A stretch of DNA of 64,000 nucleotides from Isoetes taiwanensis (lineage: Eukaryota > Streptophyta > Lycopodiopsida > Isoetales > Isoetaceae), in assembly GCA_021234155.1 (NCBI GenBank), contig JAJEKV010000011.1, forward strand, positions 1,426,001 through 1,490,000, written 5' to 3'. Position 1 is the first letter of the stretch, and each line of letters opens with the position of its first letter. This document shows positions 1 through 64,000 of this stretch, one piece after another. The position numbers were made by a program, and so were the translations under genes. The notes beneath the pieces are model-generated. The model was given only the letters and a program-made list of their open reading frames with translations. It had not been told where the DNA came from and did no database searches.

Positions 1-477
1 TAAAGAATGTACATTGGCCTCATAAGGTCCCTTTCAAAGAAGATGTTCCGTTGATTGAAGAAGAAACAGACGCGATCGCATCCCCTCAGAAATCCATGGA
101 TTATGCTTCTTTTGAGCATGAATCTTGATAAAAGAAAGATTGGCAAAGAAAAAAAGATTTGGAAAAGAATACCGCACAAAGCGCGTGAAAGAGCATCTTG
201 AGAAGTCCGGCCGAATGCTTGGATCCCGGCTGAAAAATTCCCTTACGACTTCACTGATCACTATGTAATACTTGGGGGAGGGCAAGAAATGTTTGTAGAA
301 TAAAAAAAACCACGTTCACGAAGTGCTTGCCGGGGATTTTTGTGGCGCCTCCTCCGACCTCGATGCCTCACGTACTACGGTCGCCATAGCCATATTTGTG
401 GGCTTACGAAATTAGTGTTGAAGCGGTAGTCCTCCTGAATCGGGCGGCCGGGGAATCCGTTTGGGTTCTAGGGCCTA
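1..477. other. No gene recognised
   Basis: I see no convincing coding exon, RNA gene or repeat here. Short open frames exist on the minus strand but resemble no protein family I know and show no splice or start context. Confidence 0.5.
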
Positions 478-681
478 TTAAATAACAGAGTCGCATTCGG
501 CATGAACATGGCAAATGCCACCTGCTATGGTAATAGAACTTCCTCCCGCTTGAGGAACCATACACCCGCACCGGACCGCACGCTTGAGGCCCAAAAATTC
601 GCACGTAAGCGCCATAGCCGCGGACCTCTCCGCTCGAACCCGCGCACCTCCCAACCCTATCGACGCCATAGATGATGCCAT
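478..681 (-). CDS. Possible short exon, product unknown
   Basis: An open frame of about 67 codons reads MASSMASIGLGGARV at its start, a Ser/Ala/Arg-rich N terminus of the kind found in plastid transit peptides. The rest (VRCGCMVPQAGGSSITIAGG, ending in a stop at 478) matches no family I recognise. The stretch is richer in G+C than its surroundings. No second exon was found. It could equally be a chance frame; confidence is low. Confidence 0.15.
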   Translation of the reverse strand: MASSMASIGLGGARVRAERSAAMALTCEFLGLKRAVRCGCMVPQAGGSSITIAGGICHVHAECDSVI

Positions 682-699
682 GTGGCGAGGATTAATCAA

Positions 700-2394
700 C
701 CATCCAATTGCACTACTTACGGTATAACATTATAATATAAGATGATCGAGTTCATCCAAGAACTCTTTGAACATTTTGTTCGTTAAGCGTATAAATGTCA
801 CGAACACATTACATAAGCCAACATAATGGTCATACCGACGTTACGAACCCAAAATTTTAGTACCAAAAATTACGATTTTTATTCACATCAAACCATGAGA
901 GTACACAAAATAAGTACTGCCTCCCACGAGATCGTATACATGAAAGCCACATATACAGATAACAGATTACAACACAAGATAACTATACACACACGTAGCT
1001 CCGTCAGCTATCAAACAACCTGCACAAGCTTCCACGTGTTAGTAACATGCATATCAGTTATCTATCTAGTAGAGTCAACATGAAGCAATGACTTACGAAC
1101 TGCAAGAACACACATATGGTATCCACCACACGCACCATAGCATCTGCCCAGTAGACACACCCCGCCATATCTGGACAGTACGTCGTCTAGAACAACCGCG
1201 CTGGTGGATCCACGGTAAGGGAGAGACTACAAGCACCAAGAAACATTAAGCTACTGAACTGTTAGTACGTGCCTACCACCATCCCATACCAGTGGTACGC
1301 ACAACCTCATCAGTGCCTATAGTCCTATTTCAACAAGCCATACTTGTCTATGCCTATTTGCATAATCTCCCTTGGGTAAGCGCTTAATGTGCCTACCTCA
1401 GTATCCACAGGATAGTAACTGAGCCTCCCTCAATAATAGAGATCTCCACTAGACTGTTGGTAGCATACGGTATTGTCCCATACCAACATCACACACTACC
1501 TCACTAGCACTCATAAGATCTCAATATGATTTATCTTCACAGAAGGAATTCACAGATGGAATGAGTTATTAAGGAGGCCATGACCTTAAAGCAGCTAGGC
1601 TTTCCTACCAATTCCTTAGCAGGAGCCATAACTAGTACTGACGCCTTAAGGCACAGTCAGCCCCAACTTAAGCATCATCTCAAGCTAATTTTACAAGACC
1701 TCAAGGAGCAGTTCATCATAAGACATCAATTCAAGGCAAGCCCTCTTCTATTACGAAGGACAATTCCACAAGGTTTCATGGAGCTTCTAATAGTTTCATG
1801 GGTGCTTGGTTTATTTCCACAATTCTACCATATAGCTGTGCCTTAAACCATAGCTCGAAGGTTATTTCGATCTAATCGTTAGCAACCGTCAGATCTGATA
1901 CTTCCGGCAATAATGGGTTTTGTTTAACATTTTGCTGTATCAACTGAACAAAATGAGGTCTTCAAAGGACTGATTGCCAGAATTGGAATTGGGGCTGCCG
2001 TTAAGGGATCATCTGCACAGGCTGCCGAGGAGATTGCTAGCATTGCACCATAGCAGTTGCCGATTCATTTAAAACCATTCATGGCACAAAATGGAAGTTG
2101 GGTCTCCATTTTTTATTGAAGTTTAATATGGTGATGCCTCCCATCCGGAATGGAAGTTGGGATTCAACATTCCGCATACATCATTTTTGACCGGTTCTTG
2201 CAGGTTGCCTTTTCTTGTTTGCTGAATGTCCCCTGTTTTCCTTTCTTCTGCATGGCTCTTGTAGATGCTCGAATGGCTATGGCTATGGCTCTTGCAGATA
2301 TTCAGATGCTGAGAAAAATGCCGAATGCTTATGCAATAGAAGCCGCAACAGAAGCCTTAAACAACAAGGAGCGTTAATCTTCGAAAAAAATCCG
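700..2394. other. Intergenic, no gene recognised
   Basis: Short open frames on both strands have no recognisable domains. The phrase atggaagttggg occurs twice (about 2091 and 2151), a minor local duplication. Nothing else is supported. Confidence 0.5.
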
Positions 2395-2760
2395 TTCGAA
2401 AGCTTCAAAGATCCGGCCTTAGGCTTCAAAAAATCCCTGATTCGCGAAAAAATCCTAAAAACTCTTTGAGGCCTTAGGCTTCAAAGATCGCGGCCTTAGG
2501 CTTTATGTTCACAGGTAACTGTGTTTCCCTGCTAACTGCGTTCCCCTGTTTTCCTGTTTTCCCCTGCTAACTGCGTTCCCTAAGCAACAGATCCGGCAGA
2601 TCCTTAAGCTTCAAATCTATAGTAGATCTTAAGCAACGGATGCCTTAAGCTTCAAAGATTCAACTTTACATACTTGAAAACAATCCCTGATGCAACAATC
2701 CGACCTTAAGCTTCAAAAAGTTCGGCCTTCAATGGCCTTAAGCTTCAAAGAAGCTAAAAA
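2395..2760. repeat. Degenerate CCTTAAGCTTCAAA repeats
   Basis: The phrase ccttaagcttcaaa or ccttaggcttcaaa, often followed by gatcc or gaatcc, recurs about eight times with irregular spacing between 2400 and 2755. The core contains the palindromes CTTAAG and AAGCTT. No gene overlaps it. The array grades into the foldback at 2845. Confidence 0.7.
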
Positions 2761-2844
2761 ATCCGTCCGCGCCATAGCCAACCTCCACAACAGGACAGTA
2801 AAATGAGCACAAAAGGGGAAATGGATCCAAACTTCCATTTTGTT

Positions 2845-2967
2845 GGGGAATGGAAGGGGGACTCCCTTTCCAGTTTGGAAGGGGGGCCTTTCCGGTTTGG
2901 AAGGTGGGGGGGCCCACCGGTCGGGCCCCCCTTCCAAACCGGAAAGGGAGTCCCCCCTTCCATTCCC
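2845..2967. repeat. GC-rich foldback inverted repeat
   Basis: Two imperfect arms of about 55 bp face each other around a centre near gggcccaccggtcgggccc (about 2911-2930). The left arm begins ggggaatggaaggggg and the right arm ends cccccttccattccc. Arm sequence includes gactccctttcc and its inverse ggaaagggagtc. It is strongly G/C-biased relative to its AT-rich surroundings. It could be a foldback MITE, but I see no clear target duplication. Confidence 0.75.
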
Positions 2968-3461
2968 AATTACAGACCAGAGCAAATGGCCATTGCCAAT
3001 CCATCCACAATCAAGCCACAACAATGCTACAAAATCTACAAAGGGAGCTCCAATCCTATCTACTCGTTTTTGCATCAAGCAGCTTCAAAATTGACATGCA
3101 TGCAATGAAGCCCCAGATTGCTCCAGCAAGGGATAATTTCTATTCTGTGGGCACCCATTTGGCGTGGAGACCAAACAAATTGGTTTTTAACTTCTAGCTC
3201 CGGCATGGCCAGAAATTCACAGCAGAAAAATCCATGTGTAATTCGTTGTCTTCTTATTTGAAGGCCAGAATCCATGCAGAAATAACATTCCTAGATCCAA
3301 ATTCTTCCATATCCACTTCTGCAATCCAAATTTCCTTTTGGGGAATCACTAATTCCAGTCTCTGCACTGCGATTTGGTGATTTTTGGGCAATTTTTCTTT
3401 GAAATTTTTTCCAGTTAATCTACTTGGGCATGTGGTTAAGGGAGGCCTCATGGGTTATAGG

Positions 3462-3720
3462 CCGAGTGGGTTATTTTGCATAACCCACTCAAGACAGGGG
3501 TTATCCTCCTCTTCACGGGATTTATGCAAATAAGCCTCTCGGCCGAGAGGGTTATTTTGCATAACCTTCTTGAAGGGGAGGTTAACCTCCTCTTCTCGCC
3601 CTATGGTTTAAGGGAGGTCAACCTCCCCTTCACGAGAGTTATGCAAATAACCCTCTCGGCCGAACGGCCTCGAGGGTTATTTTGCATAACCCCCTTGAAG
3701 GGGAGGTTAACCTCCTCTTA
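3462..3720. repeat. Palindrome-rich tandem repeat
   Basis: About three diverged units built from nested palindromes: gggttattttgcataaccc, ggggaggttaacctcc and ctctcggccgagag. The order ttattttgcataacc, cttgaaggggaggttaacctcctctt, then tatgcaaataa-cctctcggccga repeats with a period near 90-120 bp. It lies about 0.7 kb upstream of the germin-like pseudogene. Confidence 0.75.
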
Positions 3721-4004
3721 AATGTCATACGTGGGCATGTTTAAGCTAGGACTGAATTGCAAAAGATACACTAAGTCCACACAAACGGGTTGTATTTTGT
3801 CTTGTGGCGTGGCTATAACACGTCAAGACCGGGATATACCAGGGTTATATTCAGCGCATGTGCAAGAGAACTATTCATATGTTGACGGACGAAAGCATCC
3901 TTTCTGTAATTTTGTCGCATTTTCCGTTGACAAAAGCTCAGGATTGCATTTCTCCAGTGCTCATCATGTTTCTTTATTCTGTCGATTTGCTGAAGCATCC
4001 TATC

Positions 4005-4082
4005 GAGCCACGATGCCACGAGCCACGATGCTTGTAAGTTATAGCCACGATGCTTTGTATGGCCACGATGCTTTGTATGGCC
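4005..4082. repeat. Short GCCACGATGC tandem repeats
   Basis: The phrase gagccacgatgc or gccacgatgctttgtatg recurs four times in 78 bp. The last two units are nearly identical (19-bp period). Non-coding as far as I can see. Confidence 0.7.
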
Positions 4083-4410
4083 GTAAGATGTGAAGTCCTT
4101 TAGTTTTTAAATCATCGTTCAAATTTTTAACTCAAGCCATGTGAAGACTTCTATTTCTTTATTCTCGCAATTTTGTCGCAATTGCACGATGTTGCATTAC
4201 AGTTTTCTATTTAAGAAGTTTGGGCTGCTTTTGCACAACAAGATGGTGTTGAAAAACTATGGACTTGACAACGAGTTGGTGTCGCAAAAGTCTCCTATTT
4301 CACGTCAGCCTTTAAATAATTTAAGGAAAAACCCCACAACTTTCGTGCGGTGGCGAAGTGTTCTTGCAAAGATATAAACACAACTAGAAAGAGCTACAAC
4401 ATCAAACCAA

Positions 4411-5276
4411 ATGGCGCTTTTGAATCTCATAAGCCTCTTGGTCTTACTAGCTGCCTACCTTGCCAATGCTTTGCAGATCCCGATCCATTGAGAGACACCC
4501 CTGCTAACGTTACCAACTTTGTGCTTCGAGACCTTTTCACTAATGGGGATGTAAGCCATGACAAAGGAGGTGTCCGGCAAAGAATGAATACTAATATTTT
4601 TCCAGGATACACGTAAATTCTGTTTTAGATGCTCTCGAATTTCCATGCATGTTTTGGAAAAAAAAATGATAATGTGAGTAATGTTTCTAGGTCCCAAGGT
4701 ATTACTTATGTAAGATTCAAGATGGTGCCATGTGGAGTTAACTTGCCCCACACACACCCACGAGCCAGTGAGTTACTTACGCTCATCTCTGGAGGACCCC
4801 AAGTGGGTTTTGTAGATACCTCGGTCGGCTTCTATATCGTTAAGCGTAAAAATAGTAGACAATTTCTGATTTGATTCTTCTTATAGGGATGGCTCATTTA
4901 AACATTCTATATCCTGGTGATGTGACAATTTTTCCAAGGGGAATGATGCACTTTGAACTTAATGTGGGGAAGAAGACAGCACAATACATCTCTGCACTCA
5001 ATAGCCAAAACCACGGCACTCACGGTATTCATTATCATTTCATGCTTACACCAAAAGAAAATGGTACTAATTTAATACTTGGTGCTTGTCCGGATATCTG
5101 CAGACTTAGGAGGAGCTCTATTCAAGATTCCCGCAAGAGCAAGTGTAACCTCCCTCAACCAAACATTGAGCAATGTTATGGCAATTAACTCCACCCTTTT
5201 TGCCTATGGTTCAGGGCTCAAGAAGACTAGTACTAGCGGATGTGTTCCTGGCAGAGACATCACTGTTGACTTCTAA
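4411..5276 (+). pseudogene. Germin-like (cupin) protein, broken
   Basis: Germin-like proteins are secreted, manganese-binding cupin-barrel proteins of the plant cell wall. An ATG at 4411 opens a hydrophobic signal-peptide-like stretch (MALLNLISLLVLLAAYLANA) that stops at 4489-4491. The mature N terminus (ADPDPLRDTPANVTNFV) continues in another frame. Cupin motif 1 appears at about 4731-4790 (LPHTHPRASE, metal-binding H-x-H-x3-4-E). Cupin motif 2 appears at about 4917-4965 (GDVTIFPRGMMHFELN), in yet another frame. A tail frame ends TVDF and a stop at 5276. Possible short introns (about 4552-4690 with acceptor tttctag, and about 4824-4886 with acceptor cttatag) could explain some frame changes, but the shift at the signal peptide and the poor phase of the second intron suggest decay. 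The family assignment is firm; its functional state is not. Confidence 0.8.
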
Positions 5277-7200
5277 AGACAATGATTTTGATAAAAAAAC
5301 CCTTGTTTTAGCGTTGTTCCTAATAGTGATAGTAATAAGGGGGAGTATTTGCCCAAACAAATCATGATTTCTCTACGTGCTTCGTTAAATTGTTAAGAAA
5401 TGAGTACTAGCAAACATTCTAGAAAGGATAATTAACCATCAATTAAACTAGGATTATGTATAATTTTGGGGAAAACATTATATTGCAAGTTTCTATGTCA
5501 TGCTCATTTGGCAGCATCCGATTGGATATATGATGCATGCACCACATCAACATTGCCTATAGGGCCCTGCCACATTGAATGCGACTTTGGGCGGCCTCAA
5601 ACGCGGGACATAACTGTTCCATGACTATTGTACCACAAGCACTTGACCAAACATCCCCACGCCTCTATAGAAGAAATTTTACATAGTAATTTACTTATCC
5701 CTTGCGACCTCCATAGATATCATAGAGTTCTTTCTTATGGCTTGAGGTATTGTGGCTCTCACATTTCTACCTCGAGTCTTGTTTGGAGTCCACGAGTCCA
5801 ATATCTTTCAATGTCTAGCCAAATATTCGGATGACTTGGATTTCTCCTCCACTTCTTTGTTCAGCAATCCAAAGCCCCCAAAAATTAATCGTTGTCTGTT
5901 TTTCACAATTTTTTTTTTATAAAACCACTATAATAAATTAATAACACTATGTGAGTTAATGTGTTGAATAAATCATTACTAGATACACAATGTGGTTCTT
6001 ATATATATTTTATTTTGCTAGTTTATTATCATAGTTCACCATCATGTTTCTTTATGGTAGTTTGTTTATTTGGTTTATTGTTATGCTTTAGTTAGGGAAG
6101 GCTATAGACCATTAATGATTCTGGCATTGAGTTTTTTATGCAACTTAGAGTGGTTTCCTTATGAAGTTGTCTACTCTTTTTCATATGAACCATATAAGAA
6201 AATGTTTGAACGTCTTATTACGAAATATTAGCTAACTGCTAGTGGTTTTACCATCAAGATAATAAAGGCTTATGCCTTTAACTTATTCTGTATGGAGAAA
6301 AAAGCAATGGTGTTTTGGACGATGCAATTGGTATTGGTTTAATAAATATTGTAGGACATACTCAACTTGATAATTATTGATGCTTTGTTAGATTAATTGG
6401 TATTGGAACTTGTATTGGTTTATAGAACTTATCAAGATAGACTCTTGATTGTGTATACAAAACCATTCTTAAAAAATCATGCAAGTTTTTACATTAAAAC
6501 GTCAAGATATGTACATAAAATAATGTGGAATATCTAACAAAAAGCAATGTGCAGTATTTAACGAACCATACAATCTACAAATGTAGTTCTGAGGTCCATT
6601 TTATTTTTTAGTGGCCCCGGCGGGCCAGTTGGCCACACATTCATATTTTTTCAGAAATGGTTGGCTACACCAGAGTAGGATACGTTCATGTCCTGACCGA
6701 AGGGTAGTGGCCAGTTCAAAACACGAATTTGTAGAGTTTATTTGTTTAGTAGCCAATTCGATATTTACTAAATCCAGCTAGGTGTAGGGTGTGGCCAATT
6801 TGATTTTTTGTGCGTGGGAAAAAACTTGTTGAGGTAGCCAATTAGAACCTTAGGTAAATTTTAATGGGCAAGGGGGTGGCCATATTACATCTTGGCCACA
6901 TGTCCATCTAAGAATCGCCACTTGTAGTCCTCTAGGATTAGGGTTGCATATATATTTTTATATTTTTGAATTTGACCGAGGTAGCATAAAAAACCGCCCT
7001 TTCACACAGGTTTAGTTTATTCTACCTGTGGAGCCTGTGTTTTTCTTGTTCTTCTCGTATGCAATTGTTTCGTTATCCATGTGAATATGAATATAAATAT
7101 TCAATGAATATGAATGGGATGATAATTTGAATATTATATTTTATTGTCATTTGCAGAGCAGTCCGGATTTGTGTTCACGATCTAGTTGAGATAAGAGATA
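5277..7200. other. AT-rich intergenic, no gene recognised
   Basis: No exon-like frame was found. Between about 6600 and 6900 the phrase gtggcca or gtagccaatt recurs loosely, but I could not define a unit. No RNA gene was recognised. Confidence 0.5.
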
Positions 7201-7340
7201 TTGGTTGGATATATTCATCTTGTTAGATATGTTTACATGCAATCTAACTAGGTGATGTTAAATAGGTTAAATTGGTTGGATATATTCATTTAGTTAAATA
7301 TGTTTAGATGCAATCTAACTAGGTGTTATTAAATAGGTTA
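7201..7340. repeat. Tandem duplication, ~70-bp unit
   Basis: Two adjacent copies (7201-7271 and 7272-7340) begin ttggttggatatattcat and share gcaatctaactaggtg and ttaaataggtta. They differ by a handful of substitutions. Non-coding. Confidence 0.8.
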
Positions 7341-8435
7341 TGCGATCTAAATAGGTTAAATAGGTGACACTTAATTGGGTGATGTTAAATAGGCATTGGG
7401 GAAGATGCCTAGGTGGTTGCGACTAGACGTCGTATTTTAACTACCAAAGCATGTTCCTATATTTACTAGCACAAATTTGCTCGTAGCCAATTTGTTAATG
7501 TAGAAAAATAAAAATTTCATGGTTGCGCCAGTTTAGTTATGCCATCTTAGCAAGAAGGTGCAAAATATCGCCATGCCAAACTACGCCAAGTTATTTATCC
7601 TACATGGGCAGTAGCCAGTTGTTTCTGGCCCTATAAAAATATAGAGCGCTTAAAAAATACCCAGCTGAGGTCCAGGGATTTAAACCCTAGTAGTTCCAAT
7701 TCTTTCCATGGCTAGCATTACTTACAGTGAGTTCACATTTTGAATGGAGATAAAAAATTTGACCTGCTAGACAAAATCAGGCAGCTACTGTATGCAAATC
7801 TTTCAATAAGCCCATCCCCTGTTGCACTTATTAGAAAATCACACATCTGAGTATGTGAAGATCATTACCATGCATTCATGAGGCATTTTGTTTGCCATTT
7901 TGGTGACAAATGCATATCCATTTTGCTGCCTACCAAATACCAAATAAGAGTTTCATCAGGTAATATAAGATGCATGCCATAGAGGAATTCATAATTTAAA
8001 CCCTCTATCATAAATAATATTTGCTTTTTGGTTCTAGAAATTTCATTAAGAATTATTACCTCCAAACTTGCACTGCTACAAAGCATCTTATGCAGATGCC
8101 AAGGTAGTAGTGAAATATGGCATATAGATGTTGATTACACCTTCTAGGACAAATTCATGAGACAGTAAGCACTACTTACACAAGGAATACCTCCAATAAC
8201 TTATTGTGGCGTCGTGATGTCAAAATCAAACATTCTTTCAGAAACGATTCCCTTCTTCCCTTTGCCGCATATTTTTTCAAGGGAATTTTCATAATTCCAT
8301 ACACACTAGAAAAAGAATCTGAATAAAGTTAAGTACAAATATACATTGACTGATCACTTTCAACAAATTGTATCTTGAACTGCACAATCTTTATTAAATG
8401 CCTATAGGAATAACCATTAGTTCTCATTATGTAAT

Positions 8436-8657
8436 GTGGAATGGGAAGGGGGAGGGCATTCTTGCCGACCCCGACATGCGAGAATCCGGGGCATGACCAG
8501 ATTGAGGCATGACCAGTCGAATGCCCCGACCCCTTCCTGTTCCACGACGTCAAGGCAAAAGTTAACCGGATTCTATAGGTTTTGTGGTAGTGATTTGTCA
8601 TTCTTGATTAGAAAGGATGCAGAAACTGCCGGAAGGCAGACCCACTTGCCTTGACGT
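8436..8657. repeat. Two adjacent inverted repeats
   Basis: The first pair is 8436-8461 (gtggaatgggaagggg) against 8519-8545 (ccccttcctgttccac), imperfect arms of about 26 bp. The second pair is a perfect 12-bp repeat, ACGTCAAGGCAA at 8547-8558 and its inverse at 8646-8657. They may be remnants of small foldback elements. No clear target duplication was found. Confidence 0.65.
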
Positions 8658-10948
8658 AATTGTATTTGAGTACCTGCATTATCCAGTAGTAACTTTAGCC
8701 CATTCTTTCATCCTAAAAACATGATGATCTATGTTCTAAATTCGAATGCCCATATTTTCTTTTAAAATAGATGCTACAATTATACGTAAAAAATACTGGT
8801 CAAATAGAAAGATGACAAGAATGATGGTTTACCTCTAAACTTCTGCAATCATATTTCTTTTTTACAGTTTCTTTTTTGGATCAATTACCAGTCAACCCCA
8901 GCTAGGAAAACAAAAAGCGCCTATCAAAGAACAATACTAAAACTAAAAGCATAATTTACAACGTCCAGAATGGAGAAAAGGGTTCATTGAAGAAATTAGA
9001 GGAATCCGAAGAAATTAGAGGAGTCCAATAAATCACGGCACAAACCTGTGGATGTTCTTATAAAATTAGTGCCTCTTCTTTAATCAAATCACAGATGCCT
9101 TCTGAAAGCTACACATTGGTTCCGATCATATCACTGGGATAAGCTCTTATGACCAAAAATCCATCTGATATACTACTTCATGGATGCGACTAAGGAATTG
9201 CCGATATTTGGTATACTTTTGTGATTATTTATCCTCTTTTTAGGCTAGTAAAATATGACTCAACTTCGTTATTTATACAAGAAATTTATTGAGGCGACCT
9301 TGGCCGCCTCGAACATTTCTCTTATTTCCTCCCATGTGGGGTTGTACCTACTATTAATATCTAACCGCTATGCAATGCTTGCTTAACAATTTTATTTTGC
9401 CAGTTCAAAGTGATGTGGAGAAGGACTTTCGCATGAATTTTAAGTGACAAAGTTTTTTGTGCATCGGAGCCCGTAGGATGCATTGATGCTATTAACTTAC
9501 AATCGAGTTGGTCATGGTTTCTTCGTCTCAAGGCCAAGTCCAAATCTAGAACCTCTTCCAACCTTCATTTTTGAATCTCGCCTAATAAATAAAGAGTTGA
9601 CTCATTAGCTTGCAAATGAATTGTCACCATTTCATTAGGTTGTGATTGAGATGTCACAATTAAAATATTGAGTTGAGAGACAACAATTGCTCGTGCTTCG
9701 GTGCTCATTATTGCTAGCACGTTAAATCCTCAAGGATGCTCTATAATAATACTACAGAAGAAGACCTCCTTATGTAGTAAATTGAGATCTGTAATATCTC
9801 ATGGAGATTCAAGTTCATTAGCACAAAGCAAATGGTTGTGACAGGTTGAAAGCTTAATAGGCCGAGAATATCAATAGTTAATTGGCCCACAGTTGCCGTA
9901 AAAGAAACGCATTGGCAATGTATTCTTTCCACTTCTTTATGTCCTTGTCCAGTGGCTAGCGTGCTGGAACGTAAACGCACATAGGTGCGTCCAGGTGCAC
10001 ATAGACGCCGGCGGGGATAGGCTGAGGGGGTACTTGGAATCTTGTTTCCTGGGGAAGCTCTGGGACCACCATGCTCTGGAACAGATAATAGTGGCACACT
10101 ACAAACATCACATAAACCCCACCCTGGTTCGAGGCCCACAGCTCTACCTACGTTCTCATTTGCCCATGAAGAAGCGCAGGATTATCACGTCCATTCGAAC
10201 AGGGGCCCACCATCTTCGGCTTGAGACGGGTCGATGGGTTGGAGAGCCGCGCCAGGACAAGCTTTGTTAGTGTTGCCCGCTGGGGGTTGTTGGGGATGAA
10301 AGCCATGCCTTCCAGAGCTGTCCAGCCTATAGTCAGATTCGGGCTCGCTACATTCTCTTGGTGCGACCTGGTCTGCCCCTGCACGAGCTACTCAGTACGC
10401 AGTCAGTTCGATCCCTTGGCTCCTACCTCCAGGAGGTTTTGGATCTGCGGACTCACCTCTGCCCCCGGACGCCTACTTGAGGTGCCAGGAATTCATGTGT
10501 ATATATGTATATTTGTACAGCTGCCAGCGTTTTTCCCTCCTAAGGGGGGGTTTTTTAATCCGGGTAGCAACGGGCTTGCTGCACCCATGTAATTTGGGTC
10601 CCATAGGCCGATTGGCCTCCGCGGACGATAAAAGAACCTTCCTTCCTTCCTGAAACGCATTTATATTTTGCCTAAGAAAACAAAATTTCAGCTTCAATGG
10701 AGTTGTAGAAAAAAAAGATAAAAATTCTATATTATAAATTTTTAGTGTAAGTGTTGAACCCAGCCCTAAATTCTATGGCCAGGATTTTATCGCATCAAGC
10801 GGTGACGATGATGCCATGTAAGAATTCCCTTTTTTTCCTTCGAACGGTTCTCTTCTCGCTGCGGATGATGTGCCGCCATAAGCATCCTCTGCTATGCCCT
10901 TTCTTCACTTTTGCCTTTTACCTTTTTACTCAAGTAAGGGATGTGGCA
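8658..10948. other. No gene recognised
   Basis: The interval has G+C-richer patches (about 9960-10480) with open frames on both strands but no recognisable domain or consistent splicing. A small direct repeat, gaagaaattagagga, occurs near 8990-9025. I support no gene here. Confidence 0.45.
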
Positions 10949-11143
10949 ATGGTTGATGATTTCTCTAACATTCTAAAGGAACATTGTAGGCCAGATCAGT
11001 ACACAGAGGATGCTCTCAAGATTCTAGAAACAATGTCAGGGTGTGAATTGGGAAAGGAAACCACTGAAATGGTAAAAAAAATATTGCTAAGGTCAGCTAC
11101 AATGGTTAAGGGAGACTTTTCATACTTCAGGACACAGAGATAG
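10949..11143 (+). CDS. Unrecognised exon-like frame
   Basis: The frame reads MVDDFSNILKEHCRPDQ, continues through YTEDALKILETMSGC and ends with a stop at 11143. Composition (charged, amphipathic, no low complexity) and a pyrimidine-rich upstream stretch make it look like a terminal exon. I recognise no family. It lies about 300 bp from the tail-to-tail end of the DDE-type pseudogene on the other strand. Low confidence. Confidence 0.25.
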   Translation: MVDDFSNILKEHCRPDQYTEDALKILETMSGCELGKETTEMVKKILLRSATMVKGDFSYFRTQR

Positions 11144-11461
11144 AATGAAATGATTCAGGATTAATATGTTAAGTTGATTCAGGTTAAGTTGATATAGACC
11201 AGATTCATGCAGGTTACATGTATTGAAATAGTGGAGACTTATATATAACTCGGGCAGACATGCCACAATTTTGTACATGTTATACAGGCAGATATGCCAC
11301 AATTTTGATGTAATTCAGGAACATAAATACATGATCTTCAGGTTACAATTGCATTGATGTTTTTGTGTGAGTGCTTTTGCTTTAATAGTCAAACTATGAA
11401 TAGTAATTGAGTCAATACCATATGAACAGTATTTTGACTGAATACCAAATGAATAATGAAT

Positions 11462-14400
11462 TTAAGCTGAGCTTGGGAGGCTACATATAATCTGTTGGCA
11501 AGTGTCTTCAGCCATAGTATACAACATACCATCCTCTTCATTTGCAATCATTTCAAAGTTAGCTACTCTTACAAGGTGGCTATACACACTAGCCACAGGC
11601 TGGTCATCCAGTAGCTCAAATTTGAAACCACCCACCTGTTTATAGTAATATCCTGAGACAATAACAGATTCAACTCCAAATACATTTCCCCATCCATCCA
11701 CATAATCCTCAAGCAAAGTGTTCTTTGCTTCTGTGCACTTCAATACATAAAAATCAACCCCCTCTTCATTATCTTCCTCTGCATTGACAACAAAATTATC
11801 TTCAATCTCTACCATAGAACTAGCTATGTCATAGTCTTCCTCATCATCCTCTTCTTCATGTTCATCTTCTATCTGCAAGTCTTCATCTGATGCTTTATTA
11901 GCATCATTAGTTGCTTTAATCTTCTTCAGTTTTAGTTCAGTAGTTTCCCAACCACCAATGTGTGACTTGATGGTGCAGGAGTCCCATTGGAATTGAACAT
12001 AATTCTCACAGAAGCATGAGAGAGGTCTATAAGCTACCTTTAAAGTGTTGTCCTTGTCACATGGTCTTATGCAATGGAGTTGTGTAGTTCCTTTCAAAGT
12101 ATGACAGTCAAATCTCTCAGATCTATCTATTTTTGAGGGATCAATTTCCCAGAAGTACCTGCACATAGTGCTGTAAGTGCTTTCAGTGCTGAAACAGTTG
12201 AAGAATATTGATATCAAAAAATAAAAAAAGAAGACAATCAAAATTTAGGACTGGAAAATATCACGTTTTACATAATGGAGTAGCCCATTAACAACCACAT
12301 ACACAAACAATTTATAGATTCATGCCCGTAATTTCTAAGGACTTAAGTGCTTTAAGTGCTTAAGTGCTTTAAGTATGCAGAGGAAAACCAGTAAAGTTTA
12401 CCTTGTTATGTCATTATCAGTGGGATTGTTGTTGAAGTACCACCTAAGAAATGCAACCACCTCCTTTGCACATTGCAATTTCTTTCCATCATATTTCATC
12501 TGTTCCTTTGTTAGAATCCTTTTGATGACAGCTCCAGCACCATCATGCTCACCTTTTCCATGTGAGCTAGCAAAAAAATTCCAGAGAATATCCTATTGAA
12601 GATGTTTGTGAAACCTACCAAGGAAGTAAAATGGTCTTGAAGATTTAAACTGTGAAGAACAGCCATCGCTCCAGAAAACATGTTTGTTATAGTTAATTCC
12701 CATAGACTTTAGCCAATCTGCATGATTTTGGAGACAATGCTGGACAAACTCAGTAACATGAGTTTTGTCATCACTGATATAGAAGTGAGTCTCCTTCACA
12801 ATTCCTTTCAATGAGTTTTTTCTTTTCTCTTTTGCAGCATTTTTCTTTTTAATCTCTTTGTCATCTTCTTCCTTCTTTTGTCTTGCTTCTGCCTCTGATT
12901 TTCTCATTCTTCTATAAGTGATGTGTACAAGAATGGAGACCTGATCGGTATGTCAATGGCAGGATTGAGCTTCTTGTTGAATTTTAAATCCATAATTCTC
13001 TGCAAAATCTATCACAGAGACAATAGTATCATCTGCAAATGCTGTCAAACATTGCCTGAATTGTTTTGCTTGCCAATGAGCTCTGTAATTATATGGAACA
13101 AATGTCTTCAGAGTTTTAGTTGCATGCTGATGGAATTCAAAAGGAGAACCTGATTTGTATGCCAATCTTGTAACCTTTGAAGGTTTCTTGCCAGCCCTAG
13201 TTTTCTTGTTCTGTACTTCTTGTTGCAGAAGAGGATAAAGCTTTAATTTACCTCTACAGTAACACACATAAAACTCAGTAAAAAGTAAACTACTTTTACC
13301 TGTTCAAACACTTTCCAATTAACATCCTGCTTATTATTCTTAACCTTCTCTCTAGGGCATGTTGGCAGCCTATATTAAAGCAATCAAATATGTTAAAATC
13401 ACAGGCAATCAAAACTGGAAATTGCAAGGAAACCACATTTGCCTCTTCAAACCACACTTTGTACATGTCTGCATTAGACATGCATGCTTGTGCCATTCAT
13501 CATTCTCATCCTTAGCGCACACAATTTGTCTCCAATAATCACTAGTTGATTTGATTATGTGTTCTTTAGCAATACATGTTGGACCCGAACCACAAATTCT
13601 GCACTTACACTTGCAATCTTTGTGTACACCATAAGGATCAGTCCTCATGTTATTTATGGCTTGCATGGCAAACTCAAGATGCAGATGGTATTGGCAACAA
13701 CATGTTTCTCTTTCTTGAAGCCTCCTAATATAGCTTGGTTTCAATCTTTCAAAAGTCTGCTGGGATATCTTCATATCAGGATGTTCCTTTTCAAAAGCAA
13801 GGTATAGTTGCAACTGAACCAAAAAAAAAAACAAATTTAGATTTCATAACCATGTAAGAAATATAGAAACTAAAAAAGCATGAGAATAACAAATAAATGG
13901 TTCAAAGAATACCTGTGTCACTTCTAGCAAATGTATTGGATGATGAATTTTCTCACCACTCTCAGTTACATGCTTTCTAACATGTTTTTTATAAGGTGAA
14001 ACTCGGGTATTCTCATGCCAAAACCTTCTCACAACACTTATCTCTTCTAGGGAAAGTGCATCAAATCTCTTCTTCCTTGCATGCATTGACCATGGATCAA
14101 ACTCTGCACATATTCGTCTTCTAAATACCTGGGCTACAATTTTCTTGGGAATTGAAAGAAGCCTTGAAATTGCTCTCTGATTAATCCCTTTAAGTGTGGA
14201 AGCTGCCATTTGGAGGGTGGTCTTCCTTGCTTGGAGTACATCAGTACTTCTTTGAAATTTTTGTGCCTGCATGGTTTCTCTCACATTGGAAATCATATCT
14301 TTCATCACATGAAATTCCTTGGGATCTGCTATAGTAACATGTGGTAAATGTTTGATCTTTTTTAAAAAACGGTGTGCTACTCTTCCTTTTGAATCATCAT

Positions 14401-14527
14401 CAGCACAATTCCTTACAATGTGAAAAAAAGAGTCCTCTAACTCTTTTGAAAGTTTTTGTTGTCTTCTTTGACTTAGAGAATGTTCTTTTTTCTTCAGGAG
14501 AACTTGCCATGAAATTGATATGATCAA
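11462..14527 (-). pseudogene. DDE-transposase-like multi-exon pseudogene
   Basis: Reading on the minus strand, splice sites give exons at about 14527-13913, 13813-13437, 13369-13300, about 13270-12402 and 12158-11462. Key motifs, in order: a zinc-binding block CKCKCRICGSGPTC in exon 2; DFAENY (probable first catalytic Asp); WSDGCSSQFKS (second Asp); HGKGEHDGAGA (candidate acidic third residue); then a Cys-rich domain (RPLSCFCENY) and an acidic C-terminal region. This pattern belongs to a widespread transposase-like family of plants and animals that I cannot name with certainty. Two in-frame nonsense codons cut exon 4: TGA at 12953-12955, just after the AQSCH motif, and TAG at 12593-12595. Coding resumes in the same frame after each. 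The junction near 13270-13300 does not keep phase with any obvious splice pair, and the N-terminal start (ATG near 14510 or 14527) is unclear. No terminal inverted repeats were found. Confidence 0.75.
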
Positions 14528-14795
14528 GGAATTGCAATTCTAATTTGTCAGAATTGCAATTGAAATGAACTAGTTTATTCCAGAATTGAAGAATGATAGC
14601 AAGAACTGATACAAATTTCCGCCATCCAAGAAATCCCGCCATCCGGTAGAATCAACTAAGAAATCAATCTTGCGTCCAAAGAATCAATCCATGTCATCGA
14701 TCCCTTCCTCCTCGGAAGAGGATTGCTATTTCTAGAATAACAACCTCATAATTCGTTACTCTAAATTTTGATCGAGGAATAAGCAACTAAAGCAC

Positions 14796-15249
14796 TTAAA
14801 GCAAGTGTCCGGACAGTGCTTTTGGGGTACCACTATCAAATTTACACCCGAATGGCACTTTTATCTGGATTGGATTGAAGCTTTTATCTGTGGTATAGCT
14901 CTCTTGCTCAATAAAATCATCGTGGATGTTCTTTGCCTCAGAAGCCAGGACCTGCATTCCGAAAGGGCAGAACCATGTAGACAAAAGCTTCATGTCAATC
15001 ATCTTTAATTCCCAATGTTGTTTATTGGAGTCAGGCATCAGGCTTAGCTCTTATCATGTATGATGCTAAGGCCTCATAGAAACTTCTTTCGATTCCCATT
15101 CTGTGAGTTTTTAATTTGGAAAGCCGGCTTCTTATCGTCCAATGTATTTTCTTTACTATTCTTGGTGAAATAGCTGGGGAAATAATGGCATGCAGAGGTC
15201 CCATATCCTCTACTTTTTCCCATTTCTCATCCAGTATTTTCATCTGCAA
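14796..15249 (-). CDS. Unrecognised exon-like frames
   Basis: Two minus-strand frames abut: 15249-15031 (MQMKILDEKWEKVEDMGPLH, ending AKPDA) and 15038-14796 (MPDSNKQHWELKM onward). The first is preceded by a possible acceptor (ttgcag before ATGAAAATACTGG). Composition looks protein-like but I recognise no family, and the two frames do not join cleanly. They may be part of a gene lying upstream of the DDE-like pseudogene. Confidence 0.25.
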
Positions 15250-16388
15250 CAGATTGTTTTCTGCAACAGAGTATTTTCTGTATTGTTCGTTCCTGTCAGA
15301 GTCCTCAGCAACATTCCTTTAGAATGCAGATACCTGGCTAGGAGGAAAGACGATAAGCATTATGTACATTAGAAAGAAATAAATGGTATAGTTATAAGCT
15401 AGAGGCATCTTGCCATGGGTTCATCAAGCAAAGAAACTTGCACATGGCTTATTTTCATTGGCAATCTATCGATGCTTAGTTTTTAATTTGACATTGATTT
15501 ATGACTTGCTTTGATGACAGTCTATTGCCTTATTTATGACACTAGATGGAGGCTGCTTAGCAGTTGTTTTGCACATAGGATATGTAATAAGCCAGGGCAA
15601 ACTAATGAGACCATTCTCTTCTCAGTAAGTTATATGGCAGAATGGTTCTTTCATATGTTTGATGTCTTTTTTTGGCTCCCCACAGGATTGAAACACGGGT
15701 TCAGCATTTTGGAATGCTAATAATGACTAAGAGGAACTCAGATATAGGAATTGAACTGATTTGGTAGAGATACCCCTCCAATTTGACTTACAGTTATTGG
15801 TGCTTTCTTGTGGCAAGCGTTTTGACAAAACAAATTATGGATCTTATGCCAGCAGGGGGTAAGAATATGTTACTGAGTAGTTTTTTATGGTAGAAGTGAG
15901 AATATTGATTCTTGATGGAATGGGATCTGGAAGGATTAGCTTATGAATATGAGAGTGAATAAATGGATGGCTTTATCTCACAGATGATATTCAGAAATGT
16001 CCCCTTTATTTGACATGTTGGTGGAACAAATAGTTTTTACACATTTAGGGAGTAGATAGCAGAGCAGATAATTTCTCTCAATAAAAAATGTTTAGTCAAG
16101 ATTAACATCATGTAGGCTTTCTGATATTGTGTTTAAACCCCTTGGCTATCAAGCCGTAAAGATAGGAGATTATTTGAGTTACTGGCTTCCTTCTTAGATT
16201 CATAATTTACTGTCTCACTACAAGTTAGTAGCACTTAATCTTTGTTGATTTACGATAAGATATACAAGTTAGTAGTGCTTAACCTATTGACACAGAGAGA
16301 ATCAATCATCTTATAGTGCATGGTGATGATCTTAAGCAGTTTTATGTCTCAAACAAGGCCACCAAAGAAATTTCTATTTGTAGAACAG
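15250..16388. other. No gene recognised
   Basis: AT-rich sequence with only short frames. A partial local repeat of gccaccaaa and tttgtagaac precedes the duplicated block at 16389. Confidence 0.5.
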
Positions 16389-16850
16389 GCCACCAAAAAA
16401 CCTTTTCTTTGTAGAACGTTTCATTTCATGCCTTTTATATATGATATCCACATGCTAGGTTTTTTTAGAATTTTTTAAAGGAGGGTAGGATAGAAAGTGT
16501 TGTAATTACTAAATATTTAGATTAAAATATAAGATTAGCTATGTGTATGCGTTGTTGGAAGCTCCATGTTATGTGGCTATTATTAAAAAAGTTACATGGT
16601 GTAGCTTAAATGCCGTATGCTTCGAAATGTTGAACCTTTAGATACAGTTATCTCTTAGCTTATGCAAATTGGATCACAATGGTTAATTATAAAATCTTCT
16701 AATGAATTTGATCAAGAAAAAAGACTACTTTTTATTGCTATAGGTTTCTTAATCAACAAAGAATAGACTACCTTCATGGCTAAAGGTTGCTTAGGTGCAA
16801 AGAAATAGGACACGCCCATTAAAAGGCCCCTTTAATCAAGAGCTAATGAA
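16389..16850 (+). repeat. 462-bp direct repeat, copy 1
   Basis: This block, starting gccaccaaaaaacc and ending aagagctaatgaa, is repeated at 20194-20655 in the same orientation with about seven substitutions seen by eye. Together the copies bracket the gypsy fragment and solo LTR between them. The ends are not TG...CA, so these are unlikely to be LTRs. A local duplication is the simplest reading. Confidence 0.9.
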
Positions 16851-17637
16851 TGTATTAATTGTACAATGTTTTAGTTTCATGTTAGATGATAATCTCCAAC
16901 AATTAGCCTAAGTTGCTATACAACACCCCCTTGGCCATGACATGTTACTCCTAACTTTGGGAATGGTGATGCTTTCAGTGTTTCTTTATAAGAATGAATG
17001 TATATTTGTGTACCTTGAAAGCTTAGTAACTGTTATATTCATGCAAAATCCCTAAACTATTACAACAAAAATACGGCAACCCAATGCGAAGCATATATTT
17101 AAACAGGTCTTCAAGTTCAAGAGCATATGACATTTTGATTCGAAACCAAATCCAAGTACAAAAAAAGTAATAGAATATCAAAACCATGTTAAACAACTAT
17201 GACCTATCATGTTGTATATATCAGTTTATTCAAATCAAAGATCTTTGTAACCCCCAATAAATACAAGTTATATTGCGGCTTAATCATTTACAGGTACCCA
17301 ATGTTAGCCCAGCAACGCTGGGCACCATAACAAGTAAAATATTATTCTTAGATCGGGTGCTGATGGGGTGCTTCCCGTGCGCGAATTTGCCCCCCAACTC
17401 TGTGCTTACACCCACGAGCCGACCTTTGCATTGCTCCATAAGTATTCCTTCTTTAGGCCGGACTCCAACACCTATGTAGCATCCTCAAGAAGTACCTTTG
17501 GAGTGATTTCAATCTACTCCTTAATCATCTCTAACAAAGTTGGAAATTCTAATATCTCATATGGGGTTGCTTCTTTGGGAGAGTTACATGGAATACATTG
17601 TGTATCTTAAAGTGGCCGAAAAATACAATTGATAGGA
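16851..17637. other. No gene recognised
   Basis: AT-rich sequence with short frames only. It separates repeat copy 1 from the decayed gypsy fragment. Confidence 0.5.
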
Positions 17638-20160
17638 CTAGTTTTCTATCCTCTCGGTTATTGCAAAAGGAACCGCCCACCTTGGAGCAAGTTTCTTACA
17701 CTTCCCATTTCGTAGCTTGGCTTGCTTCACTTTAATTTCTAGCCAGATATTATCTTCTATTTGGAATTCTCTTGCTGATCTATGCTTATTTGAAGGACTC
17801 TTTTGCCGACTCCTAGCTGCTAGGAGGTAATTCCTAACATCTTCTACTAACTCTTGGATATCCGTATGAAGCTGCTTGTAGATGTGACGGTCCAGGGGAA
17901 TATACGCCATAAATACGTATATTCCTGGATCCGTCACTATACAAGTCTATCTTCATAGCCTTGTATACCATAGAGTGTGGCACTAGGGGGCATGGCCAAG
18001 TTATTCTCATAACTTAGCCAATCATAGGTTAGACCATTATCCATGTGGCCTTAACCTATTGGGGGCACCCGCCACACAGGACTCACCCGATTGGTGCCAC
18101 GTGGCATCCTAAGTGGACCTAACTTATATAGGCCTAAACCCTAACCCTAGGCCTCTTTCCAGCCCTAGCACCCAGAGACTCACCTACTCGTTCGAAACCC
18201 CGTTTCGAACATCGTTTGTTGTGGCATAGGCTGGTGCAGCAGCCCCAGCAGGGTAGACTCGTTCTTGGAGTAGGAGCAGCATCTTGTGAGTCGAAGACCA
18301 TGGAGGCACACGGATCTGGAGGGAGAGCATCAGGAGCAGGTATCTAGGATAGTAGTTATGATAGCTTATCTGGAATTAGCATTCCAGATATGCTAGTACC
18401 TTGTATCTAGAGTAGAGCCATCCTAGAACCCGTATTCAACATCTTGAACCCTAATCAAGGAACCCTAACCATTAGTTAGATTTGTATGATTAGGTTAAGA
18501 TGTTCTTCTTATGATTATTCTCATGATGTGATGATTATGTGATGATGGTTGATCATGTTTTCTCCTCTTGTATTGGGAAGGGGGGTAGAGACCTAGAGCC
18601 ATATGTAGTATGCTCCTAGAGTAGATCCCTTAGTTCCTATTAGTTGCGGCCTGTGCATAGGAGCCCACCAGGCTATTGAGGCTATGATACGACTCAGCAC
18701 CATACAACGGGGCTAGAGGGAAAGTGGAGGGAGGATCCCTGCCGAGTGGGGGCTTCGGGGGATCCCATAGTGGGCTAGGCTTATGGTCGGTCACTTCGTG
18801 TGTGGGCCGGCATGGGTCCGGCACCTCCGGGGCAATGGTGTCGCCACCTCCTCTCGAGCTGCAAGTGTTGGCTTGGCTCTCGTTTTGGGGGTTAAGTAGG
18901 TGCACGAATGGTGTGTCGCCACGATTCTCTAGTCGCCCCACGAACCTCTAGACCACAGGAAGGGGAGATGCAACCCTTCCCCGCCTCGTCCGGACCGGGG
19001 AGATGCAACTGGAGTAGTCCCGATGGGTGATGCCATGGGATTGCGTGTCAGGAAGGCTAGAGTCCCGTCGAGCCCTGATTTAGCCCATCCGCAAAGTATG
19101 CACTGAGGGGCGGATGGAGTGGTCAACCCTAGCCATTGTTCTATGCCCAGCCCTCGCCATTGCCATGACTTCGGTGCGCTCTATCTTGAGGCCTAGCGGG
19201 TCCGGTCATCCTCCTTACGAGTGCAGCCGGGTAGGAGCTCTCATGTTTCACGGTTTGTGCTTATCATCTTTGTATCGGTATATGTGTGATGCACTACCCT
19301 TCGAGGTAGTATTTGTATATGTTTGATGCTAGTTCTGACGTGTTATCGCTTCCGCTGTTATAGGAGCCCATAGGGGAAGGGCGCGCAAGACACCTTCGTG
19401 TTCCCTCCCCGAACTAGGGATCACCTCGAAGTGCGGGGTAGACGAAGGGCCCGTGCGGTTGTTGAGTCGGACGGGGGATTTCCTGCCGAGTGTACGGCGG
19501 GCGCCGTATGTTTAGCAGGGAGCGTCACAGTAGACTTCTACTTTTGACAGGCGATTGTGCATGTGTCTAGCCTGAGGCATTAATCCATGGGGGTGATCTT
19601 CTGCTTAGCGCCGGGGGCTCTAGCAGGCTCGGGATTTGAAGTTGTTCTATCTCCGTCTGCTGGCACAACTGATATTGCCGAATGTAGTTGGTGATGCCCT
19701 TCCTCATGCCAGACCAAATTTAATTACTTCCTATTTTGAACTAAGTTTTCACGAAACCCACGTGACTGGCTATATTTCAGATACTTCTGCATGCAAAGCT
19801 TATCTTTAAAATATAAAAGTTTTCCTATCTTTTTATACTATTTATAAGTTTCCCTTTACTTATCAATCCTGGCCTCTTTGCAAACACTAGCCCATGCGTC
19901 CTGGTATTCCTTACTTGCGGCTAGTGCTTCTTCAATCTTATTGTCGAACTCGTTAGATAAGGTTGAGATCGCATTACAATGAATTTTCCTTACAAAAAAT
20001 GTATCAAGAGAGTGAGTCCACTACCATCTAGCTTGCCTTTGTAGATTATCTTGACATCCTATTCTGCGAGGAATTCCATTCAACGCATTTGCCTCAGGTT
20101 GACGGGTGATTGCATGAAAATGTATTGGGGGAGGGGGCTTTGATGATCAGTATTTAGCTG
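17638..20160 (-). mobile_element. Decayed Ty3/gypsy pol fragment (element E)
   Basis: On the minus strand, right to left, there are traces of the RNase H end (ITRQPEANALNG, about 20100), a connection region (NEFDNKIEEALAASKEYQD, about 19900), an integrase zinc-finger end (YIRQYQLCQQTEIEQ, about 19680) and the integrase C-terminal region (17877-17638: DVRNYLLAARSRQKS then KLRNGKCKKLAPRW, a typical gypsy C-terminal motif). The catalytic core of integrase is missing between the last two, so a deletion predates the solo LTR inserted at the junction. Several stops and shifts make it non-functional. Confidence 0.85.
17883..19529 (+). mobile_element. Solo LTR, Ty3/gypsy family B
   Basis: The 1647-bp block begins TGTGAC and ends GTCACA. 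It is flanked by a perfect 5-bp target duplication GTAGA (17878-17882 and 19530-19534) and sits inside the gypsy fragment E. No internal region is present, so it is best read as a solo LTR left by LTR-LTR recombination. Its first half matches, in reverse orientation, the LTR at 39778-40863 next to a chromodomain gypsy element. The first ~55 bp can fold into a hairpin. An internal aaccctaaccctagg run near 18140 resembles telomere repeats but is part of the LTR. Confidence 0.92.
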
Positions 20161-20193
20161 AAATTGCCTACTAAGCAAGTAATGTCACTATAT

Positions 20194-20655
20194 GCCACCA
20201 AAAAAACTTTTCTTTGTAGAACGTTTCATTTCATGCCTTTTATATATGATATCCACATGCTAGGTTTTTTTAGGATTTTTTAAAGGAGGGTAGGATAGAA
20301 AGTGTTGTAATTACTAAATATTTAGATTAAAAAATAAGATTAGCTATGTGTATGCGTTGTTGGAAGCTCCATGTTATGTGGCTATTATGAAAAAAGTTAC
20401 ATGGTGTAGCTTAAATGCCGTATGCTTCGAAATGTTGAACCTTTAGATACAATTATCTCTTAGCTTATGCATATTGGATCACAATGGTTAATTATAAAAT
20501 CTTCTAATGAATTTGATCAAGAAAAACGACTACTTTTTATTGCTATAGGTTTCTTAATCAACAAAGAATAGACTACCTTCATGGCTAAAGGTTGCTTAGG
20601 TGCAAAGAAATAGGACACGCCCATTAAAAGGCCCCTTTAATCAAGAGCTAATGAA
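20194..20655 (+). repeat. 462-bp direct repeat, copy 2
   Basis: Near-identical partner of 16389-16850. It ends exactly where an 11-bp hairpin begins (ggttctattgc-gata-gcaatagaacc, 20660-20685). Confidence 0.9.
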
Positions 20656-21444
20656 CCATGGTTCTATTGCGATAGCAATAGAACCAACATTCTTTGGATG
20701 GGGACGCCTATTCATGTTGGCCCTATTTATAGCCTCATCATGCTATGGTAGGTTATCGGCATTCTCTTGAGCTTCTACCTTGGTTGCTCCATCTTCTCTT
20801 GCCTTCTAGTGTCCCATCCTATCTACCTACTTCCTACTTAGTTTTTGTTTTTGTAGATTACAGTCTTTGCCTTCTTGTGTGATGCAGTGGTTTTGATCTT
20901 GTATTGGTGAAATTTCTGGATTGTGTTACGGCATAAATTTTGATCCCTGAATGCTTGTGGCTTGGATGGAGGTTTTACCACTGTGTTTGTAGAAGCTTTT
21001 ACAGCTTTGTTGCTTGCCTTTCCTCTGTCTGAACATCTTCTATTTTGATGTGTATGGCAGCGCTGTATTTGTGTATATGGCAAGGCAATATCCACATCCT
21101 TTTTTGCTGTTATCTTTAATCGATGGACATGGCGGCGTTCTCCGACCCCATATTTTCGTCTTCCCAATTGCAGATTCGATCAGATTATTCATTGCTGGAT
21201 AATCAACAAAGGTCCAAAGAGGTATATTTTCTGCAGAGTTTTTCTTCATGGGTCAGCATCGATTTGCTTTCAAGATTGTACCTGCGTAGTTTGGCCGCTC
21301 CATTTTGTACTGCCCAAATTGCAAATGGAGTAGATTTCTGCAGATATTATCTTCAGGGGTCAACGTTAATCGTTTCAGAGCGGAGCTGCAATGATTTTTC
21401 AGTGGTCGTTTGCTCGATCTGTCAGCTTCATTTGATCTCATCAG
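20656..21444. other. No gene recognised; small hairpin
   Basis: A perfect 11-bp stem with a 4-base loop lies at 20660-20685. The rest has short frames on both strands without recognisable domains. Confidence 0.45.
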
Positions 21445-21575
21445 GTTGCAATTAGGTTAAAGCTACAGAAAGTTTTTATTATGGCCATTTGCTTGGCAGC
21501 AGCATACCAAGTTGCAATCAGGTTAAAGCTACAGAAGGGTTTTTATTGTGGCCATTTGCTTGGCAGCAGCATTTG
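21445..21575. repeat. Tandem duplication, 66-bp unit
   Basis: Copies at 21445-21510 and 21511-21575 begin gttgcaat-aggttaaagc and share gccatttgcttggcagcagc. Non-coding in the frames I can follow. Confidence 0.85.
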
Positions 21576-22485
21576 TTCTTAGTTCTCTATTTGTTTGCAT
21601 CATGCCTAGAGGCTAGGCTGCTAGGACTGCGGCAGTCAAGACTGCGTCTACCAAGGCTGCAGCTATCAGATTAGGAAAGCGCCCAGTGGGTGAGTGTTCT
21701 GGGCTGGAAGATAGCATCTTAGATGCTCTGGAAGGACAGGAGCGTTGACAGGACCAGACACGCGCCCCGGCTTGGGAAAAGGGAATGGAATAGAGGCTTG
21801 CTGCTCATAGGGATGATAAGTTGGACGAGTTGGATGCTAAGATTTATGCTAAGATTTCAGCCTCTTTGAAGCAATGGAGGCAGGATGCTGCTTTGGGAAG
21901 GGGGGTTTGCCTTCTATGGCAGCTCCAATTGCATTGGGCATTAACCGTGGAGCTTGGGGCTCAAATAATCGGTTGTGGCTAGATTCAAATGATAGATTCA
22001 GCTACACCAGATCCATCAGAAGTTGCCGGATGTGGAGAGCTCCTAACTAAGGATGTCCCTCCTATTGCTGCCGATTCATCTCCATTACTCTGGAGATTCA
22101 ATGAACTCGTGAAATTTTCACTCAAGTGGTACATAGGGCTGTTAGATAGTTTCCCGCATGACTCCCTAAAGAAACCTTCCATCCAAGAAACACATTCAAG
22201 GGCATGAAATCTGGATATACTTCCTGAATGGCAGTAATCATTAATGTCAGGATTCTTATCTATCCTTAGGCGGTGAAATCGTTTGCTGCCTAAAGCATGA
22301 ATCAATTTAAAGGTCGTTTGACAGACGTTGTGACCACCAGCTTTGTAAGTAAACTTGTCACCATAATCTGGCCTAATATTGAAGGCTAGGTAGCCCCTTT
22401 GGTCTAGCAGAGTCATTGAACTATAATTATCACGAATCAACCTCAATTCCTTTAGTCCAATCTTAAGCAAGCAGTGTTAGCCCGG

Positions 22486-22865
22486 ACAAATATCCATTCG
22501 AGAAGAATATCAACTTATTGAAAAACAGCAAATAAAACGACATGTCCTAGAAGTACACCCGAGGTGACACAGAAGGTGCACTTTTCCGGATTGAGGCTAA
22601 TTCCAGATTCATCACAGCGTTGAAAAACTAGTTCAAGTTTTACCAAATGGTCCATAACGTGGGTGTAAGTGGAGAAGTCATCCTGAAAGACTTGCAGAAA
22701 GGGATGAACTTGCATGTACTCTTGAAAAACAGCAAGCATAATGCGTTGAAATGTGGATGGTGAGTTTGACAATCCAAAAGGAACGACTTTGTAAGCAAAG
22801 GTACCCCATGGAGTAGTGAAGGTAGTCTTTAGTTGATCTTCTTCTCGAATGGATATTTGATTATG
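22486..22865 (-). mobile_element. Ty3/gypsy RT fragment
   Basis: The minus strand reads NQISIREEDQLKTTF, then TPWGTFAYKVVPFGLSNSPS, the active-site-like FQDDFSTY and SLNPEKCTF, all typical of gypsy reverse transcriptase fingers and palm. Flanks are other sequence, so this is an isolated piece. Its two ends carry the same ~30 bp in inverted orientation (about 22486-22518 and 22832-22865, around atatccattcgagaag), suggesting the fragment was copied or joined by a fold-back event. Confidence 0.8.
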
Positions 22866-23490
22866 GTTTGAGCCCGGACCCCAAACAAGCAGCATTGAAA
22901 ACAATAGTGCTTTGTATGTGTTGCCCTCAAGTGAGCCTCGTCCATAAGTTTCTTTCTTCTTTGCGATGTACAAGCTTTCTTGTAAGTTTCTCTTAAGGTT
23001 TTCACTTGCAGAAGCTTTGAATTCAAACATAGAGTCTTGTGGCTTTGCTAGGTCCTCGTCTCAGAGATCAACATGAGGTGTTTCTTCGTCTGACACGAGA
23101 GCAACAGATGGTGTACTAGTAGATGCTGAGAGGTTTGGTGTGGGCAAGTCTTGGGGGGAGCTGCTTTCCCTCTCTCTGGAAAAAAGTAGTCGAGGTTGGT
23201 GACGTAGTTGACCAGCTCCTGAAGTGTCATAGAATACAGAAGTTGCGTGGCGCTGACTGCTTCCACTTATTGTAGTATCAACTAGTGAAAATGATGGAGT
23301 TGGTGTGATTTGCCTTCGGGGAGGCGGTCTACGCTGGACTATGGGAGACGGACTAAAATGAACTGGACGAGGGAGTTTGAGCTCTATAGGCTGTGGTGGA
23401 GTAAAACGCATTGGTGGGGGCAAACGACGTTCAGGAGCAGGCTGTGGTGGAGTAAACTGAATTGGTGGTGGAAGCCGACATCGTGGTGTA

Positions 23491-24035
23491 GAGGTAATTT
23501 GAGATCTCATTTTGTCCCATTAAGGGATGCTTAAAAAGCCACATCAGCTTTTTAAACTGTCCAATAAGAGAAGAGCTCCAGTGTATTTTATTCCAGTATT
23601 ATGTGGCAGCAGTAATTAATGCAGTTCTAACTAACTTTTGCAGTGTCATTTTTCTACTATAACTTTTGATCAAAAACTCTGATTCGAACACTATTTGTGG
23701 CAATGGATTCGTCTCCTCAAGATCTTTCTAATGACAACCCATTGTTATATCTTTTGGGATGTAAATATATAAGAAAAGAGCAAAAAACCATATTTTTTAA
23801 GGTTAACACATATGGCTTGTATTGAAATACATCATAACCATATATCACTTGAAAGATCTTTTCATTCTGCATCTAATGCAACAAACGCCGCAGCATTTTC
23901 ATGAGTAGATCAAAAGTTATAGGGAAAAAACGACAGCAATGAAGTTGTTAATGCTGCATTAATTGCAGTTTGATGTAGAGTACTCATTCTATTGGAGGAT
24001 TCTTATGGGGACAAAAGGAGATCTCAAATTACCTC
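23491..24035. mobile_element. TA-flanked MITE (Tc1/mariner-like)
   Basis: The 545-bp block has 28-bp terminal inverted repeats with one mismatch (left end gaggtaatttgagatctc, 23491-23518; right arm 24008-24035). It is flanked by TA on both sides (23489-23490 and 24036-24037). The interior is AT-rich with no coding capacity. TA duplication fits the Tc1/mariner superfamily, although the TIR is not the standard Stowaway sequence. It splits the proline-rich repeats of the minus-strand pseudogene. Confidence 0.85.
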
Positions 24036-24230
24036 TAATGTGGTGGTGGGGGTGGTGGAGTAAACTGAACTGGGCTGGGGCTTTGAATATTGGAGGCAGA
24101 AGTTTCGTGGCTACTACCTGGGGACATTTAAGGAGGTGTGAAAACCATCGGAGGAGGAAGCCTGCGAGCAAGAGATGGAGGCGCTGCAGCTCTTTTCTCT
24201 CCAGCCATACTCAACAAGTAGCGTTAGACG

Positions 24231-24324
24231 GTATAAATTTATACGACACAGAAGCAGGAACGGTAGACGGTATAAATTTATACAGAGAAGGGCAACGTTG
24301 AACGCAAATGGTATAAATTTATAC
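24231..24324. promoter_or_regulatory. GTATAAATTTATAC palindromes, cluster 1
   Basis: Three perfect copies of the 14-bp palindrome lie at 24231-24244, 24270-24283 and 24311-24324. They are immediately upstream of the minus-strand ATG at 24208. Two are preceded by tagacg. The spacing of 39-41 bp is close to four helical turns. Role unknown; possibilities are binding or methylation sites. Confidence 0.8.
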
Positions 24325-25005
24325 AAAAACTCGCAGATATTCGTATAGGAGACTTTATGGAGAACCGCTATACGGAAAGGCACTGAGCAGAGGTACTTAA
24401 GCCCGGCGCCGGTCGATCTATTTTCTATATATGTTGTTCGGAGTCGAAGCCGCTCGCGTTGCGCCTTATATACCCCCCCCCTCCCTAAATTTGCTCTCCT
24501 GAACAGCTATAAGCGATTCCATACGGTCATGGCCACGTAAGTCTCTAATCAGTACTATTCTAGTTCCGCATCTCTTTTAATCTGTTGAGTCCAGTGTTGT
24601 TTACGTACGCGTATGGTATGAGTTAAAGTACTTACGTACCGTGCCGGGACGTACAATACGTACTTAAGCATTTTGTGCAAACAATGATTAAAATTTTTTT
24701 TTTATCTGTTGTTTAACGTACGCGTACGATACATACTTTTTGGTGCGATGCGTACTTTATAGGTCGATACCCCGATTTTATGATTTTTCACAAAAAGGTT
24801 AAAGTGCGTATCGTGCGTATTTTATGGTATCGTCACGTCGCACTGCGGCGTATTTTGAACAACAACATTTTAACGTGCTTTCGTGCGTTAAATCGGTGAC
24901 GTCGTTACGCTACGTCCCGTCTTTGTCAGACGTTAACGTCGCGTTCCATACACGCGTCGAATGCGGTAAATCTGTTACTACACTGGTTGAGTCTAAGGTC
25001 CTTCT
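24325..25005. other. CGTAC-rich divergent intergenic region
   Basis: No gene. A pyrimidine-rich tract lies near 24470-24490. From about 24600 to 24960 the sequence is unusually rich in CG dinucleotides and the words CGTAC, TACGTA and CGTACGCGTA (24603 and 24717 both have acgtacgcgta), in an otherwise AT-rich, CG-poor neighbourhood. It separates the two palindrome clusters. Confidence 0.6.
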
Positions 25006-25412
25006 GTATAAATTTATACTGAGAGGGTTCTGCAATGGTATAAATTTATACCGCTCATGCTCAGACAGTGTAAATTTATACCGTTGAAGAACACTTGCGG
25101 TATAAATTTATATGCTCCGCCGTTGCAGAACCCTTTTGGTATAAATTTATACCACAAGTGTTAGATACCGTCTGCAGAACACTTGTGGTATAAATTTATA
25201 CCAAAGGGTTACGCAGCGATATAAATTTATACCGTCGAGCCGATGCGTATAAATTTATCACCGAGTAAATACGCAACGATATAAATTTATCCGCGTCGAA
25301 AGCACGACAGATAAATTTATACCGATAGATCCTCTCGGTATAAATTTATACAGAAGAAGACCAAAGTCGTTAAAACAAACAGTTCGTAAACACTTTTGGT
25401 ATAAATTTATAC
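25006..25412. promoter_or_regulatory. GTATAAATTTATAC palindromes, cluster 2
   Basis: Twelve copies or close variants start at 25006, 25038, 25068, 25100, 25139, 25188, 25219, 25247, 25279, 25309, 25338 and 25399. Six are perfect 14-mers, several extended to GGTATAAATTTATACC. Typical spacing is 28-32 bp. Copies 25139 and 25188 lie in a larger inverted repeat (about 25132-25163 against 25177-25208, sharing ggtataaatttataccacaa). The cluster ends about 210 bp before the ATG of the methyltransferase gene. Confidence 0.85.
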
Positions 25413-27057
25413 GAGGGGATAACCTCCAAGGTTTATATTTAAATAGGGTGTGGAGTGGCTAAGAAAGGTCCAAAACCATACTAGTTAAATAATAGTGTTG
25501 TGTTTTAAGGTCAATTGACACAGAAAAAGAGGTAAAACAGCACGAATTTGAGGATCTTTAAGCCACTTTTTTAATAGCTAAAGTGTTTAAAATAGTTTAA
25601 AAAACTGTTTTTCTAATGTGAAAATGGTTTTTTTTTTGCGCCGTTTCAGCCACAAGATTATTATCAAACATAAAGGACAACCATCACAGCCACCAGCGCC
25701 AAAGATACAAACGTATGAACTGAAAGATCAAACATGGTACGTACACAGGGGAGCGAGAGAGCGCTACCCCACTGAGGCGTACCTCTATTTCGGCGAAATG
25801 ACAAGCCTTACGACCACAGAAAACAAAGATGAGCTACTTATGAACTGCATAAATGACAAATGGGACGTTGTTTACATTCTGAACACTAGAATGCTTTGTA
25901 TAAGCATGTGCAAACCAAAAGACGTCCACGATTATATTGCCAAAAATTACAAGAATGGCTATGTAAGTTGGTCTTCGTTACTTTACCTTATATATTTATA
26001 CCGTCAGCTTTCTAATTTACCCTGCATTACAGGACATAGTTGACATTCTGTCCTCAGTAACACTATGTGATGAAAAAGTTATGACCAAAGGCCTTTGGTA
26101 CCCGCGTCTTAAGGAAGATGTGGAGAAGGAAGAGGAAGAGGAGGAACAAGAAGAGGAAGAGGTGGTGACAAGAGGGAAGGGCAAGAGGCAAGCACTGGTA
26201 GACACACAGCCAAAAACAAAAAAGTCAAAAACCACAAAGGCCTTGACCATAGAGGAGCCAACAGAAGCGCTTCAAAAGGCTCCTGGAGCAGATATTGTTT
26301 TGCAGCCCTCAGACAAGTCAAGTGCTATTTTAAAGAGGGTTAATGAGACCAAACTCCTTAAGCAAACTATTTCTTTGATGCTGAGCACGATTAAGAGGCC
26401 ACCAAAAAATGAAGATGGGGTCAGAGTGCTTCGGGTAAGAAAGTTGTACGCGGCACATGTGGCTATCCTCAAGCAAAGAATGAGAAGGAATCCACATGCA
26501 CATGTGTCGCCACTGGTTCTGATGGTTGACAGAAGTCAGGTCAACCAACTAAAAGATTACAGAAAGGCCGACTTCGAAGATTATACCTATTATGTTCTTG
26601 GCAGCACACATAGTTACAAAGCAAGGAAAGAACTATCAAAAGAAGAAAGCCGAAACGAAGTCACTGGAAGAGCGTAGAAGCGTATATCTATGTGGGGGTA
26701 ATAGACGAAGAGGCAAAAGTCATTGCTGTGAGCTGAGACATAATCTCGACAATGACTTCAGATTAAAAATGAGCCTCATAGACAAAATCCGTTTCATGCA
26801 CTGAGAATATGTAGAGTTCAAACAAGTGCATGGAAAAGACTTCAAAAAACAAAAGAACAAGCTCCAAGAACTTCGAGAAGCCTGTGTGATAGAGTGCTGC
26901 CTTAGTTATGATTCGGATAAGAAGCCCATAATGGCTGTGAAGCAGTACGACAACTACTTCCAACTTGCTTTCAAAGATGGTCAAGTAAGTAAAACTTTTA
27001 ATTTAGTCTTTTAGTAGTATGTTTAGTGTGGTTTGAAGTGTGTATTAGCCTTGAGCT

Positions 27058-27135
27058 GTATAACTTTATACCAACCATGGAAGCCCGCACCATGTTAAAA
27101 TTGAAACAGGTCCAGGGCACGGTATAAATTTATAT
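27058..27135. promoter_or_regulatory. Palindrome copies inside an intron
   Basis: A variant (gtataactttatac, 27058-27071) and a near-perfect copy (gtataaatttatat, 27122-27135) lie in the intron between exons 2 and 3 of the methyltransferase gene. They flank ccaaccatgg, which has an inverse ccatggttgg at 27176-27185, so the intron also holds a larger imperfect fold. Confidence 0.7.
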
Positions 27136-28237
27136 CGTGCCTTGGCACGGTGCGCATTTAGACAGTGGAACCCTTCCATGGTTGGTTTAATTTTTTACTG
27201 TGTAATAAACTCTGGTACGCTATTCAACACTAAACTCCTTGACTTCGACCATTAACAGGTGTGGGATCTTCAAGAAAGAATTTTCTGCATGTTCGAGGAT
27301 GGTGAGCTTAAAGAACAAGCTAGCTCCGCAGGAAAAAAACCAAAAAATTGAAGCAAAACAAAAACATATGAGCATTGTACCCTGGACGCAGCTACAGGGT
27401 CTAAAAAGCAAAGAAATTTTTGTGCGACTCTTAGAGAAAGTTGTGGCCAAGGAATGTACTCTAGATGAAATGGATAAGGAAGCTAAGACATAAGACTTAT
27501 TTTGTATGTCGTGTTCTTCTTTCCCTTACTTTGTCTTACAACCTTTTTCCTCGTGCAGTCAGAAAGACATTGTCACCTGCCAATCCGATTTAATGAAGCA
27601 ACTAAACCTAGAAGACTGGGAGGAGTGCAAGTTCTTTACCCAATTTGTACCACAGATAGTATAATCAGAGAGCACGCAGTTAACTTCAGTGGATGGGTAA
27701 GTTTTGCAGAAAATATATTTTGTCTTCGTGCCTTTGTCTCACTGTTCTCTTACAGAACAAGAAGAAAGGGCTACCAGCAAGCTTTTTGAACCTGGTTCGT
27801 AGGGCCAAAGAGAAAAGGCAGAGACTAAAGGCCATTGAACAGGAAAAATCAGTCGGCTCCAGCAGTTTTGACACTAGCTATGAGAGATTTACAACTTTTG
27901 GCCAGGACTGCTTGTACAGGGTTGTTCAGGGTGATTGCACCAGGCTGGAGACTCTTTTGGACAAGCAAAATTTTACATTGTGCATAGCAGATATTCCTTA
28001 TGGCTTCAAAATTAAAGATAGCGCCTTCGACGATGAGGCTTTCACGCACGTGCAAGTCCGTGCTTTTTTGGACGGCCTAAAGGAATTCACGCTATCTGCA
28101 AACTGGAGGGTATTTTCATTCTGACCTGCAGACGATGTTCGTGCTTAAACCTATGGGAGCGGTCTGTAACGTCGGCTTTGAAAACTATATTTGGTAAGCT
28201 TTACATTTGTTGCTTTTCTTTTTACTGTAACTCCATG

Positions 28238-28395
28238 GTATAAATTTATACCACAGTTGCCTTAAGGTTTAAATTTATACGGCTGGAGCAAGCGTGATAT
28301 AAATTTATACCGCATGGCAACCTTCGTATAAATTTATACGGCATGGCACCTGGTATAAATTTATACAACAAGGCAACCGTGGTATAAATTTATAC
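28238..28395. promoter_or_regulatory. GTATAAATTTATAC palindromes in last intron
   Basis: Six copies or variants start at 28238, 28267, 28297, 28326, 28353 and 28382, with spacing of 27-30 bp, all within the intron 28194-28456. Four are perfect 14-mers. Spacers share catggca or aaggca words, so the array looks like it grew by unit duplication. Confidence 0.85.
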
Positions 28396-29138
28396 CGCCA
28401 TACCACTGGGCTAACTTATTTTCATTGTTTTCTTTCTACTAATTTTTAATTGCCAGGCTAAAGACGAACCTCAAGGGACATGGTGGTGGTCCGCGCTTAG
28501 TCAGCTGTTTTGAGCATTTCCATATAGGTTATTACAGCACAGACACCAAAAAAACCATGGCTCATTTCAATACCCAGAATGAGAAAACTCCTCCCTGCAA
28601 TGCTTTTCAGATCCCGGCTACTTTGCCAAAGTTAAAAGACCCATAGAGACAAGGCGCCGTGGTGTCCCATTATCAGAAGCCACAACGGCTTATTAATAAT
28701 TTAATACAGTGGTTTTCTCGCCCAGGCGACTGGATTTTAGATGCATTTTCTGGAACATGCACCACATCAATTTGCGCTCTTAAGCAGGGGCGCAATGTTG
28801 TCTCCGTTGATATAGATCCAGAGAAAATAAGTTTCATCAGGATCAGGATAAGCTTCTGTGAATCCTTTCCTGATGAAAATGAGGAACTGGGAGCAAAGAA
28901 TGGTGCTGGCGATGTTAAAGTCACTTACACAGAAATCCAGCCTCCAATTACAGGGAGAAAAGATGAGGAGGTGGAGTTTGTGGGCCTCGAGCCTGTGGAG
29001 CCTGTGCCCGAGAAACCGCCTGTACCAGTAGCATTGGAATTAGAAGCAGGCGTCTCTGCTGTTGTGGCCTCGCAAGAGACAGATCCTAAGGGGGACGAGA
29101 GTCCTGTGGACTGGGAAGATCCACCACCTCCCGTATGA

Positions 29139-30795
29139 TATTATACAGAGAGATTGAAATGTCTTGTTATCATTTTTTTATCGTATAAGTGCCTCTAGTT
29201 TCATTGTAAACTATGTACTAAAAATTGTAATATATATTTATGAAAATTTTTAAACTGAAAGCTTTGTGTCTTCAACAATGCTTAATTAGAACAACTCTTT
29301 CTTGCTCCATGATTTCACACTCTTTGTCTTTTATATGTTTGATTTTAGTAGTGCTTACATTAAGCGTGCAAAAAGACAAACTATATTTCCTTCTATTTTC
29401 AACAGTACGAACTTATTGAGTTTTCGAAACTAATGTTTCTCTCCTTAAAACAAGCATTTTTTTTTGCCCTCTTTTTAAAATGAAAAAGCTTCAAAAATGT
29501 TACTCTTTTGGGAGTATTCCAAACGCTAAATGCTCAACAATCTATTTTCTCCCTATTTTGTCTGTTTTTTTTCAAGTTTCCAATTTTTGTAAAGGAATCT
29601 TTCAAACACACTTCTTAAATAAGTGCGTTTCATTTAAACCTTGTTTTACGCAGACTTTCAATCTTGACCTTAGAAAACCTACCAACTGCACTAAATTTGA
29701 GATATCTTCAACATGATGCTAAATCAAGTTTAAGCCTTGGTATAGTTTGCTGTGAGCTTTTGGAATGTCAAAAGGAGCGACATTTTCACAAAGCTATAAG
29801 AAATGATATCTTAAAAAAGCTCAAAGATGGAAACAAATTCCATGCGAAAACAAAGCTATAAGAATTGATATGTTCAGAAAGCTCAAAGATGGAAGGAAAT
29901 ACCCTGCGAAATTGTCCAGACTGAGACTTATTTGTAAAATGACCTCTGAAACTCATTTCCATCACAAAGTATGGTGAAGCAAATGAAATACAGGACTCCA
30001 GTTCTAGATCCTAGCTCTGCTCTCAGTATTGCTATGTTCTAGACTTCACAACAATAGGGTCTAATGGCCTTTATGAGCTCATGCATTCAACTATATCTAT
30101 CTATGATAACTTTGTATAACTGCATGCCTGAATGAACATATCTATCTGCGGACTTTTGATGCATTTGGTTCATCTATCTGCTCAGTTAAAACAGTCTATC
30201 ATCAGGATTGGTACAACTGATAGGCATATAATCCTATAAAGTGAAGAACAAAATTCTTTTGGTAGAAACAGACACTGAAATAAGTTACTCAGATTGGCAT
30301 ATAAGCATACCACCATGTCATGGTTTCATGCATACATACCAAAATATTAAAGCTCCATCGAATTGGGCACTCAAGCCTCTAGTCCAGTATGTTTCAGTGG
30401 CATGTATGTGTGAAGCGAAAAGCGAAAGGAAAGGCCTGCAGCAAACAAATAGCCCCCTAGATTGAAGAAGATGGATACTGCAGTTAGGATCTAATTTATA
30501 GCATCAAAATTGATAAATGTATATATCATATTGCATTTTGAAAATGGTCTGTTGCAAAATATCATGGACCCCTATACACTCAATAAGAAGCCTCTAGTGG
30601 TGCAGAGCATAAAGGTTTTAAAAGAACACTCCTTTAGTATGATGGAAGAACCGATCCTCAATATGATGAACCTCGTAGCAAGAAATCAATGGCACTGGCG
30701 GGGATGCTGTAAACGCCTTGCCAAAATCACAGTAAACAACCCATACCGGGTCTCTTGCCATATGCAAGACCTCCACGGAGCCTTTGAACAGAAGC
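29139..30795. other. No gene recognised; 62-bp tandem repeat
   Basis: Two copies of a 62-bp unit (29788-29849 and 29850-29911) begin acaaagctataagaa. The remaining sequence has only short frames without recognisable domains. Confidence 0.55.
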
Positions 30796-30803
30796 ATTAA
30801 ACA

Positions 30804-31346
30804 CAGGGTTGCCCTTAAGGCCATATCTGCATAGGCGTGATTTAGAAGGTGAGGCGAATCATAAGCTTTCTATATTAATTTTGTAGGCGATTACTTTTTG
30901 CGACTTGAGCTGTTTCATAGAAACTCTAGCGAACCTTGCCAATGTTAATGTGGTAATTGAAATAAATAAATTAGATGTCAATTCACATACAACTTACAGG
31001 ATTAAAGAAACCTATTATGTTTAGCAAAATTTGAGTAGTTGTTGATTTTTTGAGTATTCTACTATGGTTCACTAGAGCTAGCAAACAATTACTTGCTCTA
31101 CAATGTTGTTAAGGGGATAATCTATGATCCTAAACACTTAGATCCATGGAACTGGAGGCGAAACTCTAGATCTGAGCTTAAAAATGCATGGCTAATTTAA
31201 GAAAGGCGGGCGGACGAAATGGTAAAACTTTGGCGAAAGAATATAATTTATTTTCAATAGTAACCTATTCAGATTTAGTATCTCATTTTTGAAAATATTC
31301 AAAATATAGCCATTTGGCTATAAATAGCCCCTTAAGGGCAACCCTG
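30804..31346. mobile_element. hAT-type MITE
   Basis: The 543-bp element has 17-bp terminal inverted repeats CAGGGTTGCCCTTAAGG / CCTTAAGGGCAACCCTG and a perfect 8-bp target duplication ATTAAACA (30796-30803 and 31347-31354). An 8-bp duplication and a CA-G start are hallmarks of hAT transposons. No coding capacity, so it is non-autonomous. Confidence 0.93.
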
Positions 31347-31354
31347 ATTAAACA

Positions 31355-33155
31355 GCTCCACATGACGTGGCAGTGACGAAGGATAAGCCAAAGTGAAGAG
31401 GCTGGCATGCTGTAACAAATACTGAATAAGGCTCAAGCGAGTGACAGGATCCACAGAGGTGAGCAAAAAAAAAATATTTGTATTTTCCATATGCCCAAAG
31501 ATTCATGCCGAAAACCCCAGGTCAGGAACCACATTGAAAATTCTTTCTTGATTTTTGACTTAAAGAAGAACAAAACAATAGATATACCTGACATGAATGA
31601 TGACAGTACTTGTAATTGACCAGAAGAGCTTGATCTCTTGCCTAATATCGGCTGCAATCACCATAAACTAACTTCAAAAACTCCCCTTCTTCACCGCCTC
31701 ACCGTCTGCAACAAAAACTCCTCGTCTTCATCGCCTCACCGACTTTGCAGAAAGCGAAAATTAAGCCTGACCTTCTTCCCCCCCCCAAACAAAGTTGACT
31801 TTGGAACGAAGACTTTGTTTATGCAATCACATGCCGGAAAGAATCGGTTCTCATTCATCTTAGCAGATTTTCTACAATGGTGGATAGTGGGTAGCCGCGC
31901 ACATGCGAACTACCCACGAAAAATAAAGGGAAAATCCAATTATAACATTTGGACCGCTAACAGATGTTCGGCTGGTGTACCTGTCAAAAGCTTATCACCG
32001 GGATTAAAAAACCCCGCCCTTTCGGGTTTTCGGGGAAAAACCCTAGTGATAAACCTTCGGCAAGGGGCTTAGACAAACGCAAGGCAGAGAAATCGCTCCC
32101 AAAACCCACGAATGAAACAGATGCCGCTCGCGAACCTGTACCTGCACATCACCAACAAAAACAACAAGACAAAAACAAACCTCCCAAAGTGGAGGGGCTG
32201 ATTACGCGCGTGCCACGCGACAAATATAATAAACAAAGAAGGGGGGGGTGGGTTCAAAGAGAAAGAGGTACTGCTGAGAGAGAAGAGGAAGCGCCGATGA
32301 GGAGTTGATGCAGAAACGCGCCTAAAATAGCGAACTCCCAACCAGAATGGACATGCGCTGCCCGCATGCATGCAAAACATGCATGCTCGTCCCATTCTAG
32401 AATGACGATCCGATGTCTCGGATCGATGGGATCACATGCCGGAAAGAATCGGCATCAGCAGTAGGCTTAGAGCACCACAAAATGTGGCTCTCATGCTGCG
32501 CCCATGATGCCAAAAATTGGAGATGGATAATTTGATAGCCCCCTAATTGAATTTTGTGGTAAGGGCCAAGGGCCAATTTTTGGAACACCGAGAAAATTTT
32601 CCGCTGGCAAAATCCCCCCACAACCTTAGCAAACTAACTTAAAAAAAAAATCCAAAAAGTTTTCCTCTAGATTGGAAAAACCAAATTTAAACAATAGATT
32701 TGTTGTATAAAACTTCGTTTCGGGTTCATGTCTGCTCGATATAGTCCCACTCTGATGTCTGGCTGTCTCTTTATGCATTGTCTCAACAATCTCACCCTAA
32801 ATTTAGTCTGTGTTCCTTGTAGTTTGTTATTGTCCACTTCGTTCCATAGGTCACATCCCATGCCTAACCCCCATTTCTGTGTTTCTGACATCCATCCACC
32901 TTCATTATTTCTTGCTATCTCTTTTGATTCCTCTATTGCTCATGCGACCAACTTGAGTCTTGATTGGTAAGTTGCATTCCTGGTTAGACATGATATTATT
33001 CTTTCCAACCCCAGGATCTCGAATTGATCTTCACATTTATCAAATTGAGGTGTACTCAGTTTGTTATATGTTTTAGTATCAAAGATGGCAGTACAAAATG
33101 TTTTAACAAATTTGTTATGGTATGAAACAATGCAGCGAAATTAGCAAGAGAATTC
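31355..33155. other. No gene recognised; 22-bp direct repeat
   Basis: The phrase atcacatgccggaaagaatcgg occurs near 31826 and again near 32431. A short GC hairpin-like patch lies near 32000 (ccccgccctttcgggttttcgggg). Frames on both strands are not convincing genes. Confidence 0.45.
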
Positions 33156-34000
33156 TTTTTTTTTTTTTTTTTTTTGAAATGGAAGAGGAAGACTTATACG
33201 CCATCAGTATCTTAGTATGGGATACAACAATAACACCACGAGAAGATGGATAAATGTCTTGAAAAATGCGGAGCCTGCAAGGCTCCTCGATTGAGCATAA
33301 TAGGCAAACATAACCTAGATGAAAGGCCTTTTGCCTAGTTGGAGACCATGTCCCTGGGTAGGACGCCAAGAGAACACATTGGCTATCTAGTGTATTGTTA
33401 TATAAACCTTATAGCTAGGACTATGTTGGTTGAACTAGGCAACACTCAAGTGTTTCAACATTTGCCACAATGCACTTATACGCAAATACCTATGTATAAC
33501 TTGCCATCAAATGATAGAAACGGTAGATGAACAACTCATCCCAACGACATCGCCATGTACGAACACACATGGCTTTTCGGATCTGCAATTGCCACTCATT
33601 TGATCGTGGGAAAGGTTGTGGAGCTAAGAGAAGGCAATATATGGAGCTGACAAAGTGCTTGCCTTTATGTATGAAAATTCTCATGACAACCCCAAGGCAC
33701 ACTTTCCATGACACCAAGCTCCATTATAAGAGGCAAATCCTCCGCTACCTTCTATTATATAGTCACATCCCAACGTGAGAGTAGGAATTTTGCTTGAAAC
33801 TTAGGACATGATAAGAAGCAACCACTTTCACACTATGCTTGAATAAAGGTGATACTAGCTAAGATCCATGTCTCTGTGTAAGGAGGATGCATTGATGTAG
33901 CAAGTGGTGGTACTAAGAAGTTTGGCAGCAATGGTGCCACCGCCAACGAATATCTAGTAGAGCATGGATACGAGGACATGGCCAAAATAGATGTCTGACT
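33156..34000 (-). other. Possible poly(A)-tailed retroposed sequence
   Basis: A run of 20 T (33156-33175) would be a poly(A) tail on the minus strand, preceded on that strand by protein-like frames (LAPQPFPRSNEWQLQIRK at about 33600) that I cannot assign. A LINE fragment or retrocopy is possible. I found no target duplication, so the boundaries are approximate. Confidence 0.25.
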
Positions 34001-34703
34001 GTATCCCACGCTGCAACTCGTAACTTAACACACGAGCATAAAAACCCATGGGATGCACACTCATATACTTAACACATATAAGAACCCATGGGATGCACAC
34101 TCATATGTTTAAGCCCATGTGCTGGGTGTATCTGATAGCCCATAGTAATTACGACGTGTCTCATCTCCAATATAAACCTGGTTGTCTATCTAGAAGAAAT
34201 TTAACAAATGCAATCCTTATACTCATTGTTTTAAATTGTAAACTGATGCATGTAGAAGCAGATAGTGTTCAATAACTTTGTGTTCTTTGCTTGGAATATC
34301 TCTTCATGTCTTTGCTTTATGGTGCATAATAGATCTAGAGGCTATCAACATGGTTTTAAAAGAATGTCATTTATTGAGCAATTGTTTCTGCCATATTTTA
34401 CCGTATGAAGAGTTTAGTTGCATAAATTCATTCAGATTTCCAGAATTGGTCCACTATTTTAGGATCAATGGTCCTATAAGAATATTGGGGGGTTCAAATA
34501 GCCTTTATTATTAAACGCTCAAGATGCATAAAGATGAATAAGTAGTGATAATTATGTCATAACATAACAAGTTCGATGCTCCAGTTCTTTCTCAATAAAG
34601 CATGTTCTCAATTGCTGAAATTCATTTTCTTGAACTACCGTATAATAATGCAAAGTTGCTATTTCTATATCTCTTATATATATACAATTATATAAGCACC
34701 CCC

Positions 34704-34794
34704 CATGTTCCAGTACTTTGAGGTGTCGCCGTGTGAGCCGTCCAGATCTGAGATAGACGGTCCAGGCGACGACACCTCAAAGTATTGGAACATG
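34704..34794. repeat. Foldback hairpin, ~25-bp arms
   Basis: Left arm catgttccagtactttgagg and right arm cctcaaagtattggaacatg pair over about 25 bp with one mismatch. Inside, ccgtccagatctgaga-tagacgg extends the fold. It could be a tiny foldback transposon relic. Confidence 0.85.
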
Positions 34795-35159
34795 ATGAGG
34801 TGGCAGCAATATTTGGTGTAACAGATCTTAACCGTTAGATCAAAAGGTGAGCATAAATCCTAGCCATTAACTTTTTAATATTAATTTTTTTTTTAAAGGA
34901 GGTGAGGTGGCACCCTCATTAATAAAAAAAGGTAGTGAGGTGTCAAGGCATTTATGAGTGGACATTCTAGGAAGCTTCCCTTTGCTTAATCGCCTTCAAA
35001 GGCACGTAGCTTGCAGTAGAGGGGTCGGATGAAGGTGGGGCCCACGCCGTTGGATTGCTCTCGATGAGAGCTTTCCAATGAGTGGTGCTTTGGCACTATT
35101 TGCTCGCAGTTGGGGCCAACATGATCGAATACTAAGAATCTTTTGGAAATCTTTGAGTT

Positions 35160-36943
35160 CTAAGCAATCAATGATAAGTTGAGAGAATCTAGGAGAATCT
35201 TTATAGGATCTTAGAGAATCCAGAGGAATCTCATGAGAATCTATGGGAATCTCAAGAGAGCATCTTTGAGAATGTTAAGGGAATGTAAGGGAATCTTGAT
35301 AAAATCTATAAGATCCTGGAGGAAACTTGAAGGAATCTTGGGGTCTAGGGGAATCTTCATAGAATCTATGGGAACTAGAGGAATCTAGGGGAATATATTC
35401 CTAAAATCTTTGAGAATTTAAAGTAATCTTGATGGAATCTTGGAGAATCTAGAAGAATCTAGGAGAATCTTCATAGGATATGTTGGAGAATCTAGAGGAA
35501 TCTTGGGGTATCTTAATAAAATCTAGGGGATGTAGAATCTTAAGAAACTAGGGAATCTTTGTAGAACTTTAAGAATTTTAGAGAATCTTTAGGAATCTAG
35601 GAGAAATTAAGCGAATCTTGAGAGAATCTAGGAGAAATTAAGAGAATCTTGAGAGAATCTAGGGGAATCTTGATGGAATCTTAGAGAATGTAAAAGAATC
35701 TTCATAGATTCTCTTAGAGAACCTAGAGGAATCATGGGATAATCTTTGGGAATCTAGGGGAATCTTAGGGAGTCTTAAGAGAATCTATGGAAATTGTCAT
35801 AAACTCTTTAAGAATCTATGGGAATTTAGATAGAATCTTGGAGAATCTAAGGGAATCTTAATAAAATCTAGGGGAATCTCCATATAATCTTAAGAATCTA
35901 GGGGAATCTTTGTAGAATCTTAAGGAATCTAAGGGGAAATCTAAGGGTATCTACAAGAATCTTGGTGCAATTTTGGAAAATGTAGGGGATTCTTCATAGG
36001 ATCTTAGAGAATCTACATGGATCTCAAGAGAATCTTAGGGATTCTATCGAAGTCTTTATAGAATCTTGGGAAATCTAAGAGAATCTACATGGTCCAATAG
36101 AGAATCTTTGAGAATGTAATGGAATCTAGGGGATCTTCCTAATATTTCTAAGAATCTAATGGAATCTTAGAGAATCTAAGAGAATCTTCATAGAATCTTA
36201 GGGAATGTAGAAGAATCTTCATAGAATCTTGGGGAACCTAGAGGAATCATGCGATAATCTTTGGGAATCTTAAAGAATCTTAAGAGAATCTATGGAAATA
36301 TAGGAGAATCTAAGGGAATTTAGATAGAATCATGGAGAATCTAAGGGAATCTTAATAAAATCTAGGGTTAGTCTAAGGGAATCTCAAGAGAATCTATAGT
36401 AATCTCAAGTATTTCTTTGAAAATCTACAGGAATCTTCCTAAAATCTTTGAGAATTAAGAACAATCTTGATGGAATCTTGAAGAATCTCGAAGAATCTAG
36501 GAGAAACTTCATAGAATCTTGGAGAATCTAGAGGAATCCTGGGGTGTTCTTTTGGAATCTAGTTAACTCTTTGGAGAATCTTCGAGAATCTCAAAAGAAT
36601 CTTTGGGAATCTAGGAATATCTACATGAATCTTCATAAAACCTTTAAGAATCTATGCTAATCTAGAAGAAATCTTGGGTCACTAGGGAAATCGTAGTAAA
36701 ATCTAGGGGAATCTAAGGGAATCTCAAGGAATCCAAGGGAATCTAGGGGAATCTAGGGGAATCTCAAGGAATCTAGGGGAGTCTAAGGAAATCTTTCTAA
36801 AATCTTTGAGAATCTTGATGGAATCTTAGAGAATCTAAGAGAATCTAAGAGAATCTTCATAAATTCTTGGAAAATCTAAGAGAATCGTCATAAAATCTCT
36901 ATGAATCTATGGCAATTTAGATGGAATCTTAGAGAATCTGAGG
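35160..36943. repeat. Degenerate GAATCT array, 10-11 bp period
   Basis: For about 1.8 kb the word GAATCT (also GATCT, AATCC) recurs every 10-11 bp, for example gaatctagga-gaatcttt. It is strongly purine-biased on the plus strand with no stable longer unit. Many units read GAATCTTC. No gene overlaps. The period is close to one DNA helical turn. Confidence 0.9.
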
Positions 36944-38924
36944 GAAAAATGACGTCCTCACCACTAAATTTGTTTAAAGGGCCTCTTTAACTGAACCTTA
37001 TGAATAGTGCAGTAGTTCATTTACTGATTATTGTAGCTCGATACTATTTGGTCTTAATTTGTGTAAAGAGGTTGTCTAATTCTATTTGGTCTTAGTAAGC
37101 TAAGTCAGGGATGATGGTTTAGGACAAATAACGTACTCACCACCCTAACATTGCTTTGTTGTGTGACTGTTGGGTCCTGCCTAATATCATTCATGGTACA
37201 ACCGCTCATAATGCAACTACTCATAGTACAAAAACTTGTATATATATATATTTTTTTTTGTTCTTTACTCTTAGACATGCCATGTCATAGAATAGATGGA
37301 TGTTATATGAACAATTAAAAGCAAACTTCAAAAAAAAAAACAATTAAAAGCAAACTTGGTTCACATCTGCTCATAACTGGATTGCAATTTCCAAGTTTTG
37401 ACACTAATGGCTATGGCAGATAGCTCCTTGCGCTCTATTCGCTTTTTCATGCATCTCCCTTTGCCCCTCGTAGTGACTTTTTTTTCTGCTCCTTGCGCGG
37501 AAGCAAAAGTTCGTGGCGATATGTATTGCGGTGCAGTGAGAAAATATGATCTAGAGGGCGATGCTTCTTGGCGCTGACGTCTGTGGCTAGGGCGGACAGG
37601 AGAGAGAGACCGCCCCTTTCTTGAAGAAATTTTCCAGGTTTCTTGTAAATTTTCTTCTTGGAAGCAGCTTTGATGTGGTTCTTTCCAGGTTTTCTTTGTG
37701 CCACTAACGTGGCTCTGTTGCTCTTTGCTTCTTATGAAAGCATTCTTGCTTCTTATAAAAGCATAATGTGCTCTGCTTCTTGTTAAGAGGACATTTCAGC
37801 AGTCCAATCTTTTATTGCAGAGGCATATCCAAAAGGCAAAATGGCACCTATAAGGTGGAGTAGATTAAGGGCAGGCTTGGTAAGAGAGAAGCAGCTTCTA
37901 ATTTGACATCACACTTTTATTTCACCTGGGTTTATTCTGTCAGGCAGTCATTTCCTTCTCATTTTCTTTCTTTCTAGCATAGACAAAGGTACAGATTTTT
38001 CAAGAATTGATCCGAAATTTTCTTTTTAAATCAGAAGGTCCATTGTGAAGAGTAAGGAGTAAGATCTGAATGCTTGAATCAAAATCCCTAAGCATCCTAG
38101 TGCTATCTCAAGCATTTTGTGCTTGAATAGCCACTCCAGTATTGACGCTTGGGTAGATTTTGGTACTGATAAGCCAAAATCTAGGTAGCTGTTATAAGTA
38201 CTAATAAGCTTAGAATATGTTCACTCGAATACTGCTAGGGTTGCTTAGATTTTTATGCCTTTCTGACACAGTTGTACAGAATTTTGGAGCTCAGCATCGA
38301 GCAAGACCATGTAACTTCTATCACATCTCATTATTTCTGGATTCTTTGCTTTAGTTCATCAAATTTGAAAAAAAATATTTTGGGAGCTTTTCATCCTAGC
38401 ATCTTCTTGTCTACTCTGATTACCATATGGGAGACTTCTTCGTGCTTCATGTTTATCAGCTTATAGAGCAGGCAATAAGTTCCAGCTCATAGAGGACGAA
38501 AATGTCAAGACTACTCCTGTAGTAGTCCTTTATATTTTTTAAACATTGCACTTATTTTGATATAATATAAAAATTTCTTACCTTAAAAAAAAGGGTTCGT
38601 GGCCGTATCTTGCTCCCCTAGAAGCCCAATGCCAGCATCAATGACAATCTAAACTCTGAATCTGCTCACTATGGCTTATTTTCCTTCTACAAAAGTTATG
38701 GCACAAACTGGACCTCTTGTGCAGCCTTGTGATATGCCCCTAGGGGGCAAATGTTGCCCTGCAAGAGGATGATGACATTCAGCTAAACCAAGTTTTGATG
38801 GCTAATATAATTGTTAACATGGTCCTTCATTTGTAATTAATATAATTGTTTTTTGTATCTCTCTAGTTGCAAAATATACAGATCTGTTTGAAAAATGCTG
38901 GACACTAAAGTTTAGGATCAATTT
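36944..38924. other. No firm gene; one basic open frame
   Basis: A minus-strand frame at 37704-37447 starts MAQRKPGKNHIKAASKKK and is very basic. I recognise no family and see no splice context. Nothing else is supported in this interval. Confidence 0.4.
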
Positions 38925-38961
38925 TCTATTCTATTCTATTCTATTCTATTCTATTCTATTA
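38925..38961. repeat. (TTCTA)n microsatellite
   Basis: About seven tandem copies of TTCTA. The same pentanucleotide repeat recurs at 61526-61557. Confidence 0.95.
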
Positions 38962-39777
38962 TTTCATGTATGGATCCCATTGGCCTTTTGGTCATAGTGT
39001 AGCATCATTTCATGTATGTGTCTCATACTTTAGTCTTAGATTATAAAATCTTCTTTTTTATTTTGTGAGGGTGTTGGGATGTGAAGCGAACGCCGCATGT
39101 TACACCGCATGCGGCGTTCCCTTTAGTTTGCGTTCTTGCCTGTGGGACGCTGGTTGCCAGCATTCAATAATAATTTTGAATCGATCACCTCTTGCATTGG
39201 ATTTTCCATCGAAAATATACAAACAGAAGCTCCCTCAGTGTTACCTCTATCAATGGTCGACTATTTCTATTCGCGGCTCCTTTGGGTCGATCTCGTCGGC
39301 TGTTCGCTCGGTGGACACTCTTATGGCAGCTTCGGAGATTAGCTTATAATTCGCCTTACAAGGGTAAAGGAGAGGTTCAAGCTACCATTTGGAACTTCTA
39401 GGGAGTAGAGGTGCTTCTATAGGTTTAATAGTTACTTTTTCTTAAGAGTAAATTTTATTATAACTATGGGTTATTAATTAAGGTACTTTCCCTTTAATCA
39501 CTTAACTATTTCTCAAAATTTCCTAATTCCTTTTGGGCCAAGTAGTGGTCATTTCACGCCATTTCTTTCAAGCTTTATTTTGAGCGATTTCTCATTCAAT
39601 TTTTCACTTGAAAGGTGCGGTTCATGAACAACTTGACTATACTTAATCTAATTACGACCCTACTAATGGGAAAAAAAAATTCTCCCACATTTCGCGGTTC
39701 AAGACTGGAATTCTCATTCCATTCATTAGCTAGGCCAGTTAGTCTACCTAGTCAGGGATATGGTCAGTGCTAACTCT
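38962..39777. other. No gene recognised
   Basis: Short frames only. A CG-containing palindromic word, cgccgcatg-ttacac-cgcatgcggcg, lies near 39090-39115. The interval ends where LTR similarity of element B begins. Confidence 0.45.
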
Positions 39778-40863
39778 TGCATCTCCCCTTCCCGGGGTCT
39801 AGAGGTTCTGCGGGCGGCTAGAGAATCGTGGCGACACACGATTCGTACCCGACTGAACCCCCCAAAACGAGAGCCAAGCCGACACTTGCAACTCTCGAGA
39901 GGCAGGGCGACACCGTTGCCCCAGGAGGTGTCAGACCCATGCCCGGCCCACACTAAGTGACCGGCCATAAGCCTAGCCCACTATGGGATCCCCCGTAGCC
40001 CCCACTCGGCAGGGATCCTCCCTCCGCATTGCCTCTAGCCCCATTGTGTAGTGCTGAGTCACATCATAGCCTCCATAGCCTGGTGGGCTCCTATGCACAG
40101 GCCGCATCTAATAGGAACTAAGGGATCTAAACTAGGAGCATACTACATATGGCTCTAGGTCTCTACCCCTCTTCCCAATACAAGAGGAGCAAACATGATC
40201 AACCAACATACATAACATCATATCATGATAATCATAATAAGAACATCTTAACCTAATCATACAAATCTAACTTACAGTTAGGGTTCCTTGATTAGGGTTC
40301 AAGATGATGAATGAGGGTTCTAGGATGGCTCTACCCTAGATACAAGATACTAACTCATCTGGAATGCTAATTCCAGATGAACTACTATGACTACTACCCT
40401 ACATACCTGCTCCTGAAGCACTCCCTCCAAACCCGGGCGTCTCCATGGTCTTCGAATCAGATGAAGCTACGCTTGCTCCAAGGTCGAATCTACCCTCAAG
40501 GGGGTTGCTGTCCCAATCTATGCCACCGCAAACGATACTCAAAACGAGGTTTCGAGTGCGTAGATGAGTCTCTGGGTGCTAGGGCCGGAAAAGAGGCCTA
40601 GGGTTAGGGTTTCTGCTAATATAGGTTAGGGTCCACATAGGATGCCACGTGGCACCACTAGGATGAGGCCGTGTGGCGGTTGCCCAATGGGATAAGGCCA
40701 TGTGGAAATGGGCCTTATCCTAAGGTTATCTAAGTTAAACAATTAACTTAGATGTGCACCCCACGCCACTTTCTAAGGTATACAAGTCTACATAGGTAGA
40801 CTTGTATGGTGACAAGTCCAGGAATATACGTATTTATAGTGTATATTCCCCTGGAACGTCACA
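39778..40863 (-). mobile_element. LTR of gypsy element B, truncated
   Basis: Read on the minus strand from 40863, it begins TGTGACGTTCCAGGGG and matches the first ~1.08 kb of the solo LTR at 17883, with moderate divergence. Similarity ends near 39778 (ggggagatgcaa), so the LTR end is deleted or replaced. A purine-rich tract on the minus strand (gggagggggagaa, 40864-40880) lies directly upstream, as expected for a polypurine tract before a 3' LTR. Confidence 0.85.
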
Positions 40864-43061
40864 TTCTCCCCCTCCCACGGGATAATCTTGTCCTCGACAT
40901 TGCGCTAAGGTGACGAACCTACCCTACTCCTGCAAAACAACAAGATAAATGCATAGGAAAACTTATTATTTCATTAATATATATCGCATAGGCTATGTTT
41001 ATGTCTATACAAAATTTATATAGCCTTAACAATAGTAATGTCATAATAAGTTAAAACATTATCATATTTTATATTAGGGTTCATAATTCTAAGCCTAAAT
41101 TATGCTTCCCCTCCTCCACGTAATGTGCCCTTGCAGGTACTCCCTTATGCTCGTCCTGCACAAGTAGCACATTATGTTAGTTTAGTTAATAATTGTGGTT
41201 TTAGGGGACCACCCCCCTTACCTTCCTCCTTGAGCCGAACTACCAGCTCAAGGTTACCCTACTACCTTGCACTTGATCATGGCCCTTTCGGATTTGAGCT
41301 TAAGGATCATTTAAGATGCTCCTATCATCGCCTATGATCAAGTGCTACCTTGTACTCGGTTACCCGGTGCCGAGTACTCCCTAGTGCATCCTGCCCCAAG
41401 GGTTTTAAGCTAGGGAACGTCTCACGATCCCATCATCGCGCATGATCACTTTAACCTTCACCATGACCCCTCTATGGCCAGGTGTGCGTACCCTGCATCG
41501 CGGCATAGAGAGCATCCGATCGATGTCCCATCATCACCCACCATGCCGCATTCCTCACTCACATGACCCTAATGGTCATGCGCACCTCTTGGTGCGTGTT
41601 GGCCTAGAGAATGCCTTAAAGGCGTATCCCATCATCGCCCACACGTTCCAAGATTCTGGCACATGCACTCTACTAACTAGAATACATGAGCCAAAACTTA
41701 AGGCTAACTAAGAAACATACTAAGCTAACCTCCTGGCAAGTCGGCGTCGATCAATTTGGAGACGACTCGCCCATCAAACTCCTTCATAACTCTGGGTATT
41801 GCTTCTCCAAATCCTGCTTCAATACTCAGGTCATGTCTTCCACGGGCAAGTGCTTCCACTTGACCAAATACTGGAGGAATTGAGATCACCTAGTCTTCTT
41901 GAATGACTTATCAAGAAGTAAGGCAGGCACAATTCCAACTTGTTCCTCCGTCATTTCCAACAAAGTTGGAGTATCCAAAACCTCATCAAGGTTAGGATCG
42001 TGCCTTTTGAATAAACTCACATGGAAGACCTTAAGGTGGCCGAGAGATCCAACTTGTAGGCCTGAGAGCCCACTCTTCTCCAAGATCTTGAACGGACCGA
42101 CCCACCTAGGGGCAAGCTTCTTACAATTGCTGATGCGAAGCTTCCCTTACTTAACCTTTACTTGAGCCAAATTTTATCTCTCACAACAAAACAACTCTCG
42201 AGGAGTTTTATGTCTATCTGCTAGACTCTTCAGATATGCCCATGCTGTTTGAAGATACTCTCACACTTCTTCCAAAAGCTACCGCATATATGCTGTCGTT
42301 GCTAAGAAACTTCCACCTTGGGCACTAGATTATGCCACATAACTAGGGTCAAGCATTGATAACTGTAACTGATCATGGGGGAGACATCTTCGATGACTCT
42401 TGCTTCATATTATTGTACGTAATTGACCAAGTAGATGTACTCGGCCCATTTGGATTACTTGCTCCAATCATAGTTTCTCAAAGTGCTCTCCAAAATTGTG
42501 TTGGTGCGGTCCCTTTGCCGATTTGACTGCAAAAGATAAGCAAAACTCATCAACAAGTTGGTGCAGCTCGTGTTGAAGAAGTCTTGCTAAACGTCGCTAT
42601 AGAACTTCGGATCTCTATTGGTGATGATCGACCTGTGCATTCCATGCAGCCTAAAAGAACTCTTATGTAGACCACACGGCTAGATCCAAGGCGGTGTCTA
42701 TGGTGTGGCATGGCAAGTATGTGCCCTTTTGATAAGCTATATACCACAACCATCAAGGTTTCAAAGCTTCTTGTTGTCCTTGGAAGGCCCGCTATGAAAA
42801 CCATGCTGAAGACTTCCCACTTGGCGTCTGGCACCGCCCAAGGTTCCAAAACTTGTGGAATTCGAAATTGTTCCGCCCTTGTCTGCTGGCTCTGCTGACA
42901 TTCTTGGATATGTCTGATTATCTGCTTCTTCATACCCAGCCAGACGTAGCTACTTCTAATGTTGAAGTAGGCCTTTATAATTTTATATGGCTGGAATTAG
43001 AGCTATTATGCGTGTCATGGAAGATTTTTCTTACTTCTTATACTTTGGGTACGCATAGTTG
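40864..43061 (-). mobile_element. Gypsy element B, integrase to 3' end
   Basis: Minus-strand pol remnants include the integrase zinc-finger part (MKKQIIRHIQECQQSQQTRA, about 42930), the start of the catalytic core (FIAGLPRT, about 42800), a frame-shifted RLHGM and DPKFYSDV stretch (about 42600), and a C-terminal chromodomain-type end (LKVFHVSLFKRHDPN and, in another frame, QYLVKWKHLPVED, about 42030-41840). The chromodomain-like motif points to a chromovirus. Frameshifts and stops are frequent. The open 3' region holds repeated catcatcgcc words. At 43061 the element is cut by element C and resumes at 54241. Confidence 0.88.
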
Positions 43062-45542
43062 TGCTGCCACTCATGGCAGCATAGAAGAGCCCTAGACATA
43101 TCTGACATTTGGCTCATTGAATGCATGAGGAAATATGAAGACCATTGGCTTTCAGAAGCACTTGAAGACTCAGTCAAACAGCAAAAGGAACAAATGTTTA
43201 GAAGAACCAAAGAAGGACATTCACTTGGTTATCTCAAAATTGGAGGATGGACAAGGTTTTTGATTATCATCCAAGGTACTAGAGATCACTCCTACAAGAT
43301 TTGAAGTCACTTGTTGAAGAATTGCGAGACATGAGCATGGTATGAAGTCTATTTCATGATTTTAGCATTTGAAGTTTGGATTCTTGATGTTGTAAGAGTT
43401 TTGCCTAGCCAATTTCCCATTTTAATTGCCATTTGACTTATATTCCACCTTCCTATTTCTTGTCATCTCTACACTTCATACTATCATTTCCCATACATCT
43501 ATATTTCATCATACCATACCTTGGGATTGTTCAATTCACTTTTCCCTAGTCAAAATGACCGACACACTCATGACCCATCCATACATTCATAGGTTTACCA
43601 AAAGAAACTAAAAAAATGTTGAGGCATTACCCTACTTTCTCTCACTCCAAAAAAAAACCTAAGGTTAAAATGATCACTAGGTTGAGGAAAGGTTGTCACC
43701 TATGTCTAGTTGGCAAAGGGAATTTTTTATGCCCACATCATCACTCACAAGTCCACATCACCCTTCATTACACACGTGTCAATCCACATCATTTTCATTC
43801 CATATCCACCTCATAAAAACATTTTGACTAGGGAAAAGTTTTTGTCATCCAATGGTACCACATCAGCAGTACATTTGCCACCTCACCAAAATTTATGTCC
43901 AGTCACCCCCCTTCACTCTTTTGACAAAAAAATCAAAGTGCTCCAAATCATCTTTTGACAAAACCACCTGGTAGCCCTTGTGAAAATATGCCACCTGGCA
44001 CAAAAAAATTTTCAAATTGAGTTTATTTGGACCTCCTTAAGCTACTTCTTGGGAAACGTGCCTTCTTTGGAAAAATGGCAAAACCTACCTACATCTACCC
44101 CCCCATCTATCTACCCTCTCATTTTCCGCCAAGTGGCGTCCCCCCGGCGTGCCAGGTCGAATCACGAGCCGACGCTAGCGTGGGAGGAGACCACGCAATC
44201 AGTTAAAACGGCTTCAGAAGTCTATTTATATCCTTGTTTAACTTTTTGCTCTTGGCCTGTGGGATATATCTGCTGAAGGAAGCCAAGAACCCTTAATTTT
44301 TGCCAACCAAGAAACGGAATTTTTGGCCGTATCCGACCACAAATTCTCATCATTACCTTCCGAATCCACCTCTGCAACATCAAGAAAACCAAATCGAAGC
44401 TAAAAGACAAAGGATCTGGCCGTAGATTCAAGAATTTCAACGAACAGGGGCCTTTTTAAAGAGGGCAAATCTCTATGCGGAATTAGGGGCTTTTACGCTA
44501 AATTGAAGATTGCTGGTGTGAAGTACATGCAAAAGTGATCTCTGGCTGCTGATTCGACCCTCCTTCTTTGTTCAAATTGATCGTTGATCGATAAAAGTGA
44601 CCATAAACCTGTCCGTTTTTAGAAATATGCTTTGCTCATTAACTGTGGGGCATCGAAAATGATGTGATTCCTCAAATTTGATATATCAAGTGAATGAAAA
44701 TCAAATTTGGTAATATCTTTCCTTTTGAAATTTTTGAAATTCCAAAAATAGCTCAAATAGCTTCTATATTGCATAAAGACTAAAGAAAATTCAAAAATAG
44801 ATTATTTAGTTTCTTTCAACTAGTATGCATATCAATCAACACTGTTTCTATGGTTAATAAAGAAAAAACTACGCTCACCATAATGCCATTCCAGTATCTC
44901 ATCACCTTAAAGCGCACCATTGCATACTCTATAGTTGAACTCCTGAAGCTCTAGTGGTTTTAATAGCAAGGGTTGATTTAAGATATCTCTACTGTTCCTT
45001 TTACATAGTTTTCCTACTTAAATATCGATAAAATTTGAAAAAAGCATTCTCTGTGGCAAAAGACATAGTCTGTCAGTTCATAAAATCCCATAGTTCCAAA
45101 ATATCTTTATCTCTAGACTGTATTAGTGTTTGCACGTGACCCTTTAGACCCTTTAACACCTCCCCAAGTGGTTTCATTCAAAAAAGATATTCCTAAAGAA
45201 TTCTGCAAAAAGGAGCTCTCTGCCGAGGGCATTGACCAAAATTTGACCTAGTCAGTTGTGTGATTTTAAAGTGCCAAATGATATCTGACTTCAGAATATA
45301 TTTTGCACATATATCACATCAATTGTCTAGTATACTATTGCATTGATTTCAGAAGAAAATTCAATTTATATTGCTCAGAATCTAAAGGTTAGCACTGTGC
45401 ATTTTCTTCCAATTTGGGAAACTGGTTCTAACAGATTCCTTGAAGGTTGTTTCTGCAAATTTTGAGCATAGAGTGGTTGCCTAAAGCAACCTGGAGGTCC
45501 TATACCATTCCAGTTGAGGGATTGCCAGGAATACCCTCAACA
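43062..45542 (+). repeat. 5' LTR of element C
   Basis: 2481 bp, start TGCTGCCACTCATGG, end CCCTCAACA. It differs from the 3' copy by scattered substitutions and a 10-bp segment (near 45380) absent from the other. It has a TATA-like ctatttatat at about 44221. An 80-codon frame (43062-43304) is shared by both LTRs without a recognisable function. Confidence 0.95.
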
Positions 45543-45585
45543 TCTTGGAGGCTCCTACCGAGATCCACCCTGGTTCTTGGGAACT

Positions 45586-46720
45586 ATGGCTCCTAGACGA
45601 AATGCTGAGACATCTGAACATGCTGAGGTACAAGATAATGCAGAGGTACAAGCTACACCCCAAGGTATATCTGTACATCTCAACAAATCTGTGAATCTAA
45701 ACACCACTGTGCCTGTTCAATACTTTGAACTGAATGTTCCCATTCCTGTTCCTACATTTGACTCTACTATGAGTGCTAATAATTTTCTCAAGGTTTTTGA
45801 TGAGTATTATCAAGAATATGGCCACAAGAAAGGTACCAAGTTCACTGAATTCAAGAAGTGCTTCAAAAATGATGAAGTAAGAGCTTGGTTGGAATATGTG
45901 ATAAGTGATGGAACTAACACATGGGATGAGATTATCAAAAGATTCCTAGCAAGGTTTGGAAAGGTTTATGATCCTCAAGATCTTGTTTTTGAATTACAAA
46001 CTTTCCATATTAGAAATGGTGAGACTATTCATCAATATGTAGAAAGATTTCATGTGTATCTCACCAAATGTCAAACTAATCAAGTGCCTCACCATACCTT
46101 GCATCTTGTTGCATCTTTTATAAGAGGTTTGACCGGCGGGGCCAGAGTATTACAGGGAAAATGCTTAAGATTTACAAGCGGGGAGGGATTTGCTACCATT
46201 CACAAGGCTTTTAACAAGGCTATTGAAATTGCTGATGTGCTTTCTTCCTTGCCGATGATGTTTATGCCACTAATGATCCTTTCTTCCCGGATTTTGAACA
46301 AGAGCATATGGGTCCGGATGCCATACCGGTTTATGCTATTCAGAAAGACAAGAAGAAATTCAAGACAACCGAAGAATCGATAAGCGGCTACCGCTAATAC
46401 CAAAACAGATGTTGACAAGGTTCTTTGAGGCCCTACTTGAAGTGACCAAACAACTCCGTGAATTGAAGGCTTCAAGACCAGAAAGAAGAACTTATCCTCC
46501 ATGTGCACATTGCATGAGAGACACTCATTCTTCCGAGATTTGTTGGTACAGGGCTTTGTCTTAAATGCAATAAGAGAGGCCATTATGGTAAAGAATGCCC
46601 TCGTGCGTATTTTTGCAAAAGCCATAGGACACTATGAAGATAGATGTAGTGTTAAAAGATTTTTGCTAGACAAGAAAAAGCAAAGATCTACTTTGAAACC
46701 ACCGCTTGATTAAATATTTG
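45586..46720 (+). pseudogene. Gag of element C, frame-shifted
   Basis: The ATG at 45586 opens MAPRRNAETSEHAEVQ. A retrotransposon Gag domain follows (FLKVFDEYYQEYG then WDEIIKRFLARFGKVYDP and ETIHQYVERFHVYL). A shift near 46240 moves the frame. Two CCHC zinc knuckles survive in different frames: CAHCMRDTHSSEIC at 46502-46543 and CLKCNKRGHYGKEC at 46557-46598. Gag packages the RNA genome in the particle. This copy cannot make the full protein. Confidence 0.85.
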
Positions 46721-47125
46721 TCCAAAACTTCTTATCCTATAAGGTTTGTGCAGGAATCAAGAGCGGGAAGAAATTATGGTCGTGCACACCGAGCTATGAT
46801 GAAAGAAGACAAGGAGGCAATTCGAGAAGAAACGCAAACAGTTGCTCTAGAAGGTAGAGGGAATAAAACAAACCTGCAAGAAGAAGGTAAACAACCGATA
46901 CCCCTCTGGCTTTGTCAAAAGTTCCCGAAAAGATAAAGACAATGATGAATTTGAGACTCTTATGAAAAGTTCAAAAATCGGTGTAGACCTACTCACATTG
47001 TTGAGAATTGCTCCTACTTACGTAAAAAAAGATGCTTAGTTTGACTCGGGAGGAACAAGTTAACCTCACACAAGAGGAGCGATTGCTTTTACAAACCACA
47101 TTGAAGAACAAATCTTTGATACAAG

Positions 47126-47572
47126 ATGAGCATGATCCGTGCCTTCACTTGTGCTGCCAACATTGGTAAAAGAGCCTTGTCCAAGGTATTACTAGATGGT
47201 GGTTCACCTTTAAATGTCATGCCACATCATGTGATGAGACAATGTGGCTTAGAGATTGACAAAAAAGCCCCAATGGTACTTAAATCCTTCTCCAATTCGA
47301 AAATAAACCCCATAGGGATTGTAAGCAAGGTACCTATAGATATTGAAGGGATTGTAGTGGCTGCTAATTTTGTAGTGGTTGCTTTTGAAGGTATGAATGA
47401 GAAATCAGATATTTATGACCTTCTTTTAGGAAGGAGATGGCTGTCCACGATGATGCTAGGCCTATATGGTCAAGAGGTGAGTGTACCATTACTGATGGCA
47501 AAAGGACAGTCACTATTTACAACAAGTTTGGGGAATTTGAATCTTTTAACTATATTGAAGAAGATTTGTTGA
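47126..47572 (+). pseudogene. Aspartic protease of element C
   Basis: The frame contains LLDGGSPLNVMPHHV, the retroviral-type protease active-site region (here D-G-G, not D-S/T-G), then IYDLLLGRRWLS, the flap/dimer-side motif. A shift near 47440 separates it from the downstream pol frame. It lies between gag and the extra RNase H. Confidence 0.8.
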
Positions 47573-47662
47573 TGTCTAACCAACCTGGTGAGTATGAAGT
47601 AATTATGGCTCAGCTTGATATAGCAAAGAGACCATCCCACAAGTCTTGAGACACTCAAGGAA

Positions 47663-50600
47663 AGTAATAGTGCTTACTTATGGTTTGATGGTGGTGTTTC
47701 TAAGAAACTAAGCATAGCATCATCTGCTGCTATTCTCAAAGATAAGTCCAGTAAATTAATGGCAAAAGTAGGCAGAATCCATTTGAATTCCACTTCTAAC
47801 ATGGCTGAGTATAAAGCATTGATTGCAGGATTGCAGGAGGCTAAGCACCTTGGTATTACTGACATTATTGTGTTTGGTGACTCCCAACTTGTGTGTAGAC
47901 AGATCCTAGGAGATTATCAGACCAAGAACAAGGATATGCTCATACTTAGAGATCAAGCTTTAGAAGAATTATCAGGATTTTCAACTTGGGAGCTGCATCA
48001 TATAACCAGAGAGTTCAATGAGGAGGCAGATGCCTTATGCAAGAGTGTCTTGCTTGAACATCTAGCAGAAGGTGCTATTAAAGAAGAAGAGCTTGAAGAA
48101 GAGGAACTCAAACAACTTCATCCTATTCTGGTAATCAATGCTAGTACTGAAAAACAAGTAAGAGAAATCCAAATAGAGAAAAATGGTCAGAATAGAGTCT
48201 TGTATGTTGGAGATATGTTTAGAGAAGAAGATGAATGCACATTAACTAAATTTTTTAATGAATGGAAGGATGTGTTTGCTTGGGACTATGATGAATTAGT
48301 TGGTGTTGATAAGAACATTTGTGAGTTTGAGATAAAGGTTAAGGAGGGTATCAAACCTGTGATGCAAAAACTCAGAAGAATCAATGTATCCTTGCTTGAC
48401 TTAATCAGAGAAGAATTACTTAGAATGAAAGATGCAGGTGTGATCACTGAAATATCAAATCCAGAATGGTTGTCATGCATTGTGCCTGTTGAAAAAAAAA
48501 ACAAAACTATTAGAATCTGCATTGACTATAGGGATCTGAATAAAGCCACTGTTAAAGATTGCTATCCTTTGCCTTTTTTGGAAGAAGTTTTACATGCAGT
48601 TGCAGGGAAGGAGATCTACTCTTTCTTAGATGGATTCTCAGGGTTTAATCAGATCTCTGTCAAGCTAGAAGACCAGCCAAAGACAACTTTCATTACACCA
48701 TGGGGAACTTTTGCCATGAAAAGAATGCCTTTTGGTTTGATGAATGCTCCAGCAACTTTTTAAAGAACAATGGACGCTATCTTCAAGGACATGCCTTCAA
48801 CTGCATTCAGGGTTTTTCTTGATGATCTTTGCTTGGGATCAGCCTTAAAGGATCATTTTAATTATCTAACTAAAATATGTGTTATGTGCAGAAAAGGGGG
48901 TGTAAGTTTAAATCCCAAAAAATGCGTGTTTCTCTGCTCTAAGGGAGGATTGCTAGGCCATGAAGTATCTTCCAAAGGGATTCAAGTAGCTGAAAGTAAG
49001 GTGGATGCTCTAAAAAAACTAGCACCACCTAAAACTGTTAGGGAAGTAAAAAGTTTTTTGGGGATGGTAAGTTTTCTGAGGATGTATGTTCCACATTTCT
49101 CTAATACTGTGGCTCCTATATCTGATCTCACCAAGGTTGGCAAGTATACCAAACATGAGAGCAAGTTAATTATGGTTGAATGGACTCAGACATGCCAGCT
49201 TGCTTTTGATAATATTATACAAGCCATCTCCAATTCTGCATTACTTAAACCTCCTGATACATCCAAACCCTTTGAGGCTTATATCAGTATAACCAAAAGG
49301 GCTGTAGGATTAGTTCTGCTGCAAGAAGAAGAGGTGGTAACTTTTGCCAGCAAAATTTGGTCTAACACTGAAATGAGATATCCAAGACTAGAAAAAAGTG
49401 CAGCAGCCCTTATGTTCTTGATTGATAGACAGGGACATCTCATTCAAAAAAGCCATACTCAAGTGTACATGAAACAAAATCCTTTATCCTTGATGTTCTC
49501 AAAAAAGCAGCCTAAGGCTAAGATATGTAGATGGGCTTGCAAAATTCCAGCTTATGATATTGTTGTCAAAGTGATCACTTTAGTTAATGATCCTAGTTCA
49601 TACTTGACTAATATCTTGTTCGAACAGGAAGATGAAGAAGGTTTGGCTAATGATGTTCAAGAGGATGCAGATGTAGATGTAAATCTTGTGCAGGAGGAAG
49701 ATTGGCAAGAAGAGATAAGAAGGTTTCTGGAGCTGAATGAAATACCAGAAGGGTTCAATTCTAGCCAAAAAAGAAGGTTCAAAGAAAAATGCAACAAATA
49801 TAGACTAATTGGAAATGTGTTATGCAGGTATGACAAGGAAGGCATCATTCTAAGGTGTGTTGACAAAGAAGAAGCTAGATTAGTGGTGGAAGCATGCCAT
49901 GAAGGGGTATGTGGTGGACACTTTGCAGCAGATACCACAGCAAAGAAGATTTTGAGGTCTGGTTATTATTGGCCAACTCTTTTCAAGGACTGTTATGAGA
50001 CAATCAAGCACTGTCATAAATGTCAGGTTTTTGGCAGAAGGATTCTTCAGCCAGCTGCATTAACTGCCATAACTTCCCCAGGACCCTTCCAGACTTGGGG
50101 GCTTGATTTTATAGGACCTGTAGATCCTCCTTCTTCTGCACAACATCAGTACATCCTTGTGGCCACTGATTACTTTACAAAATGGGCTGAAGCTGTTCCC
50201 CTGAGACAAGCCAATGCATATACTACTGCCAGATTTATCCATGAGAATATATGTGCCAGGTTTGGCATACCTTTCAAACTCATATCTGATAGGGGTAGTC
50301 AGTTTTTAAACGATGTCATAGCCACATTGCTAGCAACTCTCAAAGTGAGACACTCCAAGAGCTCGTCTTATTATCCTCAAGGTAATGGCCAAGCAGAATC
50401 TACAAACAAAGTGCTCAAGACTATTCTCAAGAAGACTATTAATGTTTCAAAAAAAGATTGGCACATGAAGTTACATGATGCCTTATGGGCTTATAGAGTT
50501 ACCACCAAAATCTCAACCAAGCATACACCTTTTAGCCTGGTTTATGGAGTAGAATCTATTGTCCCAATAGAATTAGAACTTCCCTCCCTGAGAATGGCCT

Positions 50601-50980
50601 TGAAACTAAATTTGGAAATGAAGGAAGCACTCAAAGAAAGATGTATACGACTTATGCAGTTGGAAGAGCACAGACATGAAGCTGAGAATGCAATATTATT
50701 AAAAAAAGCCAAAGATCTGGCAGCATTCAAGGCTGCACATAAATTACAAGGTACATTGAGAGATGGAGAATTGGTTTTAAAATGGAATAAAGCAAAGGAG
50801 GATTGTGCCAGCAAATTTGAAGAGCTGTGGGAAGGTCCTTTTGAGGTTGCAGGAACAGCAGGCCAGGATTCTTACTGGCTAAGGTCCATATCAGAAGGGA
50901 GGGTCTTACCAAATCCTATCAATATTCTGCATTTGAAGAGGTACTGGCAACAACATGTTGCCCTTAGTTTGTTTGAATAA
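47663..50980 (+). pseudogene. Pol of element C: aRNH-RT-RNH-IN
   Basis: A single frame is broken only by TAA at 48761-48763. Order: an archaeal/plant-type RNase H (WFDGG, NMAEYKALIAGLQEA, FGDSQLV, EFNEEADAL; about 47663-48060); RT (RICIDYRDLN, MPFGLMNAPATF, active site FLDDL, where the usual Tyr is Phe); gypsy RNase H (about 49250-49500, weakly conserved catalytic residues); and integrase with an HHCC finger (CHEGVCGGHF, HCHKCQ), D-D-E residues in GLDFIGP, SDRGSQF and GQAESTNK, and a C-terminal ELWEGPFEV motif. The TAA falls right after NAPATF, where gypsy RTs usually have Gln, consistent with a C-to-T change of CAA. The extra RNase H marks the Tat lineage. Confidence 0.9.
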
Positions 50981-51765
50981 GAATTAATAGCTATATTTAG
51001 AGTATGAGTTATTAGAGTAGAAACAGAGTCATGAAATATTTCAAAAGACAAAAAAATAAGTTGCATTTCATTAGATAAAAATTGTCCTGAAGATTAGTAA
51101 GTTAGAGCTTGAATTATTTATAAGTCTTAAAAAAAAAAAAAAAAAGAATGTGTGAAGTATGTCATGAGAAGTTAAATTTTCAAGTTAGATAAGTAAGTTG
51201 TAGGATTGCACCTTGTTGTCATAACCTTTTGCAGAGATAACTATTCCATGAGCTAGACGATTCTTGAAGAACAGGTATGTGGTGCTAATGATTAATTAAG
51301 TTTCCATGCAGGAACATCCTACTGGCCATACATCATTCATTTCATCTTTTCACTCTCCATTATCTTCACCTCACATATGTGTGCTGCTATCATCCTCACC
51401 ATCCAGCAAGCACACTCAGCTAACATGTTTGTTATATACTGTATGCAGGTGCAGGTTCATCCTTGACTTATTCGCTCCATCTGCTCATTCATTCACTTCA
51501 ACTCACATATGTGTGCTGCCATCATCTTTACCACCCAGCAGACACACTCAGCTAACATGCTTTTACATACTGTATGCAGGTTCACCCTCAATATCATTCA
51601 TCATCATCTGCTCCATGTCTGGCCTGATCTCCATGAAGAACTCTGTTTCTCAAACATATGCACCACATCCACATTGCCATTCATTTTTTCCATCATGGCA
51701 ATCTTCTGCACTTTGAAGTCATCAGGGGTCTGGCAAACCAGTCTCCCTCTTTTTTTTTAGCATGA
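50981..51765 (+). repeat. 3' region of element C with tandem repeats
   Basis: After pol come a poly(A)-like run (about 51129-51145) and two diverged ~125-bp units (about 51360-51470 and 51490-51600) sharing tcacatatgtgtgctgc, catccagca and cacactcagctaacatg. Tandem repeats downstream of integrase are a known trait of Tat/Ogre elements. The last bases before the LTR are pyrimidine-rich (tctccctctttttttttag), the opposite of a normal polypurine tract. Confidence 0.75.
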
Positions 51766-54235
51766 TGCTGCCACTCATGGCAGCATAGAAGAGCCCTAGA
51801 CATATCTGACATTTGGCTCATTGAATGCATGAGGAAATATGAAGACCACTGGCTTTCAAAAGCACTTGAAGACTCAGTCAAACAGCAAAAGGAACAAATG
51901 TTTAGAAGAACCAAAGAAGGACATTCACTTGGTTATCTCAAAATTGGAGGATGGACAAGGTTTTTGATTATCATCCAAGGTACTAGAGATCACTCCTACA
52001 AGATTTGAAGTCACTTGTTGAAGAATTGCGAGACATGAGCATGGTATGAAGTCTATTTCATGATTTGAGCATTTGAAGTTTGGATTCTTGATGTTGTAAG
52101 AGTTTTGCCTAGCCAATTTCCCATTTTAATTGCCATTTGACTCATATTCCACCTTCTTATTTCTTGTCATCTCTACACTTCATACTATCATTTCCCATAC
52201 ATCTATATTTCATCATACCATACCTTGGGATTGTTCAATTCACTTTTCCCTAGTCAAAATGACCCACACACTCATGACCCATCCATACATTCATAGGTTT
52301 ACCAAAAGAAACTAAAAAATGTTGAGGCATTACCCTACTTTCTCTCACTCCAAAAAAAAACCTAAGGTTAAAATGATCACTAGGTTGAGGAAAGGTTGTC
52401 ACCTATGTCTAGTTGGCAAAGGGAATTTTTTATGCCCGCATCATCACTCACAAGTCCACATCACCCTTCATTACACACGTGTCAATCCACATCATTTTCA
52501 TTCCATATCCACCTCATAAAAACATTTTGACTAGGGAAAAGTTTTTGTCATCCAATGGTACCACATCAGTAGTACATTTGCCACCTCACCAAAATTTATG
52601 TCCAAATACCCCTTCACTCTTTTGACAAAAAATCAAAGTGCTCCAAATCATCTTTTGACAAAACCACCTGGTAGCCCTTGTGAAAATATGCCACCTGGCA
52701 CAAAAAAAATTTTCAAATTGAGTTTATTTGGACCTCCTTAAGCTACTTCTTGGGAAACGTGCCTTCTTTGGAAAAATGGCAAAACCTACCTACATCTACC
52801 CCCCCATCTATCTACCCTCTCATTTTCCGCCAAGTGGCGTCCCCCCTGGCGTGCCAGGTCGAATCACGAGCCGACGCTGGCGTGGGAGGAGACCACGCAA
52901 TCAGTTAAAACGGCTTCAGAAGTCTATTTATATCCTTGTTTAACTTTTTGCTCTTGGCCTGTGGGATATATCTGCTGAAGGAAGCCAAGAACCCTTAATT
53001 TTTGCCAACCAAGAAACGGAATTTTTGGCCGTATCCGACCACAAATTCTCATCATTACCTTCCGAATCCACCTCTGCAACATCAAGAAAACCAAATCGAA
53101 GCTAAAAGACAAAGGATCTGGCCGTAGATTCAAGAATTTCAACAGAACAGGGCCTTTTTAAAGAGGGCAAATCTCTATGCGGAATTAGGGGCTTTTACGC
53201 TAAATTGAAGATTGCTGGTGTGAAGTACATGCAAAAGTGATCTCCTGCTGCGGATTCGACCCTCCTTGCTGTTCAAATTGATCGTTGATCAGTAAAGCTG
53301 ACCATAAACCTGTCCGTTTTTCGGAAATATGCTTTGCTCATTAACTGTGGGCATCGAAAATGATGTGATTCCTCAAATTTGATATATCAAGTGAATGAAA
53401 ATCCAATTTGGTAATATCTTTCCTTTTGAAATTTTTGAAATTCCAAAAAATAGCTCTGAAATAGCTTCTATATTGCATAAAGACTAAAGAAAATTCAAAA
53501 AATAGATTATTTCGTTTCTTTCAACTAGTATGCATATCAATCAACACTGTTCTATGGTTAATAAAGAAAAAAACTCTGCTCACCATAATGCCATTCCGTA
53601 TCTCATCACCTTAACTGCACCATTGCATACTCTATAGTTGAACTCCTGAAGCTCTAGTGGTTTTAATAGCAAGGGTTGATTTAAGATATCTCTACTGTTC
53701 CTTTTACATAGTTTTCCTACTTAAATATCGATAAAATTTGAAAAAAGCATTCTCTGTGGCAAAAGACATAGTCTGTCAGTTCATAAAATCCCATAGTTCC
53801 AAAATATCTTTATCTCTAGACTGTATTAGTGTTTGCACGTGACCCTTTAGACCCTTTAACACCTCCCCAGGTGGTTTCATTCAAAAAAGATATTCCTAAA
53901 GAATTCTGCAAAAAGGAGCTCTCTGCCGAGGGCATTGACCAAAATTTGACCTAGTCAGTTGTGTGATTTTAAAGTGCCAAATGATATCTGACTTCAGAAT
54001 ATATTTTGCACATATATCACATCAATTGTCTAGTATACTATTGCATTGATTTCAGAAGAAAATTCAATTTATATTGCTCAGTTAGCACTGTGCATTTTCT
54101 TCCAATTTGGGAAACTGGTTCTAACAGATTCCTTGAAGGTTGTTTCTGCAAATTTTGAGCATAGAGTGGTTGCCTAAAGCAACCTGGAGGTCCTATACCA
54201 TTCCAGTTGAGGGATTGCCAGGAATACCCTCAACA
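51766..54235 (+). repeat. 3' LTR of element C
   Basis: 2470 bp, the same ends as the 5' copy, followed directly by the target duplication AGTTG at 54236-54240. Confidence 0.95.
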
Positions 54236-54240
54236 AGTTG

Positions 54241-54340
54241 TTCTTTGCTATTAAAGATTACCTTCCTTTGTAAGATATTTGAAGGTTTCTCTTTCTTAAT
54301 CCGTCCTTGCACTCTTGTAAGGACTAGCCCATATGTGCTT
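54241..54340 (-). mobile_element. Gypsy element B, middle piece
   Basis: The minus strand encodes GLVLTRVQGRIKKEKPS and FNSKEQLCVPKV across the element C junction, the stretch between RNase H and integrase in gypsy elements. It is bounded by element C on the left and element D on the right. Confidence 0.8.
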
Positions 54341-54895
54341 TGTTAGGGATTTTCCACCCTTTGAATGCATTAGCACTATGGCTATTAAATTTGAAGACAC
54401 TATCATTATTGACATGGGTCCACATCATCAAATGTTATTCATATTCCTATTGGTCCATGTCAGTGATCCTCCCACATCATTGCCATGTCATCGATCCATG
54501 GGAAAAGGCACAAAGAAGAAACACAAAAACTACCCTTGGTCCATGTCATGTGCCACATCACTGCCATGTCATTGCCACCTAGGCCATTCTTGTTTATAAA
54601 TAGGCATTTTACATGACTAAAGAGGGATCATGTATGGAGTGAGAGAGAGATCATTAGTGAAGAGCATGATCATGTGGATGTTCTTGTTGTATCTTGTCAA
54701 TTTCAATAAAGAAGTGCAGTTTGAGTAAACTTTTGTGATGTTCTTGTAATGTAAGTGTGGATGTAAGTGTGCTTTTGATTATCTTAATTCTGAGTGAGAG
54801 GCAGAGTTAAGTGCTTAGTTTGTGTGCTGATGAAGGCCTTCGGGCCAAGTCCAAGGTCTTGAATTATGTCTTGAAAGGGAGATTTTCCCTTAACA
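54341..54895 (+). repeat. 5' LTR of element D
   Basis: 555 bp. TATA box tataaata at 54595-54602; aataaa at 54705-54710, a likely polyadenylation signal. Upstream ccatgtcat words repeat several times (about 54455-54570). Confidence 0.95.
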
Positions 54896-56202
54896 TTTTG
54901 GTTCCGTTGCCGGGACCTTGGATGTTTCAGCATAAAGTGCAATGCGCACTGCAGGGACAATTAAATTTAGCACCACGCAGAGAAATTATATTTAAGCTTT
55001 ATTCAAAGCCTGTATTGTTTTAAGAAGCCTGAATAAGAGACAATAACATGAGAGATTTGAAGAAAGTTTAAATCATAATCTTATGGACAGGAAAAAAGAA
55101 CTACAAGATTTGAAACGTTCAAAGCATATTCATATGCACAGGTTAAAAATAACTAACAGATTGCACAAAAGATCTCAGATCTGCAAAATAAAATTCTGGT
55201 TTTCAATTCATGGAAAAAAATTATTACCAAGTATTACAATGAACTAGCCATCCAGCATTGCTGCTAAGTCTCGTATTATAAGAAATAAAAACGAACAGAT
55301 GAAAGAAGCAATTTAAATAAATAAATACTCAACCTTGAAACCTGTGATGCCTTTCGAAACCATTGAGAAATTCTAGAAAAGTTTAGAGCACATTCTTGTG
55401 CACAGGTTCAATAAAAGAATGCAAAAACATATCTTGAATCTGTTTGCATTCTGGCGTTGATTGGTACATTTTCGAGAAAAACATAATACAATGAAACAAG
55501 GTTCTTCCAGAGGCCATCACTTGTTAGTCTCGTGCTAAAGATGGAAGGCAAACAGAAGATAGAAAATAAAAGATATGGGAAAACAATTACCCGTCCACTG
55601 GTGATAGATTATCAAAGAGCTCAGTAACAAAGACGGATATTCCGCTCTTCAACAAAATGCTAGAAAGTACAGATCTCATATTCAAGAAACAATCCGCATA
55701 TGAAAAAAAAAGAAAAGAATACTTCCCGTGTAGATGCAATACTGTTTTAACAAAGAATCAAGATAAAATCTCAAGGCAAATCTTCTGAAACTCGAAAATA
55801 TCATGTCAGTTCTAAAATCGAATGATCGTAGGGTTTGCAAAATACTATGTTTCTCTGCCATGGTCGTTCCTGAAGCTGCTAGTGCCGCAGAGCAAGAGCA
55901 TCATAAAAAATCGTTAGGTTAACTGAAGAGAGGCTAAGGAAAGCACAAGCGGTTGCCAATTCCGGAAGAACAAGGTTCCGTCGTAGCCTCAAACCTAATA
56001 AATTTGTTAGGGTTTGAAAAGATATTAAAGTATTATTTCTCATAAAAATATATGACAGAAAAAAAACTTACGACATTTAGCTAGCAGGGTTGGTAAAATT
56101 GCTGTCGAATAACCTTGAGTGTTAGGGTTCAAAACCCAAGCATTACAAATAATTTTTTTTTCTCCAAACATTCTAGTTCCAAAAAAAAAGCAAATCGCAT
56201 CT

Positions 56203-57186
56203 ATGGCTTTGGAATATTCCATCTACAATCATGATGACCCTAACAAGGTCAGAGCAAAGACTCATGTAAAGCAATTTGAAGCTCTAAGCAAAATCAATGG
56301 TCATGATGAAGACGCTGTAAGGGTATTGGTCTTTCCAATAACTTTAAGTGGTGTAGCAGCCAACCTGCTATACTCAAATTTTGACTCCATGTCTACATGG
56401 AATGAAATGAAAAGTTATTTTATTTCTATGTTCCAAGAAGGATTGTCTTATAGAGAATGTAGAAAAATATTGGATACCATGAAAATTGAGGAAGGAGAAC
56501 ATCCTCGAGAGTTTGCTTTGAGAATTCAAGATATAGTTGCAGAAATGCAACCCAGACCGCATGAAGAAGATATAATTGAATGGTATATTAATGGATTTCC
56601 ATTTGAAGTATGCCAAAGGTTACAAATAGAAAATCCTCCTACATTAGACCAAGCAGTTCAGAGAGCTGTTGTCGTTAAAAGAGTTCTAGGTGCTAGGAAG
56701 CATGAAGAACTAGAACTAGAGAGCTCTGTGCATAGTAAGGCACAAGAGATGAAAGAAATGGAGGAATATAGACTTGAGGAAAGTTGTGATAAGAAACATA
56801 GTACATGTGACTATGTAAATTCATGTGGAAGTGGCAAATCTATGAGCAATGAGGTTCATTCATACAAAATAGGAAATGTTGAAATGATTCTTGATGATTT
56901 TATGAAAATCCAGGAGCTTCAAAATGGCAATATAAATGAAGTAGAATTCTTCAAAGTGGAAAATGAGGAGATATTTGATTGCTATAATATCAAATATATG
57001 TTTGATCGCCCATTGTATGAAAACAAGAAGGTGAATGATAAAATTGAGGAAGAAAATGTCAATATCGATTCACATGTAGAAATTTGGATTGACAAAGAAA
57101 TTTGCACTCAAGCAATTGAAAGGCACGTTACAGGTGATGAAAATTTGGCAACACATAGTGCTACCTATGATATTATGAATATGTAG
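56203..57186 (+). CDS. Gag-like protein of element D
   Basis: The ATG at 56203 (MALEYSIYNHDDPNKVR) opens an intact frame of 327 codons. A retrotransposon Gag domain covers roughly residues 20-170 (TWNEMKSYFISMFQEGLSY, LDTMKIEEGEHPREFALR, IIEWYINGFP). The C-terminal half is acidic and lacks a zinc knuckle and any enzymatic motif. An upstream in-frame extension (from 56119) is less likely to be used. The protein probably forms or joins a virus-like particle supplied by a partner element. It is the most intact gene in the window. Confidence 0.8.
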   Translation: MALEYSIYNHDDPNKVRAKTHVKQFEALSKINGHDEDAVRVLVFPITLSGVAANLLYSNFDSMSTWNEMKSYFISMFQEGLSYRECRKILDTMKIEEGEHPREFALRIQDIVAEMQPRPHEEDIIEWYINGFPFEVCQRLQIENPPTLDQAVQRAVVVKRVLGARKHEELELESSVHSKAQEMKEMEEYRLEESCDKKHSTCDYVNSCGSGKSMSNEVHSYKIGNVEMILDDFMKIQELQNGNINEVEFFKVENEEIFDCYNIKYMFDRPLYENKKVNDKIEEENVNIDSHVEIWIDKEICTQAIERHVTGDENLATHSATYDIMNM

Positions 57187-57332
57187 CATAATAACAGGGG
57201 GTTTTCTTTGTGTTTTTGTACGCTTTTCACTAAGGTTTTCCTATGATTTCGTGATGTATTCAAATGGATGTACTAATGCGTACATCTAGAGTGCACCATT
57301 TCTGAGCCATTGATTTTAACATTTTTTTTCCC

Positions 57333-57547
57333 AATGGTCAACAACCAATGGCTCACAACAAAAGCCCTTTTTTTGTGTGTGTGGTGCATAATGGTCAACA
57401 ACCAATGGCTCACAACAAAAGCCCTTTTTTGTGCGTGTGGTGCATAATGGTCAACAACCAATGGCTCACAACAAAAGACCTTTTTTTGTGCGTGTGGTGC
57501 ATAATGGTCAACAACCAATGGCTCACAACAAAAGCCCTCTTTTTGTG
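57333..57547. repeat. Tandem repeat, 56-58 bp unit, 4 copies
   Basis: Units start near 57333, 57390, 57446 and 57504, each reading aatggtcaacaaccaatggc, then tcacaacaaaagccc-ttttttgtg and tgtggtgcat. They lie in the non-coding internal part of element D. Copies are nearly identical, so the array is recent. Confidence 0.92.
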
Positions 57548-58590
57548 GGCTTGAAGGGCGCATGTAGTGCAGTTTCCCCGCCGGCAACACATTTCTTATC
57601 ATAACTTTTGATCCAGAGCTCTGTTTGAGATGATTTTTATTGCGTTGGAAAGCTCTTTCCGAGATCTTTTTGAAGATGTATGATATGTATATGTTTGGTT
57701 AAGTTATCTATGTTAAAACAGCAATTTCTCGGCCGGGTTTGGTAGGCTTTCACATCCTACCAGCTGATTAATATAGGATTGCGCTATTGGATATTGTTTT
57801 ATGGCTCATTCCGAATGAAGCTTGCAAAAAATTACCATGCATTTTTAGAATTTGAGGCAGTTATTAAGCAAATTCCAAGGCTTCTAGATCCTTGTGCTAA
57901 CAAGCAGAAAAGTTTCCCACTTTAGTTTCTCACCACAAGAATCCATGGAGGCCAAAGACTGCTGTTAAATTCCAGTTGAAAAATGTTTGTGTATGGGTGT
58001 TGCAAACTTTATGACTTTCAGAATAATGGGATCAATCCGCTCTATCTTTCTGGTAACTTTTACTTATGTTCTATTTGTTTTATCGTGATGAAATTCAAAA
58101 GCTACAGGTGATGAAAGCCTCAAATGAATTCTAGTTTTTTTCTAGTTTGAATTCTAAAATTTTTGTCACACCCGGTGGGGGAGGGGACATCCCTAAGGCC
58201 TCGAAGAGGCCAAAAATTTTTTTTTGCAACACAAACCATTAACATTCAACATATAAAAATTAAATCCCCCAACACATAACAACCATTGACATTAACAACC
58301 AACACATAACTACCATTGACATTAATTAACACAACCATTGGGTCCAACATATTTAAATTAAAATCTCCCTTAAACCCCCTTTGGTTTGGGTGCATATTCA
58401 CACGGGGGGTGACGTAGGGCAGCGAGAGCCCTCATAATTGTATTTTGCACGTACAAAATCAACATCATATAGTATTCCGCTTGAAATCTTATAGTATTTT
58501 GCGAATCATGTTATACAGTATAGCAAATTTTGTACTTGCATACCCCACAAACGAGGAACTTTACATACGGTGTAGATTAAGGAATAAGGG
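57548..58590. other. Element D internal, non-coding
   Basis: No open frame of note. A G-rich patch (cccggtgggggaggggac, about 58172) and repeated aacacataacaaccattgacatt words (58260-58330) are the only structure I see. Confidence 0.5.
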
Positions 58591-58980
58591 GTGAATATGC
58601 CTATCCTTAAAGAATTCCAAAGAGAAAATCTTATGGACAAATGGGGAAGCGTGCCCATCATCAATAGATTATTTTGTGAAAAAGTGGTCTCCAAAGTTAA
58701 TGCCGCTACAGGACCTCATATTAAAGAACTCCAAATCATAAAGAATGCAAACAAGTATGGCATGAAGAATGCTAAAGATATGATTTATCTTGAGCAATCC
58801 AAGTTCAAGGCAAATCCATTCATATGGACAAATTGTTATGAACAGGGCCATATAGACCAACAAGGAAACTTTATAGATGATTTCTTGACAAAGAAAAATA
58901 TGCTTATTAATTATGGCACCTTGCTTCAACAAGAACCAAAATCCAAAGTAAAAATCAAACATTCCATTGGGAAGAGTGAT
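58591..58980 (+). CDS. Second open frame of element D, unknown
   Basis: The frame starts MNMPILKEFQRENLMDKW, continues through KYGMKNAKDMIYLEQSKF and runs into the 3' LTR. It is not similar to any enzyme I know. It may be a remnant of pol-adjacent sequence or a small accessory frame. Low confidence that it is translated. Confidence 0.3.
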
Positions 58981-59017
58981 GAGAACCTAGGTTCTCATCA
59001 AAAGTTTGGGGGGAATA

Positions 59018-59572
59018 TGTTAGGGATTTTCCACCCTTTGAATGCATTAGCACTATGGCTATTAAATTTGAAGACACTATCATTATTGGCATGGGTCCAC
59101 ATCATCAAATGTTATTCATATTCCTATTGGTCCATGTCAGTGATCCTCCCACATCATTGCCATGTCATCGATCCATGGGAAAAGGCACAAAGAAGAAACA
59201 CAAAAACTACCCTTGGTCCATGTCATGTGCCACATCACTGCCATGTCATTGCCACCTAGGCCATTCTTGTTTATAAATAGGCATTTTACATGACTAAAGA
59301 GGGATCATGTATGGAGTGAGAGAGAGATCATTAGTGAAGAGCATGATCATGTGGATGTTCTTGTTGTATCTTGTCAATTTCAATAAAGAAGTGCAGTTTG
59401 AGTAAACTTTTGTGATGTTCTTGTAATGTAAGTGTGGATGTAAGTGTGCTTTTGATTATCTTAATTCTGAGTGAGAGGCAGAGTTAAGTGCTTAGTTTGT
59501 GTGCTGATGAAGGCCTTCGGGCCAAGTCCAAGGTCTTGAATTATGTCTTGAAAGGGAGATTTTCCCTTAACA
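59018..59572 (+). repeat. 3' LTR of element D
   Basis: 555 bp, same ends and TATA box (59272-59279) as the 5' copy, followed by the target duplication TGCTT. Confidence 0.95.
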
Positions 59573-59577
59573 TGCTT

Positions 59578-60037
59578 GAACTCCATGTTGGGGGAGATGG
59601 CTTCTTCTATCTTCTTGCCGAATTCGCTTGCCGAAGTGGAGATGGCATTGCAAATTGTTGCTTCAAAAGCTTGCCAATGAGTGGCAATGTCTTAACATCT
59701 CCACGACTGCATGCTCTTCCATTGATTTGCTGTAGATCACGATGTCGTCGAAGAGAATTGATGAAGAAATCATCCAAGGGATCTTCAAAGATGTCATTCC
59801 TCCAATGCATACAAGTTGGTGGAGCATTCCATAGACTTAGGGGCATTACTGTGAAATCATAGTGCCCATACCGTGTTCTGAAGGAGTCTTATAATTATCT
59901 TCCCCCTTCATTCTTATTTGCTGATTGCCCGAGCTTAAGTCGATTTTGTAGAAGAATCTTGCTTCTTGGGGCTGATCCATTATGTCGTTGCTTGTTGAGC
60001 TGCCCATGGTTGATATACATCTTTAGACTTCCATCTT
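59578..60037 (-). mobile_element. Gypsy element B, RT piece
   Basis: The minus strand, right to left, encodes DGSLKMYINHRQLNK-like sequence, then FRTRYGHYDFTVMPLSLWNA and NDIFEDPLDDF, with the catalytic DDIVIYSKSMEEH stretch in another frame. These are gypsy RT motifs. The piece joins the segment at 54241-54340 across element D, and its 5' end stops at the candidate TIR element beginning at 60038. Confidence 0.88.
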
Positions 60038-60054
60038 GAACAAGATTGCAAATT

Positions 60055-60082
60055 AAACGGGAGTGTTGCAGCACTCCCGTTT
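60055..60082. repeat. Hairpin aaacgggagtg...cactcccgttt
   Basis: An 11-bp perfect stem with a 6-base loop, located inside the left terminal repeat of the candidate TIR element. Confidence 0.85.
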
Positions 60083-60536
60083 CAAAGATTCCCTTTAAAA
60101 AACATCATGCTCTAAAAATTGGCCTTTTTTGATAAACTTAAAAATTTCAGAGGGTTCATTGTTTTTTTTCCCCTCATTTTGGCCCCTCATTAAGTGACAA
60201 GTTTATTTTTTGCAAAGAAATACCCTTGAAAATGGCAAAATGTAGGCATGAATACGTAATCTCTAAAAGTGAGATATCAAAAACATCAAAATAGAGAAGA
60301 AAAAATAATTATTATTTCTTTAAAAATTTTCAATACATTAATTTGGCATCCTCAAAATTTGGTGCATATTGAACAATATGCTTGTCAGACGTTGCAACTG
60401 GGTATCTGTCCCAAGTCTCCACGTTTAGTTGTTCCATCAAACAGTTTTGACATGTTATGACGATCTATCGGCTGAATGAAAAACAAGAAAATAATCAAGT
60501 AAACAAATGAACACTAGGGCATGTAAAACGAAAAGC

Positions 60537-60675
60537 GTATTCTGGAATACACTTATGCTTTTCTAAAAAACAAACATGTATTCCAGAATACACTTTGGAT
60601 TTTCAGAGAAAGCAAAAGTGTATTCCGGAATACACTTTTAATTTCCTAGGAAAGCAAATGTGTATTCTGGAATAC
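60537..60675. repeat. GTATTCCGGAATAC palindromes, left cluster
   Basis: Copies or variants lie at 60537, 60578, 60620 and 60662 (gtattctggaatac, gtattccagaatac, gtattccggaatac), with spacing of 41-42 bp, that is four helical turns. A decayed fifth copy is near 60707. Each is followed by acttt or acctt, and spacers carry aaagca. Confidence 0.85.
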
Positions 60676-61245
60676 ACCTTTGCTTTCTAAGAAATCAAAT
60701 ATATATTCTAGAACAACATGTTGCCTGTGTTAAGGTGCTGGAAGACGCTTGTGATAATAACCAAACACATTAAAGAGGATCTTATTTACAACTAAAATTG
60801 ATAATAATAATAAATAACAATGTAAGAGGTACTTGGCCAAAATAAGATTCATTATTAGCAACACTCCCTTAGGGTGCTTGGCGTGTAACTTCTTCAGTTT
60901 GACTAGACATAGAACAAGAATCATTTTGGTCCACTTTTGAAACTTTTTCTTTTACAAATATTTCATTGCATTCGATTTGGTCTATTTTATGCACTCTCTC
61001 TTTTACAGAGACTGGATGAATCGAGTCCTCAGTTTTAACTCTTTTCTCTGCAGAATAGATGAGTTATCGTAAACATCTTTATTAAGGCATTGAAAGAGTA
61101 GTTCGCATAACACCTACATTTATTAACCCAAAGATAACCCAATTTAGAGGCAAAAACCAAGGAAACGCCATGCATGCCTTCATATTGGAATTGGCATTTT
61201 GCCATCTTCAAGCTTGTGCTTATCTTGGTTTCTGCGTGTAACACT

Positions 61246-61328
61246 TCAGATCCTAATGATGGTTGTCCATATGTTCAGATCCTAATGATGGTTGTCCATA
61301 TGCTCAGATCCTAATGATGGTTGTGCAA
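61246..61328. repeat. 29-bp tandem repeat, three copies
   Basis: Units starting at 61246, 61275 and 61304 read tcagatcctaatgatggttg plus tccatatg. Nearly identical. Confidence 0.92.
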
Positions 61329-61525
61329 CGCATCTGCAGCCTGCTTGAAAGATGCATCCAATTCCTTTTTATCAAAACTCATAACTTGGAAAAACTCTTG
61401 TTCTTGAATGATCCTTGCCGTAGGCCATGGGAAGCCACTGCAGGTGCTGCAAAAATATTTGTACAATATATTAAATTATCATTCATAAACAAGATACATG
61501 TATTGAAGGTAAGAACTTGTACTCT

Positions 61526-61557
61526 TTCTATTCTATTCTATTCTATTCTATTCTATT
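61526..61557. repeat. (TTCTA)n microsatellite
   Basis: About six copies of TTCTA, the same unit as at 38925-38961. Confidence 0.95.
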
Positions 61558-62502
61558 AGACAAAGTCTTCGACTTCATCTTCAACATTTTTTCAAAGAAG
61601 TTAGGTATTTCTTTCTGCAAATTCATATCCTCCTCAACATGTGAATGTGCTAAACATAAGAAATGATGGAGAGTTATAAATAGCTTCAAATAGGCAGACA
61701 AACGATTTTGAACAATTGGATGAATGATGTTGCAACATAAAACCTTAATGGTCATTCAAAATTTACTGCAGCAAATTGATGATGTAGAGACAGGCTATGC
61801 TCAACCTTCAGATATTGGCACCGGGTTTGGACTAAAAATTTAAGCCACAAAAGCATTTTTATCATGTGCTTCTTGTGGAAAAAACATGCCCATTTATTGC
61901 CTACGATGAGGCAATGCTAAACAAAACTTGAAGAACTCAGAAAATCGTATGATACTTTAGCAGAAATAGCCACAACTTGTTGGCGTTACACAAACAGATG
62001 CATAGACATGGATGTCAAAAGGCTGGTTGCCTCTTCAATGCAGAGAATCACATGTAAAGCAACCAGGTCTGAAGATGGATAACAGTCAAGTAACAGATCA
62101 AAGCATTTGGAACTCATACTAAGAAATAACAGTTAATGTTCGTCCTAAAAGAGAAGATAGACTTACTCATTTGAATTGAACAAAGGCTTTGGTCAAGATT
62201 GGCAGTTCCTCCCTACGCCTCCAGCTAGAAATCAGTACTGAATTGCGACTCCAAGCTTCTTCTGCTACCAAGCAGTTGCTAAGAGGAGGAACGAGAAGGT
62301 CGAATCACAAATCCTTAACTGCAAAAACCTTCCACTGAATCCTTAATAAATCCATCCACAGATCCGTCCAGAGGTCCGTCATCACCAGCCTAATCTAAGA
62401 AACCCTAATCTAAGGGCCGCCATCACCAGCCTAAGTAGATCGCTGGATTGCGCCAGAGGAGGCGGAAAAAAAATTCGCCCCCTCTCCCGTCTGAACTAAA
62501 AA

Positions 62503-63459
62503 CCTATTCTGGAATACAAAATGTATTCCAGAATACATTTTCCACTTTATTTTAGCACCTTGATCCAGTATCCCTGCGTTTTTCTTGTATCCTTCATAAT
62601 GCTTATTACATTTTCCACTTTATTTTAGCACCGTGATCCAGTATCCCTCTATTTTTCTTGTATCCTTCATAATGTTTATTAACAAGTATCCTCGATTCTT
62701 CTTGTTGCATCACCAAAGGTCTGCGAAAATTACCTAGCAAATTATCTGCTTCGAAGTCGCCAGATGCTCCAACATAGGTTTGCAAGTTGCCAGATGCTTC
62801 AACACAGGCCGAAATCGAACTTTCGGCAGCGAACTTTAGGCAAAAACCCTAAACTGCACAAACGAACTTTGAAGGCCAGCGCCATGGCTCAGCCTATAGC
62901 CAACACCAATGCCAAAGCCATCGCCACTTCGAAATGGTAGCCCGAGGTTTGCAAGGGAAGATCGCCTTAGCGAAAGCAGAAAACAAAAATACCAAAACGT
63001 ATTCCGGTATACAAAGTGTATTCCGGAATACATTTCCCTCTTATGATCTGGAACCAAAATCCAGTACCCCTGAACTTAAAAACAAAAATATCAAAATCGC
63101 TTTATTATTTAAAAAAACCATGACCCTGTATCCACACAAAATAAATAAAAAAAAAATGAAAGGTCATCAAAATAAATTGAAAATGCCTAAAAATCTAGTT
63201 GTTGTTGGTTTGTTTTTCCACATAAAAAAATCGCAAGGTTCTATTGAAAATGCCGAAAACCCGAAAAACCTGGAAAATTTCAAGATCACTGTTGAGTCTC
63301 AAAAACTTGTATAGCAAATGTGTATTCCGGAATACACTTTGGATTCGAGCCAAAACAAAATTGTATTCTGGAATACACTTTGACTTTTAAGAAAAGCAAA
63401 AGTGTATTCCGGAATACACTTCTGTTATCCTCGAATAGCAAAAGTGTATTCCAGAATAT
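62503..63459. repeat. GTATTCCGGAATAC palindromes, right clusters
   Basis: Copies or variants lie at about 62504, 62523, 62999, 63018, 63322, 63363, 63404 and 63446. Spacing is 19 bp within the first two pairs and 41-42 bp in the last four. Perfect 14-mers occur at 63018, 63322 and 63404. A 73-bp tandem duplication (62536-62608 and 62609-62680) lies between the first two pairs. Confidence 0.85.
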
Positions 63460-63834
63460 AATTTTGGTACTTTAAAAAATTACATCATTAAAAAATGACT
63501 CATTATAACCTAAAAGCACCTTTTCTGAAATACAATCCAAGCTAACAAAATGTTGTGTATGACGTACACTTAGATTAGTGGTTTTTCCAAAAAACACACT
63601 CCAGGTAAATTCTAACTGTTAGGAAAAGTGTCACTTTGACATAGTCAATCTTCTCTTTGCACAAAAAAATGAGTGATTTTGGGGGGGTCAAAATGCAATT
63701 TTATGACCAAAATAAATTCTTTTGCCTCATTTTAGCTCTTTTTTTGAAAAAAAAGGGAAATCTTTGAGGAATATTCCTTTTGCTCTCGTTTCAATGATTT
63801 GCTCCCGTTTAATATGCAACCTTGTTCTTGGCCA

Positions 63835-64000
63835 AAAGGGTCCCCAAGTCGATCAACTCCTACAACTGCTTCTTGAGCTCTGCTAGCTCGGAAGTGTTGA
63901 TTCTATAAAGAGCCTTGCTGATCGGCTCTGCCTCCGGTGCAAGAGTGATTTCAGACTCTATGCTTCTATAGAGCAAAAGCTCTCAAATTTCATCTGGAGG
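63835..64000 (-). mobile_element. Ty3/gypsy RT N-terminal fragment, partial
   Basis: The minus strand reads IESEITLAPEAEPISKALYR then NTSELAELKKQL, the conserved sequence just before the first RT block of gypsy elements. Two stops interrupt it. It runs off the window edge. Its position and direction fit the upstream part of element B. Confidence 0.75.

What the first reader, a model, noticed from the sequence alone, without database searches (positions are those of the whole stretch)
24231..28395. About 23 copies of a 14-bp palindrome GTATAAATTTATAC around and inside the methyltransferase gene
Seen: perfect or near-perfect copies at 24231-24324, 25006-25412, 27058-27135 and 28238-28395, with none that I found elsewhere in the window. 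Spacing within clusters is mostly 27-41 bp. Copies lie in the divergent intergenic region and in two introns, never in exons. Inference: binding or modification sites for the product of the adjacent gene, or transposase sites of a mobile element. Conservation of the core while spacers diverge suggests selection or gene conversion.
Basis: seen in the sequence. Interest (0 to 1): 0.9.

Follow-up and report, generated by a model that had tools for sequence, protein, structure and literature searches.

The report
Palindrome arrays marking a methyltransferase transposon
The repeated 14-letter palindrome is a tag carried in the non-coding parts of a plant jumping gene that also carries its own DNA-methylating enzyme; a related jumping gene with a related enzyme carries a different palindrome, as expected if each enzyme recognises its own family of elements.

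Summary
In detail: 23 copies of GTATAAATTTATAC (up to 2 mismatches) in four clusters, plus one decayed copy, none elsewhere in the window (0.43 expected). The gene is a decayed copy of a multi-copy two-gene DNA transposon: an N4/N6 DNA methyltransferase (PF01555) divergent from a DUF7869-type gene that I read as its transposase, with AACAAGG... inverted ends and, in two small copies with both ends, 4-bp target duplications. The assembly holds 12,556 exact copies; the reversed sequence, 17. In 29 loci of other copies, 568 cores lie in promoter and introns, 0 in exons (240.8 expected if uniform). The single intron-2 core is 95% identical between copies, the rest of that intron 72%. A related family carries another palindrome, GTATTCCGGAATAC (3,720 copies), in methyltransferase introns (2 loci read); exact copies of the two motifs never adjoin (0; same-motif pairs 4,971). 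Promoter/intron-1 DNA with arrays is CpG-rich. Best reading: each palindrome is the site by which the element's own protein finds and marks or protects its own family, like VANC/VANDAL but with a DNA methyltransferase. Binding, methylation and anti-silencing are inferred, not shown.

The parts
24231..24324 (.). Array A: 3 exact cores in the 320-bp interval between the two divergent start codons
25006..25412 (.). Array B: 12 cores in methyltransferase intron 1
25988..26001 (.). Decayed single core in intron 2 (a core with at most 2 mismatches stands here in 24 of 26 other loci counted)
27058..27198 (.). Array C: 2 cores plus a third with 3 mismatches in intron 3; the stretch is one large imperfect inverted repeat
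28238..28395 (.). Array D: 6 cores in intron 6
24529..29138 (+). Methyltransferase gene, broken copy; exon limits approximate: 24529-24536, 25652-25963, 26033-26985, 27261-27491, 27559-27696, 27757-28192, 28455-29138; motif ADIPYG in exon 6, PF01555 in exon 7
21988..24208 (-). Divergent gene (start codon near 24208), read as the N-terminal part of the transposase; broken and truncated; the paralogous copy on contig C13 is followed downstream by a DUF7869 domain
24149..25337 (.). CpG-rich island (highest-scoring CpG segment of the window) spanning the shared promoter and most of array B
29621..29645 (-). Methyltransferase-side inverted end of the element (reads AACAAGGTTTAAATGAAACGCACTT inwards)
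23489..24037 (.). Insertion with 36-nt inverted ends inside the divergent gene
22487..22859 (.). Insertion with 29-nt inverted ends carrying a reverse-transcriptase fragment, inside the divergent gene
60039..63826 (.). Second, related element (inverted end AACAAGATTGCAAATTAAACGGGAG, 4-bp target duplication CTTG) with 12 copies (up to 2 mismatches) of a different palindrome, GTATTCCGGAATAC; no methyltransferase or transposase match in it

Best explanation
The palindrome arrays are conserved cis-acting sites of a DNA transposon family that carries, head to head, a transposase gene and an N4/N6-type DNA methyltransferase gene. The most likely working: the methyltransferase (perhaps through the region upstream of its catalytic domain, which to my eye resembles ParB-type modules) recognises the palindrome as a dimer; many sites at about three-turn spacing (28-32 bp) in the shared promoter and introns give high local occupancy; the bound protein marks the DNA (6mA or 4mC) and/or keeps host CpG methylation away from the promoter, so that copies of that family, also gene-poor ones, can be expressed and mobilised. 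Related families diverge by changing protein and palindrome together. Shown: a multi-copy element with inverted ends and target duplications, arrays confined to non-coding DNA, constraint on the core, covariation of motif with methyltransferase family (two families), CpG-rich promoter/intron 1. Inferred: which protein binds, what mark is made, and its effect on silencing.
For: Genome-wide 12,556 sites, control 17; 4,971 exact same-motif pairs 5-35 bp apart, 0 for the reversed pattern. 568 distinct cores in 29 loci (28 copies) of the best methyltransferase matches, 0 in exon-matching bases, 240.8 expected if uniform (which corrects 575 and 242.9 for two overlapping loci). Intron-2 core 95.2% pairwise identity, 71.6% in 46 other intron columns, 77-79% in adjoining exon ends, 27 copies. 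Two gene-poor elements with both ends and target duplications (2.2 and 3.4 kb) keep 10 and 9 cores; 1 and 0 cores lie in the rest of their 20-kb stretches. Family-2 methyltransferase (44-62% identical by exon piece; 2 loci read) carries GTATTCCGGAATAC-type cores in introns and none of motif 1; 30 family-1 loci, window included, have 583 hits of motif 1 (576 distinct) and 0 of motif 2. Mixed exact pairs 0. A second transposase-like ORF (51% identical over 121 columns) has 5 motif-2 copies within about 600 bp upstream. CpG o/e in the 600 bp before exon 2: median 1.46, exon 3: 0.41, 27 loci. Published precedents: ParB-like/methyltransferase gene opposite the transposase of a Sola1 element (PMC12477816, passages); VANC motif arrays in introns and upstream regions, differing between related TEs (PMC5735166, sections 7-9).
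Against: No binding or methylation data. ParB likeness not confirmed: no Pfam ParB hit, both structure models of low confidence (mean pLDDT 31.9 and 39.3). The motif covaries with the transposase family too, so the transposase could be the binder; only 2 family-2 methyltransferase loci were read. The mixed-pair count used exact motifs, while many motif-2 cores have a changed centre. High CpG could reflect an ordinary promoter island; the exon comparison is confounded by codon constraint; 0-core copies may have lost the 5' region through unrelated changes; in the window the introns with arrays C and D are only weakly CpG-rich (o/e 0.70 and 0.91), and two other segments of the window without arrays (18743-19524, 31695-32451) also exceed the shuffled controls. 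The loci were chosen as best protein matches from a capped first look and share ancestry, so counts are not independent events.
Confidence: 0.55

Rival explanations
1. Transposase binding sites: the DUF7869-type transposase binds the palindromes for assembly of the transposition complex or for autoregulation of the bidirectional promoter, as subterminal repeats do in other DNA transposons.
For: Gene-poor copies with both ends keep arrays; motif covaries with transposase-like as well as methyltransferase family; the second window element has arrays towards both ends.
Against: In family 1 the arrays lie inside methyltransferase introns, up to several kilobases from the end, and in the C13 copy none lies in the roughly 4.4 kb from the start of the transposase gene to its end; a lone core in a 69-bp intron is odd for a synapsis site.
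Confidence: 0.22
2. Host or general transcription-factor sites: TATAAATTTATA is a two-way TATA-like box; the arrays drive or tune transcription, with no role for element-coded proteins.
For: Sequence itself; one array lies in the shared promoter.
Against: Family 2 uses GTATTCCGGAATAC, not TATA-like; co-change with element family; many sites deep in introns.
Confidence: 0.1
3. Structure-driven repeats: palindromes and inverted spacers grow by template switching and fold into hairpins that feed small RNAs or merely persist; the core has no sequence-specific partner.
For: In the window copy, spacers fold with each other beyond the cores in arrays B, C and D (z -7.6, -7.6, -2.8; array A none, z +0.9); array sizes vary between copies.
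Against: The lone intron-2 core is conserved without any array; 0 of 568 cores in exons; sharp motif with variable spacers.
Confidence: 0.08
4. Sites for another element- or host-coded protein that was not identified, for example an adaptor that recruits the methyltransferase.
For: Methyltransferase domains need not carry the specificity; no DNA-binding domain was recognised with confidence.
Against: No third gene was recognised in the copies read; weak evidence, since no complete two-gene copy with both ends was read.
Confidence: 0.05

Closest known systems
VANC/VANDAL anti-silencing system of Arabidopsis (PMC5735166: outline, abstract, sections 7-9; PMC10398659: abstract, passages)
   Same: Short motif in arrays in introns, intergenic and upstream non-coding DNA of a DNA transposon; array size changes fast; related TE families have different motifs; the motif is specific to the family.
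   Different: The accessory gene here is an N4/N6 methyltransferase, with no VANC-type domain reported; the motif YAGTATTAY there is not palindromic, here it is a perfect palindrome. Hypomethylation was shown there, only suggested here by CpG content.
Sola1-1_Ec32 of Ectocarpus with a ParB-like/DNA methyltransferase gene on the strand opposite the transposase (PMC12477816, passages)
   Same: [quoted passage not shown] its authors already propose that such proteins bind and modify their own transposon.
   Different: The passages read there mention no recognition motif; here candidate sites are identified, with constraint, distribution and co-change. Homology of the two transposases was not tested.
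Subterminal repeats of CACTA, Ac/Ds and related transposons (listing seen; details recalled)
   Same: Clustered short repeats bound by an element protein.
   Different: Those sit next to the ends (recalled); in family 1 these sit mainly in internal introns and a shared promoter, and target duplications are 4 bp.
parS/ParB of bacteria (recalled; ParB-fold survey PMC12704722, passages)
   Same: Palindromic sites for a ParB-type protein; ParB-type folds fused to N6_N4 methyltransferases occur in phages.
   Different: ParB fold not confirmed here; dense arrays in introns of a eukaryotic transposon.

Membership tests
VANC-type sequence-specific anti-silencing system | Short motif arrays confined to non-coding parts of the element | tested here: met
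   0 of 568 cores in exon-matching bases in 29 loci
VANC-type sequence-specific anti-silencing system | Related element families have different motifs | tested here: met
   Two families, two palindromes, no mixed exact pairs
VANC-type sequence-specific anti-silencing system | Accessory protein of the VANC family | tested here: not met
   The accessory gene is a PF01555 methyltransferase; no VANC-type domain (DUF1985, DUF287) was reported for the pieces scanned. So it is not a member; it may work like one
VANC-type sequence-specific anti-silencing system | Loss of 5mC at bound arrays | tested here: inconclusive
   Only indirect: high CpG o/e, low TpG/CpA; no methylation data
Sola superfamily | 4-bp target-site duplications (recalled criterion) | tested here: met
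   AAAT, TTGA, CTTG: 3 of 3 elements with both ends read
Sola superfamily | Transposase homologous to Sola transposases | not tested
   No Sola sequence was at hand; the transposase piece matches Pfam DUF7869
Beta-class N4/N6 DNA methyltransferases | PF01555 domain and catalytic DPPY-like motif | tested here: met
   PF01555 E 3.3e-12; ADIPYG read in exon 6; profile matches MboIIA and CcrM
ParB-like/methyltransferase fusion | ParB/sulfiredoxin-type fold before the methyltransferase domain | tested here: inconclusive
   No ParB hit in Pfam; models of low confidence; likeness rests on recall

The most novel reading that the evidence does not exclude
A eukaryotic DNA transposon that marks itself: its own N4/N6 DNA methyltransferase recognises a family-specific palindrome planted in its promoter and introns and lays a bacterial-type mark (6mA or 4mC) there that keeps host 5mC silencing off. 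Families split by changing enzyme and palindrome together, like modification enzymes without a restriction partner, giving self/non-self recognition among transposons of one genome.
Probability: 0.3. Interest if true: 0.9.

Novelty: new variant of a known kind. Interest (0 to 1): 0.78.

Why it matters
Methyltransferases have been found in eukaryotic transposons, and it has been proposed that they mark their own element, but in what I read no target site was named. Here are thousands of candidate sites, with signs of constraint, and a second family acting as a natural specificity swap. That makes the proposal testable (binding and long-read methylation at named sites), would offer a second route to sequence-specific anti-silencing beside VANC, and gives enzymes with 14-18 bp candidate targets that could become DNA-addressing tools. 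It also bears on whether 6mA/4mC in plants is partly transposon-made.

Tried and rejected
Rejected: (1) feature private to one gene - 12,556 sites genome-wide. (2) Recent tandem duplication of one unit - spacers diverged (364 distinct of 430), flanks carry little information, and the intron-2 core is single. Related spacers do exist within arrays, so expansion by duplication/inversion is part of their history. (3) Array-wide gene conversion as the cause of core conservation - does not reach the lone intron-2 core. (4) Chance AT-rich palindrome - control counts. (5) Phage or virus origin - no DNA match in phages, no methyltransferase relative in viral contigs (only two peptide patterns from poorly conserved parts were used, so weak); phage tblastn matches that were listed (20 of 45 records) cover only the methyltransferase domain. 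The 16-base form GGTATAAATTTATACC turned up in 34 stretches of viral contigs, one site each, which I take as background and did not follow. (6) Rfam (gathering threshold) and tRNA scans: nothing.

Led nowhere: protein search with the divergent gene piece found nothing; structure predictions of P0001/P0002 and of exon 3 were too poor to use, so no fold search was made; phage search with the putative ParB region gave only E 3 or worse; Pfam scan of 18 members of alignment A3 gave no ParB, only weak hits such as DUF6551 in 4 of 18, best E 0.017; inverted ends pairing the two flanks of the window copy were not found, its transposase side being truncated; a composition-matched palindrome control (GTATTTAAATATAC) did not complete. 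The search for relatives of P0001 scored only the 7,997 candidates sharing most words. Slips: the label 'intron3' lumps introns 3 and 6 (one search gives the split), and L054 and L081 are overlapping stretches of one copy, so 7 cores were counted twice there and (recount).
Full report
Observation. GTATAAATTTATAC occurs 24 times at up to 2 mismatches in the window, all within 24231-28395, where shuffles give 0.43. Thirteen are exact. Gene models from splice signals and reading frames put the clusters in the 320 bp between two divergent start codons (array A), methyltransferase intron 1 (B), intron 3 (C) and intron 6 (D). No core overlaps an exon. Core changes in this copy sit at the edges: 12 of 13 mismatches in the 23 cores fall in the outer three bases of either side. 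Flanks carry little information beyond the two bases next to the core.

The genes. Exon 7 matches PF01555 (E 3.3e-12); the profile with two relatives matches MboIIA and CcrM over its C-terminal part. In a search of 5.8 billion proteins the read-through query found one relative, Riccia sorocarpa R1sor_003872, and that one, with candidates capped at 7,997, found a second Riccia protein. The window copy is broken by stops and frameshifts. The divergent minus-strand gene starts with MAGEKRAAAPPS (read by eye), is interrupted by two insertions with inverted ends, one carrying a reverse-transcriptase fragment, and breaks off near 21988. On contig C13 the paralogous copy is followed, in broken frames, by a domain matching DUF7869 at E 1.4e-25, so I read it as a transposase; the step from DUF7869 to transposase is recall plus its place inside the element.

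A transposon family. The window lies in an assembly of 1.66 Gb (unnamed; the size recalls Isoetes taiwanensis, an unchecked recollection). The motif occurs 12,556 times, its reversed control 17 times, and two exact cores lie 5-35 bp apart 4,971 times, 0 for the reversed pattern. Of eight array loci fetched by place, five (C4, C13, C2, C7, C9) carry methyltransferase exon matches and two of these (C4, C13) also the divergent gene; C8, C5 and C1 carry neither, but each has at least one of the element's ends. The methyltransferase query gave 170 matches, with 49 of 6,167 candidates scored. Homology downstream of the gene stops at one place in several copies, giving an inverted end AACAAGGTTTAAAATGAAACGCACTT; in the window it ends at 29645. 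Two elements with both ends have 4-bp target duplications, AAAT and TTGA, contain 10 and 9 cores, and 1 and 0 cores lie in the rest of their 20-kb stretches. Four-bp duplications are what I recall for Sola.

Constraint. The 30 best methyltransferase matches fetched include the window itself (L072); the other 29 loci come from 28 copies, since L054 and L081 overlap. They hold 568 distinct cores, none in exon-matching bases, 240.8 expected if uniform (one search had 575 and 242.9 before the overlap was removed). Array size varies: promoter cluster 2-6 and intron 1 6-18 where the two can be separated, intron 3 1-10, intron 6 0-6 (some loci end there), while intron 2 has one core in 24 of 26 loci counted. 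Aligned over 27 copies, the intron-2 core has 95.2% pairwise identity, the other 46 intron columns 71.6%, adjoining exon ends 77-79%; one diverged copy (L075) lacks it and one (L052) has lost part. Over 573 cores the consensus widens to CGGTATAAATTTATACCG, and spacing peaks at 28-32 bp (doubled cores included). In the window copy, spacers fold with each other beyond the cores in arrays B, C and D but not A.

A second family with another palindrome. A related element at 60039-63826 (target duplication CTTG) has 12 copies (up to 2 mismatches) of GTATTCCGGAATAC and none of motif 1. Genome-wide that motif occurs 3,720 times, its control 0. Locus L082 holds a methyltransferase 44-62% identical to family 1 by exon piece, with 8 motif-2 cores in its introns. 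L086, fetched because its exon 3 is 90% identical to that of L082, has 7 motif-2-type cores, five at exactly 42 bp, the central CG changed to CA or TG in all 7. These 2 loci have 0 motif-1 cores; the 30 family-1 loci have 583 motif-1 hits (576 distinct) and 0 motif-2 hits. An exact motif-1 core within 5-35 bp of an exact motif-2 core: 0 in the genome. On C4 five motif-2 copies lie within about 600 bp upstream of a second transposase-like ORF, 51% identical over 121 columns to the divergent gene. So palindrome, methyltransferase and transposase change together; this does not tell which protein reads the palindrome.

CpG. The promoter and intron 1 form the strongest CpG segment of the window (24149-25337; o/e about 1.4-2.2 in its parts, tile median 0.48), with TpG/CpA depleted. 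Just after array B the o/e falls to 0.53; the introns with arrays C and D reach only 0.70 and 0.91, and two other segments without arrays also stand out, more weakly. In 27 loci the 600 bp before exon 2 have median o/e 1.46, exon 3 0.41. With cores and 20 bp on either side masked (1 kb examined) the median is still 1.05 in copies with 8 or more cores (range 0.57-1.35), and 0.36, 0.48, 0.50 and 0.80 in the four copies with one or none; Spearman 0.69. This fits long-term absence of 5mC near arrays, but promoter islands, codon constraint and loss of the 5' region in the 0-core copies are confounders.

Mechanism and neighbours in the literature. VANC21 binds a 9-bp motif in introns, intergenic and terminal non-coding parts of VANDAL21 and reduces methylation; related VANDALs have other motifs, and arrays expand and contract (PMC5735166, abstract and sections 7-9; PMC10398659, abstract and passages). 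In Ectocarpus a Sola1 element carries a ParB-like/methyltransferase gene opposite its transposase, and the authors suggest that such proteins may bind and modify their own element (PMC12477816, passages). ParB-type folds fused to N6_N4 methyltransferases are known from phages (PMC12704722, passages). The present arrays are what such a protein would need. I did not confirm the ParB fold. My searches (listings, open-access PMC only) showed me no report of palindrome arrays for methyltransferase transposons; the two works that PMC12477816 cites for green and red algae were not read.

Verdict. Shown: a multi-copy two-gene DNA transposon family with constrained palindrome arrays in its non-coding DNA, and a related family with a different palindrome. 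Inferred: recognition by the methyltransferase, self-marking, anti-silencing. Main open rival: transposase binding.

Noticed in passing
60039-63826: Second element with inverted end AACAAGATTGCAAATTAAACGGGAG, target duplication CTTG and arrays of GTATTCCGGAATAC; used as comparator. A stretch on contig C2 (L084, L085) is 90-93% identical to it in its longest matches.
   Followed up: yes
11462-15050 (minus strand): Fragmented ORFs that look like another DNA-transposon transposase (SDG and HGKGEHDGAGAV motifs, recalled likeness); no confident Pfam hit for the pieces scanned.
   Followed up: partly
45472-50980: Gypsy-type retrotransposon with gag, reverse transcriptase, RNase H and integrase domains.
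   Followed up: partly
35163-36946: Degenerate AT-rich array of AGAATCTA-type units, period about 10/21/31 bp.
   Followed up: no
L086:864-1045: Five motif-2 cores at exactly 42-bp spacing whose central CpG has become CA or TG in each, as by deamination of methylated C.
   Followed up: partly
24537-25000: Intron-1 stretch before array B with CpG o/e 2.16 and many CGTAC/ACGCGTAC words; may hold a second motif.
   Followed up: partly
L040:4112-6565 (contig C4): Second, related transposase-like gene with motif-2 copies upstream, about 1.2 kb beyond the family-1 divergent gene match and in the same direction.
   Followed up: partly
L050:853-1470 (minus strand): Another DUF7869 match (E 4.9e-11) about 2.2 kb outside the end of the C7 element.
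   Followed up: no
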